Part shown: piece after piece, positions 1 through 64,000 of the stretch
Position numbering within the stretch: the stretch's first letter is position 1
How the letters are laid out: each line of letters opens with the position of its first letter
DNA from: Mariprofundus aestuarium
GTDB lineage: Bacteria > Pseudomonadota > Zetaproteobacteria > Mariprofundales > Mariprofundaceae
Direction of reading: 5' to 3'
NCBI RefSeq assembly: GCF_002795805.1
Contig: NZ_CP018799.1
Location: 551,001 to 615,000, forward strand
Length of the DNA: 64,000 bases
Program-made: the position numbers and the translations under genes
Notes under the pieces: model-generated
Told to the model about the DNA's origin: nothing
Database searches by the model: none
Seen by the model: the letters and a program-made list of their open reading frames with translations, nothing else

Positions 1-235
1 TCTCTGCTGAAATCCGGGAGAAGTGGAAGGGGGGATCGCATGAGGCATCGGCATCGATGAAGAGGATCAGTTCGCGGTTCACAAGATCGGTGACATACTC
101 CACCTGCAGCTGCATATCATGCTGGCACTCGATATCGGAAAAGCCGTCCTTTTGGACAGACTCAACCAGTTCCGGCCCCAGCGCGTCATCGCCGCGGCCG
201 GGGTTACCGTAACCTAGGATCAGTAGTTTAGGCAT
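1..235 (-). CDS. hoxW: Hydrogenase maturation protease HoxW, N-terminal part (partial)
   Basis: The gene runs off the left edge, leaving about 78 N-terminal residues. It begins MPKLLILGYGNPGRGDDALG, which is the glycine- and aspartate-rich opening of the HyaD/HoxW/HycI family of nickel-dependent endopeptidases. The acidic residue in GNPGRGDD and the Asp in the later LILFIDAD segment match the positions that sense nickel in this family. By family knowledge it removes the C-terminal peptide of the hydrogenase large subunit after nickel is inserted. It starts 2 bases after the hoxH stop (TGAGCATG), so the two are translationally coupled. The assignment to HoxW rather than another protease rests on hoxH being directly upstream. 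Confidence 0.88.
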   Translation of the reverse strand, partial: MPKLLILGYGNPGRGDDALGPELVESVQKDGFSDIECQHDMQLQVEYVTDLVNRELILFIDADASCDPPFHFSRISAE

Positions 236-237
236 GC

Positions 238-1707
238 TCAAACTGTGCGTTTGATAGCACCACTTGATGCTTTTTCAATGTGATCGACAGTTTCACCATC
301 GGCACTGATCAGCTCCACCTCAAGTGGCATCTTGCCAAGCGCATGTGTTGCACATGAGAGGCATGGATCGTAGGCGCGGATTGCCACCTCAAGGTGATTG
401 AGAAGCCCCTCGGTGATCTCGTTGCCGTCGAGATACTCGTTGGCTACCGAGCGCACCGATTCATTCATAGCCTGATTGTTGCTCGTGGTTGATACGATCA
501 GGTTGGCCTTCTTGATCGTGCCATCCTCATTGACCTTGTAGTGGTGGAAGAGTGTGCCGCGCGGTGCTTCGATCACGCCGATGCCCTCCTCACGTTTTTC
601 ACCCTTCACGACCAGATCGCTGCCAAGGATCTCCGGATCAAGCAGCAGGTCTCGGATCGCTTCAGCAGAGTGAAGCACCTCGATCATGCGCGCCCAGTGA
701 TAGGCAAGCGTATCGTGAACGTAACCGCCATTACCGAATGCCTTGAAGCGCTGGCGCGCACTTTCTGCCATCGGTGTAGAGATGAAGTCGCAGCTGTTAA
801 TGCGTGCAAGCGGACCAACACGGTACCAGCCATCATCACGACCGAGTTCCGTCAGGTAGGGGAACTTCATGTAGCTCCACGAACGAACCTCTTCGCGAAT
901 GATGTTGTAGTAACCGCGATAATCGAACTGGTCGAATATCTTGCTGCCATCTGGACGGCTGGCGCGCAGGCCACCGTGATAGAGCTCCAGTTCGCCTTTG
1001 CCGCCAACCATGCTCAGGTAGTTGCTGTTGAGGCGGCCAAAGCCGTGATTCTCAGGATGTTCGGTATGAATCTTCTCATTGAGGTCAACGGCATCCTGGG
1101 ACCAGGCCAGAACATCGTTGATATCGCCCAGCAGGCGGTCTCGTTCAGCAATGGTAAGTCCCTTGTTCACGCCACCGGGAACCGTGGCAGCGCCATGCAC
1201 GCGTTTGCCGGAGATCACCTCGATCACCTGCTGACCATACTTGCGCAGCCTTACACCTTTCAGCGCCAGATCCGGGTAGTCCTCAATCACACCAACGATA
1301 TTGCGGTGCTCAAGATTGGAGCCGAAACCGAACAGCAGGTCGGGTGAGGAGAGGTGGAAGAAGTGCAGTGCATGAGACTGCATGGTCTGTCCGAAGTGAA
1401 GCAGCTTGCGCAGCTTGGTTGCCGTTGGCGTCAGTTCATCCACACCAACCAGTTGGTCAACCGCCTTGGCCGCAGCTAGGTGGTGGGAGACCGGGCAGAT
1501 ACCGCAGAGGCGCTGCACGAAGTAGGGCACCTCCCAGTAGGGACGGCCCTGAATGAACTTCTCAAAGCCGCGAAATTCGACGATATGAAAACGCGCTTCA
1601 CGCACGTGGTTCGCATCATCCAGCAGCAGTGTGATTTTGCCATGTCCTTCAACGCGGGTAACCGGATCGACAGCGACGCGGCGCAGGTTTGCTCTGTTCT
1701 GTTCCAT
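238..1707 (-). CDS. hoxH: NAD-reducing [NiFe] hydrogenase large subunit HoxH
   Basis: Catalytic subunit (489 aa) of a cytoplasmic bidirectional hydrogenase that binds the NiFe(CN)2CO centre. The N-terminal motif RVEGHGKI is followed by RLCGICPVSHHLA, which supplies two cysteine ligands. DPCLSCATH near the C terminus supplies the other two. The 34 residues after that His (starting ALGKMPLEVE) look like the extension removed by the HoxW protease. I chose ATG 1707 because GGAG lies 7 bases before it; ATG 1719, overlapping the hoxY stop, is the alternative. The partners HoxF, HoxU and HoxY directly upstream point to group 3d. The family reaction is H2 + NAD+ to NADH + H+. Confidence 0.96.
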   Translation of the reverse strand: MEQNRANLRRVAVDPVTRVEGHGKITLLLDDANHVREARFHIVEFRGFEKFIQGRPYWEVPYFVQRLCGICPVSHHLAAAKAVDQLVGVDELTPTATKLRKLLHFGQTMQSHALHFFHLSSPDLLFGFGSNLEHRNIVGVIEDYPDLALKGVRLRKYGQQVIEVISGKRVHGAATVPGGVNKGLTIAERDRLLGDINDVLAWSQDAVDLNEKIHTEHPENHGFGRLNSNYLSMVGGKGELELYHGGLRASRPDGSKIFDQFDYRGYYNIIREEVRSWSYMKFPYLTELGRDDGWYRVGPLARINSCDFISTPMAESARQRFKAFGNGGYVHDTLAYHWARMIEVLHSAEAIRDLLLDPEILGSDLVVKGEKREEGIGVIEAPRGTLFHHYKVNEDGTIKKANLIVSTTSNNQAMNESVRSVANEYLDGNEITEGLLNHLEVAIRAYDPCLSCATHALGKMPLEVELISADGETVDHIEKASSGAIKRTV

Positions 1708-1718
1708 GTTCGTCTCCA

Positions 1719-2255
1719 TCAATCGTAGTGCAGCATTTCTTTCGGCAGGCTTGGTTCTTTGCCCTCAAGCAGATCGGTCAGGATCTTCAAAAAGGCATCA
1801 GCCGAGGGCGGACATCCGGGCAGGTAGTAATCAACCTTTACCACCTCATGGATCGGATGCACCTTGGAGAGTAGTAGTGGAATCTCAACATCATTGGGGA
1901 TATGCGGGTTATCAACACCGATCTCATCAAGGAACGCCTCTTCAAGGCACTCCTGCAGGGTGAAGTGGTTGCGCATCGCAGGCACGCCGCCATTGATGGC
2001 GCAGGCGCCAACGGCGATCACGATCTTGCAGTTCTCACGGAACTCCTTGAGCACATGCACGTTATCGGCATTGCAGAGGGCACCTTCGATAAGACCGATA
2101 TCGCACGGTTCGCAATGTTTGATGTCGTTTATCGGTGAACGGCTGAACTCGACATGCTCCAGCAGGCCGACAATGCGCTCATCCATATCGAGAAATGACA
2201 TGTGGCAGCCGAAGCATCCGGCTAGGGAGGTGGTAGCAACTCTAACTTTAGACAC
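1719..2255 (-). CDS. hoxY: NAD-reducing hydrogenase small subunit HoxY
   Basis: Small subunit of 178 aa carrying the proximal [4Fe-4S] cluster that takes electrons from HoxH. The cysteine pattern is visible: AGCFGCHMSFLD near the N terminus, VGACAINGG in the middle and LPGCPPSADAF near the end. It is compact, as expected for group 3 hydrogenases, and lacks a Tat signal, which fits a cytoplasmic enzyme. I chose GTG 2255 because AGGGAGG lies 8 bases upstream; that GTG overlaps the hoxU stop (GTGTCTAA). An ATG at 2297 would give an unneeded 14-residue extension and a 50-base overlap. The downstream hoxH follows within 12 bases. Confidence 0.94.
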   Translation of the reverse strand: MSKVRVATTSLAGCFGCHMSFLDMDERIVGLLEHVEFSRSPINDIKHCEPCDIGLIEGALCNADNVHVLKEFRENCKIVIAVGACAINGGVPAMRNHFTLQECLEEAFLDEIGVDNPHIPNDVEIPLLLSKVHPIHEVVKVDYYLPGCPPSADAFLKILTDLLEGKEPSLPKEMLHYD

Positions 2256-3021
2256 CGTATACGCCTCCCTCTTTTTCACCGGAGTCATCACCTTCATCGT
2301 GGTGCCTCGCTTTAGTCAAAATCACCTCGTCGAGATCGGTTTCGGCGACAGAGTGTAGATCGAAGGTGCGCCGGCCAATCGGCACCTCATAACCATGATC
2401 CTTGATCAGGATGGCGCCGACCGGACAGATGTGGGCGGCTAGATCATCCAGTTCGATATCGGAATCGGCCAATCTGCCGGTAGGGGAGTTGACGATCAGG
2501 TGACGCTTTGTACCGCGCCCGCTGATGGCAAACACATTCTTGCCATCACACTCACGGCTGGCACGAACGCAGAGCTCGCACATGATGCAGCGGTCACGAT
2601 CCAGTACCAGTGTCGGATGCGAGGCATCAACCTCGCGACGCGGGTAGAACTGGGGAAAGTGGCCATCAAGCATGCCGAGGTGGTAGCCGATCGCCTGCAG
2701 CGTACAGTCGCCGGTCTTTTCGCATGACGGGCAGAGATGATTGCCTTCAATAAACAGCATCTGGGTGATGGTTTTGCGTACTTCGTTGAGCGCCGGAGTA
2801 TCGTTCTCGATCTCCTGTCCTTCAGCCGCAGGCATGGTGCAGGAGGAGGCAGCGCGCCCATTCACATCCACGGTGCAGAGCTTACAGCTGCCGTGCGGGC
2901 TTAACCCCGGTTTATGACAGAGATGCGGAATATAGATATCGGCGGCAAGCGCGGCATCCATAATGGTCTGTCCCTCTTTAAATGGAATCTCTACGCCATC
3001 AATTTTAATTGTCTTGTTCAT
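2248..3021 (-). CDS. hoxU: Hydrogenase diaphorase subunit HoxU (iron-sulfur, NuoG-like)
   Basis: This 257-aa iron-sulfur protein relays electrons between HoxY and HoxF. It resembles the N-terminal part of NuoG. Residues 1-80 form a plant-type [2Fe-2S] domain with LCHKPGLSPHGSCKLC. A His-Cys ligated cluster follows (GNHLCPSCEKTGDC). A further [4Fe-4S] motif is CIMCELCVRASREC, and another Cys lies in HICPVGAI. The start ATG overlaps the hoxF stop in an ATGA junction and has GGAGG 8 bases upstream, so the two genes are coupled. About 30 residues at the C terminus are charged and poorly conserved. Confidence 0.94.
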   Translation of the reverse strand: MNKTIKIDGVEIPFKEGQTIMDAALAADIYIPHLCHKPGLSPHGSCKLCTVDVNGRAASSCTMPAAEGQEIENDTPALNEVRKTITQMLFIEGNHLCPSCEKTGDCTLQAIGYHLGMLDGHFPQFYPRREVDASHPTLVLDRDRCIMCELCVRASRECDGKNVFAISGRGTKRHLIVNSPTGRLADSDIELDDLAAHICPVGAILIKDHGYEVPIGRRTFDLHSVAETDLDEVILTKARHHDEGDDSGEKEGGVYGV

Positions 3022-4751
3022 AGATGCGCCTCCGCATCATCACGGTGTGTGAGTTGTCGAGCCTCTTCCAGAGATGCGTCCAGATTGAATTCTGGTTCCA
3101 TCTCCTGATGCAGTAGCCGCGCTTCAAAGAGCTCAGGGAAATGTTTCAGGCCGTCGCGAATCGGATTGGGTGCTGTTACGCCAAGTCCGCAGTGAGAGCG
3201 CCGCGATACCAGTGCAGCAGTAGCTTTCAGTTCATCAAGATCATGAGCCGTGCCGTGGCCGCTACAGACCTTATCCATGCCGTTCTTCAGCAGTGTCGTA
3301 CCAACCCTGCAGGGGGTGCAGAAACCGCAGCTTTCGTGGGCAAAGAAGTTGGTGAAATTGTGGATGATCTCCAACAGGTCACGCGAGCTATCAAAGATCA
3401 TGAAGGAGCCGCCGGTGGCGAGATCCTCAAAGGCGATGTGGTGATCAAACTTGCTTGGCCCGATCAGTGAGCCGGATGGGCCGCCGATCTGAACGGCTTG
3501 CGTATTCTCTGCACCGCACTGGTTGAGGATATCCTGGATGGTGATGCCAAACGGATATTCATAGATGCCCGGTTTCGCACAGTCGCCAGAGACCGAGAGG
3601 ATCTTGGTGCCGCGGGACTGCCAGGTGCCGGCGCCGCGGAACCAGCGCTCGCCATGGATAACGATGCCTGCCGCAGCAGCCAGCGTTTCCACATTGTTAA
3701 CCACGGTAGGTTTGCCCATATATCCGCTGGTCACAGGGAATGGCGGACGGATACGCGGATTGCCGCACTTCTCTTCCAGTGATTCGATCAGCGCCGACTC
3801 TTCACCGCAGATATATGCTCCCGCGCCGACGACAATGGCGATATCGAAATCAAAACCATCAATACCGAGGATGGAGGAGCCGAGCAGGCCGACTTCTCGT
3901 CGCGTTGCAAGTGCAGCTTCAAGCGACTCGAGCAGGTAACGGTATTCGCCGCGCAGGTAAATATAACCCTGTTTTGCATTGATGATGCGGGCGCAGAGGG
4001 CCATGCCCTCGAAAACCGCATCGGCATAAGAGGTCAGAAGCACCCGATCCTTGAATGTGCCCGGTTCGCCTTCATCTGCATTGCAGATCACATAGCGGCT
4101 CTCACCCTCTGCCTCGCGGCAGAATTGCCACTTCTGGGCCGTGCTGAAACCTGCACCGCCACGACCCCTGAGGTCGGAGAAGCGGATCTTCTCAAGTGCG
4201 GCATCGGCACCTTCCGCCTCAACTACCCTGAGTGCAGCACCGGACTCAAGCGGCTCTTGCAGCAGCAGGTCAGCCCGGTGGATATGATCATCGATTTTGA
4301 ACCATTCGGCAGGCCATGCTTCCAGTGCGGTTTCTGCCTCTATGAGTTCGGCGATTTTGCCAATGCGCTCGCTATCGAGCGAATGCAGCGGCAGGCCGTT
4401 GATCAGCAGCGAGGCGCCGTGGTCACACATGCCGATACAGGATGCCTCGCCGATGCTGACTAACCCGTCACCGCGGGTCTCTCCGGCGTTGATGCCCAGC
4501 TTTTCACAGAGCGCCTGCTGCAGGGAGAGGTCTCCGCAACTGGTACAGGTGCTGAAGAGGAGGTCAAAGCGGCCGCGCGGGTTGCGGTGGAAGAAGGAGT
4601 AGAACTCCGTCACCGCCTCCACTTGTGCTCTCGGCAGGTTCAGGCGCGAGGCGATATCGCAGATCGCCTGGTCTGAGACAAAGCGATGCTGTTGCTGATG
4701 CGCATGCAGCGCGTGCAGCAGGTGTTCGGAAGGTTTTGGGTTCATAGTCAT
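3018..4751 (-). CDS. hoxF: Hydrogenase diaphorase subunit HoxF (NAD- and FMN-binding)
   Basis: At 577 aa this is the NADH-oxidoreductase subunit, a natural fusion of NuoE-like and NuoF-like parts. The N-terminal third has a thioredoxin-like [2Fe-2S] pattern (CTSC, later CIGMCDHG). The remainder has the NAD/FMN region (GRGGAGFSTAQKWQ, then CNADEGEPGTFKDR and GAGAYICGEESALIESLEEK) and a [4Fe-4S] site at SCGFCTPCRVGT. An in-frame TAG three codons upstream rules out a longer start. ATG 4751 has no clear Shine-Dalgarno, and ATG 4745 is also possible. A consensus TATAAT ends 9 bases upstream, so this gene may have its own promoter with almost no leader. Confidence 0.95.
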   Translation of the reverse strand: MTMNPKPSEHLLHALHAHQQQHRFVSDQAICDIASRLNLPRAQVEAVTEFYSFFHRNPRGRFDLLFSTCTSCGDLSLQQALCEKLGINAGETRGDGLVSIGEASCIGMCDHGASLLINGLPLHSLDSERIGKIAELIEAETALEAWPAEWFKIDDHIHRADLLLQEPLESGAALRVVEAEGADAALEKIRFSDLRGRGGAGFSTAQKWQFCREAEGESRYVICNADEGEPGTFKDRVLLTSYADAVFEGMALCARIINAKQGYIYLRGEYRYLLESLEAALATRREVGLLGSSILGIDGFDFDIAIVVGAGAYICGEESALIESLEEKCGNPRIRPPFPVTSGYMGKPTVVNNVETLAAAAGIVIHGERWFRGAGTWQSRGTKILSVSGDCAKPGIYEYPFGITIQDILNQCGAENTQAVQIGGPSGSLIGPSKFDHHIAFEDLATGGSFMIFDSSRDLLEIIHNFTNFFAHESCGFCTPCRVGTTLLKNGMDKVCSGHGTAHDLDELKATAALVSRRSHCGLGVTAPNPIRDGLKHFPELFEARLLHQEMEPEFNLDASLEEARQLTHRDDAEAHL

Positions 4752-4759
4752 AGGATTCT

Positions 4760-4765
4760 ATTATA
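4760..4765 (-). promoter_or_regulatory. Possible -10 element in front of hoxF
   Basis: On the minus strand the perfect hexamer TATAAT occupies this position, giving an expected start site about 2 bases before the hoxF ATG. I see no convincing -35 hexamer at 16-18 bases. It could make hoxFUYHW expressible independently of the hyp genes. Confidence 0.4.
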
Positions 4766-4770
4766 GCGGA

Positions 4771-4797
4771 TTAGACGGTGTTTTGCCTGAAGGGCAT
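4771..4797 (-). CDS. Possible 8-residue leader peptide ahead of hoxF
   Basis: A mini reading frame, MPFRQNTV then TAA, is preceded by a strong GAGGAG Shine-Dalgarno with a 4-base gap. It ends 19 bases before the hoxF ATG, and hoxF itself lacks a good ribosome site. It may load ribosomes that re-initiate at hoxF. No regulatory amino-acid run is visible. The strong SD is the only evidence that it is translated. Confidence 0.3.
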   Translation of the reverse strand: MPFRQNTV

Positions 4798-4853
4798 TGT
4801 ACTCCTCTGTAAATGTGGTGTGAAGAGATAAACGACATGTTTTTGTGCAGAAG

Positions 4854-5558
4854 TCACACACTGTTGGCAATTCCATACATGATACTGATGCCGAGCAGGG
4901 CTGTTACGGAGCCGATACCCAGTTGAAGATATTGATGAAGTCCGGCAAAGCGGTTGGCGGAGTGGCGCAGCGGTAACATGATGATCATCGACAACAGCGC
5001 CATGCCGGCAATCGAGCCAATACCAAACAGGCTTATATAGATTAAACCCATGGCGAAGGAGTGAACCGACTGCAGGGTTAATACAATAAGCGCTGCCGAA
5101 CCGGCCATGCCATGCATGATACCGATAAGCAGGGCGCGCAGTGGAAAGTGTTCCGGGTGAACATGCTCATGGATGCTGTGGCTGGATGATGCCTCTTCGG
5201 CCTCATGGGTATGGGCATGCCAATGCAGGGTACCATCTGCATGGCGGTGAAAGTGGAAATGCAGAGAGTCACGCATAAAGCGCCGGACAACATCGATGCC
5301 CAGAACAACCAGCATGATGCCGACGATGAACTCCAGTGTCAGTGCGATCTGTTCTGGAATCATCTTATCCACCAGCAAAACAGCCGAACCGAAGATAAAC
5401 AGTGTGAGGGTATGGCCCAGTCCCCACACTGAACCCAGTCGAACCGATTCGCGCGTCGATGGTGATCTGCTCACCAGCGAGGCCACGGCTGCGACATGGT
5501 CCGACTCCATGGCATGGCGGATACCCAGCAGGAAGCCTATAAGCAGTGTTTCAATCAT
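4854..5558 (-). CDS. Nickel/cobalt permease (NiCoT / UreH-like)
   Basis: A 234-aa membrane protein with about six hydrophobic segments. The first helix carries RHAMESDH, the HX4DH signature of nickel/cobalt permeases (H15, D20, H21). A His-rich cytoplasmic or periplasmic loop lies near residues 100-138 and probably binds metal. It is inserted between hypF and hoxF, and its ATG overlaps the hypF stop by 4 bases. It most likely supplies nickel for HoxH. Whether it should be called HoxN or UreH-like cannot be settled here. Substrate preference (Ni versus Co) is inferred from the neighbours. Confidence 0.85.
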   Translation of the reverse strand: MIETLLIGFLLGIRHAMESDHVAAVASLVSRSPSTRESVRLGSVWGLGHTLTLFIFGSAVLLVDKMIPEQIALTLEFIVGIMLVVLGIDVVRRFMRDSLHFHFHRHADGTLHWHAHTHEAEEASSSHSIHEHVHPEHFPLRALLIGIMHGMAGSAALIVLTLQSVHSFAMGLIYISLFGIGSIAGMALLSMIIMLPLRHSANRFAGLHQYLQLGIGSVTALLGISIMYGIANSV

Positions 5559-6733
5559 ATCGTTCTTGCCTTCTGTGCCAAAGCTACGGTTGCCTGGCCG
5601 AGGCAGATGCCTGCATCATTGGCCGGAACCCGGCGGTGTTGCAGCACTGTCAGGCCTGCCCGCTGCAGTTCCAGCGGCAGGTGGGTGCTGATCAACTGGT
5701 TCTGGAATACACCACCGGAAAGGGCAACCGAATTCACCCCGTGTTTGTTGCAGAGGGAGATAGCTGTTTCGCTCAGGGCATGAATCAGGGTGCGGTGGAA
5801 GCGTGCCGCAATGGTTTCTGTTTCAGCACCTTTCTGGATATCAGACAGCAATGCCAGCCACATCGGATGCCACTCCAACTGCAAGCAGCTGTTCGCTTCA
5901 CTTATGCCGTAGTCGTAGCGGCTCGTTTCCTGTTCAAAACATGCGCTTGCAGCCTGCTCCAGCGCAATGGCTGCCTGTGCCTCAAAGGCGACCTTCTCAC
6001 GGTGAAATCCCAGAGCAGCAGCTACGCCATCAAAAAGGCGACCGCAGGATGAGGCCAGTGGTGAATTTAAACCTGATGTCACCATGGCGTGCATCGTGGC
6101 TACCGGTTTTTTTTCCAGAAAGTCTACGATATCAGTGTCGCTGAATGTTGTGTTTACCTCATCCCAGATAGGCAGAAGCTGGGCCAGTGTATTGCGCCAC
6201 GGCTCATGTATCGCAGCGGCTCCGCCTATCATGGCAATTGGTTTAAAATGGCTAAGCCTTTGAAAACCCTGATAATCGGCCAGCAGCATCTCGCCGCCCC
6301 AGATCGTGCCATCCTCACCAAAGCCGAGGCCATCAAGTGCGAGCCCGAGCACGGGTTTTGAGTCCAACGGCAGGCCATTGTCGGCCATGACTGAGGCGAT
6401 ATGGGCGTAGTGATGCTGAACCTGTAGAAGCGGCAGGCCCAGTTCGGCGGCAAGTTTCTGGCCATATTGCGATGAGAGGTAATCGGGGTGTTTATCAATG
6501 ACGACCTGTTCCGGCTTGCAGTAAGGATCGGCCAACAGGCTCTCCACGGAAGCAGAGAAGTGGCGGTAGACGTCCTCCTGTTCAAGATCGCCAATCGGTC
6601 TGCTCAGATGAGCAGTGCCATCACGGATCAGGCAGATGCTGCTTTTCAGCTCTCCGCCCAGCGCCAGAGTTTGTGGTGCAGTCTTAAAGCTTTCGGGAAG
6701 ATTGATGCTGATTGTTAAAGGCGACTCGGACAT
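5555..6733 (-). CDS. hypF: Short HypF: C-terminal carbamoyltransferase (Kae1-like) part only
   Basis: This 392-aa protein matches only the C-terminal half of HypF, which makes the cyanide ligand precursor by moving a carbamoyl group to the HypE cysteine. Visible Kae1-like features are HHYAH (residues 107-111), LALDGLGFGEDG and WGGEM (134 onward), and SGGVFQNQ (about 339). The usual N-terminal acylphosphatase, zinc-finger and YrdC-like domains (roughly 350 residues) are absent. No room exists for them, because hypE ends one base before this ATG (TGATATG). An upstream ATG at 6793 would only add residues overlapping hypE. Short HypF forms are reported in other hydrogenase systems, so this may be real rather than decayed. 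Confidence 0.88.
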   Translation of the reverse strand: MSESPLTISINLPESFKTAPQTLALGGELKSSICLIRDGTAHLSRPIGDLEQEDVYRHFSASVESLLADPYCKPEQVVIDKHPDYLSSQYGQKLAAELGLPLLQVQHHYAHIASVMADNGLPLDSKPVLGLALDGLGFGEDGTIWGGEMLLADYQGFQRLSHFKPIAMIGGAAAIHEPWRNTLAQLLPIWDEVNTTFSDTDIVDFLEKKPVATMHAMVTSGLNSPLASSCGRLFDGVAAALGFHREKVAFEAQAAIALEQAASACFEQETSRYDYGISEANSCLQLEWHPMWLALLSDIQKGAETETIAARFHRTLIHALSETAISLCNKHGVNSVALSGGVFQNQLISTHLPLELQRAGLTVLQHRRVPANDAGICLGQATVALAQKARTI

Positions 6734-6734
6734 A

Positions 6735-7760
6735 TCAGCAGATGCGTGGCAGCTGCTCACCAGCCAGCCAGTCAACCACACGACTGCCGCCAAAGGCAGT
6801 TTTCATCACCACCATCTGTTGTGCATCCTCGCAAACGTTGCCGATGATGGCAGCGTTTTGTCCCAATGGATGTTTATGCATGGCGGCCAGCAGCTGCCCT
6901 GCATCTTCGGCCGGCACGATGCAGACCAGCTTGCCTTCGTTGGCAATATAGAGTGGATCAAGTCCCAGTAGTTCACAGGCTCCCTTGACCTCGGCTTTGA
7001 TCGGGATGGATGTCTCCTGAATAGAGATGCCCACATTGGACTGGCGTGCCAGCTCATTGAGTGTTGTGGCAAGGCCGCCACGGGTGGGGTCGCGCAGGCA
7101 ACGGATAGCCGGTGCGATGGCAATCATTTCTGCCACCAGCGTGTGCAGGGCGGCGGAGTCCGATTCAATGGTGGTGCCGAACTGGAGTCCTTCGCGGCTG
7201 GAGAGGATGGCAATGCCGTGATCGCCAATCGAACCGCTGACAATGATTGCATCGCCCGGCTTAGCCAAATCCCCTGAAATGTTGATGCCATCAGGTACGA
7301 TGCCGACGCCGGTAGTGGTGATAAAAACACCGTCACCCTTACCACGTTCAACCACCTTGGTGTCCCCCGTAACAACCGGTACCCCTGCATCTATGCTCGC
7401 CTTTGCCATGCTGATTACGATGCGCTCCAGATCTGCGAGCGGAAATCCCTCTTCAAGAATAAATGAGGCGGAGAGGTAGAGAGGTGTTGCACCGGACATG
7501 GCGACATCATTCACGGTGCCGTGTATCGAGAGCGAACCGATATCACCACCGGGAAAGAAGAGGGGGGTAATCACATGGCCGTCGGTGCTGATCACCATAC
7601 GTCCTGCCGGGATACTGAAGAGAGCCTGATCGTTGCCCTGGTTCAGAAGTTCATTGTCGAAATGGCGGACAAAGATCTCTTCGATCAGTGTGGCTGAAGC
7701 CCTGCCGCCGCTGCCGTGGCCCATCTCAATCAGGCCGTTTTTGATATCGAGTTTACTCAT
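6735..7760 (-). CDS. hypE: Hydrogenase maturation protein HypE
   Basis: A 341-aa AIR-synthase/ThiL-fold enzyme that dehydrates a thiocarboxamide on its C-terminal cysteine to thiocyanate, the cyanide source for the NiFe site. It starts MSKLDIKNGLIEMGHGSGG, contains the ATP-binding loop GDTKVVERG, and ends in PRIC with the expected terminal Cys. I used ATG 7760, which overlaps the hypD stop as ATGA, instead of the far upstream ATG at 7928 that would run through hypD. HypC/D upstream and HypF downstream complete the pathway. Confidence 0.96.
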   Translation of the reverse strand: MSKLDIKNGLIEMGHGSGGRASATLIEEIFVRHFDNELLNQGNDQALFSIPAGRMVISTDGHVITPLFFPGGDIGSLSIHGTVNDVAMSGATPLYLSASFILEEGFPLADLERIVISMAKASIDAGVPVVTGDTKVVERGKGDGVFITTTGVGIVPDGINISGDLAKPGDAIIVSGSIGDHGIAILSSREGLQFGTTIESDSAALHTLVAEMIAIAPAIRCLRDPTRGGLATTLNELARQSNVGISIQETSIPIKAEVKGACELLGLDPLYIANEGKLVCIVPAEDAGQLLAAMHKHPLGQNAAIIGNVCEDAQQMVVMKTAFGGSRVVDWLAGEQLPRIC

Positions 7761-8875
7761 GCCTTTGACTCGGCAGCGCGATATCTGCCGTAACTGTAAT
7801 ATGCTGCGCATGCCCCCTCTGATGACACCATGCAGGCACCTTTCGGATCTTCCGGGGTGCAGGCTGTGCCGAAGAGTTTGCACTCGTCCGGATTGTTCAT
7901 GCCGCGCAGTACGGCGGGGCAGATGCACCCCTTGATATCGGCTGTTGCGATCGCTTGCATTCCGAACCGCTTCTCGGCATCGAAGTCGGCAAATTCACTT
8001 CTGATCTGAACTGCACTCTCCGGTAAAACGCCCAGTCCGCGCCACTCAAACAGGGGCCGCTGCTCAAACACCTCAGCCATCAGGCTCTGTGCTTTTTTGT
8101 TGCCACCCTTGCTTACAGCCCGCGTGTACTGGTTCTCTACCGAGGCTTCTCCTGCATTGATCTGGCGCACCAGCATTAGTACCGACTGGATTACATCCAG
8201 TGGTTCAAAACCAGCAATCACCAGCGGTACCCGGTATTTGTCGCAGCAATCAGCATAAGCCTGACTTCCGATAATCGTGCTGACATGTGAGGGGCCGAGA
8301 ATGCCGTCGATCTTCGCTTCACCCGCACTCAGGATATGCATCATCGCAGGTGGTGTTTCGACGTGGTTGCAGAAGACGCTGAAGTTGGTCAACTGCATGG
8401 CGTTGGCGATTTTCAGTACGGCGGCGGTTGGCGGTGTGGTGGTTTCAAAACCGATGGCGAAAAAGACTACCTGTTTTTCACGATTGGCCTGTGCAATAGC
8501 CAGCGCATCGGTAGCCGAGTAGACCATGCGGATATCACCGCCGCGCGCCTTGGCTTTCTGCAGGGAGTCGCGCTTGCCTGCCGGCACCCGCATCAAGTCC
8601 GCATAGGTGCAGAGGATGACATCGTTCTCTTCAACCAGCTTGATGGCCGCCTCAATTCGGCCAGCCGGCAATACGCAGACCGGGCAGCCGGGGCCGTGGA
8701 TGAAGCGGACATTGTCGGGCATCAGGTCAACGATACCGAAACGGAAGATCGCATGGGTATGACCGCCGCAGAACTCCATCAGCCGGTAATTGCGATCAGG
8801 TTTGGCCTCCTGCCGGATCAGTCTGGCAAGCAGTTGGGCGACGTCGCCGTCGCGATATTCATCAACGAATTTCAT
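7757..8875 (-). CDS. hypD: Hydrogenase maturation protein HypD
   Basis: A 372-aa [4Fe-4S] scaffold protein on which, with HypC, the Fe(CN)2CO unit is built. The signature FCGGHTHAI includes Cys36, and GPGCPVCVLP gives Cys64 and Cys67. The C-terminal cluster ligands appear in IKGCICPAVLRG and the KLFGTACTPEDPKGACMVS stretch. Length is normal for the family. Its start overlaps the hypC stop by 4 bases, and its stop overlaps hypE by 3, a tightly coupled order hypC-hypD-hypE. Confidence 0.97.
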   Translation of the reverse strand: MKFVDEYRDGDVAQLLARLIRQEAKPDRNYRLMEFCGGHTHAIFRFGIVDLMPDNVRFIHGPGCPVCVLPAGRIEAAIKLVEENDVILCTYADLMRVPAGKRDSLQKAKARGGDIRMVYSATDALAIAQANREKQVVFFAIGFETTTPPTAAVLKIANAMQLTNFSVFCNHVETPPAMMHILSAGEAKIDGILGPSHVSTIIGSQAYADCCDKYRVPLVIAGFEPLDVIQSVLMLVRQINAGEASVENQYTRAVSKGGNKKAQSLMAEVFEQRPLFEWRGLGVLPESAVQIRSEFADFDAEKRFGMQAIATADIKGCICPAVLRGMNNPDECKLFGTACTPEDPKGACMVSSEGACAAYYSYGRYRAAESKA

Positions 8876-9099
8876 GCCTCTGCATCCATGGCCTTTAGCT
8901 CATCGAAGAGCTTCAGTGTTTTTGCGGCTTCAACCGGATCGATGCGCTCGAGTGCGAAACCGACATGTATCAGCACATAATCACCAACGGCGATCTCATC
9001 GAGTAAGACGGTTGATGTCTCTTTGCGAATGCCATCAAGATCGACGACGGCACTATCACCATTGAGTTCAACAACGAGGGCAGGTACAGCAAGGCACAT
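8872..9099 (-). CDS. hypC: Hydrogenase assembly chaperone HypC
   Basis: A 75-aa chaperone with the invariant start MCLAVP, whose Cys2 binds iron and contacts the large-subunit precursor. The later GDYVLIHVGFALERID stretch is typical of HypC/HupF. It lies 3 bases after the hypB stop. Only one hypC-like gene is present in the window, in line with a single hydrogenase. Confidence 0.96.
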   Translation of the reverse strand: MCLAVPALVVELNGDSAVVDLDGIRKETSTVLLDEIAVGDYVLIHVGFALERIDPVEAAKTLKLFDELKAMDAEA

Positions 9100-9102
9100 A
9101 AG

Positions 9103-9939
9103 TTAGTCCATCCCGATCAGTGACAGCTCACGTGTGGCCCTGAGCCAGGCAAACCAGTTTTCCATGCCTTCGCCACTGCTGGCAGAGAGCTGCAGGATCT
9201 TGATGCCGGGATTTACCCGGCGTGCATATGCGATGCAGCTCTTCAGGTCAAAATCGAGGTAAGGAAGCAGGTCGACTTTATTCAGGATCATCAGGTCTGC
9301 GGCGTGGAACATGTCCGGGTATTTCAATGGTTTATCCTCACCCTCAGTTACCGAAAGGATCACCACCTTGTGCGCCTCGCCGAGATCAAAGGCGGCGGGG
9401 CATACCAGATTGCCGACATTCTCAATGAACAGCAGGCTCTTATCTTCCGGAGTCAGGTCGCCAATGGCGTGACCGACCATGTGGCCATCGAGATGGCAGC
9501 CTTTGCCTGTATTGATCTGTACGGCTTTCACTCCCGTAGCGCGGATGCGTTCGGCATCGTTGGCTGTCTGTTGGTCGCCCTCGATTACCGAGATCGGGAA
9601 AGCGCTGTTCAGTGCTTCAATGGTTTTCGTCAGCAGCGTGGTTTTACCGGCACCGGGGCTGGAGACAAGATTCAGCGCCAGGATGCCGCGCTCGGCAAAG
9701 TGGCGGCGGTTGGCGGCTGCATAACCGTTGTTTTTGGCAAGAATATTCTGCTCAATACTGATCAGGCGCGCTTGAGAGAGGCCTGCAACATGTACGCCTG
9801 CTTCACCTTTGCTGTAGTCGTGGTCATGGCTATGTGCATGACTGTGATTATTATGCTTATGGTCGTGATGATGGTCGTGGTCATGAGGATGCCCATGATC
9901 ATGTTTATCCTCTTCACCGCATCCGCATACAGTACACAT
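9103..9939 (-). CDS. hypB: Hydrogenase nickel-incorporation GTPase HypB
   Basis: A 278-aa GTPase that helps HypA insert nickel into HoxH. The N terminus is [10 protein letters not shown], giving the CxxCGC high-affinity metal site. A stretch of about 35 residues follows in which His and Asp predominate, a nickel-storage tail. The P-loop is [11 protein letters not shown], and NKVDLLPY supplies the guanine-recognition NKxD. The start codon shares one base with the hypA stop (TAATG). The His-rich tail suggests buffering of scarce nickel, which fits the adjacent permease. Confidence 0.97.
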
Positions 9940-10280
9940 TATTCGACCTCCATATCTTTGATGCGCATGGCATCACCGGCTCTGATCTCCAGTGGGTAGT
10001 GTTCACACAGGGGGCAGGCATCGTATCGCTGTCCGATCTCTACCTCTTTTTGGCACGCTACGCACCAGCCGCTACCGGGGATATGGTCAATCTCCAGCCT
10101 TGCGCCATCGGCAATGGTTCCTTTGCTGGCCGCATCAAAGGCGAAGCGCATCGCTTCAGGCTCAACACACGAGAGCCTGCCGATCTCCAGCCGGATGCTT
10201 TTCACCTTGTTGTAATTCTGAATAGAGGCTTGTTCTTCGGCTATTTCGATGATGCCTTCACACAGTGACATCTCATGCAT
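9939..10280 (-). CDS. hypA: Hydrogenase nickel metallochaperone HypA
   Basis: A 113-aa nickel chaperone. It starts MHEMSLCEG, with the nickel-binding His2 typical of the family. Two CxxC pairs (CVAC and CPLC) form the structural zinc site near the C terminus. I chose ATG 10280 rather than ATG 10304 because MHEM must be N-terminal for nickel binding, and TGGAG lies just upstream. It is the first gene of the hyp-hox run and sits 16-20 bases after a predicted transcription start. Confidence 0.96.
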
Positions 10281-10302
10281 GGGTAACTCCAGAGGGGCAG
10301 GC

Positions 10303-10330
10303 ATTCTAAACTATCCAGAATGCTCTGCAA
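10303..10330 (-). promoter_or_regulatory. Sigma70-type promoter of the hyp-hox operon
   Basis: On the minus strand TTGCAG (10330-10325) and TAGAAT (10308-10303) are separated by 16 bases, with the start expected near 10296. I saw no sigma54 -24/-12 element, though many uptake hydrogenase operons use one. The remainder of 10331-10524 shows nothing else clear. Confidence 0.6.
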
Positions 10331-10524
10331 GGCGTGATAGTCATGGCGAAGAAATGAGCAATGGGTGTGGCTCTTGGATAAGGGGGCAGGCCTCTTTTTT
10401 TGCTTACCGGCCGTTTTTCGACCATCGAGGTTCGGCCAACTTCAGACATTCAGTTTAGTTCAGCCTAAAAATATTTGCATAGCCATGAGGCATCAGTAAT
10501 CGCAACTAATTCAAGCCATTATGG

Positions 10525-10992
10525 CTACTTATTATTGGGACACGACCATTTATTGAGATTGAATAAAATTCTGTCATCATGAATTCTACCTTCAGCATTA
10601 TCCAAGCCACAATTCTTATCACATTGAAGAAACAAGCATATATGGTGTTTTAATGAATCAGGATTAAATGGTTTACATAAATACATACAGGCTAAATTTT
10701 TATACTTATGTTCAATCTCAGGTGACCCAGTAACAACCACGAATTTCTGGAATGGATTAAGCTGGCGGACTTGATGCATGAAATCATATCCATTCATTTC
10801 AGGCATACGTACATCACTAATAATAGCAAGCGGAGAGGAGTAGTCCGGCTCATTCATATATCCAAGATAATGCGTTGGGCTACTAAACAGCAAAGTCCGA
10901 CATCCAAAATCATGGATAATCTCAGAAAATATTTCCATTATCACTTCATCATCATCGACAATGTGGACCACACTTCTTTCAAGGTTAACCAT
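10525..10992 (-). CDS. Stand-alone response-regulator receiver protein
   Basis: A single receiver domain of 155 aa with no output domain. The acidic pocket is VDDDE, the phospho-acceptor Asp lies in ISDVRMPEMNGYDF, the Thr switch in VVVTGSPE and the Lys in LCKPFNP. After residue 125 there is a polar tail without a recognizable domain. ATG 10992 was chosen because GGGAGGG precedes it; the longer form from 11082 adds 30 unlikely residues. No histidine kinase is adjacent. The gene and its flanks are clearly more AT-rich than their neighbours, which suggests acquisition by transfer. Its partner is unknown. Confidence 0.85.
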   Translation of the reverse strand: MVNLERSVVHIVDDDEVIMEIFSEIIHDFGCRTLLFSSPTHYLGYMNEPDYSSPLAIISDVRMPEMNGYDFMHQVRQLNPFQKFVVVTGSPEIEHKYKNLACMYLCKPFNPDSLKHHICLFLQCDKNCGLDNAEGRIHDDRILFNLNKWSCPNNK

Positions 10993-11197
10993 TGGACATC
11001 CCTCCCAATGGACGTCCATTTCCAAAATTATTCTTCCGTGAAGGTGAAAACACATCATACGCGCAAACTGCCAGTCAAACAATTAACACAAATGGAAGAG
11101 GTTCTTTTGCGTTGATAGGTTTTGCAGTAAATACATATTCTTATTTGAATGTCCGAAGTTGGCGGTGATCTCAACTGCCTCACCATTATTTGGAACG

Positions 11198-14100
11198 TTA
11201 TCTTAACCCTTGCCAGAGCGTTTCCAGTTTTTTCAGGGATACGGGAACGCTGGTTTTCAGCTCCTGTGCGAAGAGGGATACGCGCAGCTCTTCCAGCAGC
11301 CAGCGGAACTCATCGATGGCTTCGGTGCTCTCCTTCAGCTTTTGCAACACCTCGCGACGGGCTGCGTATTGTATCCAGAGTCGCTCTAGGGTTGCGGTGT
11401 GCTGGCTGTCCTGTTTGAGGTTACGGCCAGCCTTGCCCAAGCGCATTTTCGCGGCTTCGATAAAGCGGGGGTAGTGGGCAAGCCATCGGGCAGGCGTAGT
11501 TGCAACAAAACCGGGATAAATCAGCCTGCTTATCTGCTGCCTGATATCATCGCTGACAGGTTTGAGCTGCGCTGCACGAATGGCATCAAGGGCAGTGATC
11601 AGCTCCGTGTGGGCGGTGAGTGCGGCGGTGATATGATCAGCCAGCGTGGATGCCTGCGCAACGATGCGCACACGCCCCTGATCAAGACGCTGGGTAAATG
11701 CAGCCTGACTCCTCGGTAGCGGCTCGGCCATGAATACCTCATCAAAGGCCGCCTGGATCAGTTCATCCTTGAGAGTGGCCGGATCCCCAATCAGGGCATA
11801 ACGCAGTGTCAGCTTCTGCAGTTGCGGGGTATTTTTTTTGAGCAGCTCCACCTGCTGGTGCAAATGTAGCATAAACAGCCTTCTTAAGCCCATACGCATC
11901 ACCTGCGCCGCCTCGTGGCAGCTCTCAAAGATGCGGATGGCAACACTCTGACCGTCATCCTGAAGGGCTGGAAAGAGCTGCAGCTGCAGCCGTTGCCGGG
12001 TGGTGGTAACCGACTCGGGAAGATCGCTGAACTCCTCCCAGCGGGTAATGCCGATTCGCTCCAGTTTCTGTACCGTATCAATAGCCTTCAGGCTTTCGCG
12101 GCTGCTTGTCGCGTGTTTGGCCTGAAGCTCCCTGAGATCACTGCCACTATCCAGCGTTTTTCCGCTTTCACCGGTAACCCTGAATTTCATGCTCAGGTGG
12201 GAGGGAATGGATTCACCATTCCAGTCGTCACGATGCGGTTTGACACCGGTCATGCGCTCAAGCTGGCGCGAAAAAGAGTCCAGCAGCTCGCCTTTGCCGA
12301 ACGCCATGCTCTCCATGGCTGCCTGAGCAAACTGCGGTGCGGGCACGAAGTTGCGCCGCATCGCCTTGGGCAGGCTTTTGATCAGCAGGATCAGCTTCTC
12401 GGCCAGCATGCCTGGTACCAGCCACTCAAAACGGGTCGCATCAAGCTGGCCCAGTACTGGCAATGGCACGATCAGTGTCACGCCATCGGCCTTGTGCATT
12501 GGATCAAAGTGATAGCTGAATTTCAGTTTGAGTTTGCCTTCCTGGTAAAAATCGGGAAAGGCATCGTTGTTGATGGCTTTGGCATCACTATGCAGCAGAT
12601 ACTTTCTATCGAGATAGAGCAATCTCGGGTTCTTCTGTTCGACCTCTTTGCGCCACTGCTCAAAAAGTTTGCCGCTATAAACGCCCTCGGGAATGATGTC
12701 ATCGTAGAAATCGAAGGCGACCTGCTCTTCAGCCAGCAGATCACGTCGCCGTGACTTGGCTTCCAGCTTCTCAAGTTCGTTGATCAGGCGCTGGTTATGG
12801 CTGAAAAACTTGCCATGGGTGCGATACTCGAACTGCACCAGTGCATGGCGGATAAACAGTTCACGGGAAACCACAGGATCAACCGGCCCATAGTGGATAA
12901 GGCGCCTGCCGATGATGGGTAGACCATAGAGGCTGACCTTCTCATAGGCGGCGACCTGGGCGCGTTTGAGTGACCAGTGCGGTTCGCTGTAACTCTTTTT
13001 GATCAGATGAGGTGCAAGCTCCTCCAGCCATGCCGGATTGATGGCTGCAGCTGAGCGGCCATAGAGGCGGGTGGTTTCAACAAGCTCGCCGCATAGCACC
13101 CATTTCGGCGGCTTCTTAAACAGGGATGAGCCGGGGAAGATAGAGAACCTGAGGTTGCGTGAACCCATGTAGTTGCGCTTCTCATCATCATAGAGCCCGA
13201 CATGACTTAAAAGGCCGGCCAGCAGGGCGCGGTGAATCGCATCGGGTTTGGCAGCCTCGCTGTTCGGCTTCATCTTCATCTCACGCACGATGGCCAGCAG
13301 TTGCCCGTGCAGGTCATGCCATTCGCGCAGGCGTATATAGGAGAGGAAACGATCATGGCAGAGCTTGCGCAGCTTTGAACGCGAGAGGTGCCGCGCCTGT
13401 TCGTGGTACCAGCTCCACAGCTTCAACCAGCTCAGCAGATCGGATGTGGGGTCGGAAAACAGGCGGTGTTTCTCATCGGCCTGCTGCTGCATATCCATAG
13501 GTCTGGTACGCGGGTCCTGCACCGAGAGGGCAGCGGCGATAATCAGCAGCTCATGCAGCGAGCGCTCGGCATCAGCCTGCAGCAGCATGCGGCCAATGCG
13601 CGGATCGACAGGCAGGCGCACAAGCCTTTTGCCGATGGGGGTAAGCTTCTTCTGGCTATCAACCGCCTGAAGCTCATCCAGCAGCAGGTAACCGTCAGCA
13701 ATCGCCTTCCTCTCCGGCGCATCCATGAACGGATAACTGCTCAGCTCACCCAGGTTAAGGTTGCTCATCTGCAGGATTACGCTGGCTAGGTTGGTACGGC
13801 GAATCTCAGGGTCGGTCTGGGCGGGGCGATTGTTAAAACTCTCCTCCGAGTAGAGGCGAATACAGATGCCTGCGGCAATGCGGCCACAGCGCCCGGCACG
13901 CTGGTTGGCGGAGGCCTGTGAAATGGGCTCAATCGGCAGTCGCTGCACCTTGGTGCGGGCGCTATACCGGCTGATGCGGGCAAGCCCTGAATCGATCACA
14001 AAGCGGATGCCGGGCACAGTCAGCGAGGTTTCGGCTACATTGGTCGCCAGTACGATGCGGCGTCCTTTGTGGGATTGAAAAACCTTGTCCTGCTCAGCCG

Positions 14101-15088
14101 GTGAGAGGCGGGAGAGAAGAGGGACTACCTCGGTGTTGTTCATCGCATGCTGATGCAGCGCTTCAGTGGCCTCGCGTATCTCACGTTCACCCGGAAGGAA
14201 GACAAGGATGTCTCCAAGGGGATCGATGGTTGCCGCCTCATCGACGGAATCAACGATCGCCTGCGGCAGGTCACGATCTTGGTCATCCTCATCCCCTCCA
14301 ATGGGATGGTATTGAATGTCGACTGGGTAACTGCGTCCGGAAACCTCGATGATCGGCGCCTTGTTAAAAAATTCGGAGAAGCGTTCGGTATTGATCGTGG
14401 CCGAGGTGACGATCACCTTCAGATCACGGCGTTTGGGTAACAACTGCTGAAGAAAACCGAGCAGGAAATCAATATTCAGGCTGCGTTCGTGCGCTTCATC
14501 AATGATGATGGTGTCATAGGCCAAAAGCAGCGGATCGCTCTGGATCTCGGCCAGCAGGATGCCGTCGGTCATCAGTTTGATGTAGCCACTCTTCTTGGTC
14601 TGATCGGAGAAGCGCACCTTGTAGCCGACATACTCACCGACCTTGCTGCCCAGCTCCTGGGCAATGCGGGTGGCGACTGAGCGGGCGGCGATACGGCGCG
14701 GCTGGGTATGGCCGACCTGGCCTGCAATGCCGCGCCCCAGTTCAAGGCATATCTTCGGAATCTGAGTGGTTTTTCCCGAACCGGTTTCACCGGCAATGAT
14801 CACCACCTGATGCGCTACAATGGCCGCACTGATCTCCGAACGCCTTGCCGATACCGGCAGCTCTTCCGGATAAGTGATGGAGGGAAGGGCATCGGCGCGC
14901 TGCTTGAAAGCCAGCGCCGATGCTGCAATCTCTTCGGTCAGCTTTGCCAGCGCGCGGTCAATTGGCTTTCCCTGTTTCAAGCGGTGGCGTAGCCCGTGCA
15001 GCCGTTTGGAGAGGCTGCGGCGATCCACAAGCATGCAGAATTCAAGCTTGCCGAACAGTTCGTTGATGGTTTGAGAATCGCTGCCCAT
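11198..15088 (-). CDS. hrpA: ATP-dependent RNA helicase HrpA
   Basis: A DEAH-box helicase of about 1296 aa, the normal size for HrpA. Motifs in order are GETGSGKTTQIP (Walker A), IIIDEAHERSLN, VTSATINTERF (motif III) and QRAGRCGR (motif VI). They are followed by the helicase-associated, OB-fold and long DUF3418-type C-terminal regions. HrpA is known to process fimbrial mRNA and rescue stalled ribosomes in E. coli. The start is uncertain: ATG 15088 (MGSDSQTINELFG) is preferred over ATG 15127. It stands alone, with hrpA and the antiporter gene on the same strand about 87 bases apart. Confidence 0.95.
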   Translation of the reverse strand: MGSDSQTINELFGKLEFCMLVDRRSLSKRLHGLRHRLKQGKPIDRALAKLTEEIAASALAFKQRADALPSITYPEELPVSARRSEISAAIVAHQVVIIAGETGSGKTTQIPKICLELGRGIAGQVGHTQPRRIAARSVATRIAQELGSKVGEYVGYKVRFSDQTKKSGYIKLMTDGILLAEIQSDPLLLAYDTIIIDEAHERSLNIDFLLGFLQQLLPKRRDLKVIVTSATINTERFSEFFNKAPIIEVSGRSYPVDIQYHPIGGDEDDQDRDLPQAIVDSVDEAATIDPLGDILVFLPGEREIREATEALHQHAMNNTEVVPLLSRLSPAEQDKVFQSHKGRRIVLATNVAETSLTVPGIRFVIDSGLARISRYSARTKVQRLPIEPISQASANQRAGRCGRIAAGICIRLYSEESFNNRPAQTDPEIRRTNLASVILQMSNLNLGELSSYPFMDAPERKAIADGYLLLDELQAVDSQKKLTPIGKRLVRLPVDPRIGRMLLQADAERSLHELLIIAAALSVQDPRTRPMDMQQQADEKHRLFSDPTSDLLSWLKLWSWYHEQARHLSRSKLRKLCHDRFLSYIRLREWHDLHGQLLAIVREMKMKPNSEAAKPDAIHRALLAGLLSHVGLYDDEKRNYMGSRNLRFSIFPGSSLFKKPPKWVLCGELVETTRLYGRSAAAINPAWLEELAPHLIKKSYSEPHWSLKRAQVAAYEKVSLYGLPIIGRRLIHYGPVDPVVSRELFIRHALVQFEYRTHGKFFSHNQRLINELEKLEAKSRRRDLLAEEQVAFDFYDDIIPEGVYSGKLFEQWRKEVEQKNPRLLYLDRKYLLHSDAKAINNDAFPDFYQEGKLKLKFSYHFDPMHKADGVTLIVPLPVLGQLDATRFEWLVPGMLAEKLILLIKSLPKAMRRNFVPAPQFAQAAMESMAFGKGELLDSFSRQLERMTGVKPHRDDWNGESIPSHLSMKFRVTGESGKTLDSGSDLRELQAKHATSSRESLKAIDTVQKLERIGITRWEEFSDLPESVTTTRQRLQLQLFPALQDDGQSVAIRIFESCHEAAQVMRMGLRRLFMLHLHQQVELLKKNTPQLQKLTLRYALIGDPATLKDELIQAAFDEVFMAEPLPRSQAAFTQRLDQGRVRIVAQASTLADHITAALTAHTELITALDAIRAAQLKPVSDDIRQQISRLIYPGFVATTPARWLAHYPRFIEAAKMRLGKAGRNLKQDSQHTATLERLWIQYAARREVLQKLKESTEAIDEFRWLLEELRVSLFAQELKTSVPVSLKKLETLWQGLR

Positions 15089-15174
15089 AGGAGTGGGGCA
15101 GTATATCCGATTGTGTTTCGAGCGCACCCTGCGGTTATGGAGGTCTAACCCCTGTCAGGTGATGGCTTGTCCTT

Positions 15175-17667
15175 CTATTGCGTCAGCGTGCTGCTTTCGC
15201 GCAGTTCCCTGTCCCGCGCAGCCAGTTTATCCGCAAGTGCGGGCTCCTCTTCCAGGAGTTCTTGCAGGCTTTCACGGCTGATAATGTGGACAATGCACGG
15301 GATGACGGCCTCCACCCCGACTGTTGATGAGCTGTCCATCTCAGAGCTGTGGCCCATCAGCGCTTTTTCACCGAAGAATTCGCCGGCCACCAGGGTGCCT
15401 TCATGGGTTTTGCCGTTCGTATCGAAGGTGATGCGTAGAACGCCACGCACGATAATGATGAGTATTTCGCTCAGTACCCCTTTCTGCACAATGAATTCAT
15501 GCTCTAGCAGGCTTTTCCTCTGGACTAGCTCTGAGAGCAGCCCAAGTTCACGACTGTCCAGTTCGGAGAAGAGAGGTACGCGTCGAATCATGCTGAGCGG
15601 GTCGTCGTGGATTGGTTCCATCTCCTGGCCGCGCAGCGCACTCAGTCGTTTGGCAAGTGCCGCTTCGATGTTTTTGGCGACACCCTCGGGAAGGACGCCC
15701 TGTTCGGCTTTTTCCTCCGTGGTTTCGAGTTCGGCCAGTAGAAGCATGCGCTGGCCCATCCGGTTCTGCATTGAGGTAACAAACTCCGGATACTGCTCGC
15801 TGACCTGATAGAGCTGGTGGGTGGCGATCTCGTGCCAGGAACGGTACTTATTGATCACCTCTTCAGCTTCTGCCTCACTCATCAGATCCATTTTCGCCAG
15901 CTTTCCAAGTGATTTAATGACGTGGCTGCTGCCGAGGAAGTGGGCCCATATCTGTTCATAATCGAGAATAATACGTGACATGCGCATCCTCTCGGCAATC
16001 GGCATTAGCCATGAGGCCACGGTGGTCAGGCGGAAAAATGACTGTTCCAGTGCGCGTTTGATGCGGTGGGAGTGCACATGTTCGAATGCGCCATTGTAGC
16101 GCAGGGCATCGATCTGCATATTTAGCACCAGAGACAATTCGCGGGCAGCGCCCTCGCTGATGTGGCCATGATTGTACATTTCGGTGTAAAAGGATTTCTC
16201 CTCGGTCAGTGCCCGCAGGTAGAGCAGGTTTAACTCATTACCCCGATCCATCTCCGTGGCACGCAGGTGGTCGATCTTTTTCAAAGCGTTGCTGATGGCG
16301 TGGTCACACTCAACGGTCAGGTTATGGGCGATACGGCTGGAGAAAAAACCGCTGCCCTTAAGTCTTGGCAGCTGTTTCATGGCTCGCCGTTTGGATGCGA
16401 GATCGAGCTCGATAATGGCGAATCGGTCGGCAAGCGGCGGGATATCGAGCCCGAACTTTTTCATCACCGATTCGATCGAGAGCCCCTGCACCAGCAAGGT
16501 GAACAGTACGGCCCCCATCACCATGGCGACGAAGAGCTCAGAGTATTCGAAGTGGGGCAGACTGAGCACAATGGCCAGAGCAATCGCGCCGCGCAGGCCA
16601 CCCCAGAACATAATGAACTGGTAAGGGAAGCTGATCGGTCGGGAGCCGGGCAGACGCCCGATCAGTGGCATCAGGCAGAATACGACAATAGCGCGTGCCA
16701 CCAGCATGGCAAATACCACCCAGGCAAGCTTATCGAGCGTCTGCCAAAGCGCATTAAGATCCACCTTCATGCCAACCAGCAGGAAAAGCAGTGCATTGGC
16801 GATAAAGGCGAGCAGTTCCCAGAAGTGTTCCAGATAGATGCGTACCGATGTGGAGATGCGGATGCGGCCCCAGCTGCCCAGTGTCAGGCCGGCACCGACC
16901 GTGGCCATAACACCACTGACATGGAATATCTCTTCAGCCAGCAGGAATGAGAGGTAGGCCAGTGCCGTGGTCAGGCCGATCTCGATAAAGGATTCCGACT
17001 CGATCCAGCCAATGATTTTACCGGTGAGGTAACCCAGGGTGATACCGACTACAAGGCCGCCGAGAAAAAGAATGAAGAAGCTGGCGATGCCGCTGCCGAT
17101 TGAGACCTCGCCACTCTGTTCAATCACCATGCCGACCAGGATGCCTGCCACCACGATCGAGGTGGCGTCGTTGAAGAGGCTCTCTCCCTCGATCAGTGTA
17201 TTAAGTCGATCTGGTGCACCGATCTGGCGGAAGATAGAGACAACAGCAACCGGATCGGTGGCGCTGAGTATAGCGCCAAGAAGCAGTGCGATGGTGAATG
17301 GCATGGCCGTTGCCCACCAGAGGACGGTGCCGATCACAAAGGTGGAGATCAGTAGCCCCGGCACAGCCAGTGTCATGACCGGGCCGATATTGTGAATCAG
17401 CCGCCGGGCATCAAGGTTGTAGCTGGACTCAAATATCAGGGCGGGCAAAAAGATATAGAGGATGATATCGGGCGAAATCTTCAGCGCCTGGAAAAGCCCG
17501 AAGCCGGGATAGAGGTCGTGCAGTGAATTCAGCCCGATGCCGACCAGTACCAGCAGGATTGTGAAGGGAAGCCTGATGCGCTGAGCCAGAAACTGAATGA
17601 AGAGTGCTACAAGTAGCAGGCTGAAGATGCTCCAGACGACCGCGCTGACAAGGGAGGTGTGTTCCAT
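15175..17667 (-). CDS. CPA1/NhaP-type Na+(K+)/H+ antiporter with cyclic-nucleotide-binding domain
   Basis: At 830 aa the protein has about 12 membrane segments in residues 1-400. The CPA1 signature includes GAILSATDPVAVVSIF and the ion-binding stretch EGESLFNDATSIV. A helical cytoplasmic middle part follows. The last 120 or so residues form a cNMP/Crp-like beta-barrel (LFSELDSRELGLLSELVQ ... GEFFGEKALMG). By family it exchanges monovalent cations for protons. The C-terminal domain suggests gating by a nucleotide or a related ligand, though ligand specificity cannot be read here. It is monocistronic and starts at ATG 17667. Confidence 0.92.
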   Translation of the reverse strand: MEHTSLVSAVVWSIFSLLLVALFIQFLAQRIRLPFTILLVLVGIGLNSLHDLYPGFGLFQALKISPDIILYIFLPALIFESSYNLDARRLIHNIGPVMTLAVPGLLISTFVIGTVLWWATAMPFTIALLLGAILSATDPVAVVSIFRQIGAPDRLNTLIEGESLFNDATSIVVAGILVGMVIEQSGEVSIGSGIASFFILFLGGLVVGITLGYLTGKIIGWIESESFIEIGLTTALAYLSFLLAEEIFHVSGVMATVGAGLTLGSWGRIRISTSVRIYLEHFWELLAFIANALLFLLVGMKVDLNALWQTLDKLAWVVFAMLVARAIVVFCLMPLIGRLPGSRPISFPYQFIMFWGGLRGAIALAIVLSLPHFEYSELFVAMVMGAVLFTLLVQGLSIESVMKKFGLDIPPLADRFAIIELDLASKRRAMKQLPRLKGSGFFSSRIAHNLTVECDHAISNALKKIDHLRATEMDRGNELNLLYLRALTEEKSFYTEMYNHGHISEGAARELSLVLNMQIDALRYNGAFEHVHSHRIKRALEQSFFRLTTVASWLMPIAERMRMSRIILDYEQIWAHFLGSSHVIKSLGKLAKMDLMSEAEAEEVINKYRSWHEIATHQLYQVSEQYPEFVTSMQNRMGQRMLLLAELETTEEKAEQGVLPEGVAKNIEAALAKRLSALRGQEMEPIHDDPLSMIRRVPLFSELDSRELGLLSELVQRKSLLEHEFIVQKGVLSEILIIIVRGVLRITFDTNGKTHEGTLVAGEFFGEKALMGHSSEMDSSSTVGVEAVIPCIVHIISRESLQELLEEEPALADKLAARDRELRESSTLTQ

Positions 17668-17827
17668 GTTTCTATCTTAGACTATGGAGCGCCAATATTT
17701 AAGCTGGAACCCACTTTTTTTTCGATCACTCGATTCATTGATGAGATTAACAGGCCGGTTTTTACCTGATCAGGGGACGTTTGCAGGAAAACGTGATGTG
17801 GCTTACCCCATTTGGGAAAATCTTTGC

Positions 17828-17833
17828 TATACT
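17828..17833 (+). promoter_or_regulatory. Extended -10 promoter for the esterase gene
   Basis: TGC directly before TATACT makes an extended -10 element. No -35 at the right distance is visible. Transcription would start near 17840, leaving a leader of about 150 bases. Confidence 0.45.
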
Positions 17834-17842
17834 GACCACAGT

Positions 17843-17876
17843 CGCCTGCCTGAAAAGTTCAATGGGCAGGCAGGCG
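17843..17876 (+). promoter_or_regulatory. Strong hairpin at the 5' end of the esterase leader
   Basis: CGCCTGCCTG (17843-17852) pairs perfectly with CAGGCAGGCG (17867-17876) around a 14-base loop. It begins within a few bases of the predicted transcript start. There is no T-tract after it, so it is not a simple terminator. The other bases between the antiporter and esterase genes hold no gene I can support. Confidence 0.5.
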
Positions 17877-17991
17877 GCTTCCTTTATTTCATATCCGAAC
17901 GCACATTGCGCTAACTGGGCCGAAGGGATTGCGTCATGGCGTTTGCCAATCAAGAGTACCATCCTTGATATTGAGCCAACGGGAGGGTGAC

Positions 17992-18558
17992 ATGAAGGTG
18001 ATCTATCTGCACGGTTTTGCCAGTTCAGGAAACAGCAGTAAAAGCGACTGGCTGCGGCAACAGTTTGCCGGCAGCGGGATTGACTTTATCTCGCCCGATC
18101 TTCCAAACAAACCACGCGCCGCCGCCCTGTTTCTCGATGACTACCTTGCCGGTTTTGCAAATGAACCGGTCTGCCTGATAGGCACCTCCCTTGGTGGTTT
18201 CTTCTCTGCATTTTATGCGGGCAGATATGACTGGCCTGCAGTGCTGATTAATCCGCTTGCTGACATGCAGGATCTGATCGGCTCAGCCATGGGCCAGAAT
18301 GAGAACTATGCCACCGGCGAGAGCTTCACCGTGGATCGGGCTGATGCCGATCAGTTGATTCGCATGAGTGAGTCGATGCAGGTGTCTGAGGCGCCAACAC
18401 TACTGTTGCTCGACAGGGGTGATGAACTGCTCGATTACAACAAAGCCCTGGCGCGCTTCGGCGAGCAAGCAAACGTTCACGCGTTTGAAGGTGGCTCGCA
18501 CCGTTTCGATCATCTCCCTGAGTCCATGCCGGAAATTCTGACGCTGTTGAATAAATAA
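17992..18558 (+). CDS. yqiA: YqiA-type alpha/beta-hydrolase (esterase)
   Basis: A small 188-aa alpha/beta hydrolase. The opening MKVIYLHGFASS, the nucleophile elbow GTSLGGFFS, the Asp in LLLDRGDELLDY and the His in GGSHRFDHL give a complete catalytic triad in the UPF0227/YqiA pattern. E. coli YqiA is an esterase of unknown natural substrate. ATG 17992 is preceded by GGGAGGG, which decides it over the upstream ATG at 17929. The pepN gene follows after 60 bases on the same strand. Confidence 0.88.
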   Translation: MKVIYLHGFASSGNSSKSDWLRQQFAGSGIDFISPDLPNKPRAAALFLDDYLAGFANEPVCLIGTSLGGFFSAFYAGRYDWPAVLINPLADMQDLIGSAMGQNENYATGESFTVDRADADQLIRMSESMQVSEAPTLLLLDRGDELLDYNKALARFGEQANVHAFEGGSHRFDHLPESMPEILTLLNK

Positions 18559-18618
18559 CTGTTTCGATTGCAGCCTGAGTTATTAGGTTGTCCCGACTTT
18601 AGTTCTGGGATGGTGTTC

Positions 18619-21249
18619 ATGAAACAGCCGCAAACCGTATATCTGAAAGATTATCAGCCCCCTGAATTTCTGGTTGATCACCTGTCGCTGCTATTTACGT
18701 TGCACCCATCATGCACGGAGGTGGTATCAACGGCGCGATACCGCCGCAATCCGCTGGCAGCAGCCGGGGGTGATCTTGAGCTGGATGGCCATGGTATGGA
18801 GCTGGTCAGCATCAAGCTGGATGGCCTTCTGCTGGAGAAGGAGGATTATCGGCTAAATGAGGCTGCTCTTGGCATCGCAGCTCTTCCGGATGAGTTTGAA
18901 CTGGAGGTTACCACCCGCATCAACCCCGAGGCCAACACAGCACTGGAGGGGTTGTACCGTTCCGGTGGCAACTACTGCACCCAGTGCGAGGCACAGGGTT
19001 TTCGCCGCATCACCTATTACCAGGATCGCCCCGATGTGATGGCGCCATTCGATGTCCGTATCGTGGCGGAGAAACAGAGCAATCCGGTGCTGCTCTCCAA
19101 TGGTAACCCGACTGGAAGTGGTGAGCTGGGCGATGGTCAACACTGGGCCGAGTGGTCTGATCCTTTTGCCAAGCCCTGTTACCTGTTTGCACTGGTAGCG
19201 GGTGACCTGGCCTGCGTGGAGGACAGCTATAACACAAGCTCAGGTCGCGATGTCACGCTGCGCATCTATACCGAGGTTCATCATGTCGATCACTGCGGCC
19301 ATGCCATGGGCTCCCTTAAACGTGCCATGGCATGGGATGAGCAGCGCTTTGGGCTGGAGTACGACCTCGATCTGTTCATGATCGTTGCCGTGGATGATTT
19401 CAATATGGGGGCGATGGAGAACAAGGGGCTGAACATCTTCAACTCACGACTGGTGTTTGCCAGTCCGGAAACGGCTACTGATGACGATTATATCGCCATT
19501 GAAGCGGTGATTGGTCATGAGTACTTCCACAACTGGACCGGCAACCGGGTGACCTGTCGTGACTGGTTCCAGCTCAGCCTGAAGGAGGGGCTGACGGTAT
19601 TCCGTGATCAGGAGTTTACCGCCGATACCCACTCACGTGCTGTAAAACGCATCGAGGATGTGCGCCTGCTACGCACCCATCAGTTTGCTGAGGATGCCAG
19701 CCCGATGGCGCATCCGATCCGACCCTCCTCTTATATGGAGATCAACAATTTCTACACCGTGACTGTGTATGAGAAGGGAGCCGAGGTGGTGCGTCTTTAC
19801 CAGAGCCTGCTTGGCGTAGATGGCTTCCGTCGCGGCATGGATCTCTATTTCCAGCGCCATGATGGGCAGGCGGTGAGGACCGAAGATTTTCTCGCAGCGA
19901 TGGCCGATGCCAACGCTGTTGACCTATCAGGAATGCAGCGCTGGTACGATCAGGCCGGCACACCCCAGCTTAGCGTGCGCATGGAATACAATGAACAGGA
20001 GAAGCGCTGCACGCTGCACTGTTCGCAATGCAGCCCTGCCACGCCTGAATCAGCAGAGAAAAAGCCACTTCCGATCCCTCTCACGCTGGGGCTGTTGCTG
20101 CCCGACGGCTCATCGACACCGCTGCAGCTTGAGGGTGAGAGCCAGCCGCAGGGGTTAAGCCGAACACTGCTGGTCAGTGAGCAAAATCAGTTGTTTACCT
20201 TTATCAATGTGGTGGAGAAGCCACTGCCATCACTGTTGCGCGGCTTCTCAGCGCCCGTTGAGCTCGATTACCCCTATTCCCGTGATGATGATGCTTTTCT
20301 GATGCGCTTTGACAGCGATGCTTTTAACCGCTGGGCGGCGGCACAGCGGCTTGCCATGCAGACCTTGCTCGCCATGCTTGTCGACAATAATGAACCCGAT
20401 GGTGCTGTCGGAGAAGCCTTCGGTCACCTGCTCAGGGATGCTTCACTTGATGCCGCACTGAAGGCGGAGGCCCTAGCCTTGCCGTCGGAGGCTGATATTG
20501 CCGAGTCCGTTGTAACAAAAACAGCGCTGCCGGCCGACCCCGCTCGTATTCATATGCTACGTGAGCAGTTGCGCCGTAAAATTGCTGAGGCACTTCGCGA
20601 TGACCTTGAGGCTTGTTACCACAGCCTGTCACAGGGTGAAGGGCTGGATGATGCCGCCATGCAGCAGCGTCAGCTCAAGAATGCTTGTCTCTCCCTTATG
20701 GTTTCTCTCAGGGACAATGCAGCGGTTACACTGGCTTACAGGCAGTTTGAGAAGGCAGCTAACATGACTGATCAGTATGCCGCGCTGGCACTACTGGCTG
20801 ACTGCGATTGTGATGAAAGGTTGAAGGCACTGGAAGCCTTTGAGAAACAGTGGTGGCACGATGCAAATGTTATGGATAAGTGGTTTTCCGTACAGGCTGC
20901 GTCAACGCTTCCCGATACGCTGGAGCGGGTGAAGGCACTGATGGGGCATGAGAAGTTTGATCTGCGTAATCCCAATAAGGTGCGGGCACTTATCGGTACC
21001 TTGGCCATGCGTAATCCCGCGACTTTTCATGCCGAAGACGGCAGCGGCTATGCGTTCATCGCCGATCAGGTACTCACACTGGACAGTTTGAACCCTCAGG
21101 TTGCCTCGCGCATGCTGCGTGCATTGATGAACTGGAAACGGATAGAGCCAAAACGCAGCACATTGATGCGTTCTGAGCTGCAGCGTATTGCCAATAGCGA
21201 AGGGATTTCCGGTGATGTTTTCGAGATCCTCAGTAAAAGCCTCTGCTGA
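18619..21249 (+). CDS. pepN: Aminopeptidase N (M1 family)
   Basis: An 876-aa zinc metallopeptidase, close to E. coli PepN (870 aa), that trims N-terminal residues from cytosolic peptides. GAMENKGLNIFNS binds the free amino terminus. The zinc site is HEYFHNW with the downstream Glu in LKEGLTVFRDQEF. The catalytic Tyr region, VYEKGAEVVRLYQ, is present. The C-terminal half is the usual all-helical DUF3458 part. I chose ATG 18619 (MKQPQTVYLKDY) because the family aligns from there; 18568 would add 17 unrelated residues. Confidence 0.96.
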   Translation: MKQPQTVYLKDYQPPEFLVDHLSLLFTLHPSCTEVVSTARYRRNPLAAAGGDLELDGHGMELVSIKLDGLLLEKEDYRLNEAALGIAALPDEFELEVTTRINPEANTALEGLYRSGGNYCTQCEAQGFRRITYYQDRPDVMAPFDVRIVAEKQSNPVLLSNGNPTGSGELGDGQHWAEWSDPFAKPCYLFALVAGDLACVEDSYNTSSGRDVTLRIYTEVHHVDHCGHAMGSLKRAMAWDEQRFGLEYDLDLFMIVAVDDFNMGAMENKGLNIFNSRLVFASPETATDDDYIAIEAVIGHEYFHNWTGNRVTCRDWFQLSLKEGLTVFRDQEFTADTHSRAVKRIEDVRLLRTHQFAEDASPMAHPIRPSSYMEINNFYTVTVYEKGAEVVRLYQSLLGVDGFRRGMDLYFQRHDGQAVRTEDFLAAMADANAVDLSGMQRWYDQAGTPQLSVRMEYNEQEKRCTLHCSQCSPATPESAEKKPLPIPLTLGLLLPDGSSTPLQLEGESQPQGLSRTLLVSEQNQLFTFINVVEKPLPSLLRGFSAPVELDYPYSRDDDAFLMRFDSDAFNRWAAAQRLAMQTLLAMLVDNNEPDGAVGEAFGHLLRDASLDAALKAEALALPSEADIAESVVTKTALPADPARIHMLREQLRRKIAEALRDDLEACYHSLSQGEGLDDAAMQQRQLKNACLSLMVSLRDNAAVTLAYRQFEKAANMTDQYAALALLADCDCDERLKALEAFEKQWWHDANVMDKWFSVQAASTLPDTLERVKALMGHEKFDLRNPNKVRALIGTLAMRNPATFHAEDGSGYAFIADQVLTLDSLNPQVASRMLRALMNWKRIEPKRSTLMRSELQRIANSEGISGDVFEILSKSLC

Positions 21250-21351
21250 TCAGGGGAGCCTCAGAACGGAATTAAAGAAGAGAATACCTCAGGTAAAAGC
21301 TGGCAGGGAATATAGCTTTTTGGCTTTTTATGCAGTTTGCTTTTTTTGCTC

Positions 21352-21389
21352 TATAATAGTTTTTCAAGAATCAAAAAATTGGTTCTTGA
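21352..21389 (+). promoter_or_regulatory. -10 element and leader hairpin before the PilZ-like gene
   Basis: TATAAT occupies 21352-21357. CAAGAA (21366-21371) and TTCTTG (21384-21389) can pair in the presumed leader just before the start codon. No good -35 is seen. Confidence 0.4.
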
Positions 21390-21392
21390 GCC

Positions 21393-21704
21393 ATGGAGGG
21401 GATTTTGGGGGCCGAAAAACGTAAAGAGAAACGCCTTATAACGCGTGATTTGTTGAAGGGGGAGCTGTATCACCCCGCGACATGTCAGTATTTTATAGTA
21501 GAGAAGGTGCGCGACGTTTCATCCATGGGTATTGGTTTAAACATCAATGGCTATTTGCGACAGGGCGAGCAGATACGCCTGGGCTTCAAACATGGCAGGT
21601 CACACCTTCAGATGTACGGATATGTCGCCTGGTGCTCCTCTTCAGCGGTTGAGTCATCCGATGATAAAACCTCCGCTTCATTCATGATGGGGATTTCCCT
21701 CTGA
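21393..21704 (+). CDS. PilZ-like domain protein
   Basis: A 103-aa protein with the order RKEKRLITR, VRDVSSMGIGL, GEQIRLGF, YGYVAWC and MGISL. This follows the PilZ beta-barrel pattern, with an RxxxR-like start and a D/NxSxxG-like step. PilZ proteins bind c-di-GMP, but the binding motifs here are imperfect, so binding is an inference. ATG 21393 is one start. A TTG at 21405 has GGAGGGG immediately before it and may be the real one. The gene is monocistronic with its own -10 element. Confidence 0.65.
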   Translation: MEGILGAEKRKEKRLITRDLLKGELYHPATCQYFIVEKVRDVSSMGIGLNINGYLRQGEQIRLGFKHGRSHLQMYGYVAWCSSSAVESSDDKTSASFMMGISL

Positions 21705-21779
21705 ACAGGGTCTGTGCACGCCAGAAAACGTAAAGGGTAAAAGTAGACCCGGCACATGAAACATGCAGCCTGAGCCGCG

Positions 21780-22265
21780 ATGAAAATTGATAAGTCTGAA
21801 ATCCTGGCATTAATGATAGAACAACTTCGCGCCGACCTCGCCACACTAGAGCAGGCGGTCGCGATTGCGCGTGATACTGCGACCCATTCGGATTGTCTGG
21901 GTTCAAGCAAGTATGAAACGATGGGCTTGGAAGCCTCATATCTGGCGCAGGGGCAGGGCACCCGCCTGCTGGAGGTCGAGCGCTCGCTCGAATATTTCAA
22001 GCGATTAACGCTTGTCGAACCCTCCTCCCCCGTGATTAGCCTCTCTTCACTGGTGCTCCTCAATAATGTAGAGGGGGAGTGTCAGTTGCTCTGGCTTGCC
22101 CCCGAAGCTGGTGGCTTAAAGATCCAATATGGTGAATTGATTATCACAGTTATTACCCCCAGATCCCCGCTTGGCCGTGCCCTGATTGGCAAGGCTGAAG
22201 GGGATGGTTTCGAAATCACCATCGCCGGAAAAGATCGAAGCTACGAAGTTTCAGCTGTGTGTTAA
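21780..22265 (+). CDS. GreA/GreB-like transcription elongation factor family protein
   Basis: At 161 aa it has a helical N-terminal part (residues 1-75) with THSDCLGSSKYETMGLEA, and a C-terminal FKBP-like part ending ITPRSPLGRALIGKAEGDGF, as in GreA/GreB. The acidic fingertip residues of true GreA are not obvious (DTATHSD is the closest). It could be a paralogue such as Rnk- or Gfh-like factors that binds the RNA polymerase secondary channel without stimulating cleavage. No operon partner is evident. Confidence 0.7.
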   Translation: MKIDKSEILALMIEQLRADLATLEQAVAIARDTATHSDCLGSSKYETMGLEASYLAQGQGTRLLEVERSLEYFKRLTLVEPSSPVISLSSLVLLNNVEGECQLLWLAPEAGGLKIQYGELIITVITPRSPLGRALIGKAEGDGFEITIAGKDRSYEVSAVC

Positions 22266-22366
22266 GGGGATGCAGGATCAATCGAGTCTGAACGCATTGA
22301 TCAGAACCCTGATTGTTATTCAACAATGAGAAAGAGTCCTCCGGCTTCAAGACTCAAATTCTCTGC

Positions 22367-22372
22367 TATAAT
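22367..22372 (+). promoter_or_regulatory. Extended -10 (TGCTATAAT) upstream of the DUF2235 gene
   Basis: TATAAT preceded by TG at the extended -10 spacing. The leader would be about 105 bases. No repressor site is recognized. Confidence 0.5.
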
Positions 22373-22485
22373 CCAATTGTTCAGGGAAGAAGGAAGTAGC
22401 GACATGATATTAATGGTTCCATTTTCAAGGCCGGCCTCAGGCGCTCCTTGATCAATCTCAGTGTCAGAAGCAGGGGGGGTAAATT

Positions 22486-23526
22486 ATGCCGAAGAATATC
22501 GTTGTGTTTTCTGATGGAACAGGACAGGAAGGTGGAAAAGGCAATAACACCAATGTTTATCGTCTATTCAATATGGTCGAGGACCGGACACCTAATCAAG
22601 TAGCCTTTTATGACCGTGGACTGGGGACGGGTTGGAGAAAAGTCACTGGAAGTGGTGCTGGTTTGGGGATCTCTAAAAACATCATGGAGTGCTATGAGTT
22701 TATTTTTGATCATTACCAAGCCGGGGACAGGATCTACCTGTTTGGTTTCAGTCGGGGGGCCTATACTGTTCGAAGCCTGTCCGGGTTTATCAATCTTTTT
22801 GGGATACTGCCCAAATCAAGGCCTGAATTAATCGAAGAAGCCTATAAAATCTACAAAACCAAAGAGTGTGAAGAGCAGAAAAAGAAGGCCGAGAAGTTTC
22901 TGTCTAAACATCACAATCAGTACTGTGAAATAGAATTTATCGGGGTGTGGGATACTGTTGGGGCACTTGGTGTTCCAATCAAGGCTGTTGATATGGCTGT
23001 TGACTGGATTCCTGGCTTGGGGCACTCATTTCACAATACGGCATTAAGCGATAATGTTAAATATGGTTGTCATGCCCTCTCCATTGATGATGAGCGTCTT
23101 ACTTTTCATCCAACCTTCTGGGACGAAAGGGCGCTGAAAGGACATCAGAAAATCGAACAGGTGTGGTTTCCGGGTGTTCATACAGATGTTGGTGGCGGTT
23201 ACGAACACGATGGCCTTTCAGGAATCACTCTGGAATGGATGGTTAAGAAGGCTACAGCGCAAGGGCTGTTAATTTATCCCAAACATAAAGTGGTGATCAA
23301 ACCGGATTCAACGGATTGGGCTCATAATTCACGAGCCGGAATGGCATCACTTTTCCGCAAGAAGCAGCGTGATTTTGGAATAAATGGCGAAATCATAAAA
23401 CCTGTGATCCACCAATCTGTTTTGGACCGCAAACTGAATCGGGTATTCGGCCAGGGAGGCGACCCGGAGGCGTATGAACCGTGGATACTTCAACATGATT
23501 ATGATGTTGAGCCTTGGGATGGTTGA
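22486..23526 (+). CDS. DUF2235 (T6SS Tle1-like) alpha/beta-hydrolase
   Basis: A 346-aa protein beginning MPKNIVVFSDGTGQEGG, the usual DUF2235 opening. The nucleophile motif is FGFSRGAYTVRSLSG, with a likely catalytic Asp in VWDTVGALG and His in PGVHTDVGGGY. The family includes type VI phospholipase effectors (Tle1) and uncharacterized cytosolic enzymes. No VgrG, PAAR, Hcp or immunity gene lies nearby, and there is no signal peptide, so effector status is not supported by context. The ribosome site is an unusually long G run (GGGGGGG) 6 bases before ATG. Confidence 0.85.
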   Translation: MPKNIVVFSDGTGQEGGKGNNTNVYRLFNMVEDRTPNQVAFYDRGLGTGWRKVTGSGAGLGISKNIMECYEFIFDHYQAGDRIYLFGFSRGAYTVRSLSGFINLFGILPKSRPELIEEAYKIYKTKECEEQKKKAEKFLSKHHNQYCEIEFIGVWDTVGALGVPIKAVDMAVDWIPGLGHSFHNTALSDNVKYGCHALSIDDERLTFHPTFWDERALKGHQKIEQVWFPGVHTDVGGGYEHDGLSGITLEWMVKKATAQGLLIYPKHKVVIKPDSTDWAHNSRAGMASLFRKKQRDFGINGEIIKPVIHQSVLDRKLNRVFGQGGDPEAYEPWILQHDYDVEPWDG

Positions 23527-23684
23527 GTGTTATCCCCTCGAAACTGTCTCAGGCAGCAAGGGGGTCCAGAATGAAGTCACAGCGTCTAATTTGATTGAGT
23601 GAAGTGGGTTGTGTTGTTGCCGGCTTGACCGAGGGGAGAGGCATCAATACTCTTCGCCGCCCTTGTTAGAGGGATACCCAGTAC

Positions 23685-23759
23685 AGGCTCGTAGCTCAGG
23701 GGTAGAGCACCACCTTGACATGGTGGGGGTCGGCGGTTCGAAACCGCCCGAGCCTACCA
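23685..23759 (+). tRNA. tRNA-Val (GAC)
   Basis: A 75-base cloverleaf with a 7-bp acceptor (AGGCTCG/CGAGCCT), encoded CCA, TTCGAAA T-loop and anticodon GAC at 23717-23719. It is followed 21 bases later by a terminator. Confidence 0.95.
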
Positions 23760-23780
23760 TTTATATAATGATAGATTTAA

Positions 23781-23814
23781 AAGGGTCGGACTGATTTCAG
23801 TCTGACCCTTTTTT
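23781..23814 (+). terminator. Rho-independent terminator after tRNA-Val
   Basis: AAGGGTCGGACTGA pairs with TCAGTCTGACCCTT (one mismatch) and is followed by a T run. Confidence 0.85.
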
Positions 23815-23893
23815 ATTAGAGTCTTGGCGATAGGATGCAGCGCTCATTGGAGGCGTTAGCTAGTCTCCTGAAGATTGGAGGAACACCATCGCC

Positions 23894-25798
23894 ATGAATA
23901 TTCAACTACCTGACGGTTCATCTCGCACCCTGAATGAGGGCGCAACCGCTTATGATCTCGCTGCCGATATCGGTGCAGGTCTAGCGCGTGCAACGATTGC
24001 AGCAACCGTGAACGGTAAAGCGGTGGATGTTTCCCACGTTTTAAGCGATGGCGATACGGTCTCCCTGATTACTGAGAAGTCCGACGAGGGACTGGAGATT
24101 ATCCGCCACTCGATGTCCCACCTGATGGCCATGGCCGTGCAGGAGGTGTTCCCCGGAGCACAGGTGACCATCGGTCCGGTGATCGAGGATGGCTTCTACT
24201 ATGATTTTGCCTATGAGCGCGCCTTTACCCCTGAGGATCTGAAAAAGATCGAAGAGAAGATGCGTCAACTCTCCAACCAGAAAATGGAAATCAGCCGTGA
24301 AGAGTGGGATCGTGATGATGCGATTGCCCATTTCGAGAGTATCGGGGAAACCTATAAGGCCAAGCTGATCGGCCGCATTCCGGCTGGAGAGACTGTTAGC
24401 CTCTATAAGCAGGGTGAGTGGTCTGACCTCTGCCGTGGTCCGCATGTGCCGAATACCGGCATCCTCAAACATTTCAAGCTGATGAAGGTCTCAGGCGCTT
24501 ACTGGGAGGGCAACTCTGACAATGAGCAGTTGCACCGCATCTACGGTACGGCATGGGCTTCCAAGGGAGACCTGAAAGATTACCTGGTTCGCCTGGAAGA
24601 GGCGGAGAAGCGCGACCATCGCAAGATTGCCAAGGCTCTGAACCTGTTCCATCTGCAGGAGGAGGCACCGGGCATGGTCTTCTGGCATCCGAAAGGGTGG
24701 ACCATCTGGCAGGTTGTTGAGAATGAAATTCGTGGCGTAATGCGCGACAACGGTTACTTGGAGATTAAGACACCGCAGGTTGTGGATCGCAAGTTGTGGG
24801 AGAAGTCCGGTCACTGGGACAAGTTCCGTGATGATATGTTTACCACCAGCACCGATAACCGCGAATATGCCATCAAGCCGATGAACTGCCCGTGCCATAT
24901 TCAGGTGTTTAACCAGAATCTGCACTCCTACCGTGACCTGCCATTACGTCTGGCTGAGTTCGGCTCCTGCCACCGTAATGAGCCATCCGGTACACTGCAT
25001 GGGTTGATGCGTCTGCGTAACTTTGTACAGGATGATGCACACATCTTCTGTACCGAGGGACAGATTCAGGATGAGGTATGTAACTTCATCGACCTGACCT
25101 ACAAGGTTTACAAGAGTTTCGGCTTTGAGGAGGTGATCATCTTCCTCTCTGACCGTCCTGAGAAGCGTGTGGGCACAGATGAGCAGTGGGATAAGGCGGA
25201 GTCCTCGCTACATCAGGCGCTGCAGTCCAAGGGTATCGAGTACGGTGAGAATAAGGGTGAGGGTGCTTTTTACGGACCTAAGATCGAGTTTTCGCTGAAA
25301 GATTGCCTTGGCCGTGTATGGCAGTGCGGAACGATTCAGGTCGACTTCTCCATGCCTGGGCGCCTGGATGCCGAATATATAGATGAGGACTCATCACGTC
25401 AGACTCCTGTGATGCTGCATCGTGCCATTCTCGGTTCGATGGAGCGATTCATCGGAATTCTGATTGAACACCACGAAGGTAAATTTCCATTCTGGCTGGC
25501 GCCGGTGCAGGCGATGGTCTGTAATATCACCGATTCACAGGCAGAATATGTGTCTGAAGTGACAAAAAAAATGGCCAATGCAGGATTTCGTGTAGATATG
25601 GACTTGCGAAACGAAAAGGTCGGCTATAAAGTGCGCGCCCACACTTTGGAGCGGGTACCGTTCATTATTGTTGCCGGAGATCGGGAGCGTGATGAGGGAA
25701 CCATAAGTGTACGTGACCGTAGCGGCGCTAATCTTGGCACTTTCAGTGTCGATGAGTGGATCGCTAAAATGCATCAGATGCATGCCGATCACGAGTAG
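23894..25798 (+). CDS. thrS: Threonyl-tRNA synthetase
   Basis: A 634-aa class II synthetase that charges tRNA-Thr. An N-terminal TGS domain (about 1-62) is followed by an editing domain with [11 protein letters not shown] and the SAD motif ([11 protein letters not shown]). The catalytic core has the zinc ligand Cys in [11 protein letters not shown] and motif 2 near [11 protein letters not shown]. The anticodon-binding domain forms the last 100 residues. GGAGG precedes the ATG by 13 bases, rather far. It heads the conserved order thrS-infC-rpmI-rplT-pheS-pheT. Confidence 0.97.
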
Positions 25799-25842
25799 AG
25801 TGTGGGGAAGTATGACGTTTTTTGAGTTTCAAGGAGACTTGT

Positions 25843-26361
25843 ATTAAAAAAGAATTGCCAATCAACCTGAATATCGAAGCCAGAGAGGTTCGAGTGGTTG
25901 ACGATACAACAGGTGAACAGCTGGGTGTGTTATCACTCAACGAAGCCGTAGCCAGAGCTTCAGCAAAGGGTTTAGATCTTGTGCTGATGGCAGCTAAAAG
26001 TAATCCGCCGGTCTGCAAGATCATGGATTACGGCAAATACAAGTACGAGCAGAGCAAGAAAGCCAACCTTGCCAAGAAGCGTCAGCATGTGATGCAGATT
26101 AAGGAAGTGAAGGTGGGTGCCAACACCGACGCGCATGACATGGAAGTGAAGATGAAGGCAGCGAAGAAGTTCCTGTCTCAGGGCAACAAGGTTAAGGTAA
26201 GTTTACGTTTTCGTGGTCGTGAAATGGCTCATACCAGCCGCGGTCTCGATCAGATGAAGTATGTAGCTGGACAGGTGGAAGAGTTTGGTAAACCTGAAAA
26301 GATGCCGAACATGGAAGGGCGGCAGATGATTATGATCATCGCACCTAACAAGACTAAATAA
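25843..26361 (+). CDS. infC: Translation initiation factor IF-3, AUU start
   Basis: At 172 aa this has the N-terminal IF3 domain (LPINLNIEAREVRVVDD) and the C-terminal domain with the basic linker YKYEQSKKANLAKKR. IF3 binds the 30S subunit and checks start codons. AAGGAG lies exactly 6 bases before ATT AAA AAA GAA TTG, so I take ATT 25843 as the start, as in E. coli infC. A TTG at 25822 gives a longer frame but has no ribosome site. IF3 rejecting its own AUU is the known autoregulation. thrS is 44 bases upstream. Confidence 0.93.
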   Translation: MKKELPINLNIEAREVRVVDDTTGEQLGVLSLNEAVARASAKGLDLVLMAAKSNPPVCKIMDYGKYKYEQSKKANLAKKRQHVMQIKEVKVGANTDAHDMEVKMKAAKKFLSQGNKVKVSLRFRGREMAHTSRGLDQMKYVAGQVEEFGKPEKMPNMEGRQMIMIIAPNKTK

Positions 26362-26387
26362 AGAAGAGTTACTCTCCGTGGTGTACG

Positions 26388-26411
26388 AAAGCCCCGGCGG
26401 GGCTTTTTTAT
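26388..26411 (+). terminator. GC-rich hairpin with T run between infC and rpmI
   Basis: AAAGCCCC pairs with GGGGCTTT around a short GC loop and is followed by TTT. It could end or attenuate transcription, and in this position ribosomal protein L20 autoregulation is known in other bacteria. I cannot tell which applies. Confidence 0.6.
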
Positions 26412-26436
26412 GTTATAAGAGAAGGAAGATAGAATC

Positions 26437-26637
26437 ATGCCTAAGATGAAATCAAATAGTGGCGCTGCCAAACGTTTCACCAAAACCGGAAGCGGTAAAT
26501 GGAAGCGTAACAAGGCTTTTTCAAGTCACATTCTGACCAAGAAGTCACCAAAGCGTAAGCGCAATATGCGCGGTACTGAGCTTGTGTCAGGAGCAGATTC
26601 AAAAGCGCTGGAACGTTTGGTTCCAGGTCGCGGTTAA
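26437..26637 (+). CDS. rpmI: Ribosomal protein L35 (bL35)
   Basis: A 66-aa basic protein, [20 protein letters not shown] at the start, with the internal [20 protein letters not shown] typical of L35. It is a component of the 50S subunit. GAAGGAAG precedes the ATG. It is followed 24 bases later by rplT, in the standard infC-rpmI-rplT order. Confidence 0.97.
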
Positions 26638-26661
26638 GTAGTTTTAGGTTAGGAGAGAGAT

Positions 26662-27018
26662 ATGCCTCGCGTTAAATCCGGAGTACAGGCCCACGCCCGC
26701 CATAAGAGCGTCATCAAAGCAGCTAAAGGTTACCGCGGTCGCCGCAAGAGCTGTTTCCGCGTAGCTACCCAGGCTGTTGATAAGGCACGTCAGTATGCCT
26801 ATCGCGACCGTAAGGTTAAGAAACGTGAGTTCCGCAGCCTGTGGATCGTCCGCATCAATGCGGCTGCCAAGCAGAATGGCCTGAACTACTCAGGTTTCAT
26901 GCATGGTCTGTCACTGGCTGGTATCGAGCTGGATCGTAAGGTTCTGGCTGACATCGCAGTACGTGATGCTGAAGGTTTTGCGAAGCTGGCAGAAACAGCT
27001 CGCGCGCAGATCCAGTAA
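26662..27018 (+). CDS. rplT: Ribosomal protein L20 (bL20)
   Basis: At 118 aa, it opens [20 protein letters not shown] and contains [20 protein letters not shown], both diagnostic of L20. It is an assembly protein of the 50S subunit, and in E. coli and Bacillus it represses its own operon by binding leader RNA. A good AGGAGAG lies before the ATG. A strong terminator follows the gene, so pheS probably has its own promoter. Confidence 0.97.
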
Positions 27019-27025
27019 AAATATT

Positions 27026-27043
27026 TTCCGGATTCGTCCGGAA
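27026..27043 (+). other. UUCG-capped hairpin after rplT
   Basis: TTCCGGA and TCCGGAA pair around a TTCG tetraloop, a very stable small hairpin without a T run. It probably protects the 3' end or pauses polymerase before the terminator. Confidence 0.5.
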
Positions 27044-27055
27044 TATGAATAATGG

Positions 27056-27090
27056 AATGGCAGAGCTGTTGAGGCTCTGCCATTTTTTTT
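27056..27090 (+). terminator. Rho-independent terminator after rplT
   Basis: AATGGCAGAGC pairs with GCTCTGCCATT around TGTTGAG and is followed by eight T's. It separates the infC-rpmI-rplT unit from pheST. Confidence 0.9.
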
Positions 27091-27235
27091 GATACGGTTT
27101 AGGGTTTAAACCACAAGACACGACGGTATAAAGTGAATGGCGAAGTCAGTGAAGATGCTCTGAAGTAGAAAGGGCAACTGCCGCACGGCGTGAGAGTGCC
27201 GCTGCTTTTCGTGGTGTAAAAAGGGGTAAGGGATC

Positions 27236-28306
27236 ATGAGCGAAATTGATGCGTTGAAAGCTCAACTTGAATCACTGCAATCAGAAGCGCTGAATTCGTT
27301 TTCTGCTGCTGAGAGTGTGAGTGATCTGCAGCAACTACGTGTTCAATATCTGGGTAAAAAAGGTGCTTTGACAGAAGTGCTCAAGGGCGTGGGCAAACTG
27401 CCACCCGAAGAGCGCCCGGTGATCGGTCAGCATGTGAATAAAACAAAGTCAGCGCTGGCTGAGGCACTGGATAGCTGCGAGGCAGAATTGGCGTTGAATG
27501 CCAAAGTGGCTCGTATTGAAGCCGAGCGCATTGATGTGACGTTGCCTGGCTGTGGCTCTGGCCGTGGTGCGCTGCATCCGGTCCAGCAGGGACTTGATGA
27601 GATGGCCGAAATCTTCTCGCAGATGGGATTCCAGATTGCAGAGGGGCCTGAGGTTGAGGATGAGTTTCACAACTTTGATGCTTTGAATATTCCTCCAGAG
27701 CATCCTGCGCGCGCCATGCATGATACCTTCTTTCTCAAGGATGCAGGCGATCAGCCGCTGCTTCTTCGCACCCATACCTCACCCGTACAGATCCGTACTA
27801 TGAAGCGTTTCGTCGATGAGGGTGGTCAGCCGCCATTGGCGGTGGTGGCTCCGGGCCGCGTTTACCGTTGTGATTACGATGTAACCCATTCGCCGATGTT
27901 TCATCAGGTTGAGGTGTTCATGGTTGATCGCGATGTATCCATGGGCCACCTGAAAGGGGTGCTAAAACACTTCCTCTCTACCTATTTCGGTAAAGAGGTC
28001 TCAATTCGACTGCGTCCGCACTATTTCCCGTTCACTGAACCTTCTGCCGAAGTGGATATCGGCTGTGTGTTCTGTTCAGGCAAGGGTTGCCGTATCTGCA
28101 AAAACAGCGGTTGGATCGAGGTGCTTGGTAGCGGCATGATTCATCCGCATGTGCTGAAATCGGTGGGGATTAACTCCGACGAATATTCCGGGTTCGCCTT
28201 TGGCCTCGGCGTGGAGCGACTGGTGATGCTCAAGAAGGGCATTCCGGATTTGAGGCTGTTTTTCGAGAATGATGTGCGATTCCTGCGCAGAATGGGAGCG
28301 AACTAA
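27236..28306 (+). CDS. pheS: Phenylalanyl-tRNA synthetase alpha subunit
   Basis: A 356-aa catalytic subunit of the alpha2-beta2 enzyme. The N-terminal coiled coil (residues 1-85) binds tRNA. Motif 2 and the active site include HTSPVQIRTM and YRCDYDVTHSPMFHQVE. Motif 3 is GFAFGLGVERLVMLK. The 145-base gap before it has a weak hairpin around 27175-27215 but no phenylalanine-rich leader peptide that I can see. AAGGGG and GTAAGGG lie before the ATG. pheT follows after one base. Confidence 0.97.
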   Translation: MSEIDALKAQLESLQSEALNSFSAAESVSDLQQLRVQYLGKKGALTEVLKGVGKLPPEERPVIGQHVNKTKSALAEALDSCEAELALNAKVARIEAERIDVTLPGCGSGRGALHPVQQGLDEMAEIFSQMGFQIAEGPEVEDEFHNFDALNIPPEHPARAMHDTFFLKDAGDQPLLLRTHTSPVQIRTMKRFVDEGGQPPLAVVAPGRVYRCDYDVTHSPMFHQVEVFMVDRDVSMGHLKGVLKHFLSTYFGKEVSIRLRPHYFPFTEPSAEVDIGCVFCSGKGCRICKNSGWIEVLGSGMIHPHVLKSVGINSDEYSGFAFGLGVERLVMLKKGIPDLRLFFENDVRFLRRMGAN

Positions 28307-28307
28307 G

Positions 28308-30680
28308 ATGAAGATTCCATTTTCCTGGTTGAAAGAGCATGTGGCGCTGACCAAGTCAGCTGCCGAGATTGCTGATGACCTGGTACGCCTTGGCCATGAG
28401 GTTGAAGGTGTTGAAGAGCCACGTGCTGCTGTTAAAGGCGTGCTGGTCGGCCATATTCTTTCCAAAGAAGCACATCCCGATGCTGATAAGCTGAGCCTGT
28501 TGAAAGTAGATGTGGCCGGTGATGCTCCGCTCGATATTGTCTGCGGTGCAGCGAACATGGATGCTGGTGACAAGGTGCCTGTGGCTACGATTGGTACAAC
28601 TTTGCCAAATGGACTGACAATTAAGAAGGGTGCGATTCGCGGCCAGACCAGCTTTGGCATGTGCTGTTCAGAAGTCGAGTTGGGTCTTGCTGATGAGTCT
28701 GCAGGGCTGCTGATTCTACCCAAGGATGCGCCAGTCGGGGCTCAAGTAGGTGAATATCTGGGGCTTGAAGAGGCGGTGTTCGATCTTTCAATTACCCCAA
28801 ACCGCGGTGACTGTATGAATGCGCGTGGTATCGCCCGTGATCTGGCTGCCGATTATGGTCTTAAGCTTGCCGATATCCCCGGGTTCACACCGCAACTGGA
28901 TGCTTCTGTTTCTGTACCATCTATCAGTGTTGAGAATGAAGTGGATTGCCCGCTCTATCTGGGTCGTCGCATCGAGGGGATCAAGCTCAAGGAGTCACCT
29001 GCATGGATGCAGGCGGGACTGATTATGGCTGGCATGCGTCCGATCAACGGCATTGTTGATGTGCTTAATTATGTGATGCTCTATTTTGGTCAGCCGATGC
29101 ATGCCTTTGATGCCGATAAGCTGAGCGGACAGATTTCTGTTCGCTCCGCAGACAAAGGTGAAGCCTTTGCGGCGCTCGATGGGCGTTCACTTAAACTTCA
29201 TGACGGTGATCTGGTGGTAGCTGATGCGACAGGAGTTGTAGCACTGGCCGGTGTTATGGGTTCCGAACCAACGGGTGTGACTGAATCAACGATCAATATC
29301 ATGCTGGAATCGGCTTTTTTCCGCCCTGCTCGGGTCAGTGAAACGCGGCGGTCCAATGCCATGGTTTCCGAGGCTTCGATGCGCTTTGAGCGCGGCGTTG
29401 ATCCGCAGATGGTGGTCTCAGCGATGCAGCAGGCAACCAGAATCATTGTCGAACTCTTCGGTGGCAAGGCCAGTGATCTCTCAGTTGCGGGTAGTGCCGA
29501 TAGTATTAATTCGGCTAAACAGGTGCACTGCAGTGTATCAAGGCTTGAATCGCGGCTGGGTGTGGATATCCCGGAATCTGTTGATGAAGTGCTGCGCCGC
29601 ATGGGTTTCAACATTGTGCGCAATAGCGACAGGCTGGAAGTGTTGGTGCCGCAGTTCAGGCATGATGTTTCAATCCCTGAAGATATGTCAGAGGAGTATG
29701 CCCGGGTCATCGGCTTTGATGCTATTCCGGAGATCCTTCCTGCACTGGCGACAACGGCGCCTGTTAAAAAAGACCGTTCGATACACGAGGCGGTAGCTGG
29801 TGGTTTCCTACAGGTGGTGACCTATGCCTTTATCTCAGCTGAAGAGCAGCGCCTGTTTGTGGCTGATGATGGTGCAGATATCGAGCTGGAGAACCCGATT
29901 TCCGATGCTATGAGTGTCATGCGACGTAGTGGCTGGCCGGGGCTTTTGAATACGGCCAAATACAACCTGAATCGTCAGCAATCGGGTGTGGCACTGGCTG
30001 AGCAGGGACGTATCTACATGCGTACGCCCAAAGGCAACAGTGAATACAATGTGCTGACTTGGTTGATGACTGGCGAGGTGGAGTCTGATCAGTGGTTCGG
30101 CAGTGCGCGCATTGCCAACTTCTTTGACCTTAAGGGGGCGGTGGAATCGTGGCTTGCAGGCCGTGGGCTCACCGGTCGCTTTATCGCTGACGACTCCATT
30201 CAGGGCTTGCAGGCAGGGCAGAGTGCTAAGATTCTGATTGGTCGCAACGAAGCTGGCCGTATAGGCAAGGTGGATGGCGATATCGCTGGCCAATTCGATA
30301 TTGATGCGCCGGTCTTTGTGGCCGAGATCAACCTCGATCTTCTGCATGACGGTAAACAGGCCAAGTTTATGCCGCTGCCCGAGTTTCCCGGCGTGGAGCG
30401 TGACCTTGTGTTCCTGATGGATCGCAAAGCATTTGTCCGCAACAGTGGTTCAGATGCCATCCTGCAGCAGGTTCGAAAATCAGGTGGAAAGCTACTCATC
30501 GATACTCGCATCTTCGACCTTTACGAAGGCAAGGGCGTTCCAGAGGGGATGATTAGTGTTGGTGTCCGTTTTGCACTGCAGGATCCGACACGTACGCTGA
30601 CTCAGCAGGATTCTGATGCTGCATCCAAGGCAATTATTGAAGGTATGGAGCAGAAGTTCGGCGCTACATTGAGAGGCTAA
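28308..30680 (+). CDS. pheT: Phenylalanyl-tRNA synthetase beta subunit
   Basis: A 790-aa subunit with an N-terminal tRNA-binding (EMAP-like) domain around residues 40-150, B3/B4 editing domain near 200-400, B5 domain, and C-terminal ferredoxin-like anticodon domain ending LTQQDSDAASKAIIEGM. I chose ATG 28308 (MKIPFSWLKEHV), one base after the pheS stop, instead of ATG 28269 within pheS. It functions only with PheS. Confidence 0.97.
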   Translation: MKIPFSWLKEHVALTKSAAEIADDLVRLGHEVEGVEEPRAAVKGVLVGHILSKEAHPDADKLSLLKVDVAGDAPLDIVCGAANMDAGDKVPVATIGTTLPNGLTIKKGAIRGQTSFGMCCSEVELGLADESAGLLILPKDAPVGAQVGEYLGLEEAVFDLSITPNRGDCMNARGIARDLAADYGLKLADIPGFTPQLDASVSVPSISVENEVDCPLYLGRRIEGIKLKESPAWMQAGLIMAGMRPINGIVDVLNYVMLYFGQPMHAFDADKLSGQISVRSADKGEAFAALDGRSLKLHDGDLVVADATGVVALAGVMGSEPTGVTESTINIMLESAFFRPARVSETRRSNAMVSEASMRFERGVDPQMVVSAMQQATRIIVELFGGKASDLSVAGSADSINSAKQVHCSVSRLESRLGVDIPESVDEVLRRMGFNIVRNSDRLEVLVPQFRHDVSIPEDMSEEYARVIGFDAIPEILPALATTAPVKKDRSIHEAVAGGFLQVVTYAFISAEEQRLFVADDGADIELENPISDAMSVMRRSGWPGLLNTAKYNLNRQQSGVALAEQGRIYMRTPKGNSEYNVLTWLMTGEVESDQWFGSARIANFFDLKGAVESWLAGRGLTGRFIADDSIQGLQAGQSAKILIGRNEAGRIGKVDGDIAGQFDIDAPVFVAEINLDLLHDGKQAKFMPLPEFPGVERDLVFLMDRKAFVRNSGSDAILQQVRKSGGKLLIDTRIFDLYEGKGVPEGMISVGVRFALQDPTRTLTQQDSDAASKAIIEGMEQKFGATLRG

Positions 30681-30681
30681 A

Positions 30682-31239
30682 GTGCTGGCTGGGGTTGATG
30701 AAGTAGGGCGCGGGCCGCTTGCAGGGCCAGTGGTTACTGCGGCGGTAATTCTTTCGCCGGATGATCCATATCTGGGACAGTATCGCGACTCCAAGAGGGT
30801 GGCCGAAAAGAAGCGATTGAAGCTTTATCACCATATTCGCAAACATGCAGTGGCCTATTCAGTGACACTGGCTTCGATCGAGGAGATCGATGAACTTAAT
30901 ATCCTGCATGCAACGATGCTCTCAATGCGCCGTTCGGTTGACGCTCTCTCCGTTGTCCCCTCAAGGGTGCTGGTTGACGGTAACCGCGTACCAGATTTGG
31001 CTGTGCCTGCAGAGGCCATTGTCGGTGGTGATGATCTGGTTCAGGAGATTGCAGCGGCCTCGATTATCGCCAAGGTGGTTCGGGATCGTTTGATGCAGCG
31101 GCTGGATAGCCGGTTCCCCGGCTACGACTTCTCGAGACACAAAGGGTATGGCACCAAGGTGCATATGGATGCACTCAGTTTGCTTGGCCCCTCTCCGGCA
31201 CATCGCAAATCCTTCGCCCCAATCGCCAAGCTTTTATAA
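30682..31239 (+). CDS. rnhB: Ribonuclease HII
   Basis: A 185-aa nuclease that removes ribonucleotides from DNA. The active-site opening is AGVDEVGRGPLAGPV, with the Asp-Glu pair. The second Asp lies in VLVDGNRVP, and a conserved stretch is EIAAASIIAKVVRD. It starts with GTG two bases after the pheT stop, so it is coupled to pheT. It is slightly shorter at the N terminus than most RnhB proteins. A weak hairpin (31225-31246) overlaps the stop. Confidence 0.93.
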   Translation: MLAGVDEVGRGPLAGPVVTAAVILSPDDPYLGQYRDSKRVAEKKRLKLYHHIRKHAVAYSVTLASIEEIDELNILHATMLSMRRSVDALSVVPSRVLVDGNRVPDLAVPAEAIVGGDDLVQEIAAASIIAKVVRDRLMQRLDSRFPGYDFSRHKGYGTKVHMDALSLLGPSPAHRKSFAPIAKLL

Positions 31240-31242
31240 TCT

Positions 31243-31262
31243 TGGCTATTTGCATTTCAGGG
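31243..31262 (+). repeat. Inverted repeat flanking the intact tnpB element, right copy
   Basis: A 20-base sequence matching 32814-32833 in inverted orientation at 18 of 20 positions, including the unbroken TGGCTATTTGCATT. It begins 4 bases after the rnhB stop. Confidence 0.7.
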
Positions 31263-31287
31263 TTGAATCGCAGTTTTGACTCTGCGT

Positions 31288-31449
31288 TTGAATCCCGCCC
31301 GAATGCGGGTCTACCTCAGCATCGAAGTGCTTTCTGAAGTACGGGTTTAACCGTAACACTTCGACCTGTTCGGCGGTGCCAGCCAAGACACCGTTGCGCC
31401 GTTGAATGAACTCGGTGGCGAGTCTTCCAATGACGGCTTTTCTGTGCGC
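31288..31449 (-). ncRNA. Candidate omega RNA (reRNA) of tnpB copy A
   Basis: In IS605-type elements the guide RNA is made from the tnpB 3' end through the right end, with the guide just beyond it. Here about 160 bases separate the tnpB stop from a hairpin CCCGCATTCGGGCGGG followed by ATTCAA. The predicted guide would start ACGCAGAGTC on the minus strand. This is inferred from position and structure only. A second hairpin plus ATTCAA lies 25 bases further on, so the scaffold end is ambiguous. Confidence 0.45.
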
Positions 31450-32790
31450 TTAAAGCCACCATTTCGGCCACGAACGTCGTGTGAGAATGTTGGAGGCCGC
31501 ATTTGTGTCGGCACAATCTGTATGGGCGCACCAGCGACACTTGAACGTGTCCCTTGTGCCCCGGTTCTTCAGATCAACGTAACCACACTGGCTACATGTC
31601 TGGCTTGAGTAAGCCGCGTTGACCTCTATGTGTTCGATCCCGAACTCCTGCTCCAGCGCGTTGAGCTTGCGCTCAACGGCTGCCCGGCCGCAGTTGCGGA
31701 TCAGTCGGTTCATACGCCGACTGAGATCGGGGTGCATGAAATTCAATCGCTCCACTACGATCATGGACGGGCGCTCTGTTTTCACCACAGCGTTCAAGGC
31801 TTCGTTGATCGACCGATCGATGGTCGTCCGCATCCGGTGGATCATATCACGATACCGCTTCGAACGAGACAGCCTGAACTTTCGCTTCTGGCATTGGGTC
31901 TGAATGTGTTGAATGCGCTTGTCGAGCTTGACCATGTAATCGATCAGATCGACGCCGTATCTGTTACCAGAATCTGAGACAAACACATTCCGAAGCCCGA
32001 AATCGAGTGCTACGGTTTTATCCAGTGCATCACAGGCTTTTGTGTACGCATCGACCGAATCGCCGTAATTAATCGCCTTGATAAAGTCGACTTCCAGCCT
32101 GTGCTTGTGTTGATTGAATCGGATACGGTAGAGCCCCTTGGTTTTGCCATCGTGCCGGTCTGCATACGAGTTTGTTTCAACCGGCATGGATACACCCTTT
32201 CCGCGATGGCTAACGCGTAACCATGTCTCGAACTCACGCGATGTGCCGGCCTGTTGAACCTTGCAGTTGCGCTGGTCTAGGCATATCACATTTTCCCGAA
32301 ATTCTGGAATGCATCTCCTGCGACAGTGGTGCCAGAACCGATCCTCGAGCCATGCGGCATGCTCTGCCGGCAACCCTTCAGAGCTGAGCCACTTGCGGCT
32401 CTTGTTAATGTAGTAGAGTTGCTTCAGCAGGTCGGCATCCGGTGGGTTATCACCAGCCCGGATGGCGTTGATCTCGATCCTGATGTCGTTGACCACGTTG
32501 CCAACCTTGGATACTGAAGCCGGGTAGACGCTGTTCGCATACGCTTGCTGGGTCACAGTGGTGGTTACCAGGTCTTTGAGATCAGGATGAACCGATGACA
32601 TCAGTGGCATCGGCCTGTCACCTTTATCCTGCGATGAGAAGAACCTCAACCACTGGGCATCAAGATCAGGAGCAAGCGCATTAGCTACTGCCGCATAATC
32701 ATGAAACAGACCACTGCGAAGCCACTCAGACTTCCCTTTATTCGCCGGCAGCATGTGCCGGTAGCTCCGCATTACGCCACCTTTAGACAT
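31450..32790 (-). CDS. TnpB-like RNA-guided nuclease (IS605 OrfB), intact, unusual N terminus
   Basis: At 446 aa the C-terminal half is clearly TnpB. RuvC residues are Asp263 in ALDFGLRN, Glu347 in IVVERLNF and Asp428 in DCADTNAASNIL. A zinc ribbon (CSQC ... CRWC) lies near 399-421. All three catalytic acids are present, so nuclease activity is plausible. The first 200 residues lack the usual YKFRLYP-type start and are not recognizable to me. ATG 32790 was chosen because it directly follows the left-end hairpin, as in the neighbouring copy; the frame is open to a TTG at 32826. By family knowledge TnpB cuts DNA next to a short target-adjacent motif. Confidence 0.85.
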   Translation of the reverse strand: MSKGGVMRSYRHMLPANKGKSEWLRSGLFHDYAAVANALAPDLDAQWLRFFSSQDKGDRPMPLMSSVHPDLKDLVTTTVTQQAYANSVYPASVSKVGNVVNDIRIEINAIRAGDNPPDADLLKQLYYINKSRKWLSSEGLPAEHAAWLEDRFWHHCRRRCIPEFRENVICLDQRNCKVQQAGTSREFETWLRVSHRGKGVSMPVETNSYADRHDGKTKGLYRIRFNQHKHRLEVDFIKAINYGDSVDAYTKACDALDKTVALDFGLRNVFVSDSGNRYGVDLIDYMVKLDKRIQHIQTQCQKRKFRLSRSKRYRDMIHRMRTTIDRSINEALNAVVKTERPSMIVVERLNFMHPDLSRRMNRLIRNCGRAAVERKLNALEQEFGIEHIEVNAAYSSQTCSQCGYVDLKNRGTRDTFKCRWCAHTDCADTNAASNILTRRSWPKWWL

Positions 32791-32808
32791 GGTGTACGAG
32801 CGCACACC
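32791..32808 (-). repeat. Left-end hairpin of tnpB copy A
   Basis: GGTGT and ACACC pair around an 8-base loop and touch the ATG. The same arrangement occurs in copy B at 32911-32928. This resembles the imperfect palindromes bound by Y1 TnpA. Confidence 0.6.
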
Positions 32809-32813
32809 TTTAA

Positions 32814-32833
32814 CCTTGGAATGCAAATAGCCA
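32814..32833 (+). repeat. Inverted repeat flanking tnpB copy A, left copy
   Basis: Partner of 31243-31262, 18 of 20 bases identical in inverted orientation. Confidence 0.7.
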
Positions 32834-32910
32834 TAATCTTTTACCTAAGAATCGCGTAACGCCCCTGGGTTCATCCATGGGGATATAAGCGATTGCATTG
32901 GCTTTATTTA

Positions 32911-32928
32911 GGTGTTCGCCCCTACACC
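32911..32928 (+). repeat. Left-end hairpin of tnpB copy B
   Basis: GGTGT and ACACC pair around TTCGCCCCT-type loop bases directly before the ATG, matching the copy A arrangement on the opposite strand. Confidence 0.6.
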
Positions 32929-34130
32929 ATGCGTATCCACAAGGGCTATAAATTCAGGCTAGAGCCAAGCTCCGAGCAGCAATCTGAGATGATTCGTTTC
33001 GCGGGACATAACCGTGCGGTCTGGAACCAATCCCTGCGTATAATCAAAAGTCGGCTGGAGCAAAGACTTCCGATCATGTGGTTCCATGAATTAAACTGGA
33101 GCATGGTCAACCTGTGGGAAAAATCGGACGAAATGCTGTGGTTGAATGAAGCGCCGAGCCAGTCTTTGATTCAAACGCTGAAGCATCTGGATCGCGCTAT
33201 GCGTGATTGTTTCGACAAGAATCAACCCAACAAACGTATGCCTCGTTTCAAAAAAGAAAGGCGAGCATGATTCATTCATCTTTCCGCAAGGATTTGATGT
33301 GGCCGGCAACCGAATCAAGCTTCCAAAACTTGGCTGGATGAAGTTTCGCATGTCTCGGGAACTGGTTGGTACCATGAAATCAGCAACGGTTTCTCGGAAT
33401 GGAAAACACTGGTACGTCTCGATCCTTTGCGAGCAGGAAATAGTTGCTCCGGTCCACGCATCTTCAACTGCAGTCGGCATCGATCGCGGTGTTCATATCA
33501 TGGCTGCCTGCTCGGACGGCAAGGATTATGTGGGTGAAAAGCCTTACCGGAGGCATGAAAAGCGATTGGCCAGAGCGCAACGTCTGCTTGCCCGCAAAAT
33601 AAAGCTTTCAAATAACTGGCACAAACAGAAGGAGAAGGTTCAAGCCATCCACTCAAAGATCGCTAACATTCGTAAAGATGCGCTGCACAAAGCCACCACT
33701 GAAATCAGCAACAACCACGCTATGATTATCATGGAAAAGCTTGGCACATCCCGAATGTCGAAATCTGCGAAAGGAACGATTGAGAAAACGGCGTAAACGT
33801 CAAAGCAAAGTCAGGATTGAACAAGTCCATCCTGGATTCTGGCTGGTCGATGTTTGCGGCGATGCTGGAGTACAAACAGCTCTGGAAAGGCGGTTTTGTT
33901 GAGTATGTGTCAGCCGCCTACACCAGCTAGCGTTGTAGTCAGTGCAACCATGCGGCCAAAGAAAACCGTGTTTCTCAAAGCAAGTTCTGCTGCCAGTCCT
34001 GCGGCCATACGGCCAACGCAGACCGAACGCAGCATATAATATTTTAGCGGCAGGATATGCCGCCTTCGTCTGTGGAGAGGCCGGGTTGCCGACTCCAATG
34101 AAGCAGAAACCTGTGGTTGCAGCGATGTAG
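32929..34130 (+). pseudogene. tnpB (IS605 OrfB) remnant, frameshifted
   Basis: The start MRIHKGYKFRLEPSSEQQ is the classic TnpB N terminus. The reading frame then breaks at least four times: an extra A in the run at 33250-33255; a shift near 33790; TAG at 33928-33930 where AYTSQRCSQC would be expected; and a shift near 34022 just after ANAD. Each piece still reads as TnpB: AVGIDRGVH with the first RuvC Asp, IIMEKLG with the Glu, a zinc ribbon (CSQC, CQSC) and NAAYNILAAGYAA at the end. It is a dead gene that was intact fairly recently. Confidence 0.9.
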
Positions 34131-34157
34131 CCTCGCCTTTTGGCTTTTGCCTGAAAG

Positions 34158-34192
34158 GAATCCTCTGAATTTATTCATGGGGAGGATATCAA
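34158..34192 (+). repeat. Right-end hairpin of tnpB copy B
   Basis: ATCCTC (34160-34165) pairs with GAGGAT (34182-34187), with an inner TGAAT/ATTCA stem, followed by ATCAA. This is the familiar right-end form of IS605/IS1341 elements and would be the 3' scaffold end of its guide RNA. Confidence 0.7.
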
Positions 34193-35532
34193 AGAATATA
34201 GCGGGAGAGGTCTTCGTCAGCGCTGATTTCACCTACCTCTTTGAGTACATAGGCTGCATCGATTTCGATCGTGTCACCACTTCTATCCGATGCCTCGAAA
34301 CTGATATTCTCAAGCACCCGTTCCAGTAGGGTATGCAGGCGACGGGCTCCGATATTTTCAGTTTTATCATTCACCTGTACAGCAATACGGGCAATTTCGG
34401 AGATGCCATCGTCAGCGAAGCGGATGCTGACATTTTCGGAGTGAAGAAGAGCGGCGTACTGGCGGGTTAGCGACGCTTCTGGCTCGACCAGAATGCGGCG
34501 GAATTCCTCCTCACCCAGCGCACTGAGGTTCACACGGATAGGGAAGCGTCCCTGCAGCTCAGGGATCAGGTCGGATGGTTTGGCCAGATGAAAGGCACCT
34601 GATGCGATGAAGAGGATATGATCGGTACTAATATGGCCGTAGCGGGTATTGACCGTGGTTCCCTCAACTAGTGGCAACAGGTCGCGCTGCACCCCTTCGC
34701 GGGAGACTTCACCACCTGATGCAGTACCGCTGCGCTGGGTGATCTTGTCCATCTCGTCGAGAAACACGATGCCGTCATTTTCGGCACGGGTGATCGCCTC
34801 CTCCTTGATGGTCTCCATATCAAGCAGACGGTCAGCTTCCTGCTGTTGAATTACCTTCAGTGCATCGGCCACATTCATGCGTTTGCTTTTTTTCTGGCCG
34901 CCCATCATGCCGCCGAGCATCTCTTTGAGGTCCATGGCCTCGGTGCCCTGTCCTGAGAAGAGCTGCATCATCGGCGCTTCCTGTTGCGACTCCACATCGA
35001 TCTCAACTTGTCGTTTGTCCAATTCGCCAAGACGCAGCTTGTGGCGCATCTTTTCACGGGATTCACTGCTTGCGTTGTTTGGTTCGCTGCTGTGCGGGCC
35101 TTGAGGTGCGACGGGGTGTGGAATCAGGATATCAAGCAGGCGATCTTCGGCCATTTTTTCAGCCTTGGTCTGTACCCGCACCAGGTGTTCTTCGCGTACT
35201 ATCTTGATAGAGGTATCAACCAGATCGCGAATGATGGTTTCGACATCCCGGCCGACATAACCCACCTCAGTGAACTTGGTTGCCTCAACCTTGATGAAAG
35301 GGGCGTTGGCGAGCCGTGCCAGCCGACGGGCAATTTCGGTTTTTCCAACGCCTGTGGGACCAATCATGAGGATGTTCTTCGGCGTAATCTCCTCGCGCAT
35401 AGGGGAGGGGACCTGCTGGCGGCGCCAGCGGTTACGCAGTGCAATGGCAACTGCACGTTTGGCATCGTCCTGGCCGACAATATAGCGGTCGAGCTCGGAA
35501 ATAATTTCACGTGGGGTCATGGCATGGCTCAT
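34189..35532 (-). CDS. hslU: ATP-dependent protease ATPase subunit HslU
   Basis: A 447-aa AAA+ unfoldase that feeds proteins to HslV. Walker A is [15 protein letters not shown], with [20 protein letters not shown] before it and the HslU-specific I-domain in residues 110-240. Walker B is [11 protein letters not shown]. It ends LSRYIL, the normal conserved C terminus that inserts into HslV. The stop codon TGA lies within the right end of the adjacent tnpB element. hslV ends 2 bases upstream of its ATG. Confidence 0.97.
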
Positions 35533-35534
35533 GA

Positions 35535-36086
35535 TTAGACTTCCTTGTCGATAGATTCGATAGTGATATTGGTGTTCGTATAGATACAGATACTGGCGGC
35601 AATCAGCATTGTCTCACGCATGGCATCCTTTGCAGAAAGATTGCTGTGATTGACCAGCGCAGTTGCAGCAGCCTTGGCATATGCACCGCCTGAGCCGATA
35701 GCTGCGACACCGTCATCCGGCTCCAGCACATCGCCATTACCGGAGATCAGCAGGGTATTATCCCGATCTGCCACAATCATCATCGCTTCAAGCTGACGCA
35801 GGTATTTATCAGTGCGCCACTCTTTGGCCAGTGATACCGCAGCACGCATCAGTGAGCCGGCATGTTCATCCAGCTTGGCTTCGAAACGTTCAAATAGGTT
35901 CATGGCATCGGCGGTGGAGCCGGCAAAGCCGGTCAGGATAGCGCCGTCGCGAATGGTTCGAACCTTGCGTCCCCCATGTTTTACAACGGTATCGCCCAGG
36001 GTTACCTGGCCATCGCCACCAATGGCTACTTCACCATTTTTTCGGATACAGCAGATCGTAGTTCCACGCATTTTTATGCTGCTCAT
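35535..36086 (-). CDS. hslV: ATP-dependent protease peptidase subunit HslV
   Basis: A 183-aa threonine protease forming the HslUV core. [19 protein letters not shown] holds the N-terminal catalytic Thr. It is preceded by a short MSSIKMRG segment that must be removed, a little longer than in E. coli. ATG 36086 has GAGG 7 bases upstream; ATG 36071, three residues before the Thr, is an alternative. It is the first gene of hslVU, divergent from the tRNA operon. Confidence 0.96.
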
Positions 36087-36173
36087 GGCACACCTCACTT
36101 GGTACTGAAATACAATAGCTACTCTAGCTGGGATCAGAAGTGTAGTCAGCTGCGATTAGGTGCAATTCAGGTA

Positions 36174-36202
36174 TTGACGAATGCTTTCGAGATACCTATT
36201 GT
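36174..36202 (+). promoter_or_regulatory. Promoter of the tRNA operon
   Basis: TTGACG, 17 bases, TATTGT, then a GC-rich discriminator (CCGCCGCC). This is the pattern of growth-rate- and ppGpp-controlled stable-RNA promoters. The start would be near 36209. Confidence 0.7.
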
Positions 36203-36230
36203 CCGCCGCCTTCGAGCAAGAGGATTTATT

Positions 36231-36307
36231 CGGGATATAGCGCAGCCTGGTAGCGCATCTGCTTTGGGAGCAGAGGGTCGAGTGTTCGAATCACTCTATC
36301 CCGACCA
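36231..36307 (+). tRNA. tRNA-Pro (TGG)
   Basis: 77 bases with acceptor CGGGATA/TATCCCG and encoded CCA. The loop TTTGGGA gives anticodon TGG. First of four tRNAs in one unit. Confidence 0.95.
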
Positions 36308-36349
36308 TCCTCTTACGAAGATTTTTCAAGCGAATGACGCGACTGGCGA

Positions 36350-36426
36350 GCGCCTGTAGCTCAACAGGATAGAGCAACAGCCTTCTAAGCTGTAGGTTGC
36401 AGGTTCGAGCCCTGCCAGGCGCGCCA
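36350..36426 (+). tRNA. tRNA-Arg (TCT)
   Basis: 77 bases, acceptor GCGCCTG/CAGGCGC, encoded CCA, anticodon TCT in loop CTTCTAA. Confidence 0.95.
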
Positions 36427-36440
36427 CCTACAAAATGCAT

Positions 36441-36516
36441 GGTGGACGTAGCTCAATGGTAGAGCCCCGGCTTGTGATGCCGGTGGTTGGGGGTTCGAGT
36501 CCCCTCGTCCACCCCA
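36441..36516 (+). tRNA. tRNA-His (GTG)
   Basis: Acceptor GTGGACG/CGTCCAC with the extra G at -1 facing C73, the His identity element. Anticodon GTG, encoded CCA. Confidence 0.95.
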
Positions 36517-36535
36517 TTTTGCTTGAATTAGGTAT

Positions 36536-36611
<76 letters not shown>

Positions 36612-36643
36612 TATCAACCTTTGAAATATAAGGGGAAAAACAC

Positions 36644-36672
36644 AAAGGAGTCCTTCGGGGCTCCTTTTTTTT
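36644..36672 (+). terminator. Terminator of the tRNA operon
   Basis: AAAGGAGTCC pairs with GGGCTCCTTT (a T-G wobble inside) around TTCG, then a T run. Confidence 0.9.
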
Positions 36673-36708
36673 GCAGTAATCGATCTTCTTTCGTCCATCA
36701 GAATGGAT

Positions 36709-36876
36709 TCAAACTACATATAGAGCATAAATAGTCAGAAGCAACAGCGCTACGGCCATCGCGTAGGGTAAAATGCGCATGATTGTTGGTAAAAATAGAA
36801 GGGCAATCATCGCCAGGACGAAGGATCCAACAATATCAAACACAAGCGGGTCGGAAATGAGCTGCTCTAAAGACAT
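36709..36876 (-). CDS. Small two-helix membrane protein, probably leaderless
   Basis: A 55-aa hydrophobic protein, MSLEQLISDPLVFDIVG at the start, with two predicted membrane segments (about residues 15-31 and 34-54). I do not recognize the family. There is no Shine-Dalgarno. The predicted transcription start falls at or within a base or two of the ATG (promoter 36883-36912), which suits leaderless translation. The frame remains open to a TTG at 36912, inside the promoter. Confidence 0.5.
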   Translation of the reverse strand: MSLEQLISDPLVFDIVGSFVLAMIALLFLPTIMRILPYAMAVALLLLTIYALYVV

Positions 36877-36882
36877 ATAGAT

Positions 36883-36912
36883 ATTGTATGTTACCAATTC
36901 AGGAAATGACAA
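36883..36912 (-). promoter_or_regulatory. Promoter of the small membrane protein gene
   Basis: On the minus strand TTGTCA (36912-36907), an 18-base spacer and TACAAT (36888-36883). The expected start is about 36876, the first base of the ATG. Confidence 0.55.
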
Positions 36913-37061
36913 AGTTTATTGCACTTGTTCATCAAGAGAAAAGCTGGAGATGCACAAGGCAGAGGTTTAGGCGGCTTTACTGCAAGCCATCAAAGGTCAC
37001 ACGGGTCATTTTATTTTTTCTGAGCGGCTGGGGAGCGAAGTGTTGTCACCCATCCAAGGTA

Positions 37062-37163
37062 TTACAGGTAAGCGGTGATGAAGCCCAGCGCTCCGATAAG
37101 TGCTGTTACCATGGCAATAGTAAGGAGCTGCTCATGTTTGTCTGCTGCTTGCTGCTTGATCAT
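37062..37163 (-). CDS. 33-residue single-helix membrane microprotein
   Basis: The frame reads MIKQQAADKHEQ, then a hydrophobic stretch (LLTIAMVTALIGALGF) and a short ITAYL end. AAGGAG stands 6 bases before the ATG, which strongly supports translation. One membrane helix is expected, with the N terminus charged. No family is recognized. A perfect CRP-type palindrome lies 59 bases upstream of the start. A small regulator or accessory subunit of a larger membrane complex is one possibility, without evidence of a partner. Confidence 0.6.
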   Translation of the reverse strand: MIKQQAADKHEQLLTIAMVTALIGALGFITAYL

Positions 37164-37221
37164 CTCACGCTCCTTATGTTCATCATATGGGCGCTTTCTA
37201 TAATCAGCTTCGTGAGGCTGA

Positions 37222-37237
37222 TGTGACTTGTATCACA
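37222..37237 (-). promoter_or_regulatory. CRP/FNR-family palindrome (TGTGA-N6-TCACA)
   Basis: TGTGACTTGTATCACA is a perfect inverted repeat with the CRP/Vfr half-sites. It lies 59 bases before the microprotein start on one side and 116 bases before the PilZ gene on the other, so it could control either or both. Confidence 0.65.
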
Positions 37238-37352
37238 AGAGAGGAACTGGGGATGAATGTGTGATTTGTCTGTGCTGTTTAAGCTGTTTCAAAAAAACTG
37301 GGGGTCTTATGTTGCAGGTGCATTTTTTTAGAGCCCGTATACACTTTCCGTC

Positions 37353-37778
37353 ATGGAAGCTGTAGATAACGGTATCATCGAGAAAATCTCTATTTTAGCA
37401 GAGCAGTTGCCGCAAGTGCACCGCAAGCAGCTACTTGACCTGATGGCTACTTGGCAAACCGATATAAGATATGCCCCGCGTGAACCCTACCCCGAAAAAA
37501 TCCGCTTCTCAGTAGGTGGAGGGAACCACTTTGGTCATGCCAGAGATGTCAGTGCAACGGGGTTGTTTATCGAGGCTGCCGGAGATTTTGAGCTTGGTGA
37601 CAAGGTTCGAATGATTCTCACTTTTATTTCGGCACCCAACCCATTGCGTCTGAGCGGTACGGTTGTTCGCAAAGAAAAAGGTGGTATTGGTGTCCGCTTT
37701 GATCAGAGAAGCCAATCGCAGGTGAAGGAGTTGGGCTCTATTATCGCCAAACAGGCGCTTATCTTCCACAGAAAATAG
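37353..37778 (+). CDS. PilZ domain protein
   Basis: At 141 aa, the N-terminal 45 residues are helical. The PilZ barrel follows: YPEKIRFSVGG, the ARDVSATGLFIEA signature (D/NxSxxG) and GIGVRFDQRS near the end. The upstream RxxxR element may be the APREPYPEKIR region, which is imperfect. By family it is a c-di-GMP receptor. The ATG has no clear ribosome site. A possible -10, TATACA, lies some 15 bases before it. The CRP-type site is 116 bases upstream. Confidence 0.8.
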   Translation: MEAVDNGIIEKISILAEQLPQVHRKQLLDLMATWQTDIRYAPREPYPEKIRFSVGGGNHFGHARDVSATGLFIEAAGDFELGDKVRMILTFISAPNPLRLSGTVVRKEKGGIGVRFDQRSQSQVKELGSIIAKQALIFHRK

Positions 37779-37859
37779 GTTTTTTTGAACGAGGGTCTCT
37801 CCTCATGTGTTATTAGATGGTTGCCTCGGTTTTTATGGCTGTTCCGGGTTGGAAAATCA

Positions 37860-38648
37860 CTAGAAGTTATCCTTTCTTTTTCTGATGTCTGTAAAGACAA
37901 GGGTGGCATTCAAAGCAAAACCTGCATGCTTGGCATAGTGAGAGCAGAATGTTCTGTTTAATGGCCTGAGAAACGGGTTGGTGGCAACCTCCAGTGCAAT
38001 GGTGGAGGGGATGGTTGGTTGCCCATCCATGCGAGCTTGGCTGTCATGATTGATGCGTTCGATCAGTGCTTTATTGTCTGGGTCAACCGTGAGAGCAAAG
38101 CGCAGGTTGGGTAGGGTATATTCATGGGCACAGTAGACCTTTGTTGACCCGACAAGCTGCGCGAGTTGATTCAAGCTGCTCCACATTTGGGCCGGCGTAC
38201 CTTCAAATATTCTGCCGCAACCGCCTCCGAAGAGTACATCGCCACAGAAGAGTGCATCGTCAATTAGGTAGGCAATATGACCACTGGTATGCCCTGGTAG
38301 CTCAAGCACCTTGATGTTCAGCCCTGCTATTTCGGGGGGGGCATGCTCTGATACCGGGATATCTAATTCAGGAATGCGATGGGCATCATCTGCTGCTCCG
38401 ATGACCAGACAGTCAAATTTCTGTTTTAGCGCCTTGTTGCCATCGGTGTGATCCCAGTGATGGTGTGTGTTGATGATATGGGTGAGCTTGACCCCCATTT
38501 CGTTGCAATAATGAGATACGCTCACCGCTTCTGCCGGGTCGACTGCGATCAGGGTCTCCGAATTGTGCACATCAATCAGATAGATATAGTTATCCTTCAG
38601 TGCAGGAAACTGATGTACGGTAAAGTTCTGGTGCCGGTAAGACCACAT
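37860..38648 (-). CDS. gloB: Hydroxyacylglutathione hydrolase (glyoxalase II)
   Basis: A 262-aa metallo-beta-lactamase-fold enzyme hydrolyzing S-lactoylglutathione in methylglyoxal detoxification. Metal ligands are in THHHWDHTDGN, ELPGHTSGHIAY (His), FCGDVLFGGGCGR (Asp) and YCAHEYTLPN (His). The C-terminal helical HAGH domain includes NPFLRPLN. It starts 43 bases from the divergent CDF transporter gene. No glyoxalase I gene is in the window. Confidence 0.95.
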   Translation of the reverse strand: MWSYRHQNFTVHQFPALKDNYIYLIDVHNSETLIAVDPAEAVSVSHYCNEMGVKLTHIINTHHHWDHTDGNKALKQKFDCLVIGAADDAHRIPELDIPVSEHAPPEIAGLNIKVLELPGHTSGHIAYLIDDALFCGDVLFGGGCGRIFEGTPAQMWSSLNQLAQLVGSTKVYCAHEYTLPNLRFALTVDPDNKALIERINHDSQARMDGQPTIPSTIALEVATNPFLRPLNRTFCSHYAKHAGFALNATLVFTDIRKRKDNF

Positions 38649-38690
38649 GTGCAGTAGCTTAGCGTGATTCAGGTCAGTAGGGGAGGCTCC

Positions 38691-39656
38691 ATGTCGAGCG
38701 GTTCAACAAAAGCAGTATTAACGGCAATTGCTGGCAACAGCATGGTGACGGTTGCCAAGTTTATCGGTTTCGCATTTTCCGGATCCAGTGCATTGCTGGC
38801 CGAGGCGGTGCATTCACTGGCCGATACTGCCAATCAGGGTATGTTATACCTTGGCCTTCGCCGGTCACAGCGCGAAGCCGATCTCAATCACCATTTCGGC
38901 TATGGGCAGGAGCGCTACTTCTGGAACCTGGTTTCTGCCGTTACAATCTTTTTTCTCGGTTGCGTGTATACGATTATGCATGCAGTCGAGCAGTTGCGTC
39001 ACGATCACACCCCTGAACTCTCCTGGATACCATTTCTGATTATCGGGTTTGCCTTTGTTGTTGAAGGTTACTCCTTCTTCGTGGCGCTTGTCGAATTCCG
39101 TCGCCAGGCGGAAGAGGCGGGGAAGTCGTTCCGAACCTACTTCGTCGAAACGCGTGATCCGACTACGTTGGCCGTGTTGATTGAAGATGCCGTTGCCGTA
39201 TGTGGTCTGGTTCTGGCGCTGGTTGGCATGGGGCTGGCTGCCTGGACCGGCTCTGCTATATTTGATGGCATTGCTGCGATCTGCATTGGCCTGTTGATGG
39301 GTGGTTTAGCCTGGTTTCTGGCTGCAACCAATCGCAAATTCCTGCTTAATCGAAGCAATGATGAGGTGAACGATATTGCCACCAAGCTCTGGCAGGCGGA
39401 TAAACAGGTGCAGCATGTCCAACGGGTAAACAGCATTGTACTCTCCCCTGATGATACCCTGCTGATGGCTGAGATTGAATTGCGTGAGGAGACGATCTTC
39501 TCCAGCATGAGTCAGGAGGAGATCAAACAGGCGGTTCGCTTTATGGGCAAGCTTGATGAAATCCGAAGAGCCCTGGAGGATGATGTCAGTCGCATTGCAC
39601 CGGAAACCCAGCATATCTTTATCGAGTTCACGATCCCCAAGAAGCAAGCCGGTTAA
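38691..39656 (+). CDS. Cation diffusion facilitator (ZnT9-like) transporter
   Basis: A 321-aa protein of the CDF family, with about six membrane helices and a cytoplasmic tail. SALLAEAVHSLADTANQG holds the HxxxD site of helix 2. The helix 5 site is altered (VLIEDAVAVCGL). The tail (residues 215-321) is beta-alpha-beta like. This resembles the SLC30A9/ZnT9-like branch, whose metal is uncertain (zinc, iron or manganese). ATG 38691 is preceded by GGGGAGG, which decides it over 38664. Confidence 0.88.
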   Translation: MSSGSTKAVLTAIAGNSMVTVAKFIGFAFSGSSALLAEAVHSLADTANQGMLYLGLRRSQREADLNHHFGYGQERYFWNLVSAVTIFFLGCVYTIMHAVEQLRHDHTPELSWIPFLIIGFAFVVEGYSFFVALVEFRRQAEEAGKSFRTYFVETRDPTTLAVLIEDAVAVCGLVLALVGMGLAAWTGSAIFDGIAAICIGLLMGGLAWFLAATNRKFLLNRSNDEVNDIATKLWQADKQVQHVQRVNSIVLSPDDTLLMAEIELREETIFSSMSQEEIKQAVRFMGKLDEIRRALEDDVSRIAPETQHIFIEFTIPKKQAG

Positions 39657-39746
39657 AGCAATGGGTGCTGCTTTAATCGGCGCGATAGCATCAACGATGG
39701 GCATTACCTTTCCCTAAAACGAGTAGGGTGGTGCGGGGCTGGCAAA

Positions 39747-39775
39747 TTGACTAACCTTGCAGCCTAAGCTTTAAT
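39747..39775 (+). promoter_or_regulatory. Promoter of the peroxiredoxin gene
   Basis: TTGACT, 17 bases, TTTAAT, with a start near 39782 and a 26-base leader. No OxyR-like site is evident. Confidence 0.6.
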
Positions 39776-39807
39776 ATTAATTCTAATACTTCCTGGAGGA
39801 ATGCATA

Positions 39808-40455
39808 ATGAGTGTACTGGTTGGCCAGCAGGCCCCTGAATTTACCGCCGCTGCCGTGATGGCAGATGGTTCGATTAATGAGAGTTTTTCCCTCTCCGAC
39901 TATGAAGGCAAGTACGTTGTTCTTTTCTTCTATCCACTGGACTTTACCTTTGTCTGCCCATCTGAGTTGATCGCATTCGATCATCGCATCAAGGAGTTCG
40001 AGGCTCGTGGCGTACAGGTTATCGGCTGTTCCGTTGATTCCCACTTCTCCCATGCTGCATGGCGTAACACAGCAGTCGCAGATGGTGGTATCGGCCCTGT
40101 AGCTTATCCGCTGGTGGCTGACCTGACCAAGACCATTGCTGCTGACTACGATGTGCTGATGGAGAACGAAGCGGTACTGGACGAAGATGGCGACATGATT
40201 CACCTGCTCGGTGGTACCATTGCACTGCGTGGCTCATTCCTGATCGACAAGGCCGGTGTTGTACAGCATCAGGTGGTTAATAACCTGCCACTGGGCCGTA
40301 ATGTAGATGAGATGCTGCGCATGATTGATGCACTGCAGTTCACTGAAGAGCACGGCGAAGTATGTCCTGCCGGCTGGAACAAGGGCGACAAAGGCATGGT
40401 TCCTGATGCTGATGGTGTTGCGTCTTACCTGGCTTCCGAAGCAGACAAGCTCTAA
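39808..40455 (+). CDS. 2-Cys peroxiredoxin (AhpC/Tsa type)
   Basis: A 215-aa peroxidase reducing H2O2 and organic peroxides. The peroxidatic cysteine is in FTFVCPSEL and the resolving cysteine in HGEVCPAGW near the C terminus. The C-terminal tail is long enough for the typical 2-Cys decamer. TGGAGGAATG is an excellent ribosome site. No AhpF or thioredoxin gene lies alongside. The strong promoter and terminator suggest a highly expressed monocistronic gene. Confidence 0.95.
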   Translation: MSVLVGQQAPEFTAAAVMADGSINESFSLSDYEGKYVVLFFYPLDFTFVCPSELIAFDHRIKEFEARGVQVIGCSVDSHFSHAAWRNTAVADGGIGPVAYPLVADLTKTIAADYDVLMENEAVLDEDGDMIHLLGGTIALRGSFLIDKAGVVQHQVVNNLPLGRNVDEMLRMIDALQFTEEHGEVCPAGWNKGDKGMVPDADGVASYLASEADKL

Positions 40456-40470
40456 TTCAAACGAAGCGAG

Positions 40471-40506
40471 AAAAAAAGGCGGCTCAAATGAGCCGCCTTT
40501 TTTTTA
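40471..40506 (+). terminator. Terminator after the peroxiredoxin gene
   Basis: AAAGGCGGCTCA pairs with TGAGCCGCCTTT around AA, flanked by A and T runs, so it also can serve the convergent SEC-C gene. Confidence 0.9.
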
Positions 40507-40530
40507 TTTTCAGAAGTTTTAATTCAACGG

Positions 40531-41244
40531 TTAGACGTGTTGGGAAACCAGATTCAGCCAGTAGCGGGTGAGTGTTTTACTGTAATCCGCCGCCCCTGCT
40601 GCTTCCAGTGCAACCAGTAGTTCATCCACATACTCTTCCGGAATATGGTAGATTGCTCCTGATGTTTCCCATGCATCATCCGACTGCATCAAGCGAAGGC
40701 CAACAATATCGTCAACATCAAACATTTGGCTGGATGATGAGTCATTGATGGTGATGGCTTCGGAGCCGTTGTCCGGATGGCGCTGCACGGTGAAGCTCTC
40801 ATTCATTTTTACATCGCTGATCCGGTAGAGGTGCAACGGACGTTCCGCGAGTTGGCTTAGATAGCTGCGCTGCTCATCATCAAGGCCGATATCGGCATCA
40901 AGGATGAGTTGTAGGGGTCTGTTTTCGCCATCAAGACCATCAAGTTGTCCTTCGGCAACAAGGTCTTCGAGAAGGTTCACATCATGGATGCTGCGGATTC
41001 CGGGGTGCGCTGAGGCAATCCCTTTGCGCTGTTCCTCGCTCATGCTCTCCAGCCATACGTCGCCAACCCAGTTGTCGATCTCGTTCTTGTAGCTGCTATT
41101 CACCCAGCCAAGTGCAATCTGTATGCCGCGACGGCGGTTGGCGCGGCCAGCCCCCAGGCTTTTCTCTTTTGCCAGACAGCACTGTTTATATTTCTTTCCG
41201 CTGCCGCAGGGGCAAGGTTCATTTCGTTGGACTTTGCGAGCCAC
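40531..41244 (-). CDS. SEC-C motif protein of unknown function
   Basis: A 237-aa protein with a zinc-binding SEC-C motif at its N terminus (RNEPCPCGSGKKYKQCC, residues 7-23). The rest is acidic, mixed alpha/beta and not recognized. SEC-C motifs occur in SecA, YecA and YchJ-type proteins and can bind SecB or ribosomes. The motif is N-terminal here, whereas in SecA it is C-terminal, so this is not a SecA fragment. It is monocistronic. Confidence 0.75.
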   Translation of the reverse strand: MARKVQRNEPCPCGSGKKYKQCCLAKEKSLGAGRANRRRGIQIALGWVNSSYKNEIDNWVGDVWLESMSEEQRKGIASAHPGIRSIHDVNLLEDLVAEGQLDGLDGENRPLQLILDADIGLDDEQRSYLSQLAERPLHLYRISDVKMNESFTVQRHPDNGSEAITINDSSSSQMFDVDDIVGLRLMQSDDAWETSGAIYHIPEEYVDELLVALEAAGAADYSKTLTRYWLNLVSQHV

Positions 41245-41382
41245 ATTGTCTCCTGTTCATCTACCTGTATGGATTAATGCAGACACTCTAGAACATAAAT
41301 AGGGTAGCTGTTAAGTGCGGGCATGCGTCCAAGGGTATAATTCGGCATGTCGTTTACTATTTATTTTCATTTGCAATTGGCA

Positions 41383-41410
41383 TTGCCATCTCAAAACTCC
41401 ATGCTATCTT
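41383..41410 (+). promoter_or_regulatory. Promoter of the tRNA-Ser pair
   Basis: TTGCCA, 16 bases, TATCTT, followed by a GC-rich discriminator. The start is near 41418. Confidence 0.5.
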
Positions 41411-41455
41411 TCCGGCCTGAAATTCCGGGGCTAGAAAAGTCCGGTTCATAACAAC

Positions 41456-41544
41456 GGAAGGGTGACAGAGCTGGCCGAATGTACCGGTCTTGAAAACCGG
41501 CGTAGGGAAACCTACCGTGGGTTCGAATCCCACCCCTTCCGCCA
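41456..41544 (+). tRNA. tRNA-Ser (TGA)
   Basis: 89 bases with a long variable arm, acceptor GGAAGGG/CCCTTCC, anticodon TGA in loop CTTGAAA, encoded CCA. Confidence 0.95.
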
Positions 41545-41604
41545 GTTATTGCTGTGGCGTGCAACAAGTACGTTACATCGATGAGGAAAACAAAATGACC
41601 CAAC

Positions 41605-41694
41605 GGAGAGATGGCTGAGTGGCCGAAAGCGCGCCCCTGCTAAGGGTGTATAGGCTTAAACCTATCGAGGGTTCGAATCCCTCTCTCTCCGCCA
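41605..41694 (+). tRNA. tRNA-Ser (GCT)
   Basis: 90 bases with a long variable arm, acceptor GGAGAGA/TCTCTCC, anticodon GCT in loop CTGCTAA, encoded CCA. Confidence 0.95.
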
Positions 41695-41715
41695 TTTTGT
41701 TTGAGGCGGTTTAAA

Positions 41716-42243
41716 TTGCATCGTACGGCTTTTTCACTGCTGCTTGTTTCCTGCGTGGCCCTGCTTCTTGCAGGCTGTGAGCAGGAGAAGGCGACTCAGA
41801 TTGAGTGGCAAATGCCACTGGAGAAGCCGGAAGATCCGCACGCTGGCCAGAATAGTGAGGCTCTGCCTGAATGGGCTGTGTCGCAAACTGGTCAGGCGGA
41901 GTTGATCTGGCTTGAGAAGGCTACAACGCGTCGCTACTCCACAATTGTGGAAATGGGCGGCACTACAGAGCTTAATGGCTGGGGTATACAGCTGCTGGGT
42001 CTGGCCTCGGGATTGAGAGTTCAAAATAGGACTTTCCTGAACGATGAAAATGTGGATAATCCCGCCGCCTTCGTAGAGGTCAGTCGGGATGGTGAAGTTT
42101 ACTACCGCGGTTGGCTTTATCAGAAATTTCCGGAGTTGTTCGGTATGGACGATCCGGCATGGAAAGTTTGGTTGAAAGGTATTACTCTTCGCCCGCTTTC
42201 GGAAACGAAGGATACAATTGGCTCCCTTAGCTCAGCTGGATAG
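41716..42243 (+). CDS. DUF2155 lipoprotein overlapping tRNA-Arg
   Basis: About 175 aa with a lipoprotein signal ending LLLAGC. The mature part fits DUF2155 (ATTRRYSTIVEMGGTTELNG ... FVEVSRDGEVYYRGWLYQ ... FGMDDPAWKVWLKG). The function of this family is unknown. TTG 41716 has GAGGCGG 7 bases upstream; another TTG at 41701 is also open. The last 7 codons and stop are read from the first 23 bases of tRNA-Arg. The gene starts only 21 bases after tRNA-Ser(GCT), so it is embedded in a tRNA unit and is probably co-transcribed. Confidence 0.8.
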   Translation: MHRTAFSLLLVSCVALLLAGCEQEKATQIEWQMPLEKPEDPHAGQNSEALPEWAVSQTGQAELIWLEKATTRRYSTIVEMGGTTELNGWGIQLLGLASGLRVQNRTFLNDENVDNPAAFVEVSRDGEVYYRGWLYQKFPELFGMDDPAWKVWLKGITLRPLSETKDTIGSLSSAG

Positions 42244-42297
42244 AGCATCTGACTACGAATCAGAAGGCCGGGCGTTCGAATCGCTCAGGGAGCGCCA
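42221..42297 (+). tRNA. tRNA-Arg (ACG)
   Basis: 77 bases, acceptor GCTCCCT/AGGGAGC, anticodon ACG (inosine-modified in most bacteria), encoded CCA. Its 5' part doubles as the 3' coding end of the lipoprotein gene. Confidence 0.95.
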
Positions 42298-42301
42298 TCT
42301 T

Positions 42302-42333
42302 AAAGGGCTCGCAGGAAACTGCGGGTCCTTTTT
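42302..42333 (+). terminator. Terminator after tRNA-Arg
   Basis: Imperfect stem AAAGGGCTCGCAG/CTGCGGGTCCTTT with a GAAA loop and T run. Confidence 0.85.
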
Positions 42334-42434
42334 CTTTGCGGTTTGAGCGATTCTGTGGGCGGGTAGAATCAGAACTTATCTGTGTGTATTTGAGTCATTC
42401 CGACTAGCTAGAGTGCATTTGTTGAAATATTGTC

Positions 42435-42440
42435 TATAAT
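42435..42440 (+). promoter_or_regulatory. -10 element of the first lipoprotein gene
   Basis: GTCTATAAT, identical to the element before the second lipoprotein gene at 42904. No clear -35. Confidence 0.5.
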
Positions 42441-42473
42441 GAATGTTCAGATGTTCATATTAAGGGGGATACA

Positions 42474-42788
42474 ATGAAATATTTATTAATGATGTTTGTT
42501 GCTTTGGGTCTGACACTAGTCGGATGTTCTAGCGAAAAAGCGGAAGCACCTGCTCCGGCACCACAGGCTGAAGCACCTGTGGTTGATGAAACAGTGGTCT
42601 CTGAAGAGATCACCAAAGCTGTTGAAGATGCTTCAGCAGCAGTTGAAGAGGTTGCTGCTGATGCCGTCGATGCAGCTGCAGAAGTTGCGGCTGATGCAAC
42701 TGCAGCAGGGGAGGCAATGATGGATGAAGCTGCAGCACCAGCGGCTCCAGCAGCGGCTCCTGAAGTACCAGCAGTGCCAGCCATGTGA
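42474..42788 (+). CDS. Small Ala/Glu/Pro-rich lipoprotein
   Basis: A 104-aa protein with signal MKYLLMMFVALGLTLVGC and a lipidated Cys18. The mature part is low complexity, rich in Ala, Glu, Val and Pro, ending in a Pro-Ala stretch. No enzymatic motif is present. The signal peptide and promoter closely resemble those of the cytochrome gene downstream, so they are tandem relatives. It may act as a spacer or periplasmic linker. The ribosome site is AAGGGGGA, 7 bases before ATG. Confidence 0.8.
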   Translation: MKYLLMMFVALGLTLVGCSSEKAEAPAPAPQAEAPVVDETVVSEEITKAVEDASAAVEEVAADAVDAAAEVAADATAAGEAMMDEAAAPAAPAAAPEVPAVPAM

Positions 42789-42835
42789 TTAAGCGGAGGC
42801 CGGGCGGTTTGAAGTGTCCATAGGCTTCCAGGTTC

Positions 42836-42871
42836 AATGAGTCCGCATGAAAGTGCGGGCTCATTTTTTTT
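42836..42871 (+). terminator. Terminator between the lipoprotein genes
   Basis: AATGAGTCCGCA pairs with TGCGGGCTCATT, then eight T's. Confidence 0.9.
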
Positions 42872-42903
42872 ACCCTGTTCATTTCTAAACCAGAAACTTG
42901 GTC

Positions 42904-42909
42904 TATAAT
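42904..42909 (+). promoter_or_regulatory. -10 element of the cytochrome lipoprotein gene
   Basis: GTCTATAAT at the same distance from the ATG as in the preceding gene. Confidence 0.5.
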
Positions 42910-42941
42910 AATAATTCAGGTACTCAATCAAGGGGGAATCA

Positions 42942-43844
42942 ATGAAATATTTTCTGATCATGTGTATGGCTCTGGGTTTAACGATGACCGGATGCAAGGG
43001 CGAAAAAGAGAAGGCTCCCACGCCTGCGCCTGTCGTTCAGACCGAGGCAGAGGTTGATGCGGTTATTGTAGAAGATGAGGTCACGGTTGTTGAAGAGGTG
43101 GTTGTAGATGATTCTGTTACCACAGCGGAGGTTGTCTCATCCTTAGAGGCAGTAGTCGATGAGCCCGTTGTCGAAGCGGACTCAATGACAGGTGAGGTTG
43201 ATGCAGCAGCGGATAAGGCAGCAGCGGATAAGGCAGCAGCGGATAAGGCAGCAGCGGATAAGGCAGCAGTGGATAAGGCAGCAGCGGATAAGGCAGCAGC
43301 GGATAAGGCAGCAGCGGATAAGGCAGCAGCAGATAAGGCAGCAGCAGATAAGGCAGCAGCAGATAAGGCAGCAGCAGATATGGCAGCAGCAGATAAGGCA
43401 GCAGCAGATAAGGCAGCAGCAGATAAGGCAGCAGCAGATAAGGCAGCAGCAGATAAGGCAGCAGCAGATAAGGCAGCAGCAGATAAGGCAGCAGCAGATA
43501 AGGCAGCAGCAAGCGCTGGAAATGCCACTGCGGGTGCAGGAAAAATTGGTAAGTGCAAGGCGTGCCACAGTTTTGATGCCGGCGGAAGTCATAAGGTTGG
43601 CCCTAACCTGTTTGCTGTTTATGGCAAAAAAGCAGGCAAGGCAGCCGGCTATAATTATGGAAGTGATCTCAAAGGCGCATCATTTATCTGGGATGAAAAG
43701 GCTCTGAGTTTATGGGTCTGTGACTCAAAATCCGCGATCAAAAGCCTGACTGGCAATAGTGGTGCGAAAACCAAGATGACTAAACAGAGTAAATGTGGTG
43801 TCGATGCACAGGATATTGCAGCCTATTTAAAAACCTTAAAGTAA
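42942..43844 (+). CDS. Lipid-anchored cytochrome c with a 20-unit Ala-Asp-Lys repeat tether
   Basis: This 300-aa protein has a lipobox ending MTGC (Cys18), then an acidic low-complexity part rich in Glu, Val and Asp (to about residue 88). Next come 20 copies of the pentad ADKAA (about residues 89-188), and finally a class I cytochrome c domain of about 100 residues. The heme site is CKACH, and [14 protein letters not shown] and TKM (likely Met ligand) follow. Two further Cys lie in LWVCDS and SKCGV. It presumably carries electrons in the periplasm while bound to a membrane. The repeat would form a long helix reaching across the periplasm. The partner is unknown. Confidence 0.88.
43206..43505 (+). 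repeat. 20 x 15-bp tandem repeat within the cytochrome gene
   Basis: Units read GCA GCR GAT AAG GCA. Units 1-8 use GCG and 9-20 use GCA at the second codon. Unit 5 has GTG (Val) and unit 12 has ATG in place of AAG (Met). It is in frame and likely variable in copy number. Confidence 0.95.
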
Positions 43845-43863
43845 TAGCTATACACGATGAATG

Positions 43864-43892
43864 AAAAAGGGCTCCGTAAAGGGGCCCTTTTT
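43864..43892 (+). terminator. Bidirectional terminator between cytochrome and CNNM genes
   Basis: AAAAAGGG pairs with CCCTTTTT around an inner GC stem, with A and T runs on both sides. It suits the convergent genes. Confidence 0.85.
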
Positions 43893-43914
43893 ATTATATC
43901 AAAATGATGAACTG

Positions 43915-45183
43915 TTATTCGGCGGGTTGGACTTTGTTGAGGCGAACACGCTGAATCCAGTCGCCACGCAGACTGAGAACCTCAACCTGAACATCGGCGA
44001 TAATAAGGCAGAGTCTGCCTTCAGGGATATCACCAAGGATCTGAACAATCAGACCTCCAATGGTAATTGCACCATCTTCAGGAAGGTCGGTGTCCATGGC
44101 CTGATTGATGTCATGCAAGGCAACCGTTGCTGCAGTCACCATAGCCCCGTCCGGCTGCGGCCACATATCCAGTTGTGGCGGAACATCCGATTCGTCATGG
44201 ATTTCACCGACAATCTCTTCAATGATATCTTCGAGCGTTACCAGCCCTTCAATGTCTCCGAACTCATCAACGACAACGGCCATATGCTGATGGTTGGTCT
44301 GAAAGTCGAATAGCTGGGCGAGAGCATTCTTGCTTGCCGGAATGTAGGAGGGGGTTTTCCAGATGAGTGAGTCGGAAAGCTTCTTGGTGTGGTCTTTGAG
44401 CTTCAGTAGATCGCGCAGGTGAACAATGCCGATCAGATTGTCCTGGTCGTTGAGGAAGACGGGATAACGGGAGTGAGGTGCGTTGGCGACTTTGCGCAGG
44501 GTTTTGCTGACGCTTAAGGAGCCATCCAGCAGATGGATGTTCGGACGCGGTGTCATCAATGCTTTTACCGCCACCTCATGAAGGGTGAGGCTATTGTTGA
44601 GCATCTGCTCCCGTGTCTGATCAAGCACGCCGGATTCGGCACTAATTCCGATCAGGCTGGCCAGCTCTTTGTGTGTCAGTGGGCTGTTCTCTTTTGCGGG
44701 CACCCGAAGGAGGCGTTTCAGCAAGACAATGATCGCATTCAGTACCTTAACCAGCGGCCCCAGAATCGTCTGGGTCAGGCTCATCAGTCCGGCAACCCGG
44801 CAGGCAATGGCTTCGGCATGAGCTACAGCGATGGTTTTGGGGAGGATTTCAGCGAATATCAATACAATTACGGTCATAACAACCGTGGCGTAGAGAATTC
44901 CAGCTTCACCGAATTCGGCAACAAAGAGTGCAGTGGCAAGTGCGGAAGCGGCAATATTAACGAAGTTATTGCCAAGCAAAATGGTGGAGAGCATGCGTTC
45001 CGGATGGTCAAGCAGTGCTTCAGCCTTTTTTGCTCCCTCATCACCCTGTTCCTGGCGCACGCGTAGTTTCGCCCGCCTGGCGCGGGTCAGTGCGGTTTCA
45101 GAACCGGAAAAGAATGCCGAGAGAAGCAGCAGGAAGACCAGAATTCCAACTGCAAACGAAAGTGATATGTCTGCGATAGCCAT
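43915..45183 (-). CDS. CNNM/CBS-domain membrane protein (CorC/YfjD-type)
   Basis: At 422 aa it has a DUF21 membrane part (about residues 1-180) with FFSGSETALTRARRAKL. Paired CBS domains follow (ALMTPRPNIHLLDG ... VVDEFGDIEGLVTLEDIIEE), then a CorC_HlyC domain to the end. Family members are linked to magnesium or cobalt efflux and resistance; old hemolysin names are misleading. Its stop is close to the terminator shared with the cytochrome gene. It lies 10 bases downstream of the YpjD gene and is probably co-transcribed with it. Confidence 0.9.
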   Translation of the reverse strand: MAIADISLSFAVGILVFLLLLSAFFSGSETALTRARRAKLRVRQEQGDEGAKKAEALLDHPERMLSTILLGNNFVNIAASALATALFVAEFGEAGILYATVVMTVIVLIFAEILPKTIAVAHAEAIACRVAGLMSLTQTILGPLVKVLNAIIVLLKRLLRVPAKENSPLTHKELASLIGISAESGVLDQTREQMLNNSLTLHEVAVKALMTPRPNIHLLDGSLSVSKTLRKVANAPHSRYPVFLNDQDNLIGIVHLRDLLKLKDHTKKLSDSLIWKTPSYIPASKNALAQLFDFQTNHQHMAVVVDEFGDIEGLVTLEDIIEEIVGEIHDESDVPPQLDMWPQPDGAMVTAATVALHDINQAMDTDLPEDGAITIGGLIVQILGDIPEGRLCLIIADVQVEVLSLRGDWIQRVRLNKVQPAE

Positions 45184-45193
45184 TATTGAGAGA

Positions 45194-46015
45194 TCAGTTA
45201 ATCCAGGAGTTGATCAGTTTGACGCCGAAATAGGCCAGGATAAACAGTACATACGCAGTTAAAACTGCGCGGCTGGCAATCCTTGTTGGCCAACTGGCCT
45301 GATTGCGCTTGATCAGCAGGATGATAAGGACGGCCAGGGTGAAAACAGCGAGAAGAACCTTGTGGCTGAACAGCGCAAAATGCTGGTACTGCACCCACTG
45401 CCAGAGCAGCCCGGTTATGATGCTGACAGCGATCAAGCCAGTTGCCACCTTGACCTGTGCAATCATGTGGCGTTCGATCTCAACCAGTGAGGGTAGTGCC
45501 TGAATCAGTTTGAAAGAGTGTTTTTTCTTCAGTGCCCGATCGAGCAGGATCTGCATTAGCGCATGGATGGCTGCCAGTGTCAGCACGGCATAAGAGATCA
45601 ATGCGAGAAGCAGGTGACCTGTTTGCAATAGTGATGAGGTGTGTACCCAATTCGGAGCATGGGCCTCTGGAAGGATGGGGGTGAGAAGAAGCGGGATGGC
45701 GGTCAGCGGCAGAAGAAACAGCCCAAGCCCCTGAATGCCATGACGAAGAATGCCGAACGTATAAACCACCTGTACAATAAGTGTGAATACAGCCGTACTG
45801 GTGGCCAATGTGAAGTTAATACCTTCAGTTGTAACCGACTCAAGCAGGTGAATGGCCCAGACATTTGTTCCAATGGCAACGGCCATGAGGCTGGCAATTG
45901 TGCTCGCAATATTTGTATTTTTATGGTCATGGGGTTGTTTTGCATCACGCCAGAGCAAAGCAGCACCGATCAGAGTGATCAGGGCTGCGGCAAAAAACAG
46001 AATCGATGACGTCAT
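45194..46015 (-). CDS. ypjD: CcsA/YpjD-type membrane protein
   Basis: A 273-aa protein with eight hydrophobic segments, matching the YpjD group of the cytochrome c assembly (CcsA/CcmC) superfamily. SLLQTGHLLLALISYAVLTL and LLWQWVQY with FSHKVLLAV provide candidate heme-ligand histidines and tryptophans. The full WWD motif is not obvious, so a role in heme handling is only a family-level suggestion. E. coli YpjD is likewise next to YfjD, the same neighbour as here. Confidence 0.8.
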   Translation of the reverse strand: MTSSILFFAAALITLIGAALLWRDAKQPHDHKNTNIASTIASLMAVAIGTNVWAIHLLESVTTEGINFTLATSTAVFTLIVQVVYTFGILRHGIQGLGLFLLPLTAIPLLLTPILPEAHAPNWVHTSSLLQTGHLLLALISYAVLTLAAIHALMQILLDRALKKKHSFKLIQALPSLVEIERHMIAQVKVATGLIAVSIITGLLWQWVQYQHFALFSHKVLLAVFTLAVLIILLIKRNQASWPTRIASRAVLTAYVLFILAYFGVKLINSWIN

Positions 46016-46171
46016 TTCATTTCCTTAAAACGGGCACTTACGCATTTGAAATATGGATAAACCAGATGATAGCAGGGTTATATCCGATGAGTGGTGGCTG
46101 TGCAATGGGATTAACATCGGGGGGATGCTAACCAAGTTGACCGTGCCAGTAAAAGAGGGACAATCGGGAGA

Positions 46172-46861
46172 ATGAAAGTTGGCCTGTTATTACTGGCTGC
46201 CGGCAGCGGTAGCCGATTTGGTGGTGAAGTTCCCAAGCAGTATGTTGAGGTGCTGGGTAAGCCGCTGCTTCTATATACGCTAGAGCATCTGGCGGCTGAT
46301 GCCCGGATTGTGGTGGTACAGCCTGTTGTCTCTGAAGGTGACACCCGTTTTGAACAGCTGGTGAAGGGGCAGGATTATCCTTTCAGGTTGCTGGAGCCCG
46401 TAACCGGAGGTGCCGAGCGCTCGTTGTCAATGCAGCAGGGGTTAAAGGCACTTCCCGATGATGTTGAACTTGTGGCAGTGCACGATGCTGCCAGACCCTT
46501 GCCCAGTCCTGAGCTTCTGGCAGAGGTGCTCAGTGTGGCCGAACAATATGGTGCTGCTGTACCAGGGGTGGCGCTGACCGATACGGTGAAGCGGGTGGAT
46601 GTCGATGGCCTGGTGCTCGAAACGCCGGATCGCAGCTTCTTGAGGGCAGTTCAGACACCGCAGGTGGCACGCAAAGCATGGTTTGAGAAAGCGCTGGAGA
46701 TAGAGGCGGGTAGGCTTCATCTGCATACCGACGATGCCTCGCTGCTGGAAGCTGCCGGTTTTGAGGTTCATATCAGCCGGGGTGATATAAGGAACAGGAA
46801 AATCACCACGCCGGAAGATATGCACTGGCTGGAGTCGCAGCTGCTGGCGAGGGGGCTTTAA
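46172..46861 (+). CDS. ispD: 2-C-methyl-D-erythritol 4-phosphate cytidylyltransferase
   Basis: A 229-aa MEP-pathway enzyme. [20 protein letters not shown] is the nucleotide-binding loop, and [10 protein letters not shown] and LTDTVKRV complete the CTP and substrate sites. GGGAGA precedes ATG. It is followed after 2 bases by ispF, catalyzing the third step beyond it. Confidence 0.96.
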
Positions 46862-46863
46862 CA

Positions 46864-47349
46864 GTGAAACTGAATATTCGAATTGGCCACGGATTTGATG
46901 TACATGCCTTTGCAGAAAATCGCCGTTTGGTGCTTGGTGGTGTGGATATCCCACATACGATGGGATTGCTCGGCCACTCCGATGCGGATGTGTTGATCCA
47001 TGCTCTCTGTGATGCTTTGCTTGGAGCTGCCGGCATGGGAGATATTGGGCGCCACTTTCCAGACAGCGATGTACAATACAAGGATGCGGACAGCGCACTT
47101 CTTCTGGCGCATGTTGTAAAGCTGTTGGAAGCTGCAGGGTGGGGTATCGGTAATGTTGATATCACTGTGATGGCTCAGGTTCCCAAATTGGCACCTTTTG
47201 TTGCAGATATGAGAGTACGATTGGCCGAGCTTCTTCTGGTTGACCAGGGTGAGGTCAATATCAAGGCGACTACGACTGAGAAGCTGGGGTTTGTAGGGCG
47301 TAAAGAGGGTATTGCTTGTGAGGCGGTTGCCCTGATCTCCCGGTTATAA
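46864..47349 (+). CDS. ispF: 2-C-methyl-D-erythritol 2,4-cyclodiphosphate synthase
   Basis: A 161-aa MEP-pathway enzyme starting at GTG. Metal ligands are GHGFDVHAF (Asp and His) and, further on, [34 protein letters not shown] near the end is typical. It is the second gene of ispDF. Confidence 0.96.
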
Positions 47350-47419
47350 GGGGCTCTTAAAGCGGTTGAGAAAATACGCCTGTAGCCTATATGAATACTA
47401 CGACTTAATCAGAGGTGCC

Positions 47420-48115
47420 TTAGCGTATTCGCGGAGTGAGCGTAATATCGCCTACGCCTGCAGCCACTGCTTCATTTATAATAACAAATTCAGTGCTGCT
47501 GTGACCAGCAGCGCTCTTCATAGGCTCTGGTAGAGCGAGTGGAGCATGGGCGAAGTTTTTGGCGTCGGTTTTTTCGGTGAGCGGAAAAGATCTGCTTTCC
47601 AGCACCAGGTCGGGCTGAAGGCTTGAATAGAAGGTAACCTCAATATCGGGATAGGGCATTCTGCTTGCCAGCAGGTTATTAATAGTGCCTGAAATCAGCA
47701 TTACCCTGCTGTTGTCATCGCGAGTGATCCACTCAATGCGAACGCTTTTCGGGACAATCAGCCAGTCTTTCGCTCTGTTCTCCAGCGGCAGGTTGAAGCC
47801 AAGCAGTATGCCTCGCATCCAGCGGTTATCGAGCCATGCATCTCTCTGAGTCCAGATTCCGGCCGAAGTGATAAGGATGAGCAGAGTGAAAAGCCATGGC
47901 CAGATAGATGCTGTTTTTCGTGGCGGCGGACTGAATTCAGGCTGCTCCAATACCTCTATGCCGTCGGGCTGACTGGGTGCCTCTGATGTTTTTTCCTCTA
48001 CAGCGTCAGGAGAAAACTCGGATCCGCACTGACTGCAGGTAACGCTCTCAAGTTTTATCTGAGCTTCAATGTTGTATGTCTTATGGCATTGCGGGCAAGA
48101 TATTTGCATGCGCAT
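47420..48115 (-). CDS. Zinc-ribbon (MJ0042) and DUF3426 membrane protein
   Basis: A 231-aa protein. The N-terminal zinc ribbon has CPQC and CSQC pairs (residues 6-33). A proline- and acid-rich linker follows, then one membrane helix (SIWPWLFTLLILITSAGIW) and a periplasmic DUF3426 domain. The role is unknown. ATG 48115 or 48109 fits the zinc-ribbon start; upstream ATG 48193 is unlikely. It is divergent from ftsE. The gap to ispF (47350-47419) shows no clear terminator. Confidence 0.8.
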   Translation of the reverse strand: MRMQISCPQCHKTYNIEAQIKLESVTCSQCGSEFSPDAVEEKTSEAPSQPDGIEVLEQPEFSPPPRKTASIWPWLFTLLILITSAGIWTQRDAWLDNRWMRGILLGFNLPLENRAKDWLIVPKSVRIEWITRDDNSRVMLISGTINNLLASRMPYPDIEVTFYSSLQPDLVLESRSFPLTEKTDAKNFAHAPLALPEPMKSAAGHSSTEFVIINEAVAAGVGDITLTPRIR

Positions 48116-48237
48116 ATCTTGAGTACTAGGACTCTGTTTGTCAGCAACATGAAGAGAAGTAAGTGAAATCCGGGCAGCAAGATGAGTCTTCAATCAGGCA
48201 GGGTGACAGGGGGGCTGCGGCAAGCTACCGTTTCCAC

Positions 48238-48918
48238 ATGTCGCACGACCAACCCTTGATTCAGATGCAGCAACTCATGTTACGTTACCCTACGGGTAAG
48301 GTGGCCCTTTCAGGGCTCACTCTGGATATTGAACAGGGGCAGTTTGTCTACCTGATCGGAGAGAGTGGGGCGGGAAAATCCTCGCTGATGAAGATGCTTT
48401 ATGGTGGAGTGCGCCCAAGCTCAGGCAAGTTGGCTGTGCAGCAGATAGATATGCGCGAAGCCAGCGAGGCAAAAATACGTAATATTCGGCAGCGTACCGG
48501 CATTATCTTTCAGGATCATAAGCTTCTTTTTGCGCGTACAGTATTTGAAAACGTGGCTCTTCCTCTTCGAGTTCAGGGCTGGAAAACCGAGCGCCTGATT
48601 CCGCGTGTACGTAAAGTGCTCGAATATGTTGGGCTGGAGGATCGCCTCTGGTCCTATCCGGAGGCGCTTTCAGGTGGTGAGCAGCAGCGCGTGGCTATTG
48701 CCCGCGCAATGACAGCCAACCCATCTATTATTCTTGCGGATGAACCGACAGGTAACCTCGATGTCGACACTGCAAGCAGGGTGCTCGACTATCTGATGGA
48801 TCTGAACCGGCAGGGAACGACTGTTATCATGGCTACTCATGACCTACATCTTCTTGAGTCGCATCCTGGAAGGGTGATTCAGCTGCATGCTGGATCGCTG
48901 GCTGGGGGTGACATATGA
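48238..48918 (+). CDS. ftsE: Cell-division ATPase FtsE
   Basis: A 226-aa ABC ATPase with [10 protein letters not shown] (Walker A), the signature [14 protein letters not shown] and [10 protein letters not shown] (Walker B). With FtsX it activates peptidoglycan hydrolases at the septum. ATG 48238 ([13 protein letters not shown]) is preferred over 48163, which would add 25 atypical residues. The ribosome site is weak. It overlaps ftsX by 4 bases (ATGA). Confidence 0.95.
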
Positions 48919-49808
48919 AAAAGGGTGTTGCCACTGAAGTGATTCCTGAGAAGGTGAATCCGAGGCTTCCTGGAGGGTTTAACCTGCCTCCATTTGGCAT
49001 TCATCAGACGTTGGCAGTGGTCATTGTCTGTATTGCTCTCTGGGCTGTAGGTGCTATCTGGCTGGGTGTGCAGGCGGCGAGCCAGTGGGTGGGTGGTTGG
49101 CAGGATGATATCCATATCCATGTTTACCTCGATGCTACCAAATCCAAGCAGGAAGCTGATTTAAAGGCGGCACTTGAAGGGATTCCACAGATATCCTCAC
49201 TGCGTAAAATTTCGGCTGAGGAGGCTGCACGCTGGATGCAGGAGTGGCTGAATAATGCGGGCCTGAGCCAGAAGGAGTTGGTGGATCGGTTGCCGATCAC
49301 ATTTGAACTGTCCCTCAACGATGAGCAGGCTGAATTTCTCTTTGCTGATATTCGTGATGCCGCATCCCGCTATGGTGGAGAGGTAAACGAGGATGAAGTG
49401 AATATGGCACAGGCACATCAGTGGATTTCTCAGGCTGAATACCTTGCCTGGTTTGCCTCACTGATTTTGGCCATGGCCATGGCGCTAATCATCTCCAATA
49501 CCCTGCGTATGATGCTGCTGGCACGTACTGATGAGATTCACCTGATGCGGTTAATGGGGGCCAAGGAGTGGTTTGTCCGTATGCCCTTTATTCTCGAAGG
49601 GGTGTTGCTTGGAGGCGTGGCTGGTCTGGCGGCCTGGATTCTGCTCTGGCCATTGGTGCTGGGTGCAGGGGAATGGCTGGAGATGTTGCAGGTTGATCTA
49701 AACAGCTGGTTGCTGTTGTTGCCTCTGCTGTTTGGTGGAGCACTGGTTGGTGCTTTTGGTGCAGTGGTAGCAACCACCCGGGTGGTTTCTAACGAGCAGG
49801 CGGGATAG
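48915..49808 (+). CDS. ftsX: Cell-division membrane protein FtsX
   Basis: A 297-aa FtsX with the usual cytoplasmic N terminus, first helix near 32-55, periplasmic loop (to about 170) that contacts hydrolase activators, and three C-terminal helices. ARTDEIHLMRLMGAKEWFVR is the characteristic FtsX cytoplasmic loop. It partners with FtsE. Confidence 0.94.
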   Translation: MKKGVATEVIPEKVNPRLPGGFNLPPFGIHQTLAVVIVCIALWAVGAIWLGVQAASQWVGGWQDDIHIHVYLDATKSKQEADLKAALEGIPQISSLRKISAEEAARWMQEWLNNAGLSQKELVDRLPITFELSLNDEQAEFLFADIRDAASRYGGEVNEDEVNMAQAHQWISQAEYLAWFASLILAMAMALIISNTLRMMLLARTDEIHLMRLMGAKEWFVRMPFILEGVLLGGVAGLAAWILLWPLVLGAGEWLEMLQVDLNSWLLLLPLLFGGALVGAFGAVVATTRVVSNEQAG

Positions 49809-49864
49809 AAATTTCGGAATTGACGAACCGCATTTATCGCATTATTGTGCGCGCCCATCGTCAT

Positions 49865-49938
49865 TGGGGGATCGTCTAATGGTAGGACAGCGGTCTCTGA
49901 CACCGTCAATCGTGGTTCGAGTCCACGTCCCCCAGCCA
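49865..49938 (+). tRNA. tRNA-Gln (CTG)
   Basis: 74 bases beginning with T, acceptor TGGGGGA/TCCCCCA, anticodon CTG in loop CTCTGAC, encoded CCA. Confidence 0.93.
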
Positions 49939-49942
49939 AACA

Positions 49943-49973
49943 TAAAAAGGGTCCCTTGAGGGCCCTTTTTTTT
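49943..49973 (+). terminator. Terminator after tRNA-Gln
   Basis: AAAAAGGGTCCC pairs with GGGCCCTTTTT (one offset) around TTGA with a T run. Confidence 0.85.
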
Positions 49974-50250
49974 GTTTACTCAGGAATCAAGAAAAGCTCC
50001 TTCCGGAGCTACTTAGAGCGAACCATTTCCACCAATAATAACGGCTCGTGCATGTATTTATGCTGTGCACTTTTAAGGCACATGAAGGCATGGCGTTTAC
50101 CTTGCGACGATAGGGTCGTAGCCTTTGGGGATATGGAATCTCCTAACTGTCTAACTGGATATGGTGAGTCGATCTGTTTCGACTGCATATCAGTGAAGCT
50201 TCACAATCCAAGGTGCCAATCTATTCGACAAATCATCGAGGTGATTTTCA
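49974..50250 (+). other. Non-coding gap before ackA
   Basis: AGCTCCTTCCGGAGCT near 49995-50010 is a short hairpin with no T run. Otherwise I see no gene or clear promoter. The open frame here merely passes through the tRNA. Confidence 0.4.
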
Positions 50251-51455
50251 GTGTCTGAGACAATGGTTCTGGTCATCAACACAGGCAGCTCATCTATCAA
50301 GATGGCACTGGTGGATATGCCATCGGAGACGTTGCTGGCCGAGGGTGTGGCGCAACGGTTAGGTGAGTCGGGAGCGGAACTGACTTGGAAGATTTCGGGC
50401 GAAACAAGCCACTGTGATCTTGGTGGTGCAGAACACGACGCCGCCATGCAGCAGATGCTCAATGCGCTTTTTTGTAGAATAGATAAAGAGGGTGTCGCTG
50501 CTGTCGGGCACAGGGTTGTGCATGGCGGCGAACGATTTATTAAGCCGACCTTGCTGGATGGTTCAGTTATTACAGAGATTGAATCCTTGTCTCATCTTGC
50601 TCCGTTGCATAATCCGGCGAACCTTCTGGGTATCCGGGCGCTGATGAGCCGTTTGCCGGATCTTCCTCATATTGCTGTCTTTGATACAGCCTTTCATCAT
50701 GCTATGCCGCTGCATGCTAGTCTCTATGCCGTGCCTTATAAGTGGTATAGCGAATATGGTGTGCGACGTTACGGCTTTCATGGCACCAGTCACCACTACG
50801 TTGGTCAGCAAGCTGCGGTGGTTCTTGGCCGTGAATTTGATAATTGTAATTTAATTACAGTGCACCTGGGTAATGGGTGCAGTGCCACGGCGATTGCGGG
50901 TGGGATCAGCATTGATACCACGATGGGTATGACGCCACTGGAAGGGTTGGTGATGGGCACCCGAAGCGGCAATGTGGATCCTGGATTGCACGAATTCATA
51001 GCCAGACAGAGCGGTGAATCGCTGGCTGCTATTACTCAAACGCTGAATCGAGAGTCGGGTCTTTTGGGTCTTTCCGGACGCAGTAATGATATGCGTACGC
51101 TGTTGGATGCAGCAGAAGCGGGGGATGAACGAGCCTCACTGGCTGTTGATATCTTCTGCTACCGCCTAGCAAAATCAATAGCGGGGCTTGCTGTCGCACT
51201 TGGTCATATTGATGCCATCGCTTTTACCGGGGGCATTGGTGAGCATGCAGCTGTTATTCGAGCCAGGACGGTGGCGCAGCTGGCTATTCTGGGCGGCGCA
51301 CTTGATGCGGAAAGAAACAGACAGCATGGCAAGCTCTCTCAATGTTTTATCAGCAACTCTGAAGCTGCTCTCCCTGTTCTGGTTATTGCGACCAATGAGG
51401 AAAAAATGATCGCACGTTATGTATGCGAAGTTCTTAATCAAGAGGAAAAGATCAC

Positions 51456-51459
<4 letters not shown>
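50251..51459 (+). CDS. ackA: Acetate kinase
   Basis: A 402-aa enzyme converting acetyl phosphate and ADP to acetate and ATP. VLVINTGSSSIKMAL is the first phosphate loop, RRYGFHGTSHHYV and VHLGNGCSATAI follow, and TGGIGEHAAVIR is the second signature. GTG 50251 has GAGGTG 8 bases before it. It overlaps pta by 4 bases. Confidence 0.97.
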
Positions 51460-53591
<2,132 letters not shown>

Positions 53592-53632
53592 TCTTTTTTC
53601 CGTTGTTCGGGGCTGTGAGGATGCATTTTCAC

Positions 53633-53661
53633 TTGCTTTTTTTGGATGAGAGATGTATATT
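53633..53661 (+). promoter_or_regulatory. Promoter of the 6S RNA
   Basis: TTGCTT, 17 bases, TATATT; the start is expected near 53668. Confidence 0.7.
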
Positions 53662-53667
53662 GTATTC

Positions 53668-53849
53668 GGAAGTTGTACTGGCGTTGTGGCTTATATGCTT
53701 GAGCCGATACGCAATGAACGGGAGCTTACCTATTCCGGCTGTGTGAATGCCTTTACAGGCGTACCTGATGTCGGGGTGCTGCGCCCACCTGAGCAAAAAG
53801 GGATCAGTCCATATAGGTCACAACGCCAGTGCAGTTGTTGAGAACTCCT
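53668..53849 (+). ncRNA. ssrS: 6S RNA (ssrS)
   Basis: The region folds as one long rod. ACTGGCGTTGTG (53677-53688) pairs perfectly with CACAACGCCAGT (53819-53830), extended by a G-T and eight more pairs (CTTATATG/CATATAGG). A large asymmetric central region follows that contains TTGAGCCGATA, very like the CCTGAGCCGATA of E. coli 6S. The size, about 180 bases, fits. 6S mimics an open promoter and sequesters the sigma70 holoenzyme. The 62-codon frame inside is a shadow. Placement downstream of pta and before a terminator is consistent with an independent gene. Confidence 0.78.
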
Positions 53850-53851
53850 CC

Positions 53852-53882
53852 AGGACCCGCTATTGGCGGGTCCTGTTTTTTT
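53852..53882 (+). terminator. Terminator after 6S RNA
   Basis: AGGACCCGC pairs with GCGGGTCCT around TATTG, then GTTTTTTT. Confidence 0.92.
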
Positions 53883-53899
53883 GTTCAGTAGAACAGAAG

Positions 53900-54053
53900 G
53901 GTTTCGTTTTAATGTGAACGATTTTTAATAAGCGGTTAACCGGTTCCTCAGGCTGATGGTGATATTTTTCATCCTGTCTGGCGCTACTCCTCCCTCCCCT
54001 CCCTAGTGTTTCGCGTCAGATATCAGGCCCCGACAACTGTCGGGGCCTTTTTC
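53900..54053 (+). ncRNA. Candidate small RNA with anti-Shine-Dalgarno tract
   Basis: No frame is open here. A hairpin near 53950-53980 is followed by a pure pyrimidine run, CTCCTCCCTCCCCTCCCT (53987-54004), and a strong terminator. This layout (stem, exposed CU-rich loop, terminator) is that of RNAs that block ribosome sites. The promoter is weak at best (TTTCGT, 17 bases, TTAATA, near 53901-53930), so the 5' end is a guess. Confidence 0.45.
54025..54053 (+). terminator. Strong terminator of the candidate small RNA
   Basis: AGGCCCCGACA pairs with TGTCGGGGCCT around AC, then TTTTC. Confidence 0.92.
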
Positions 54054-54408
54054 TTTTCTGAGGTATGATGTTTTCCTGCTTTCAGAAGATGACGATTCTC
54101 AGTCACTACCATCGATTCAGAGTTAATTATGAGGCAAGCCAGAAAAATACCTTGTGCGTTGCTGGGGGTCTGAGAATGCGGGTTTTTTGCCGTTGTTACT
54201 CATGTGAGTGATCTGTGGGTGCAGTCGTGGGGTGTAGTCCAGAAGTTTCGGGTGCATTCCATTGCAGTGGACTGGCTAATTTCCCGGTTGCAGGAAGTGG
54301 GTGATCAGGATCTATCAGCTTGATAGTACAGAAGATTTTTAACATCGAATAAGCAGCTATCTGCTGCTACACTCCCGCCAGATGATGTGTGTTCGGCGAT
54401 GTGGATGG
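54054..54408 (+). other. Gap before the DUF4390 gene
   Basis: I see no supported gene. A 39-codon GTG frame (near 54202-54324) has no ribosome site. The promoter of the next operon must lie here but no clear hexamer pair stands out. Confidence 0.4.
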
Positions 54409-54936
54409 ATGAATGTGATCCCGATTCTGGCGGTTGTTTTTTTTGCTGCCTGCAGTTCTGCATATGCAGAGGGCGCGAATGAACTGAAGGTTCTTGTTGA
54501 TGATAAGGTTATCTATTGCGCCGCCAGCTTGAAAAATAGCGATGATGTTTTCTCCCATGCTTTGAATGATGGTATTTCAGTTGCCACGGTGTGGGATGTC
54601 CAGGTGGACAGGGCTCGCGATTACTGGTTGAACAAGAGTATAGCTGAAGTCACTGTGACACATCGGGTTGTACCCGATCTGTTGTCGCGAAGCTGGCTAC
54701 TTGAGGATCAGGCCAGCGGCATCTCTCTTAGGGTATATTCAGTTTCAGAGGCGGTTCGCTTCCTTTCCAGTCTTGAGTATTTTCCAGTGCTTGATCGTAG
54801 CCTACTTGTTTCAGCCGCTCCGTACGTTATGCATGCATCGGTGGTGTTGTATATTGGTGAAGTGAATGAGACATGGTGGGGTAATCTTCTGAAGTCGGAA
54901 CAGGCATCTATGCAGCAGGAGTTTACCCTGCCGTGA
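54409..54936 (+). CDS. DUF4390 secreted protein upstream of ntrY
   Basis: About 175 aa with a signal peptide (MNVIPILAVVFFAACSSAYA, cut probable after AYA). The mature part is beta-rich: NELKVLVDDKVIYCAASL ... HALNDGISVATVWDVQVDR ... DRSLLVSAAPYV. DUF4390 has no known function. It commonly precedes NtrY-like kinases in proteobacteria. ATG 54409 was preferred over 54382. Its stop overlaps the ntrY GTG. Confidence 0.8.
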   Translation: MNVIPILAVVFFAACSSAYAEGANELKVLVDDKVIYCAASLKNSDDVFSHALNDGISVATVWDVQVDRARDYWLNKSIAEVTVTHRVVPDLLSRSWLLEDQASGISLRVYSVSEAVRFLSSLEYFPVLDRSLLVSAAPYVMHASVVLYIGEVNETWWGNLLKSEQASMQQEFTLP

Positions 54937-57095
54937 GGCAAATAGGCATGCTGCGGTTGATACCTTTGATTCTGGCGTTGGCGCTGTTGACGATTACCGT
55001 CATGTTATGGCCTGCCTCAGATGAAGAGGCGGTACTGCTTGCATGGGTCAATGTAGGGTTGATGCTGGCTCTGTCGCTGCTGCTGATTCAATATGGTATC
55101 AAGCTGGTCAGGGAGCGAAGAGAGCCTCCGCCAGGCTCTCGCTTGCGAGCCAAGCTTGTCATTGCTCTGGTCGGTATGCTTCTGATTCCATCGATGATGA
55201 TTCAAATGGCTGCGAATCAGATGGTCGAACGAGGCATGGCTGTCTGGTTTGATGTGCGCGTAGATACGCTGCTGGATCGCGCCTTGAACCTGGCGCAGGG
55301 ATTTTATGAGCGTGTTGAGAAGGACATGAAACGCAGCATGCTCAACTATATCAGTGATGCCACTTTAATCGCTGCTGCTTCCGGAAAGTTGGACCACCGT
55401 GTGGTTTCCACTTACTTGAGTGAGATCAGAGAGCTGGAGGGTTGGCAGAAGGCGGAGCTGTTCGACACCAATGAACTGCTGATCGGTGGCGTTCAATTGG
55501 GTGAGTTAAGTGCCCTGCAGGCTGAGCCTTTGAGTGATGTGGCAAAGCTGTCGATGCGGCTGGGCAGAGTGACAACTGAGCTGTTGACCCGTGATGGCGG
55601 AGAGGTAGCAGTTGGCTATGCTCCGATTGTGGGCTCTACAACTATAATTGGGCTGTTACGTGTGGAGATTCGTTTGCCCGCCGGCATGATCAAGAATGCC
55701 CGTGCAGTGGAGTCGGACTATCGCAGCTACCGGCAGCTTGAGCATAACCGTCAGAGTATTCGCGAGACATTTACCCATGTGATGCTGTTTGTAACCTTGC
55801 TGGTTGTTCTCGTGGCTGGCTTGGTGGGGCTGCTGTTTGCCCGCAGGTTAACGTCTCCGGTCGGAGATCTTGCTGACGCACTCAGGCGTGTGACGGAAGG
55901 TGACCTGAATGTTGTGATTTCTGAAACGTCCCGCGATGAACTTGGCTCTCTTGCTCACTCGTTTAATACCATGGTTAACCGCCTGAAAATGAATGTGGAG
56001 GCCATTGAGCAGGCACAGCAGGATCTAACCAAGGCTCTTGATAACAGCAGACAGCGCCAGTATGTGCTTGAGTCCCTGCTGGCGAACCTTCATACGGGCG
56101 TACTTCTTGTGGACGCTAACGGCCGGGTTAGGCTTCTCAATCAGGCAGTAAGGGAAATATTACAACTTCCGGATAACTGGATGCCCAGCGTTGATATTCT
56201 ACAGGCCAGTAAAGGGAGCCTGCACGATATTGGCGAGTTTTATGCCGAACTCAGTCATCAGCAGGAGGACCATCTGCAGCGGGAGTTTGATATCGAACTA
56301 TCCGAAGGCAGGAGTCTGCAGGTGTTGGCACGAGGGGCCCGACTGAGTGAAACCGGGTCAAGCGGGTTTTCGGGATATCTTCTGGTAATTGACGATATTT
56401 CAGAGCTTGCTGAGGCGCAGCGTAACAAGGCTTGGGCTGAGGTGGCGCGCCGTCTGGCTCATGAGATCAAGAACCCGTTAACTCCGATCAAACTCTCCGC
56501 AGAACGGTTGCAGCGGCGTTTCCGCACTCAGGTGGATGATGAGAAGGTCTTCGATGTCTGTACCCATGCGATTGTCACCCAGGTGGAGCGGCTGCAGCGT
56601 TTGATTGCCGACTTTTCAACACTGGCGAGAATGCCGCAGCCAAAAATACGTGAGGTGTCGGTTTGTTCGCTGTTGCAGGAGATGGATGAGCTGTTTAACA
56701 GTTACCATCGCCTTGATGTGACTCCATGTGATGCCGGATGGGTATGCTGCTGTGACCCCGATCAGGTGCGGCAGGTTTTGATTAACCTGGTGGATAACGC
56801 ACTCACGGCAACGGAAGGGCGGGAGGGCAAGGTGGTTCGCCTCTATGCCCAGGTGTCTGAGCAGTGCGTAGAGTGGCATGTGGAAGATGATGGTGATGGA
56901 GTTGAAGCCTCATCGGCATCGCAGCTTTTTGAAGCTTACTACTCTACCAAGGCAAGTGGATCTGGACTGGGTCTGGCCATTGCCAGACGAATTGCCGAGG
57001 ATCATGGTGGAAGCTTGAAGCTGGTTTCTGAGGCCACACCGACACGCTTTTGCCTGTGCCTGCCAAAATGCCGAGAACAGATGGAGGAGTCATGA
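54933..57095 (+). CDS. ntrY: NtrY-like sensor histidine kinase
   Basis: A 720-aa membrane kinase. Two to four helices occur before residue 100, and a periplasmic sensor part and another helix follow (to about 305). Then come HAMP (RRLTSPVGDLADALRRVTEG), a PAS domain (about 375-490), DHp (ARRLAHEIKNPLTPIKLSAE, His phosphorylated) and the ATPase (VLINLVDNALTATEG, then SGLGLAIARRIAEDHGG). The signal sensed is unknown; relatives act in nitrogen, redox and envelope control. GTG 54933 overlaps the previous stop; ATG 54948 is possible. Confidence 0.92.
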   Translation: MRQIGMLRLIPLILALALLTITVMLWPASDEEAVLLAWVNVGLMLALSLLLIQYGIKLVRERREPPPGSRLRAKLVIALVGMLLIPSMMIQMAANQMVERGMAVWFDVRVDTLLDRALNLAQGFYERVEKDMKRSMLNYISDATLIAAASGKLDHRVVSTYLSEIRELEGWQKAELFDTNELLIGGVQLGELSALQAEPLSDVAKLSMRLGRVTTELLTRDGGEVAVGYAPIVGSTTIIGLLRVEIRLPAGMIKNARAVESDYRSYRQLEHNRQSIRETFTHVMLFVTLLVVLVAGLVGLLFARRLTSPVGDLADALRRVTEGDLNVVISETSRDELGSLAHSFNTMVNRLKMNVEAIEQAQQDLTKALDNSRQRQYVLESLLANLHTGVLLVDANGRVRLLNQAVREILQLPDNWMPSVDILQASKGSLHDIGEFYAELSHQQEDHLQREFDIELSEGRSLQVLARGARLSETGSSGFSGYLLVIDDISELAEAQRNKAWAEVARRLAHEIKNPLTPIKLSAERLQRRFRTQVDDEKVFDVCTHAIVTQVERLQRLIADFSTLARMPQPKIREVSVCSLLQEMDELFNSYHRLDVTPCDAGWVCCCDPDQVRQVLINLVDNALTATEGREGKVVRLYAQVSEQCVEWHVEDDGDGVEASSASQLFEAYYSTKASGSGLGLAIARRIAEDHGGSLKLVSEATPTRFCLCLPKCREQMEES

Positions 57096-58507
57096 CCGCA
57101 AGAATCATGATTGTGGATGATGAGCAACCTATTCGCGATTCGCTTCAGGGGCTGTTTGAAGATGAAGATTATCTGGTGGTCTCCGCCGCCTCCGGTGAGG
57201 AGGCGATAGCCAGATTGCGAAAGCAAAGTGTTGATTGTGTGCTGCTTGATATCTGGATGCCGGGTATTGATGGGCTGGAGACGCTCAGCCGTATCCAGCA
57301 GGTCGATGCCAGCCTGCCGGTGATTATGATGAGCGGCCATGCCACCATTGATACGGCAGTTCGCGCCACCCGTTTGGGCGCATTTGATTTTGTTGAAAAG
57401 CCTCTCTCGTTTGATCGCCTGCTTATTCTCTCCCGCAATGCAATACAGAAGCGTCGCCTTGAGCAGGAGAACAGTGATCTAAAGCTGCAGGGTAAGGGGA
57501 ACGGTCATCAAAGCCGCAGGCAACTGATTGGCAAAAGCGCAGCCATTACTGAGGTGAAAGCGTTGATCAAGAGGGTGGCCCTGTCGGACACGCCTGTTCT
57601 GATTTTGGGGGAGCATGGCACAGGCAAAGCAGTGGCGGCATCGCTTTTGCATGAGGCATCCAAGCGCAAGGATGGCCCATTTATTGAGGTAAACACGGCC
57701 AGTGTAGTGGCCAACCGCATGGATTCAGAGTTGTTTGGCCATGAGAAGGGCGCATTTGCCGGCGCGCTGCATTCACAACGTGGCCGCTTCGAGGCAGCCC
57801 ACGGGGGGACGCTCTTTTTCGATGAGGTGGCGGAACTTAGTCTGAGTGCACAGGCTAAGATCTTACGTGTAATGCAGGACCGGGTGGTTCAACGGTTGGG
57901 AAACCCGACGCCGATGCCTGCCAATGTGCGTCTTCTTGCTGCCAGCTCCCGTGATCTGGAGCAGATACTTAAAGATGAACAGCTGCGGGAGGATTTTTAC
58001 TATCGTCTGAACGTGGTTTCGATCCGCATACCATCTCTCAGGGAGCGAATCGAGGACATGCCGCTGCTTGTCGAAACGCTGGCAACTGAGCAGGCTAACG
58101 AATTGGGTGGAAAATCGGTGCGTTTTAGTTCAGCTGTTCTCAGTGAGCTAATGGCATACCATTGGCCCGGAAATGTTCGTGAATTACGCAATTATATCGA
58201 ACGTTGTCATATACTGATGCCGGGAGAGGAGATGACCAGAGAGAATATGTTGCCACCGGATCAGTCAATTGCGCAGATATCCCATAAGGCTGCTTCGGCA
58301 AGAATATCTGTTGTCTTGCCCGGTGGTGATGCAGACAATTTTCATGAGGCACGAGAGCTCTTTGAGCGCACCTTCCTGTTGCAGAAGCTTGAGAAGCACG
58401 ACTGGAATATCAGCCGAACTGCAACCGATATTGGCATGGAACGAAGCCAGTTGCATCGCAAGATCAAGTCGTTTGGATTGATGCCTCCAGAGAAGGAGCA
58501 GTTATGA
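57092..58507 (+). CDS. ntrX: NtrX-like response regulator with GAFAGA variant
   Basis: A 471-aa protein. Receiver domain: VDDEQPIRDS, phospho-Asp in LLDIWMPGIDGLE and Lys in FVEKPLS. The AAA+ domain has GEHGTGKAVAASLLH (Walker A), HEKGAFAGALHSQRGRFE and FFDEVAELS. A Fis-type helix-turn-helix ends the protein (NISRTATDIGMERSQLHRK). The sigma54-contacting GAFTGA loop reads GAFAGA, so activation of sigma54 promoters may be lost or changed. ATG 57092 has GGAGGAG before it and overlaps ntrY. It is coupled to trkA. Confidence 0.92.
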   Translation: MTARIMIVDDEQPIRDSLQGLFEDEDYLVVSAASGEEAIARLRKQSVDCVLLDIWMPGIDGLETLSRIQQVDASLPVIMMSGHATIDTAVRATRLGAFDFVEKPLSFDRLLILSRNAIQKRRLEQENSDLKLQGKGNGHQSRRQLIGKSAAITEVKALIKRVALSDTPVLILGEHGTGKAVAASLLHEASKRKDGPFIEVNTASVVANRMDSELFGHEKGAFAGALHSQRGRFEAAHGGTLFFDEVAELSLSAQAKILRVMQDRVVQRLGNPTPMPANVRLLAASSRDLEQILKDEQLREDFYYRLNVVSIRIPSLRERIEDMPLLVETLATEQANELGGKSVRFSSAVLSELMAYHWPGNVRELRNYIERCHILMPGEEMTRENMLPPDQSIAQISHKAASARISVVLPGGDADNFHEARELFERTFLLQKLEKHDWNISRTATDIGMERSQLHRKIKSFGLMPPEKEQL

Positions 58508-59877
58508 ATGTCATAATTCTTGGTGCTGGTGAGGTGGGATATCACATTGCCCACAGGCTGGCTACTGAGGGCAATAACGTTGCTGTTGTTGATCAGGATG
58601 AGGTTCGCCTGCAGGTGATTGCTGATGCAATGGATGTGAAAACGATCTGCGGTAAGGCTTCGCATCCGCGCATCCTTGAGGCGGCTGGAGCTGCAGATGC
58701 CGACCTGCTGATTGCTGTAACCACCAATGATGAGGTCAATATGCTGGCCTGCCAGGTGGCTCATTCGCTTTTTAAGGTCCCCACCAAACTAGCGCGTGTG
58801 CGCGAAGCAGATTATGCCCTGCATCGGGATCAACTGATTGGCAGGGATGACCTTCCTATTGATGTCATTATCTCACCAGAGGGAGAGGCAGCAAAGGTGG
58901 TCATGGGAAGTCTGAATGTCTCCAGTGCACTGGATGCCCGGGAATTTTTCGGTGGCTCAATTCAGTTGGTTGAGTTTGTGGTTAGGCCCAAGAGTCTTCT
59001 GGCCGGGCTGTCGCTAAAGGAGTTTCCTGAGGTGATGGGGGGGCTCGGCGTTTATGTTGTGGCTCACGAGCACAATGAAGGCTGGAGTGTGCCTAAGGGT
59101 GATACTGTGCTGCTGGCTGGCGACAGTATTTATGTGGCGGTTTCCCGCAAACAGCTTGATAAGCTGATGGAAACGCTCGATATGGCCTGCCACTCGCCTC
59201 TCGGGCGTAATATCATGATTGTTGGCGGTGGGCATATCGGCTTTATAGTGGCATCGGAGCTGGAAAAAGCAGGCGCGCTGGTTAAGTTGATCGAATACAA
59301 TGCAGATCGGGCCGAGTGGCTTTCTGATCAGTTCAATAATGTCATAGTTATTCAGGGAGATGCGCTGGATCAGAAGCTTCTAGAGGAAGAGAATATCGAT
59401 AAGATGGACGACTTCCTAGCCGTGACCAACGACGATGAAACCAATATTCTCAGCAGCCTAATTTCCAAGCGGTATGGGGTGCCGCATGTAGTAACATTGG
59501 TGAACCGCTCGATCTATACGCAACTTGTACGTCAGATCGGTCTCGATGTTACCGTTTCGCCCCGCCTCTCCACCGTGGCTTCAATTCTCAGTTTTGTGCG
59601 CAAGGGGCGTATTCACGGCATGGCCTCGATTGCCGATGGCAATCTGGAGGTCCTGGAAGCTGAAGCGCTGGAGACCAGTGCAATTCTTCATACGCCGCTC
59701 AAGGATCTGGCATTGCCGGATGATACCGTGATAGGGGCTATTCTTCGCGATGGTCAGATTATCGTTCCTAACGGCACTGTAGAGGTGGAGCCCCACGACC
59801 ACGTTTTGATTGTGACAACGAGCACTTCCATACCAGCGGTCGAGAAATTGTTCGAAGTTCATCTCGAATTCTTTTAA
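58504..59877 (+). CDS. trkA: Trk potassium uptake regulator TrkA
   Basis: A 457-aa peripheral protein with duplicated RCK modules. The first Rossmann fold starts VIILGAGEVGYHIAHRLA and the second starts NIMIVGGGHIGFIVASELE, each followed by a TrkA_C domain. It binds NAD(H) and adenine nucleotides and gates TrkH. It overlaps ntrX by 4 bases. ntrYX-trkA order occurs in alphaproteobacteria as well. Confidence 0.95.
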   Translation: MNVIILGAGEVGYHIAHRLATEGNNVAVVDQDEVRLQVIADAMDVKTICGKASHPRILEAAGAADADLLIAVTTNDEVNMLACQVAHSLFKVPTKLARVREADYALHRDQLIGRDDLPIDVIISPEGEAAKVVMGSLNVSSALDAREFFGGSIQLVEFVVRPKSLLAGLSLKEFPEVMGGLGVYVVAHEHNEGWSVPKGDTVLLAGDSIYVAVSRKQLDKLMETLDMACHSPLGRNIMIVGGGHIGFIVASELEKAGALVKLIEYNADRAEWLSDQFNNVIVIQGDALDQKLLEEENIDKMDDFLAVTNDDETNILSSLISKRYGVPHVVTLVNRSIYTQLVRQIGLDVTVSPRLSTVASILSFVRKGRIHGMASIADGNLEVLEAEALETSAILHTPLKDLALPDDTVIGAILRDGQIIVPNGTVEVEPHDHVLIVTTSTSIPAVEKLFEVHLEFF

Positions 59878-59886
59878 GGCTGAACT

Positions 59887-61326
59887 ATGCATCCTAAAGG
59901 AGTGATCTGGACGATAGGTATTCTTGTTGCCCTCTACGGCGGCAGTATGATGGTACCTGCACTGGTTGCCCTCTATTACGGGGCTGGTCATGCAGCTGAG
60001 TTTCTGGAGGCGGGTTCCATCGTGATACTTTTCGGGGCCTCCATGGTTCGTTACGGTGGCAGTGCACCCAAAAAGTTAAGTCATCGCGACGGTTTTCTGA
60101 TTGTTGCACTGGCATGGTTGATTCTTTCCCTGCTGGGGGCGGTGCCGTTCTGGACGACCGGCACACTGCCATCAGTGGTCGATGCTATGTTTGAGTCGGC
60201 TTCCGGCCTGACAACGACCGGTGCGACTGTACTTAGCGGTTTGGATGACCTTCCGCGCTCCATTCTGTTCTGGCGCTCCATGCAGGAGTGGCTGGGCGGT
60301 ATGGGTATCATCGTTCTGGCCGTGGCCGTAATGCCGCTGCTGGGCGTGGGTGGCATGCAGCTGTTCAAGGCAGAAACTCCGGGGCCGGTGAAGGATAAGT
60401 TGACGGCACGGGTGACTGAAACAGCCAAACTTCTCTGGTATCTCTACCTTGGCCTGACCATCGTATGTGCTCTCTCCTACTGGCTGGCCGGTATGACACC
60501 GTTTGATGCAATCAATCATGCCATGTGTACTGTGGCGATCGGTGGCTTCTCAACCCATGATGCAAGCTTTGGTTTCTATCACGGTATACCACTGCAGCTA
60601 GTCGCGGTCTTTTTTATGATTTTTGCTGGTATCAACTTCACACTGCATTTTGCTGCCGCTCTGCATGGATTTTCTTTGCGCACCTACCTGCAGGATGAGG
60701 AGTTCAAGACCTACATCCTCTGGATTACTGTCATGCTGATCATCATTGGCGGTATGATCGGCTGGACAGGGCAGGATGAGGCAATCCATGTGGTCTTCAA
60801 TGTCGTTTCCATTGCTACAACGACTGGTTTTGCAGTGAGTGATTACAGCCTCTGGCCACCGGGTGCAATTATGCTGCTGACGATGACAATGTTTGTCGGT
60901 GCCTGTGCCGGTTCTACCGGTGGTGGCATGAAGGTTGTGCGTATCCTGCTGCTGTTTCGTCAGGGTATGCGTGAAATTCGACGCCTGGTGCACCCGCACG
61001 GCGTGATTCACGTTAAGATGGGTAACCATCGCATCTCTTCCAAGGTGACTGAGGCGCTGTGGGGCTTTGCCGTGCTGTTTATCGTCTGTTACATCATTAT
61101 TGCCACACTGCTTGCCTTTACAGGTGTGGATATTGTCACCTCCTTTACTGCTGCGGCTGCCTGTATTACCAATACCGGGCCGGGCTTTGGTGAGGTGGGG
61201 CCTGCCAGTACCTATGCAGACCTTCCCGAAATGGCCAAGGGCGTTCTTATTTTCGGCATGATTCTCGGGCGTCTGGAGATTTATACGTTCTTCGTGATGC
61301 TGGTACCTGAGTTCTGGCGCGATTAG
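59887..61326 (+). CDS. trkH: Trk potassium uptake membrane protein TrkH
   Basis: A 479-aa K+ transporter with four pore loops: GLTTTGATVLSG, AIGGFSTHDA, ATTTGFAVSD and ITNTGPGFGEVG. It follows trkA by 9 bases. A stop-to-start gap of 44 bases separates it from pepA, and no terminator is visible, so read-through is possible. Confidence 0.95.
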   Translation: MHPKGVIWTIGILVALYGGSMMVPALVALYYGAGHAAEFLEAGSIVILFGASMVRYGGSAPKKLSHRDGFLIVALAWLILSLLGAVPFWTTGTLPSVVDAMFESASGLTTTGATVLSGLDDLPRSILFWRSMQEWLGGMGIIVLAVAVMPLLGVGGMQLFKAETPGPVKDKLTARVTETAKLLWYLYLGLTIVCALSYWLAGMTPFDAINHAMCTVAIGGFSTHDASFGFYHGIPLQLVAVFFMIFAGINFTLHFAAALHGFSLRTYLQDEEFKTYILWITVMLIIIGGMIGWTGQDEAIHVVFNVVSIATTTGFAVSDYSLWPPGAIMLLTMTMFVGACAGSTGGGMKVVRILLLFRQGMREIRRLVHPHGVIHVKMGNHRISSKVTEALWGFAVLFIVCYIIIATLLAFTGVDIVTSFTAAAACITNTGPGFGEVGPASTYADLPEMAKGVLIFGMILGRLEIYTFFVMLVPEFWRD

Positions 61327-61370
61327 TTGCAGGGCCTGAACGTTTCCAAATTTAGTTGATAGAGGTTGTT

Positions 61371-62870
61371 ATGATTGAGATTTCAGTAAAGGCAGGGCAT
61401 GCACACAAACAGCGTGATGATGCTGTGATTATTCCTCTTCTTGAGGGACGTAAGCTGACTGAATCGGGGAAAACCCTGCAACAGGAAACAGGTAAGACGC
61501 TGCCATCATTCCTGCGTAAGTTTGATCTTAGTGGAAAGTTCGGGGAACTGGCTACGCTGTATGATGTCGAAGGCACCTTTAGCCAGCGTGTTGTGCTGTT
61601 GGGGGTAGGTGATGAGAAGAAGCTGAGCCTGCAGAAGCTCAGGGCACTGGCAGCCAAGGTGGCGCGTGAGCTCGATAAAAGCGGGGCGCGTGATGTCTCC
61701 TTTTATCTGCCTGAACTGATGGTGCGTGGAACCGTTATTGCAGAGCGCGTGCAGGCCATTGCAGAGGGGATATGGCTTGGTCTATACAGCTTTGAGAAGT
61801 ACAAGAGCAAAAAAGAGGAGGACAAACGGGCGCTGCGCTCGGTAACCATTATGGTGGCCTCTCGCAGGGATCTGGATGATGCAGGTGCTGCAGTATCACG
61901 GGCGCGGGCTGTTGCTGTTGGAACAAATTTTGCCCGTGACCTTGCCAATGAGCCGGGCAATGTCTGCACACCTGAATTTCTCGGTGATCAGGCGGCAGCA
62001 CTGAGCCACAAGAAACTGAAAGTGACGGTGATGGACAAGGCCGCGATAGAGGTGGCGGGGTTCACTGCGCTGCTGGCAGTCAATCAGGGCTCTGCAAAAG
62101 AGCCACGTTTTATCGTGCTGGAATACAACGGTGGCAAAAAATCGGAAGCGCCTGTCGCATTGGTTGGCAAGGGACTCACATTTGATGCGGGCGGCATCTC
62201 GATTAAGCCCGGAGCACAGATGGATGAGATGAAGTTCGATATGTGTGGTTCAGCTACTGTATTGGGCATCTTCAGGTCGATAACGGAGCTGGACCTGCCG
62301 ATCAACCTTCTTGGAGTAATTCCTGCCACAGAGAACCTGCTGGGTGCGGCAGCTTATAAACCGGGCGATATCATTACCAGTTACAAAGGAATTACCATCG
62401 AAGTACTGAATACCGATGCTGAAGGCCGTATCATTCTTTCCGATGCACTTGCCTATGCCGCTGAGAGAAAGCCTGCCGAAATTATCGATTTTGCCACACT
62501 CACAGGTGCCTGTGTCATTGCGCTGGGAGGGCAGGCGTCGGGATTGCTGGGGACCGGTGAGAAGCTGAAAAAATCCCTCATGTTATCGGGCGACTATACC
62601 TACGACAGGGTGTGGGAGCTGCCGATGTTTGAGGAGTACCAAGAGCAGATCAAGTCTGAAATCGCCGATATCAAGAATATCGGAGGTCGCGAGGCGGGCA
62701 CGATCACGGCTGCCTGCTTTCTCTCCCGTTTTGTCGATGATATCCCGTGGGCACATCTCGATATTGCAGGTACGGCCTGGAACATGAAGGGGACCGATAT
62801 TTCCGCTAAGGGCGCGACCGGAGCAGGCGTGCGGCTTGTGGTTGATTATCTATCTAGGAAGCCTTGTTAA
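61371..62870 (+). CDS. pepA: Leucyl aminopeptidase (M17)
   Basis: A 499-aa di-metal aminopeptidase. GKGLTFDAGGISIKPG and NTDAEGRIILSDAL contain the metal ligands. DMCGSATVLG and TITAACFLSRFVDD are also conserved. E. coli PepA doubles as a DNA-binding factor in Xer recombination, though that role is not inferable here. ATG 61371 has GAGG 5 bases upstream, favoured over 61356. Confidence 0.95.
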   Translation: MIEISVKAGHAHKQRDDAVIIPLLEGRKLTESGKTLQQETGKTLPSFLRKFDLSGKFGELATLYDVEGTFSQRVVLLGVGDEKKLSLQKLRALAAKVARELDKSGARDVSFYLPELMVRGTVIAERVQAIAEGIWLGLYSFEKYKSKKEEDKRALRSVTIMVASRRDLDDAGAAVSRARAVAVGTNFARDLANEPGNVCTPEFLGDQAAALSHKKLKVTVMDKAAIEVAGFTALLAVNQGSAKEPRFIVLEYNGGKKSEAPVALVGKGLTFDAGGISIKPGAQMDEMKFDMCGSATVLGIFRSITELDLPINLLGVIPATENLLGAAAYKPGDIITSYKGITIEVLNTDAEGRIILSDALAYAAERKPAEIIDFATLTGACVIALGGQASGLLGTGEKLKKSLMLSGDYTYDRVWELPMFEEYQEQIKSEIADIKNIGGREAGTITAACFLSRFVDDIPWAHLDIAGTAWNMKGTDISAKGATGAGVRLVVDYLSRKPC

Positions 62871-63311
62871 GGCATCATTTGTCCCATATTTGTAGAAAAC
62901 CTTGCCATTGATGTGGAACTTTTCCTATAAGGCTGCTGTGCTCCTTTCGAACATGATGAAATAAAAGGCCCCTGTCTTTCAGTTTGTTGCTGTTTCAGCT
63001 AAAGCAACGAAGGGTCGAACTATGATGCGCTAGTTCACAGGTTTTGGAGTGGTCGGCTGGCACAGAGGGGTGAACTTTGTCATCAACCAGTAAAGGCATT
63101 AGGTGAACATCGGTGACTTTAGGAGAGTCTCCATTTTTTTGGTTAATTCGAAGGGCAGGCCAGAAGTCAGGAAGTGGAGTCGAACAGCTGATTTTACAAA
63201 TGTTTCACAGTAAGAATCTGGTGTGTATAGTCGCTTTGGGATTGTGGAACGCAGGCGTAGTGAATATGGTCATAATGTATGACTGTGTAGCTTGTTGGAA
63301 GGGAGTGGCTA
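62871..63311 (+). other. 440-base gap before the MshEN-type gene
   Basis: It holds a weak hairpin GTTGCT/AGCAAC (62986-63010) and a short hairpin with a T run, GGAGAGTCTCC (63121-63131), which may be a weak terminator. No supported reading frame is present. A possible -10 CATAAT occurs near 63271. The rest is featureless. Confidence 0.4.
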
Positions 63312-64000
63312 GTGAACACGAATAAACTGAAAGGCCGTTATCTTGAAGTAACTGTCAAGCTAATGAACGGGGAGGGCCTTGATGGCTACCTGCTCGGGTT
63401 TTCTCCAATCATGAAGAAACTCCTTTTCTTTCTAGAGGCGGGAAAAGCTGAAGAGGGACGTAAGCTCAATGCAAAGGATATTGTCTATATTGGTTTCAAG
63501 AGCGCCAAGACCGGCATAGCTGATCGTCCATCAAAGTTGCTGCATATGGATGAGTTAAAGGTAGTTACCATGACTTCGGAGTCATTCAGTGTGCTTGCGC
63601 AAGCACCAGCAACGCATGCACCGGGCTTTTTTGCTATTGGCAAGGATAACGACTTTCCCTTTGAACGTATTTTCTTCTATTCCCATGGAGTTCGCCTGCA
63701 GGAGAGTCCCGAGCGACTGGGCGACCTTCTCGTTGATCAGGATATTATCTCAGCAAAAGATATTGAGGTGGCACTGGAACTTCAGACACAGGCGCTGCTG
63801 CCTCTGGGGACCATTCTGAAAGGGCATGGTAAGCTCAAGGATGAGGATATGGACCAGTTTCTGTCCGAGCAGCGTAGTCGTGACATGAGGCTTGGGGATC
63901 TGCTGGTTGATCAGGATCTGGTAACGACTGAGGATATTGATCAGGCGCTGGAAGAGCAGGCCGAGAGCCAAAAGGATAGCAAGGTGGAGGTGCCGCTTGG
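63312..64000 (+). CDS. MshEN-repeat protein, partial (c-di-GMP binding or secretion ATPase-like)
   Basis: The first 229 residues of a gene that leaves the window. It starts at GTG with GGGAG upstream. Residues 1-110 are not recognized (LEVTVKLMNGEGLDGYLLGF, a small beta-rich part). Residues 135-170 and 187-220 hold two copies of a helical motif, RLGDLLVDQDII and RLGDLLVDQDLV, each followed by a conserved DIExALE-type helix. This is the N-terminal MshEN domain that binds c-di-GMP in MshE and PilB-type ATPases. Whether an ATPase follows cannot be seen. Confidence 0.7.
   Translation, partial: MNTNKLKGRYLEVTVKLMNGEGLDGYLLGFSPIMKKLLFFLEAGKAEEGRKLNAKDIVYIGFKSAKTGIADRPSKLLHMDELKVVTMTSESFSVLAQAPATHAPGFFAIGKDNDFPFERIFFYSHGVRLQESPERLGDLLVDQDIISAKDIEVALELQTQALLPLGTILKGHGKLKDEDMDQFLSEQRSRDMRLGDLLVDQDLVTTEDIDQALEEQAESQKDSKVEVPL

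What the first reader, a model, noticed from the sequence alone, without database searches (positions are those of the whole stretch)
31450..32790. TnpB with complete RuvC residues but an unrecognizable N-terminal half
Catalytic Asp263, Glu347, Asp428 and the zinc ribbon are intact, yet residues 1-200 lack the usual YKFRLYP-type start seen in copy B next door. It may define a divergent TnpB branch with a different RNA- or TAM-recognizing lobe.
Basis: partly seen in the sequence, partly recalled or inferred. Interest (0 to 1): 0.6.

Follow-up and report, generated by a model that had tools for sequence, protein, structure and literature searches.

The report
TnpB nuclease riding a DDE transposon
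The odd gene is a divergent relative of the RNA-guided DNA cutter TnpB that sits inside a cut-and-paste (DDE-type) transposon, and relatives of it are built into another DDE transposon family, although TnpB has been described as living only in two unrelated transposon families.

Summary
Window 31450-32790 (-) encodes a 446-aa TnpB with D263, E347, D428 and the zinc ribbon intact, and an N-terminal half that no Pfam or NCBIfam model matches. The "different lobe" does not hold: the predicted model aligns over residues 4-444 with ISDra2 TnpB (Z 18.2), and distant full-length relatives share the N-terminus.

The unexpected part is the carrier. The gene fills a 1,589-bp element (31244-32832) with ~24-bp inverted repeats and an 8-bp target duplication. 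A same-genus genome has a matching empty site. The same repeats end a 10.7-kb element with an ISL3-family DDE transposase in that relative. The query element has no transposase, and an in-frame TAA cuts off a tail whose remnant stays in frame up to a stop in the terminal repeat.

Nine relatives form one clade carried by another DDE family, IS1595: transposase and tnpB lie together between inverted repeats, often with 8-bp duplications. Their tnpB 3' ends carry an RNA-level constraint and a covarying fold, the expected guide-RNA signature. 12 of 13 insertions have RTA just outside the duplication, where a TAM would lie.

A 2023 paper states that TnpBs occur only in IS200/605 and IS607. New variant of a known kind; activity untested.

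The parts
31244..32832 (-). whole element, 1,589 bp, bounded by terminal inverted repeats (TIRs), carrying only tnpB
   Evidence: the only inverted repeat found at 31200-32900; 21 of 24 outer bases identical; with an 8/8 flank repeat. One of two IR+TSD pairs that pass the script's filter in the 64-kb window (the other is 18/24 with 7/8 and 11.8 kb apart)
31244..31267 (+). right TIR (tnpB 3' side)
   Evidence: the same TIR at both ends of an ISL3 element in same-genus G015 (L267) and beside an ISL3 transposase in G212 (L269)
32809..32832 (-). left TIR (tnpB 5' side)
31236..31243 (.). target-site duplication copy 1, ATAATCTT (contains the rnhB stop codon, so rnhB stays intact)
   Evidence: single-copy site in G015 (L189)
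32833..32840 (.). target-site duplication copy 2, ATAATCTT
31450..32790 (-). divergent TnpB, 446 aa, catalytic D263/E347/D428 and zinc ribbon present
31246..31449 (-). in-frame remnant of the C-terminal tail after TAA 31450-31452, ending at a TAG inside the right TIR
   Evidence: (tblastn of a relative runs through the TAA)
31244..31385 (-). putative guide-RNA (reRNA) scaffold at the element's right end, overlapping the frame
   Evidence: fold z -2.84; nested stem 31305-31369 z -2.57; by analogy with relatives that show RNA-level constraint. Inferred, not shown
31224..31243 (-). predicted guide: the duplication plus rnhB-side flank directly after the right end
   Evidence: inference from TnpB biology; no RNA data

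Best explanation
A divergent TnpB, from a branch that also occurs with IS607 serine recombinases, is carried here inside a transposase-less element with ISL3-type ends; another part of the branch is built into IS1595 DDE elements. Shown: gene, TIRs, 8-bp duplication, matching empty site, ISL3 transposase between the same TIRs in a relative, IS1595 transposase plus tnpB inside TIRs, RNA-level constraint on tnpB 3' ends in relatives. Inferred: the 3' end of the tnpB transcript is cut into a guide RNA whose scaffold ends at the right TIR and whose guide is the flanking DNA (duplication first); the ribonucleoprotein cuts sites that lack the element (TAM about RTA next to the duplicated bases), so that copies lost by cut-and-paste excision are restored by recombination. 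The resident copy is stranded: no ISL3 or IS1595 transposase was found in the genome, and its C-terminus is truncated, so it may cut but cannot move by itself.
For: Element and duplication; empty site L189. ISL3 link: same TIR pair with duplication TTATTAAG around a DDE_Tnp_ISL3 protein (175 bits) in G015, and a 67%-identical ISL3 transposase beside one such TIR in G212. IS1595 link: transposase upstream of tnpB in 9 tree rows forming one clade, 100/99; TGATG overlap in 4 of 8 junctions read; 7 of 13 elements with an 8/8 duplication; PF12762 confirmed for L018 and L029. RNA constraint: four-fold sites 0.53 to 0.72 (IS1595 group), 0.39 to 0.78 (Thermus phages), 0.51 to 0.89 (mycobacteria), p<=0.001; covarying nested stem, 86% paired against at most 48% when slid. 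TAM-like motif: TA before the duplication in 12 of 13, mirrored on the right in 1 of 13. Fold. No transposase in own genome.
Against: The ISL3 link for tnpB rests on one element. The query does not group with the IS1595 clade in the tree (long branch 1.5-1.6; one clade with it not rejected, p 0.13; with the Thermus/Aquificota rows p 0.65), so the two captures may be separate or wrongly placed. In the query the GTA lies one base further out (GGTAA before the duplication). The TA rule could be an IS1595 target preference: I found only two TnpB-less IS1595 elements with clear ends (0 of 2 with TA) plus left edges of three distant copies. One group (Ectothiorhodospiraceae) shows no significant four-fold effect (p 0.25), its rows being too alike. 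Rfam found no guide RNA. The internal TAA may mark decay.
Confidence: 0.62

Rival explanations
1. Fossil: a once-mobile tnpB cassette that is now a decaying, inactive gene with no current function.
For: In-frame TAA removes a tail kept in relatives; single copy, no ISL3 or IS1595 transposase in the genome; long branch; copy B beside it is a broken TnpB.
Against: 446 codons open with every RuvC and zinc-ribbon residue intact; codon-position GC pattern of a coding gene, though the tail after the stop keeps it too; the RNA fold at the right end is still better than shuffles (z -2.84).
Confidence: 0.35
2. Ordinary IS607 (serine recombinase) TnpB that by chance lies in a miniature ISL3 element, without any functional tie between nuclease and DDE transposon.
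For: Nearest rows by path are IS607-linked Thermus phages; IS607 TnpA next to tnpB in L017, L020, L023, L035, L039, L105.
Against: The tnpB frame spans nearly the whole 1,589-bp element and its original stop lies in the TIR, as in the IS1595 elements; no room for an IS607 TnpA inside; repeated architecture in 9 IS1595 rows.
Confidence: 0.15
3. Structurally new TnpB with a replaced RNA- or TAM-binding lobe.
For: No sequence model matches residues 1-200; profile-profile alignment stops at column 220.
Against: Predicted fold aligns end to end with ISDra2 TnpB and Cas12f; N-terminus conserved in IS607-linked relatives.
Confidence: 0.05

Closest known systems
IS607-family TnpB (ISXfa1, ISFba1; guided_TnpB, NF038280)
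   Same: RuvC-zinc ribbon nuclease, guide RNA at the right end; part of this branch has IS607 TnpA neighbours
   Different: 446 to about 600 aa, relatives with a C-terminal tail, N-terminus beyond the models, below NCBIfam cut-offs for the query, no Rfam guide-RNA hit, and a DDE carrier in the query and the IS1595 clade
Fanzor1/Fanzor2* in eukaryotic TIR transposons
   Same: RNA-guided TnpB relatives carried by cut-and-paste transposons with TIRs and TSDs (passages of PMC10711439)
   Different: eukaryotic; there the TSD is reported as part of the scaffold; here the 8-bp duplication differs at each site, so it would have to belong to the guide
ISL3-family transposon of same-genus G015 (L267)
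   Same: the same terminal repeats, 8-bp duplication
   Different: 10.7 kb, encodes its transposase and type I restriction genes, no TnpB
IS1595-family insertion sequences
   Same: IS1595 transposase, TIRs and 8-bp duplications in the IS1595-linked clade
   Different: carry tnpB as second gene, its stop codon inside the right TIR
ISDra2 TnpB (8h1j, 8exa) and AsCas12f
   Same: overall fold (Z 18.2 and about 16)
   Different: about 16% identity in the aligned parts

Membership tests
TnpB (RuvC RNA-guided nuclease superfamily) | RuvC D/E/D triad and four-Cys zinc ribbon | tested here: met
   invariant columns in A4; PF07282 E 1.8e-13
TnpB (RuvC RNA-guided nuclease superfamily) | WED-REC-WED-RuvC fold | tested here: met
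   predicted model only, pTM 0.49; ISDra2 TnpB Z 18.2 over 4..444
TnpB (RuvC RNA-guided nuclease superfamily) | guide RNA from the right end of the element | tested here: inconclusive
   RNA-level constraint and covariation in relatives; only a fold z-score in the query
TnpB (RuvC RNA-guided nuclease superfamily) | RNA-guided DNA cleavage | not testable with these tools
   needs biochemistry
IS607 element | serine-recombinase TnpA, no TIR, no target duplication (definition recalled) | tested here: not met
   for the query element: TIR and 8-bp duplication present, no TnpA in it
IS200/IS605 element | Y1 TnpA or subterminal-hairpin ends, no target duplication (definition recalled) | tested here: not met
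   TIR and duplication present
ISL3-type element (non-autonomous) | ISL3 TIR and 8-bp duplication | tested here: met
   TIR shared with ISL3-transposase loci L267 and L269; duplication. That ISL3 makes 8-bp duplications is recalled, and seen in L267
ISL3-type element (non-autonomous) | own ISL3 transposase | tested here: not met
   none in the element or the genome: hence non-autonomous
IS1595-linked tnpB clade | groups with the nine IS1595-linked TnpBs | tested here: inconclusive
   outside in the tree, constraint not rejected, p 0.13
TldR (nuclease-dead TnpB repressor) | lost RuvC catalytic residues (definition recalled) | tested here: not met
   all three present in the query

The most novel reading that the evidence does not exclude
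One TnpB lineage has been captured at least twice by bacterial DDE transposons (IS1595 and ISL3) and serves them as an RNA-guided retention nuclease. Its guide begins with the freshly made 8-bp duplication and its TAM (about RTA) lies just outside it, so bacteria parallel what eukaryotic transposons did with Fanzor.
Probability: 0.5. Interest if true: 0.78.

Novelty: new variant of a known kind. Interest (0 to 1): 0.62.

Why it matters
[quoted passage not shown] These loci are bacterial counter-examples: TnpB as the second gene of IS1595 elements and as sole gene of an ISL3-ended element. They make two things testable. First, whether TnpB helps a cut-and-paste DDE element to persist. Second, how a guide RNA copes with a variable 8-bp target duplication, which leaves a TAM plus eight matching bases at every left junction.

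Tried and rejected
Close relatives by peptide patterns: none in genome contigs or viral contigs (and 52 for L029). Rfam: no guide-RNA family.

First idea that the query element itself was IS1595-derived: dropped when its TIRs turned up on an ISL3 element in G015 and the tree did not put it in the IS1595 clade.

Control for the RTA motif with TnpB-less IS1595 elements: my searches for ends mostly returned noise. In one search, 4 of 30 loci passed a loose filter and only L274 looks genuine. In one search, 2 of 50 loci passed and only L322 looks genuine. In one search, 0 passed. Three G071 left edges were read by eye. The control is too small to exclude a target preference of the transposase.

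Of the 13 IS1595-tnpB insertions, 7 have an 8/8 duplication, L030 7/8, L021 6/8 when its end is read with the leading T, and four (L106, L230, L231, L236) none. L230's right flank equals L236's left duplication, which suggests exchange between copies or an assembly join. RNAalifold on the MAFFT alignment of right ends gave only 15 pairs, 3 with changes on both sides; the stronger count uses a structure taken from one member's fold (L241), which favours the unslid version. In it the measures 'pairs with a change on both sides' (29/500) and 'further pair types' (50/500) do not clearly beat the shuffles. The 11 rows of that count were chosen from the sequences printed; others there (e.g. L243, L247, L249, L250) were left out and look worse paired by eye. 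No autonomous ISL3-tnpB element was found.

Full report
What is there. On the minus strand, 31450-32790, an ORF of 446 codons lies between rnhB and the hslU/copy-B side. Its C-terminal half is TnpB/Cas12f-like; the first 250 residues match no Pfam or NCBIfam model. It is single-copy: the other three matches in the 2.54-Mb genome cover only C-terminal parts at 26-51% identity. Of 61 genomes of relatives, 8 (own included) have any match, and outside the own copy none is a full-length relative.

The N-terminal half. tblastn against plasmids and phages found full-length relatives annotated as zinc ribbon protein or transposase: Thermus phages YS40_Isch and TMA, a Thermus plasmid, Indioceanicola, Salipiger, Mycobacterium, Bifidobacterium. 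In their alignment the N-terminus is conserved (P..ANxGK, then a long helical stretch), so the start is a diverged version, not a foreign part. The AlphaFold2 model from 13 sequences (pLDDT 78, pTM 0.49) is matched best by Cas12f and TnpB chains in Foldseek and, over residues 4..444, by ISDra2 TnpB at Z 18.2 in VIA-align. By sequence profile only columns 220-441 align with ordinary TnpBs.

The carrier. The gene lies in an element with the marks of DDE transposition: inverted repeats at 31244-31267 and 32809-32832 (21 of 24 bases), 8-bp duplication ATAATCTT on both sides. The duplication includes the rnhB stop codon, so rnhB is intact. In same-genus G015 the site after rnhB reads GCCAAGCTTTTATGATTTTTTACC; joining the query's flanks with one duplication gives GCCAAGCTTTTATAATCTTTTACC, 22 of 24 equal. 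The repeats occur nowhere else in the genome at up to 3 mismatches. Among 150 genomes, 7 had a match at up to 2 mismatches. In G015 two matches bound a 10.7-kb element with duplication TTATTAAG that encodes an ISL3 transposase (PF01610, 175 bits), HsdR, HsdM, HsdS and a KAP NTPase. In G212 a 67%-identical ISL3 transposase lies 140 bp from such a repeat; its other end was not found. The other single matches were not followed beyond reading their flanks. The own genome has no ISL3 and no IS1595 transposase by Pfam search. So the query is a transposase-less element with ISL3-type ends.

The reading frame. After WWL the frame meets TAA, but goes on for a further 67 codons to a TAG inside the right repeat, and a relative's tblastn alignment runs through the TAA. 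In the IS1595 relatives too the tnpB stop codon lies in the right repeat.

Relatives in IS1595 elements. A profile search gave 80 genome and 80 viral loci (the best 80 of 453 and of 195). Partners were sought by BLASTP against seed transposases in all loci then held, and printed for a selection. An IS1595-family transposase lies directly upstream of tnpB in L016, L018, L024, L026, L027, L029, L030, L104, L106, and in L233 from the phylum sample, where 3 of 398 genomes matched. The stop of tnpA overlaps the start of tnpB (TGATG) in L016, L027, L029, L104. Some transposases are broken or shortened (L016, L021, L024, L026). In one search (44 rows) the nine IS1595 rows are one clade (100/99); IS607-linked rows fall in other groups; the query is a long branch near the Thermus/Aquificota rows. 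Holding it with the IS1595 rows is not rejected (p 0.13), nor with the Thermus/Aquificota rows (p 0.65). Copies are multiple in G400 and G404.

Guide-RNA signature. Identity at four-fold sites rises from 0.53 to 0.72 in the last part of IS1595-linked tnpB (four sequences), 0.39 to 0.78 in the two Thermus-phage genes and 0.51 to 0.89 in the two mycobacterial genes (permutation p 0.0001, 0.00075, 0 of 20,000); one pair of near-identical genes shows no effect (p 0.25). The right ends of 11 chosen elements fold into similar nested stems with an apical hairpin. Counted on their alignment, 86.2% of cells pair (at most 47.7% when slid) and 11 cells have changes on both sides (5.4 in shuffles, reached in 1 of 500). 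The query region folds similarly (z -2.57 and -2.84), but its homology to that stem is only by position.

A TAM-like motif. For 13 IS1595-tnpB insertions the bases just outside the left duplication end in TA in 12 and in RTA in 12; the mirrored right flank starts with TA in 1 (ends). The 13 rows include four copies of one species at different sites. If the guide starts at the element's right end, as in known TnpBs (PMC10711439, passages), the TAM of the empty site is exactly there. The query has GGTAA, one base off. The control set is too small (see Tried and rejected).

Literature. Searches for TnpB with IS1595, ISL3, DDE transposase and TIR/TSD in the held library listed no paper on a bacterial TnpB in such elements, judged from listings. 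[quoted passage not shown] PMC11061315 (passages) describes IS607 TnpBs averaging 390 aa. The 2023 PNAS survey of TnpB and Cas12 (known to me by recall) is not held, so a mention there is not excluded.

Verdict. Observation confirmed; the lobe idea is not supported. What is notable is the carrier: TnpB in bacterial DDE transposons, with the signature of a guide RNA. Function is inferred.

Noticed in passing
window 32893-34130 (+): Copy B is an IS200-type TnpB broken by a frameshift near 33270 and further stops: N-terminal and RuvC parts lie in separate frames.
   Followed up: partly
L267 (same-genus genome G015) 3016-13744: A complete type I restriction-modification set (HsdR, HsdM, HsdS) with a KAP NTPase sits inside a 10.7-kb ISL3 transposon with 8-bp target duplication: a mobile defence cargo.
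   Followed up: partly
L015, L020, L017 (Thermus phages and plasmid): The third RuvC Asp reads Gln (NAQVN) in these three TnpBs, so they may be nuclease-impaired, unlike the other five rows of that alignment.
   Followed up: no
L016, L021, L106: IS1595-tnpB elements with internally shortened transposase (L016, L021) or tnpB (L106), showing non-autonomous derivatives.
   Followed up: partly
L240-L250 (genome G404): Nine right ends with different flanks in one metagenome-assembled genome point to recent multiplication of the IS1595-tnpB element.
   Followed up: partly
L025 2705-2792: A tRNA gene ends about 200 bp upstream of a Persephonella TnpB of this branch that has no recognised transposase beside it.
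   Followed up: no

Follow-up and report, generated by a model that had tools for sequence, protein, structure and literature searches.

In Rhodobacter, cytochrome cy is the example of a tethered class I cytochrome that functions as an electron carrier, the length of its linker being of importance (PMC7876108). Linker length also sets the reach of lipoproteins within the periplasm, as described for RcsF (PMC5736177) and Pal (PMC12826056), and the chemistry of the TolA and TonB spacers, helical or proline-rich, varies between species (PMC12204202). In neutrophilic iron oxidisers, soluble carriers are usually assumed to connect Cyc2 with the inner-membrane oxidases. In what PMC5513912 relates of strains CP-5 and CP-8, at least in its portion on electron carriers, both strains are without cyc1, a soluble 127-residue cytochrome is the proposed Cyc2-to-aa3 carrier, and the tethered protein described below is not mentioned.

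The window analysed here, the whole stretch of 64,000 nucleotides from Mariprofundus aestuarium CP-5 (G000), contains at 42942-43844, on the forward strand, an open reading frame for 300 amino acids with the layout of a lipoprotein followed by a repeat tether and a cytochrome c domain. According to the reading that we prefer, to which a probability of about 0.6 is given, its product would be a lipid-anchored, periplasmic monohaem cytochrome c on an extended spacer, acting as a one-electron carrier by tethered diffusion. The features of the locus are the following:

42474..42788, forward strand: haemless lipoprotein of 104 amino acids with a related signal peptide and start (match within its own genome, E 1.8e-5)
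42836..42865, forward strand: terminator-like hairpin in the interval between the haemless lipoprotein and cytochrome genes (consensus match only)
42942..43844, forward strand: whole gene of the lipoprotein with repeat tether and cytochrome c domain (open reading frame; syntenic orthologues in four other genomes)
42942..42995, forward strand: signal peptide and lipobox MTGC (from the sequence; position and Cys invariant in relatives)
42993-42995, forward strand: codon of Cys18, the predicted acylation site, with Lys at +2 (from the sequence)
42996..43208, forward strand: acidic, Val-rich linker preceding the repeat, residues 19-89 (sequence, charge and AF2 coil)
43209..43508, forward strand: spacer of 20 pentads, residues 90-189 (TRF array, unit codon table and AF2 helix)
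43509..43553, forward strand: hinge with Ala, Ser and Gly joining the repeat to the haem domain, residues 190-204 (sequence; AF2 helix end at residue 191)
43554..43841, forward strand: class I cytochrome c domain (Pfam PF00034 over cut-off; PDB 2c2c, E 6e-17; invariant residues)
43554-43568, forward strand: CKACH haem motif (alignment)
43719-43721, forward strand: extra Cys260 (alignment)
43776-43778, forward strand: Met279, candidate sixth ligand (alignment)
43794-43796, forward strand: extra Cys285 (alignment)
43915..45183, reverse strand: convergent CNNM/CorC-HlyC transporter gene, used as synteny landmark (Pfam)

The N-terminal region of the product shows a signal peptide, a lipobox and an invariant Cys, and this Cys would be acylated. 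The Met at position -3 of the lipobox is atypical, and at the equivalent site IIGC, VAGC, ISGC and LTGC are found in the syntenic orthologues, with the Cys always kept. A transmembrane signal anchor of the cytochrome cy type was discarded, the lipobox occupying the place of an uncleaved anchor. When the haem domain is isolated, it scores 25.7 bits against PF00034 (cut-off, 21.3), while the repeat brings the whole protein under this cut-off. Among solved structures, the domain is best matched by cytochrome c2 (PDB 2c2c, with the E value given above), whose Met ligand aligns with Met279, the candidate for this role here. CXXCH, Met279, Cys260 and Cys285 are invariant in the alignment of six group 1 sequences. 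Haem c would be attached to the CKACH domain; the two additional cysteines possibly form a disulfide. AF2, supplied with an alignment of only these six sequences, returned low pLDDT values and no usable cytochrome fold. Cyc1, a c4-type dihaem carrier, was ruled out as an identity for this protein, in which there is a single CXXCH. The match to the histone H1-like profile HC2 (PF07382, 45 bits) is confined to the repeat and was considered an artefact of composition, an identity also contradicted by the export of the protein, by the net charge of 0 of the repeat and by the matches of other Ala/Lys repeats to the same model; the matches to Extensin and TolA-type profiles are artefacts of the same kind.

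Between the lipobox Cys and CXXCH there are 186 residues, made up of an acidic coil and the 20 pentads. The linker that opens this tether has a net charge of -16 over its first 68 residues, with a modelled helicity near zero, and in the AF2 model the product is coil until about residue 78. The pentads correspond to the sole array found by TRF within the 64 kb window (43203-43511, period 15, 20.6 copies), whose 98% matches and score of 548 indicate that it is not due to chance. Read in frame with the codon table, residues 90-189 comprise 18 ADKAA units, one VDKAA and one ADMAA. Thus, the (ADKAA)20 repeat described in the first-pass annotation has been confirmed, with two of its twenty units substituted, in what is predicted to be a lipid-anchored cytochrome c.

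Taking 13 arrays together, 146 synonymous and 22 non-synonymous differences from the unit consensus were counted, where synonymous sites are 3.67 of the 15 per unit and the counts of units within an array are not independent because of duplication; when only distinct types of change are considered, the numbers are 34 and 14, and the direction is unchanged. This excess of synonymous differences indicates conservation of the repeat in its amino-acid sequence. The synonymous changes in the G000 array are arranged in two near-pure DNA blocks, GCG first and then GCA, which is read as the sign of a recent expansion of the array. Such blocks are what would be expected if the array were a by-product of replication slippage, a tolerated filler without a role of its own, and this idea also fits the variation in copy number and the presence of ADKAA arrays in many unrelated bacterial and archaeal proteins. 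However, the predominance of synonymous differences speaks against it, as do the persistence of a long tether where its sequence has been replaced and the separate appearance of the repeat in two unrelated lipoprotein cytochromes and in Pal, so that we regard mere slippage as very unlikely.

The CNNM/CorC-HlyC gene has a close match (69-84% identity) in all the other genomes of the genus except G054 and G055, and the cytochrome gene adjoins it in only five of the genomes of the genus (G000, G044, G050, G051 and G046), although the contig ends at this landmark in a few others. G044 corresponds to Mariprofundus ferrinatatus CP-8. The haem domains of the four orthologues are 73-77% identical to that of the window (BLAST). 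The tether, from Cys to CXXCH, measures 186 residues in G000, 185 in G044, 157 in G050, 191 in G051 and 133 in G046. Exact ADKAA pentads number 18 in G000 (of its 20 pentads), 19 in G044, 14 in G051 and 8 in G050. The G046 tether has none, being rich in Pro, Ala, Val and Glu and free of repeats. With orthologues at one locus carrying from 8 to 19 exact pentads or a Pro-rich tether, it can be stated that the anchor, the long tether and the haem are conserved, and that the chemistry of the tether is not. It had been suggested that the array would span some 15 nm, close to the reach across a periplasm. A ruler of this length matched to the periplasm is not supported, taking into account the 133-191 residues found at the locus, the Pro-rich form and the relatives that use (AP)n or other repeats. 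In G000 and G044 there is no ccoN match over cut-off, as PMC5513912 says of CP-5 and CP-8 in the part of its account cited above. The presence of group 1 as a result of the loss of cbb3 was ruled out, G046, G050 and G051 having ccoN over cut-off and still carrying group 1. A search for cyc1 in the neighbourhoods of cbb3 genes found only Cco-type haem proteins.

With regard to the conformation of the tether, in the AF2 model a single helix takes up the 113 residues from 79 to 191, with block pLDDT values of about 89-98 over most of the array, from an alignment of 6 sequences. It has to be considered that AF2 readily draws helices for Ala-rich repeats, and that Asp is a poor helix former. A full helix, at 1.5 A per residue, would extend about 15 nm over the array and about 17 nm over residues 79-191. 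In a Lifson-Roig helix-coil estimate, made with approximate parameters, the helicity of (ADKAA)20 was 0.72-0.81 at 0 C, and at 25 C it fell to 0.16 when no pair energy was included and to 0.35 when this energy was weak. A value of 0.77 at 25 C was reached for a sequence whose pairs were given a strong energy, and (EAAAK)20 treated with this strong energy reached 0.87. Naturally occurring single alpha-helices are rich in E, K and R, whereas the ADKAA tether is 60% Ala, and the preferred orientation of Lys/acid pairs is disputed (PMC5347031). A strict salt-bridge argument, in either direction, was dropped on account of this dispute. Of the ideal i/i+4 salt bridges that had been claimed for the repeat, the Lys-Asp spacing is right; the claim is weakened by the single pair per pentad, by the helix propensity and the disputed orientation just mentioned, and by a helicity at 25 C of only about 0.16 to 0.8, depending on the pair energy assumed. 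According to the helix-coil estimate, the helix would probably be no more than marginal at the temperatures of growth, its stability at 10-30 C being doubtful, and the tether is taken as a fluctuating, extended spacer that would be semi-rigid at most.

The haemless lipoprotein upstream is similar to the cytochrome lipoproteins of G050 and G051 in their N-terminal part and has a counterpart in G044 (L042:7040-7444). The hairpin that separates it from the cytochrome gene makes it probable that both are separate transcription units. Just upstream of this pair lie 3 tRNA genes (window 41456-42294), and an integrase-like gene (L045:934-2256) lies upstream of the cytochrome orthologue in G046. The locus may be an insertion site. 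Two genes away from the cytochrome, beside the CNNM/CorC gene, there is a Cytochrom_C_asm (CcsA/CcmC-like) gene (window 45194-46015, reverse strand). The pairing of CNNM/CorC with Cytochrom_C_asm is known elsewhere, and this neighbour is probably not specific to the tethered cytochrome. No identifiable redox operon was found in the gene neighbourhoods around the open reading frame or around the other tethered cytochromes. The search for partners through the neighbourhoods of group 1, 2 and 3 cytochromes was set aside as uninformative, the neighbours being mostly housekeeping genes (RpoB/RpoC, Lgt/BacA, POR and DXP synthase, among others), and plasmid relatives of the tethered cytochrome were not found.

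Among the homologues fetched, 26 are lipoprotein cytochromes with tethers of 102-263 residues (median, 185.5). In Mariprofundaceae these tethers may consist of (ADKAA)n, (AP)n, Ala-rich 11-mers (as in L052) or long non-repeat helices, and that of L050 is rich in Lys, Thr and Ala. The lipoprotein cytochrome L046:5556-6386 of G043 stands on a long (AP)n dipeptide tether. In group 2 the tether is a non-repetitive helical region, drawn by AF2 as a helix at 62-183 with moderate confidence. Tethered forms appear in several groups of a tree of 45 haem domains, in which this label requires four changes, at least two of them forced by starred branches. Thus, the tethered design belongs to no fewer than two distinct cytochrome groups. 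Of the 23 genomes of the genus, 11 possess the group 2 spacer and six possess group 1, with no overlap (hypergeometric chance of about 0.009, a naive calculation by hand that ignores kinship). Soluble cytochromes of the same family coexist with tethered ones in the same genomes; in G000, L002 is a 127-residue open frame with 50% identity to the haem domain of the window, and is probably the soluble 127-residue cytochrome in the CP-5 account of PMC5513912. By analogy, this coexistence suggests a division of labour similar to that between soluble c2 and anchored cy in Rhodobacter. Other extended haem proteins were also observed. L009:3554-4876 (own genome, reverse strand) has 440 amino acids, with a signal-like N-terminus and Ig-like/HYR domains ahead of a cytochrome c domain that groups with L061 in the tree, which is another way to hold haem at a distance. 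L047:1641-3338 of G043, a member of the cytochrome c1 family with 565 amino acids, is extended at its N-terminus by a long region containing an SH3 domain.

That many genomes of Mariprofundaceae share this architecture, which extends over two or more separate cytochrome groups and, as described below, returns in an unrelated Ghiorsea cytochrome, supports the lipid-anchored, tethered electron carrier that the first-pass annotation had put forward. It could be argued that the anchor only prevents the cytochrome from leaving the cell or the vicinity of one membrane, the tether clearing the membrane or the peptidoglycan, with no traffic between membranes. Lipid anchors used for retention are common, the length of the tether is variable, and Pal of Ghiorsea uses its repeat only to reach the peptidoglycan. 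Nevertheless, tethers of 102-263 residues seem to exceed what clearance needs, compared with 32 in RcsF (PMC5736177), and length has been kept while sequence turns over, which leaves simple retention as an unlikely explanation, although the least improbable of the alternatives considered.

The spacer is also found outside this family of cytochromes. The degenerate pattern (A[DE]KAA)3 was detected in 12 of 74 family genomes, and its reversed control in none of the 74. The other hosts of the A[DE]KAA repeat, apart from those of Ghiorsea described below, are exported proteins, namely an FkpA-like lipoprotein, VWA-domain proteins and an SH3/CotH protein. The FkpA-like lipoprotein (L012:5533-6561 in the own genome; also L058:5963-6877 in G044) adjoins a PPIase-type lipoprotein (L012:4670-5467), of which it keeps only the N-terminal part, the remainder being replaced by about 40 AEKAA pentads. 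The VWA-domain exported protein (L011:4751-7627 in the own genome, up to 958 amino acids; relatives L105 and L108-L111) carries hundreds of A[DE]KAA-repeat residues ahead of its C-terminal domain. ADKAA arrays occur, in addition, in many unrelated proteins of bacteria and archaea. In two proteins of Candidatus Nitrosopelagicus (L223:5730-6749 and L251:4938-5870), an N-terminal hydrophobic anchor and an (ADKAA)n spacer are followed by what looks like a plastocyanin-like blue-copper domain; that is, in these Archaea the spacer stands directly beside a putative redox domain.

In a second genus, recognised as Ghiorsea through proteins identical to those of named records, the ADKAA tether is present in an unrelated lipoprotein cytochrome and in Pal. 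The cytochrome has ADKAA in G024, G025, G026 and G028 and K/P/V-rich tethers in G018, G023, G032 and G033, and soluble paralogues of its haem domain, of 117 residues, coexist with it. A conserved motif, VVAPLxQGKGxI(K/R)SEP, precedes two different haem domains on the Ghiorsea lipoprotein tethers (L139-L141 and L130-L137), which points to a docking site in common or to shuffling of domains. Pal, a lipoprotein of the outer membrane, faces the periplasm; in one Ghiorsea genome its spacer is (ADKAA)7, whereas others have (AMEKA)n or (GVNGS)n instead. The presence of an ADKAA spacer in this periplasmic protein points to the use of such spacers for reach within the periplasm, where a flexible Gly-rich one could replace them. 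Pal, with this periplasmic work, argues against a surface-exposed lipoprotein whose tether would reach outwards to minerals or to a neighbouring cell. Such an arrangement would agree with the fact that iron oxidation begins outside the cell and with PgcA of Geobacter, an extracellular cytochrome whose haem domains are carried by repeat tethers (PMC11520253), yet the sequence of the open reading frame showed no surface-export signal, and Laz, a lipid-anchored redox protein, is not surface exposed (PMC6277709). Thus, exposure at the surface is considered very unlikely.

Returning to the periplasmic carrier, the tether is most likely, judging from the sequences compared, an interchangeable spacer that would let the haem swing between partners in the periplasm. 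In E. coli, sorting of lipoproteins follows the "+2" rule. The window's protein has Lys at +2, Asp is found there in none of the 26 lipoprotein cytochromes, and LolA was found by Pfam search, while LolB was not found by the Pfam profiles. The absence of Asp and the parallel with Pal favour an outer-membrane anchor, and the lack of a LolB match counts against it. Acylated at Cys18, the lipoprotein would then probably be held in the inner leaflet of the outer membrane, and its haem domain would shuttle single electrons by tethered diffusion from an outer-membrane donor to inner-membrane acceptors. Cyc2 as the donor and the aa3 oxidase or bc1 as acceptors are guesses based on physiology. The pentad array would be a genetically cheap spacer, whose exact chemistry and length would not be critical because relatives have Pro-rich, (AP)n or other helical tethers.

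A broader proposal, which we hold as tentative and rather doubtful, is that outer-membrane-anchored haems swinging across the periplasm on interchangeable rod tethers replace the soluble Cyc1 and form part of the flow from Fe(II) to oxygen in Zetaproteobacteria. ADKAA-tethered cytochromes occur in CP-5, CP-8 and Ghiorsea, lineages that are without cyc1 in what PMC5513912 and PMC7029218 report of them; this correlation is taken from those papers and covers CP-5, CP-8 and Ghiorsea. The same tentative proposal includes a separate origin of the spacer and redox-domain design in the thaumarchaeal blue-copper proteins. If many of these bacteria used tethered haems, electron transfer would become a question of reach and local concentration. 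The natural exchanges between (ADKAA)n, (AP)n, Pro-rich and helical tethers offer a ready-made series on the requirements of periplasmic spacers.

Among the known systems, Laz of Neisseria has a low-complexity pentapeptide linker, much shorter than the tether described here. It resembles the window's protein in being a lipoprotein one-electron carrier, and differs from it in being a copper protein rather than a cytochrome (PMC6277709). Cytochrome cy shares a class I domain of about 100 residues, a long linker and the company of a soluble c2, but its anchor is a transmembrane helix in the inner membrane, its linker has 69 residues and its partners, from bc1 to the oxidase, are known (PMC7876108). 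PgcA of Geobacter sulfurreducens also carries haem domains on low-complexity repeats, and its tethered diffusion has been shown experimentally, although it has three haems joined by (PT)x linkers and is extracellular and mineral-reducing (PMC11520253). Domain II of TolA and TonB, Pal and RcsF have in common with the tether their long periplasmic spacers, helical, Pro-rich or disordered, whose length affects function (PMC12204202, PMC12826056, PMC5736177), but they serve force transduction, peptidoglycan binding or signalling and not electron transfer, and no homology of these spacer proteins to the cytochrome domain was found. L002, which belongs to the same family and genome, has neither lipobox nor tether. 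In sum, tethered carriers are of a known kind, and what is new is that, across a family of iron oxidisers, a lipid anchor is combined with repeat tethers that are very long and interchangeable.
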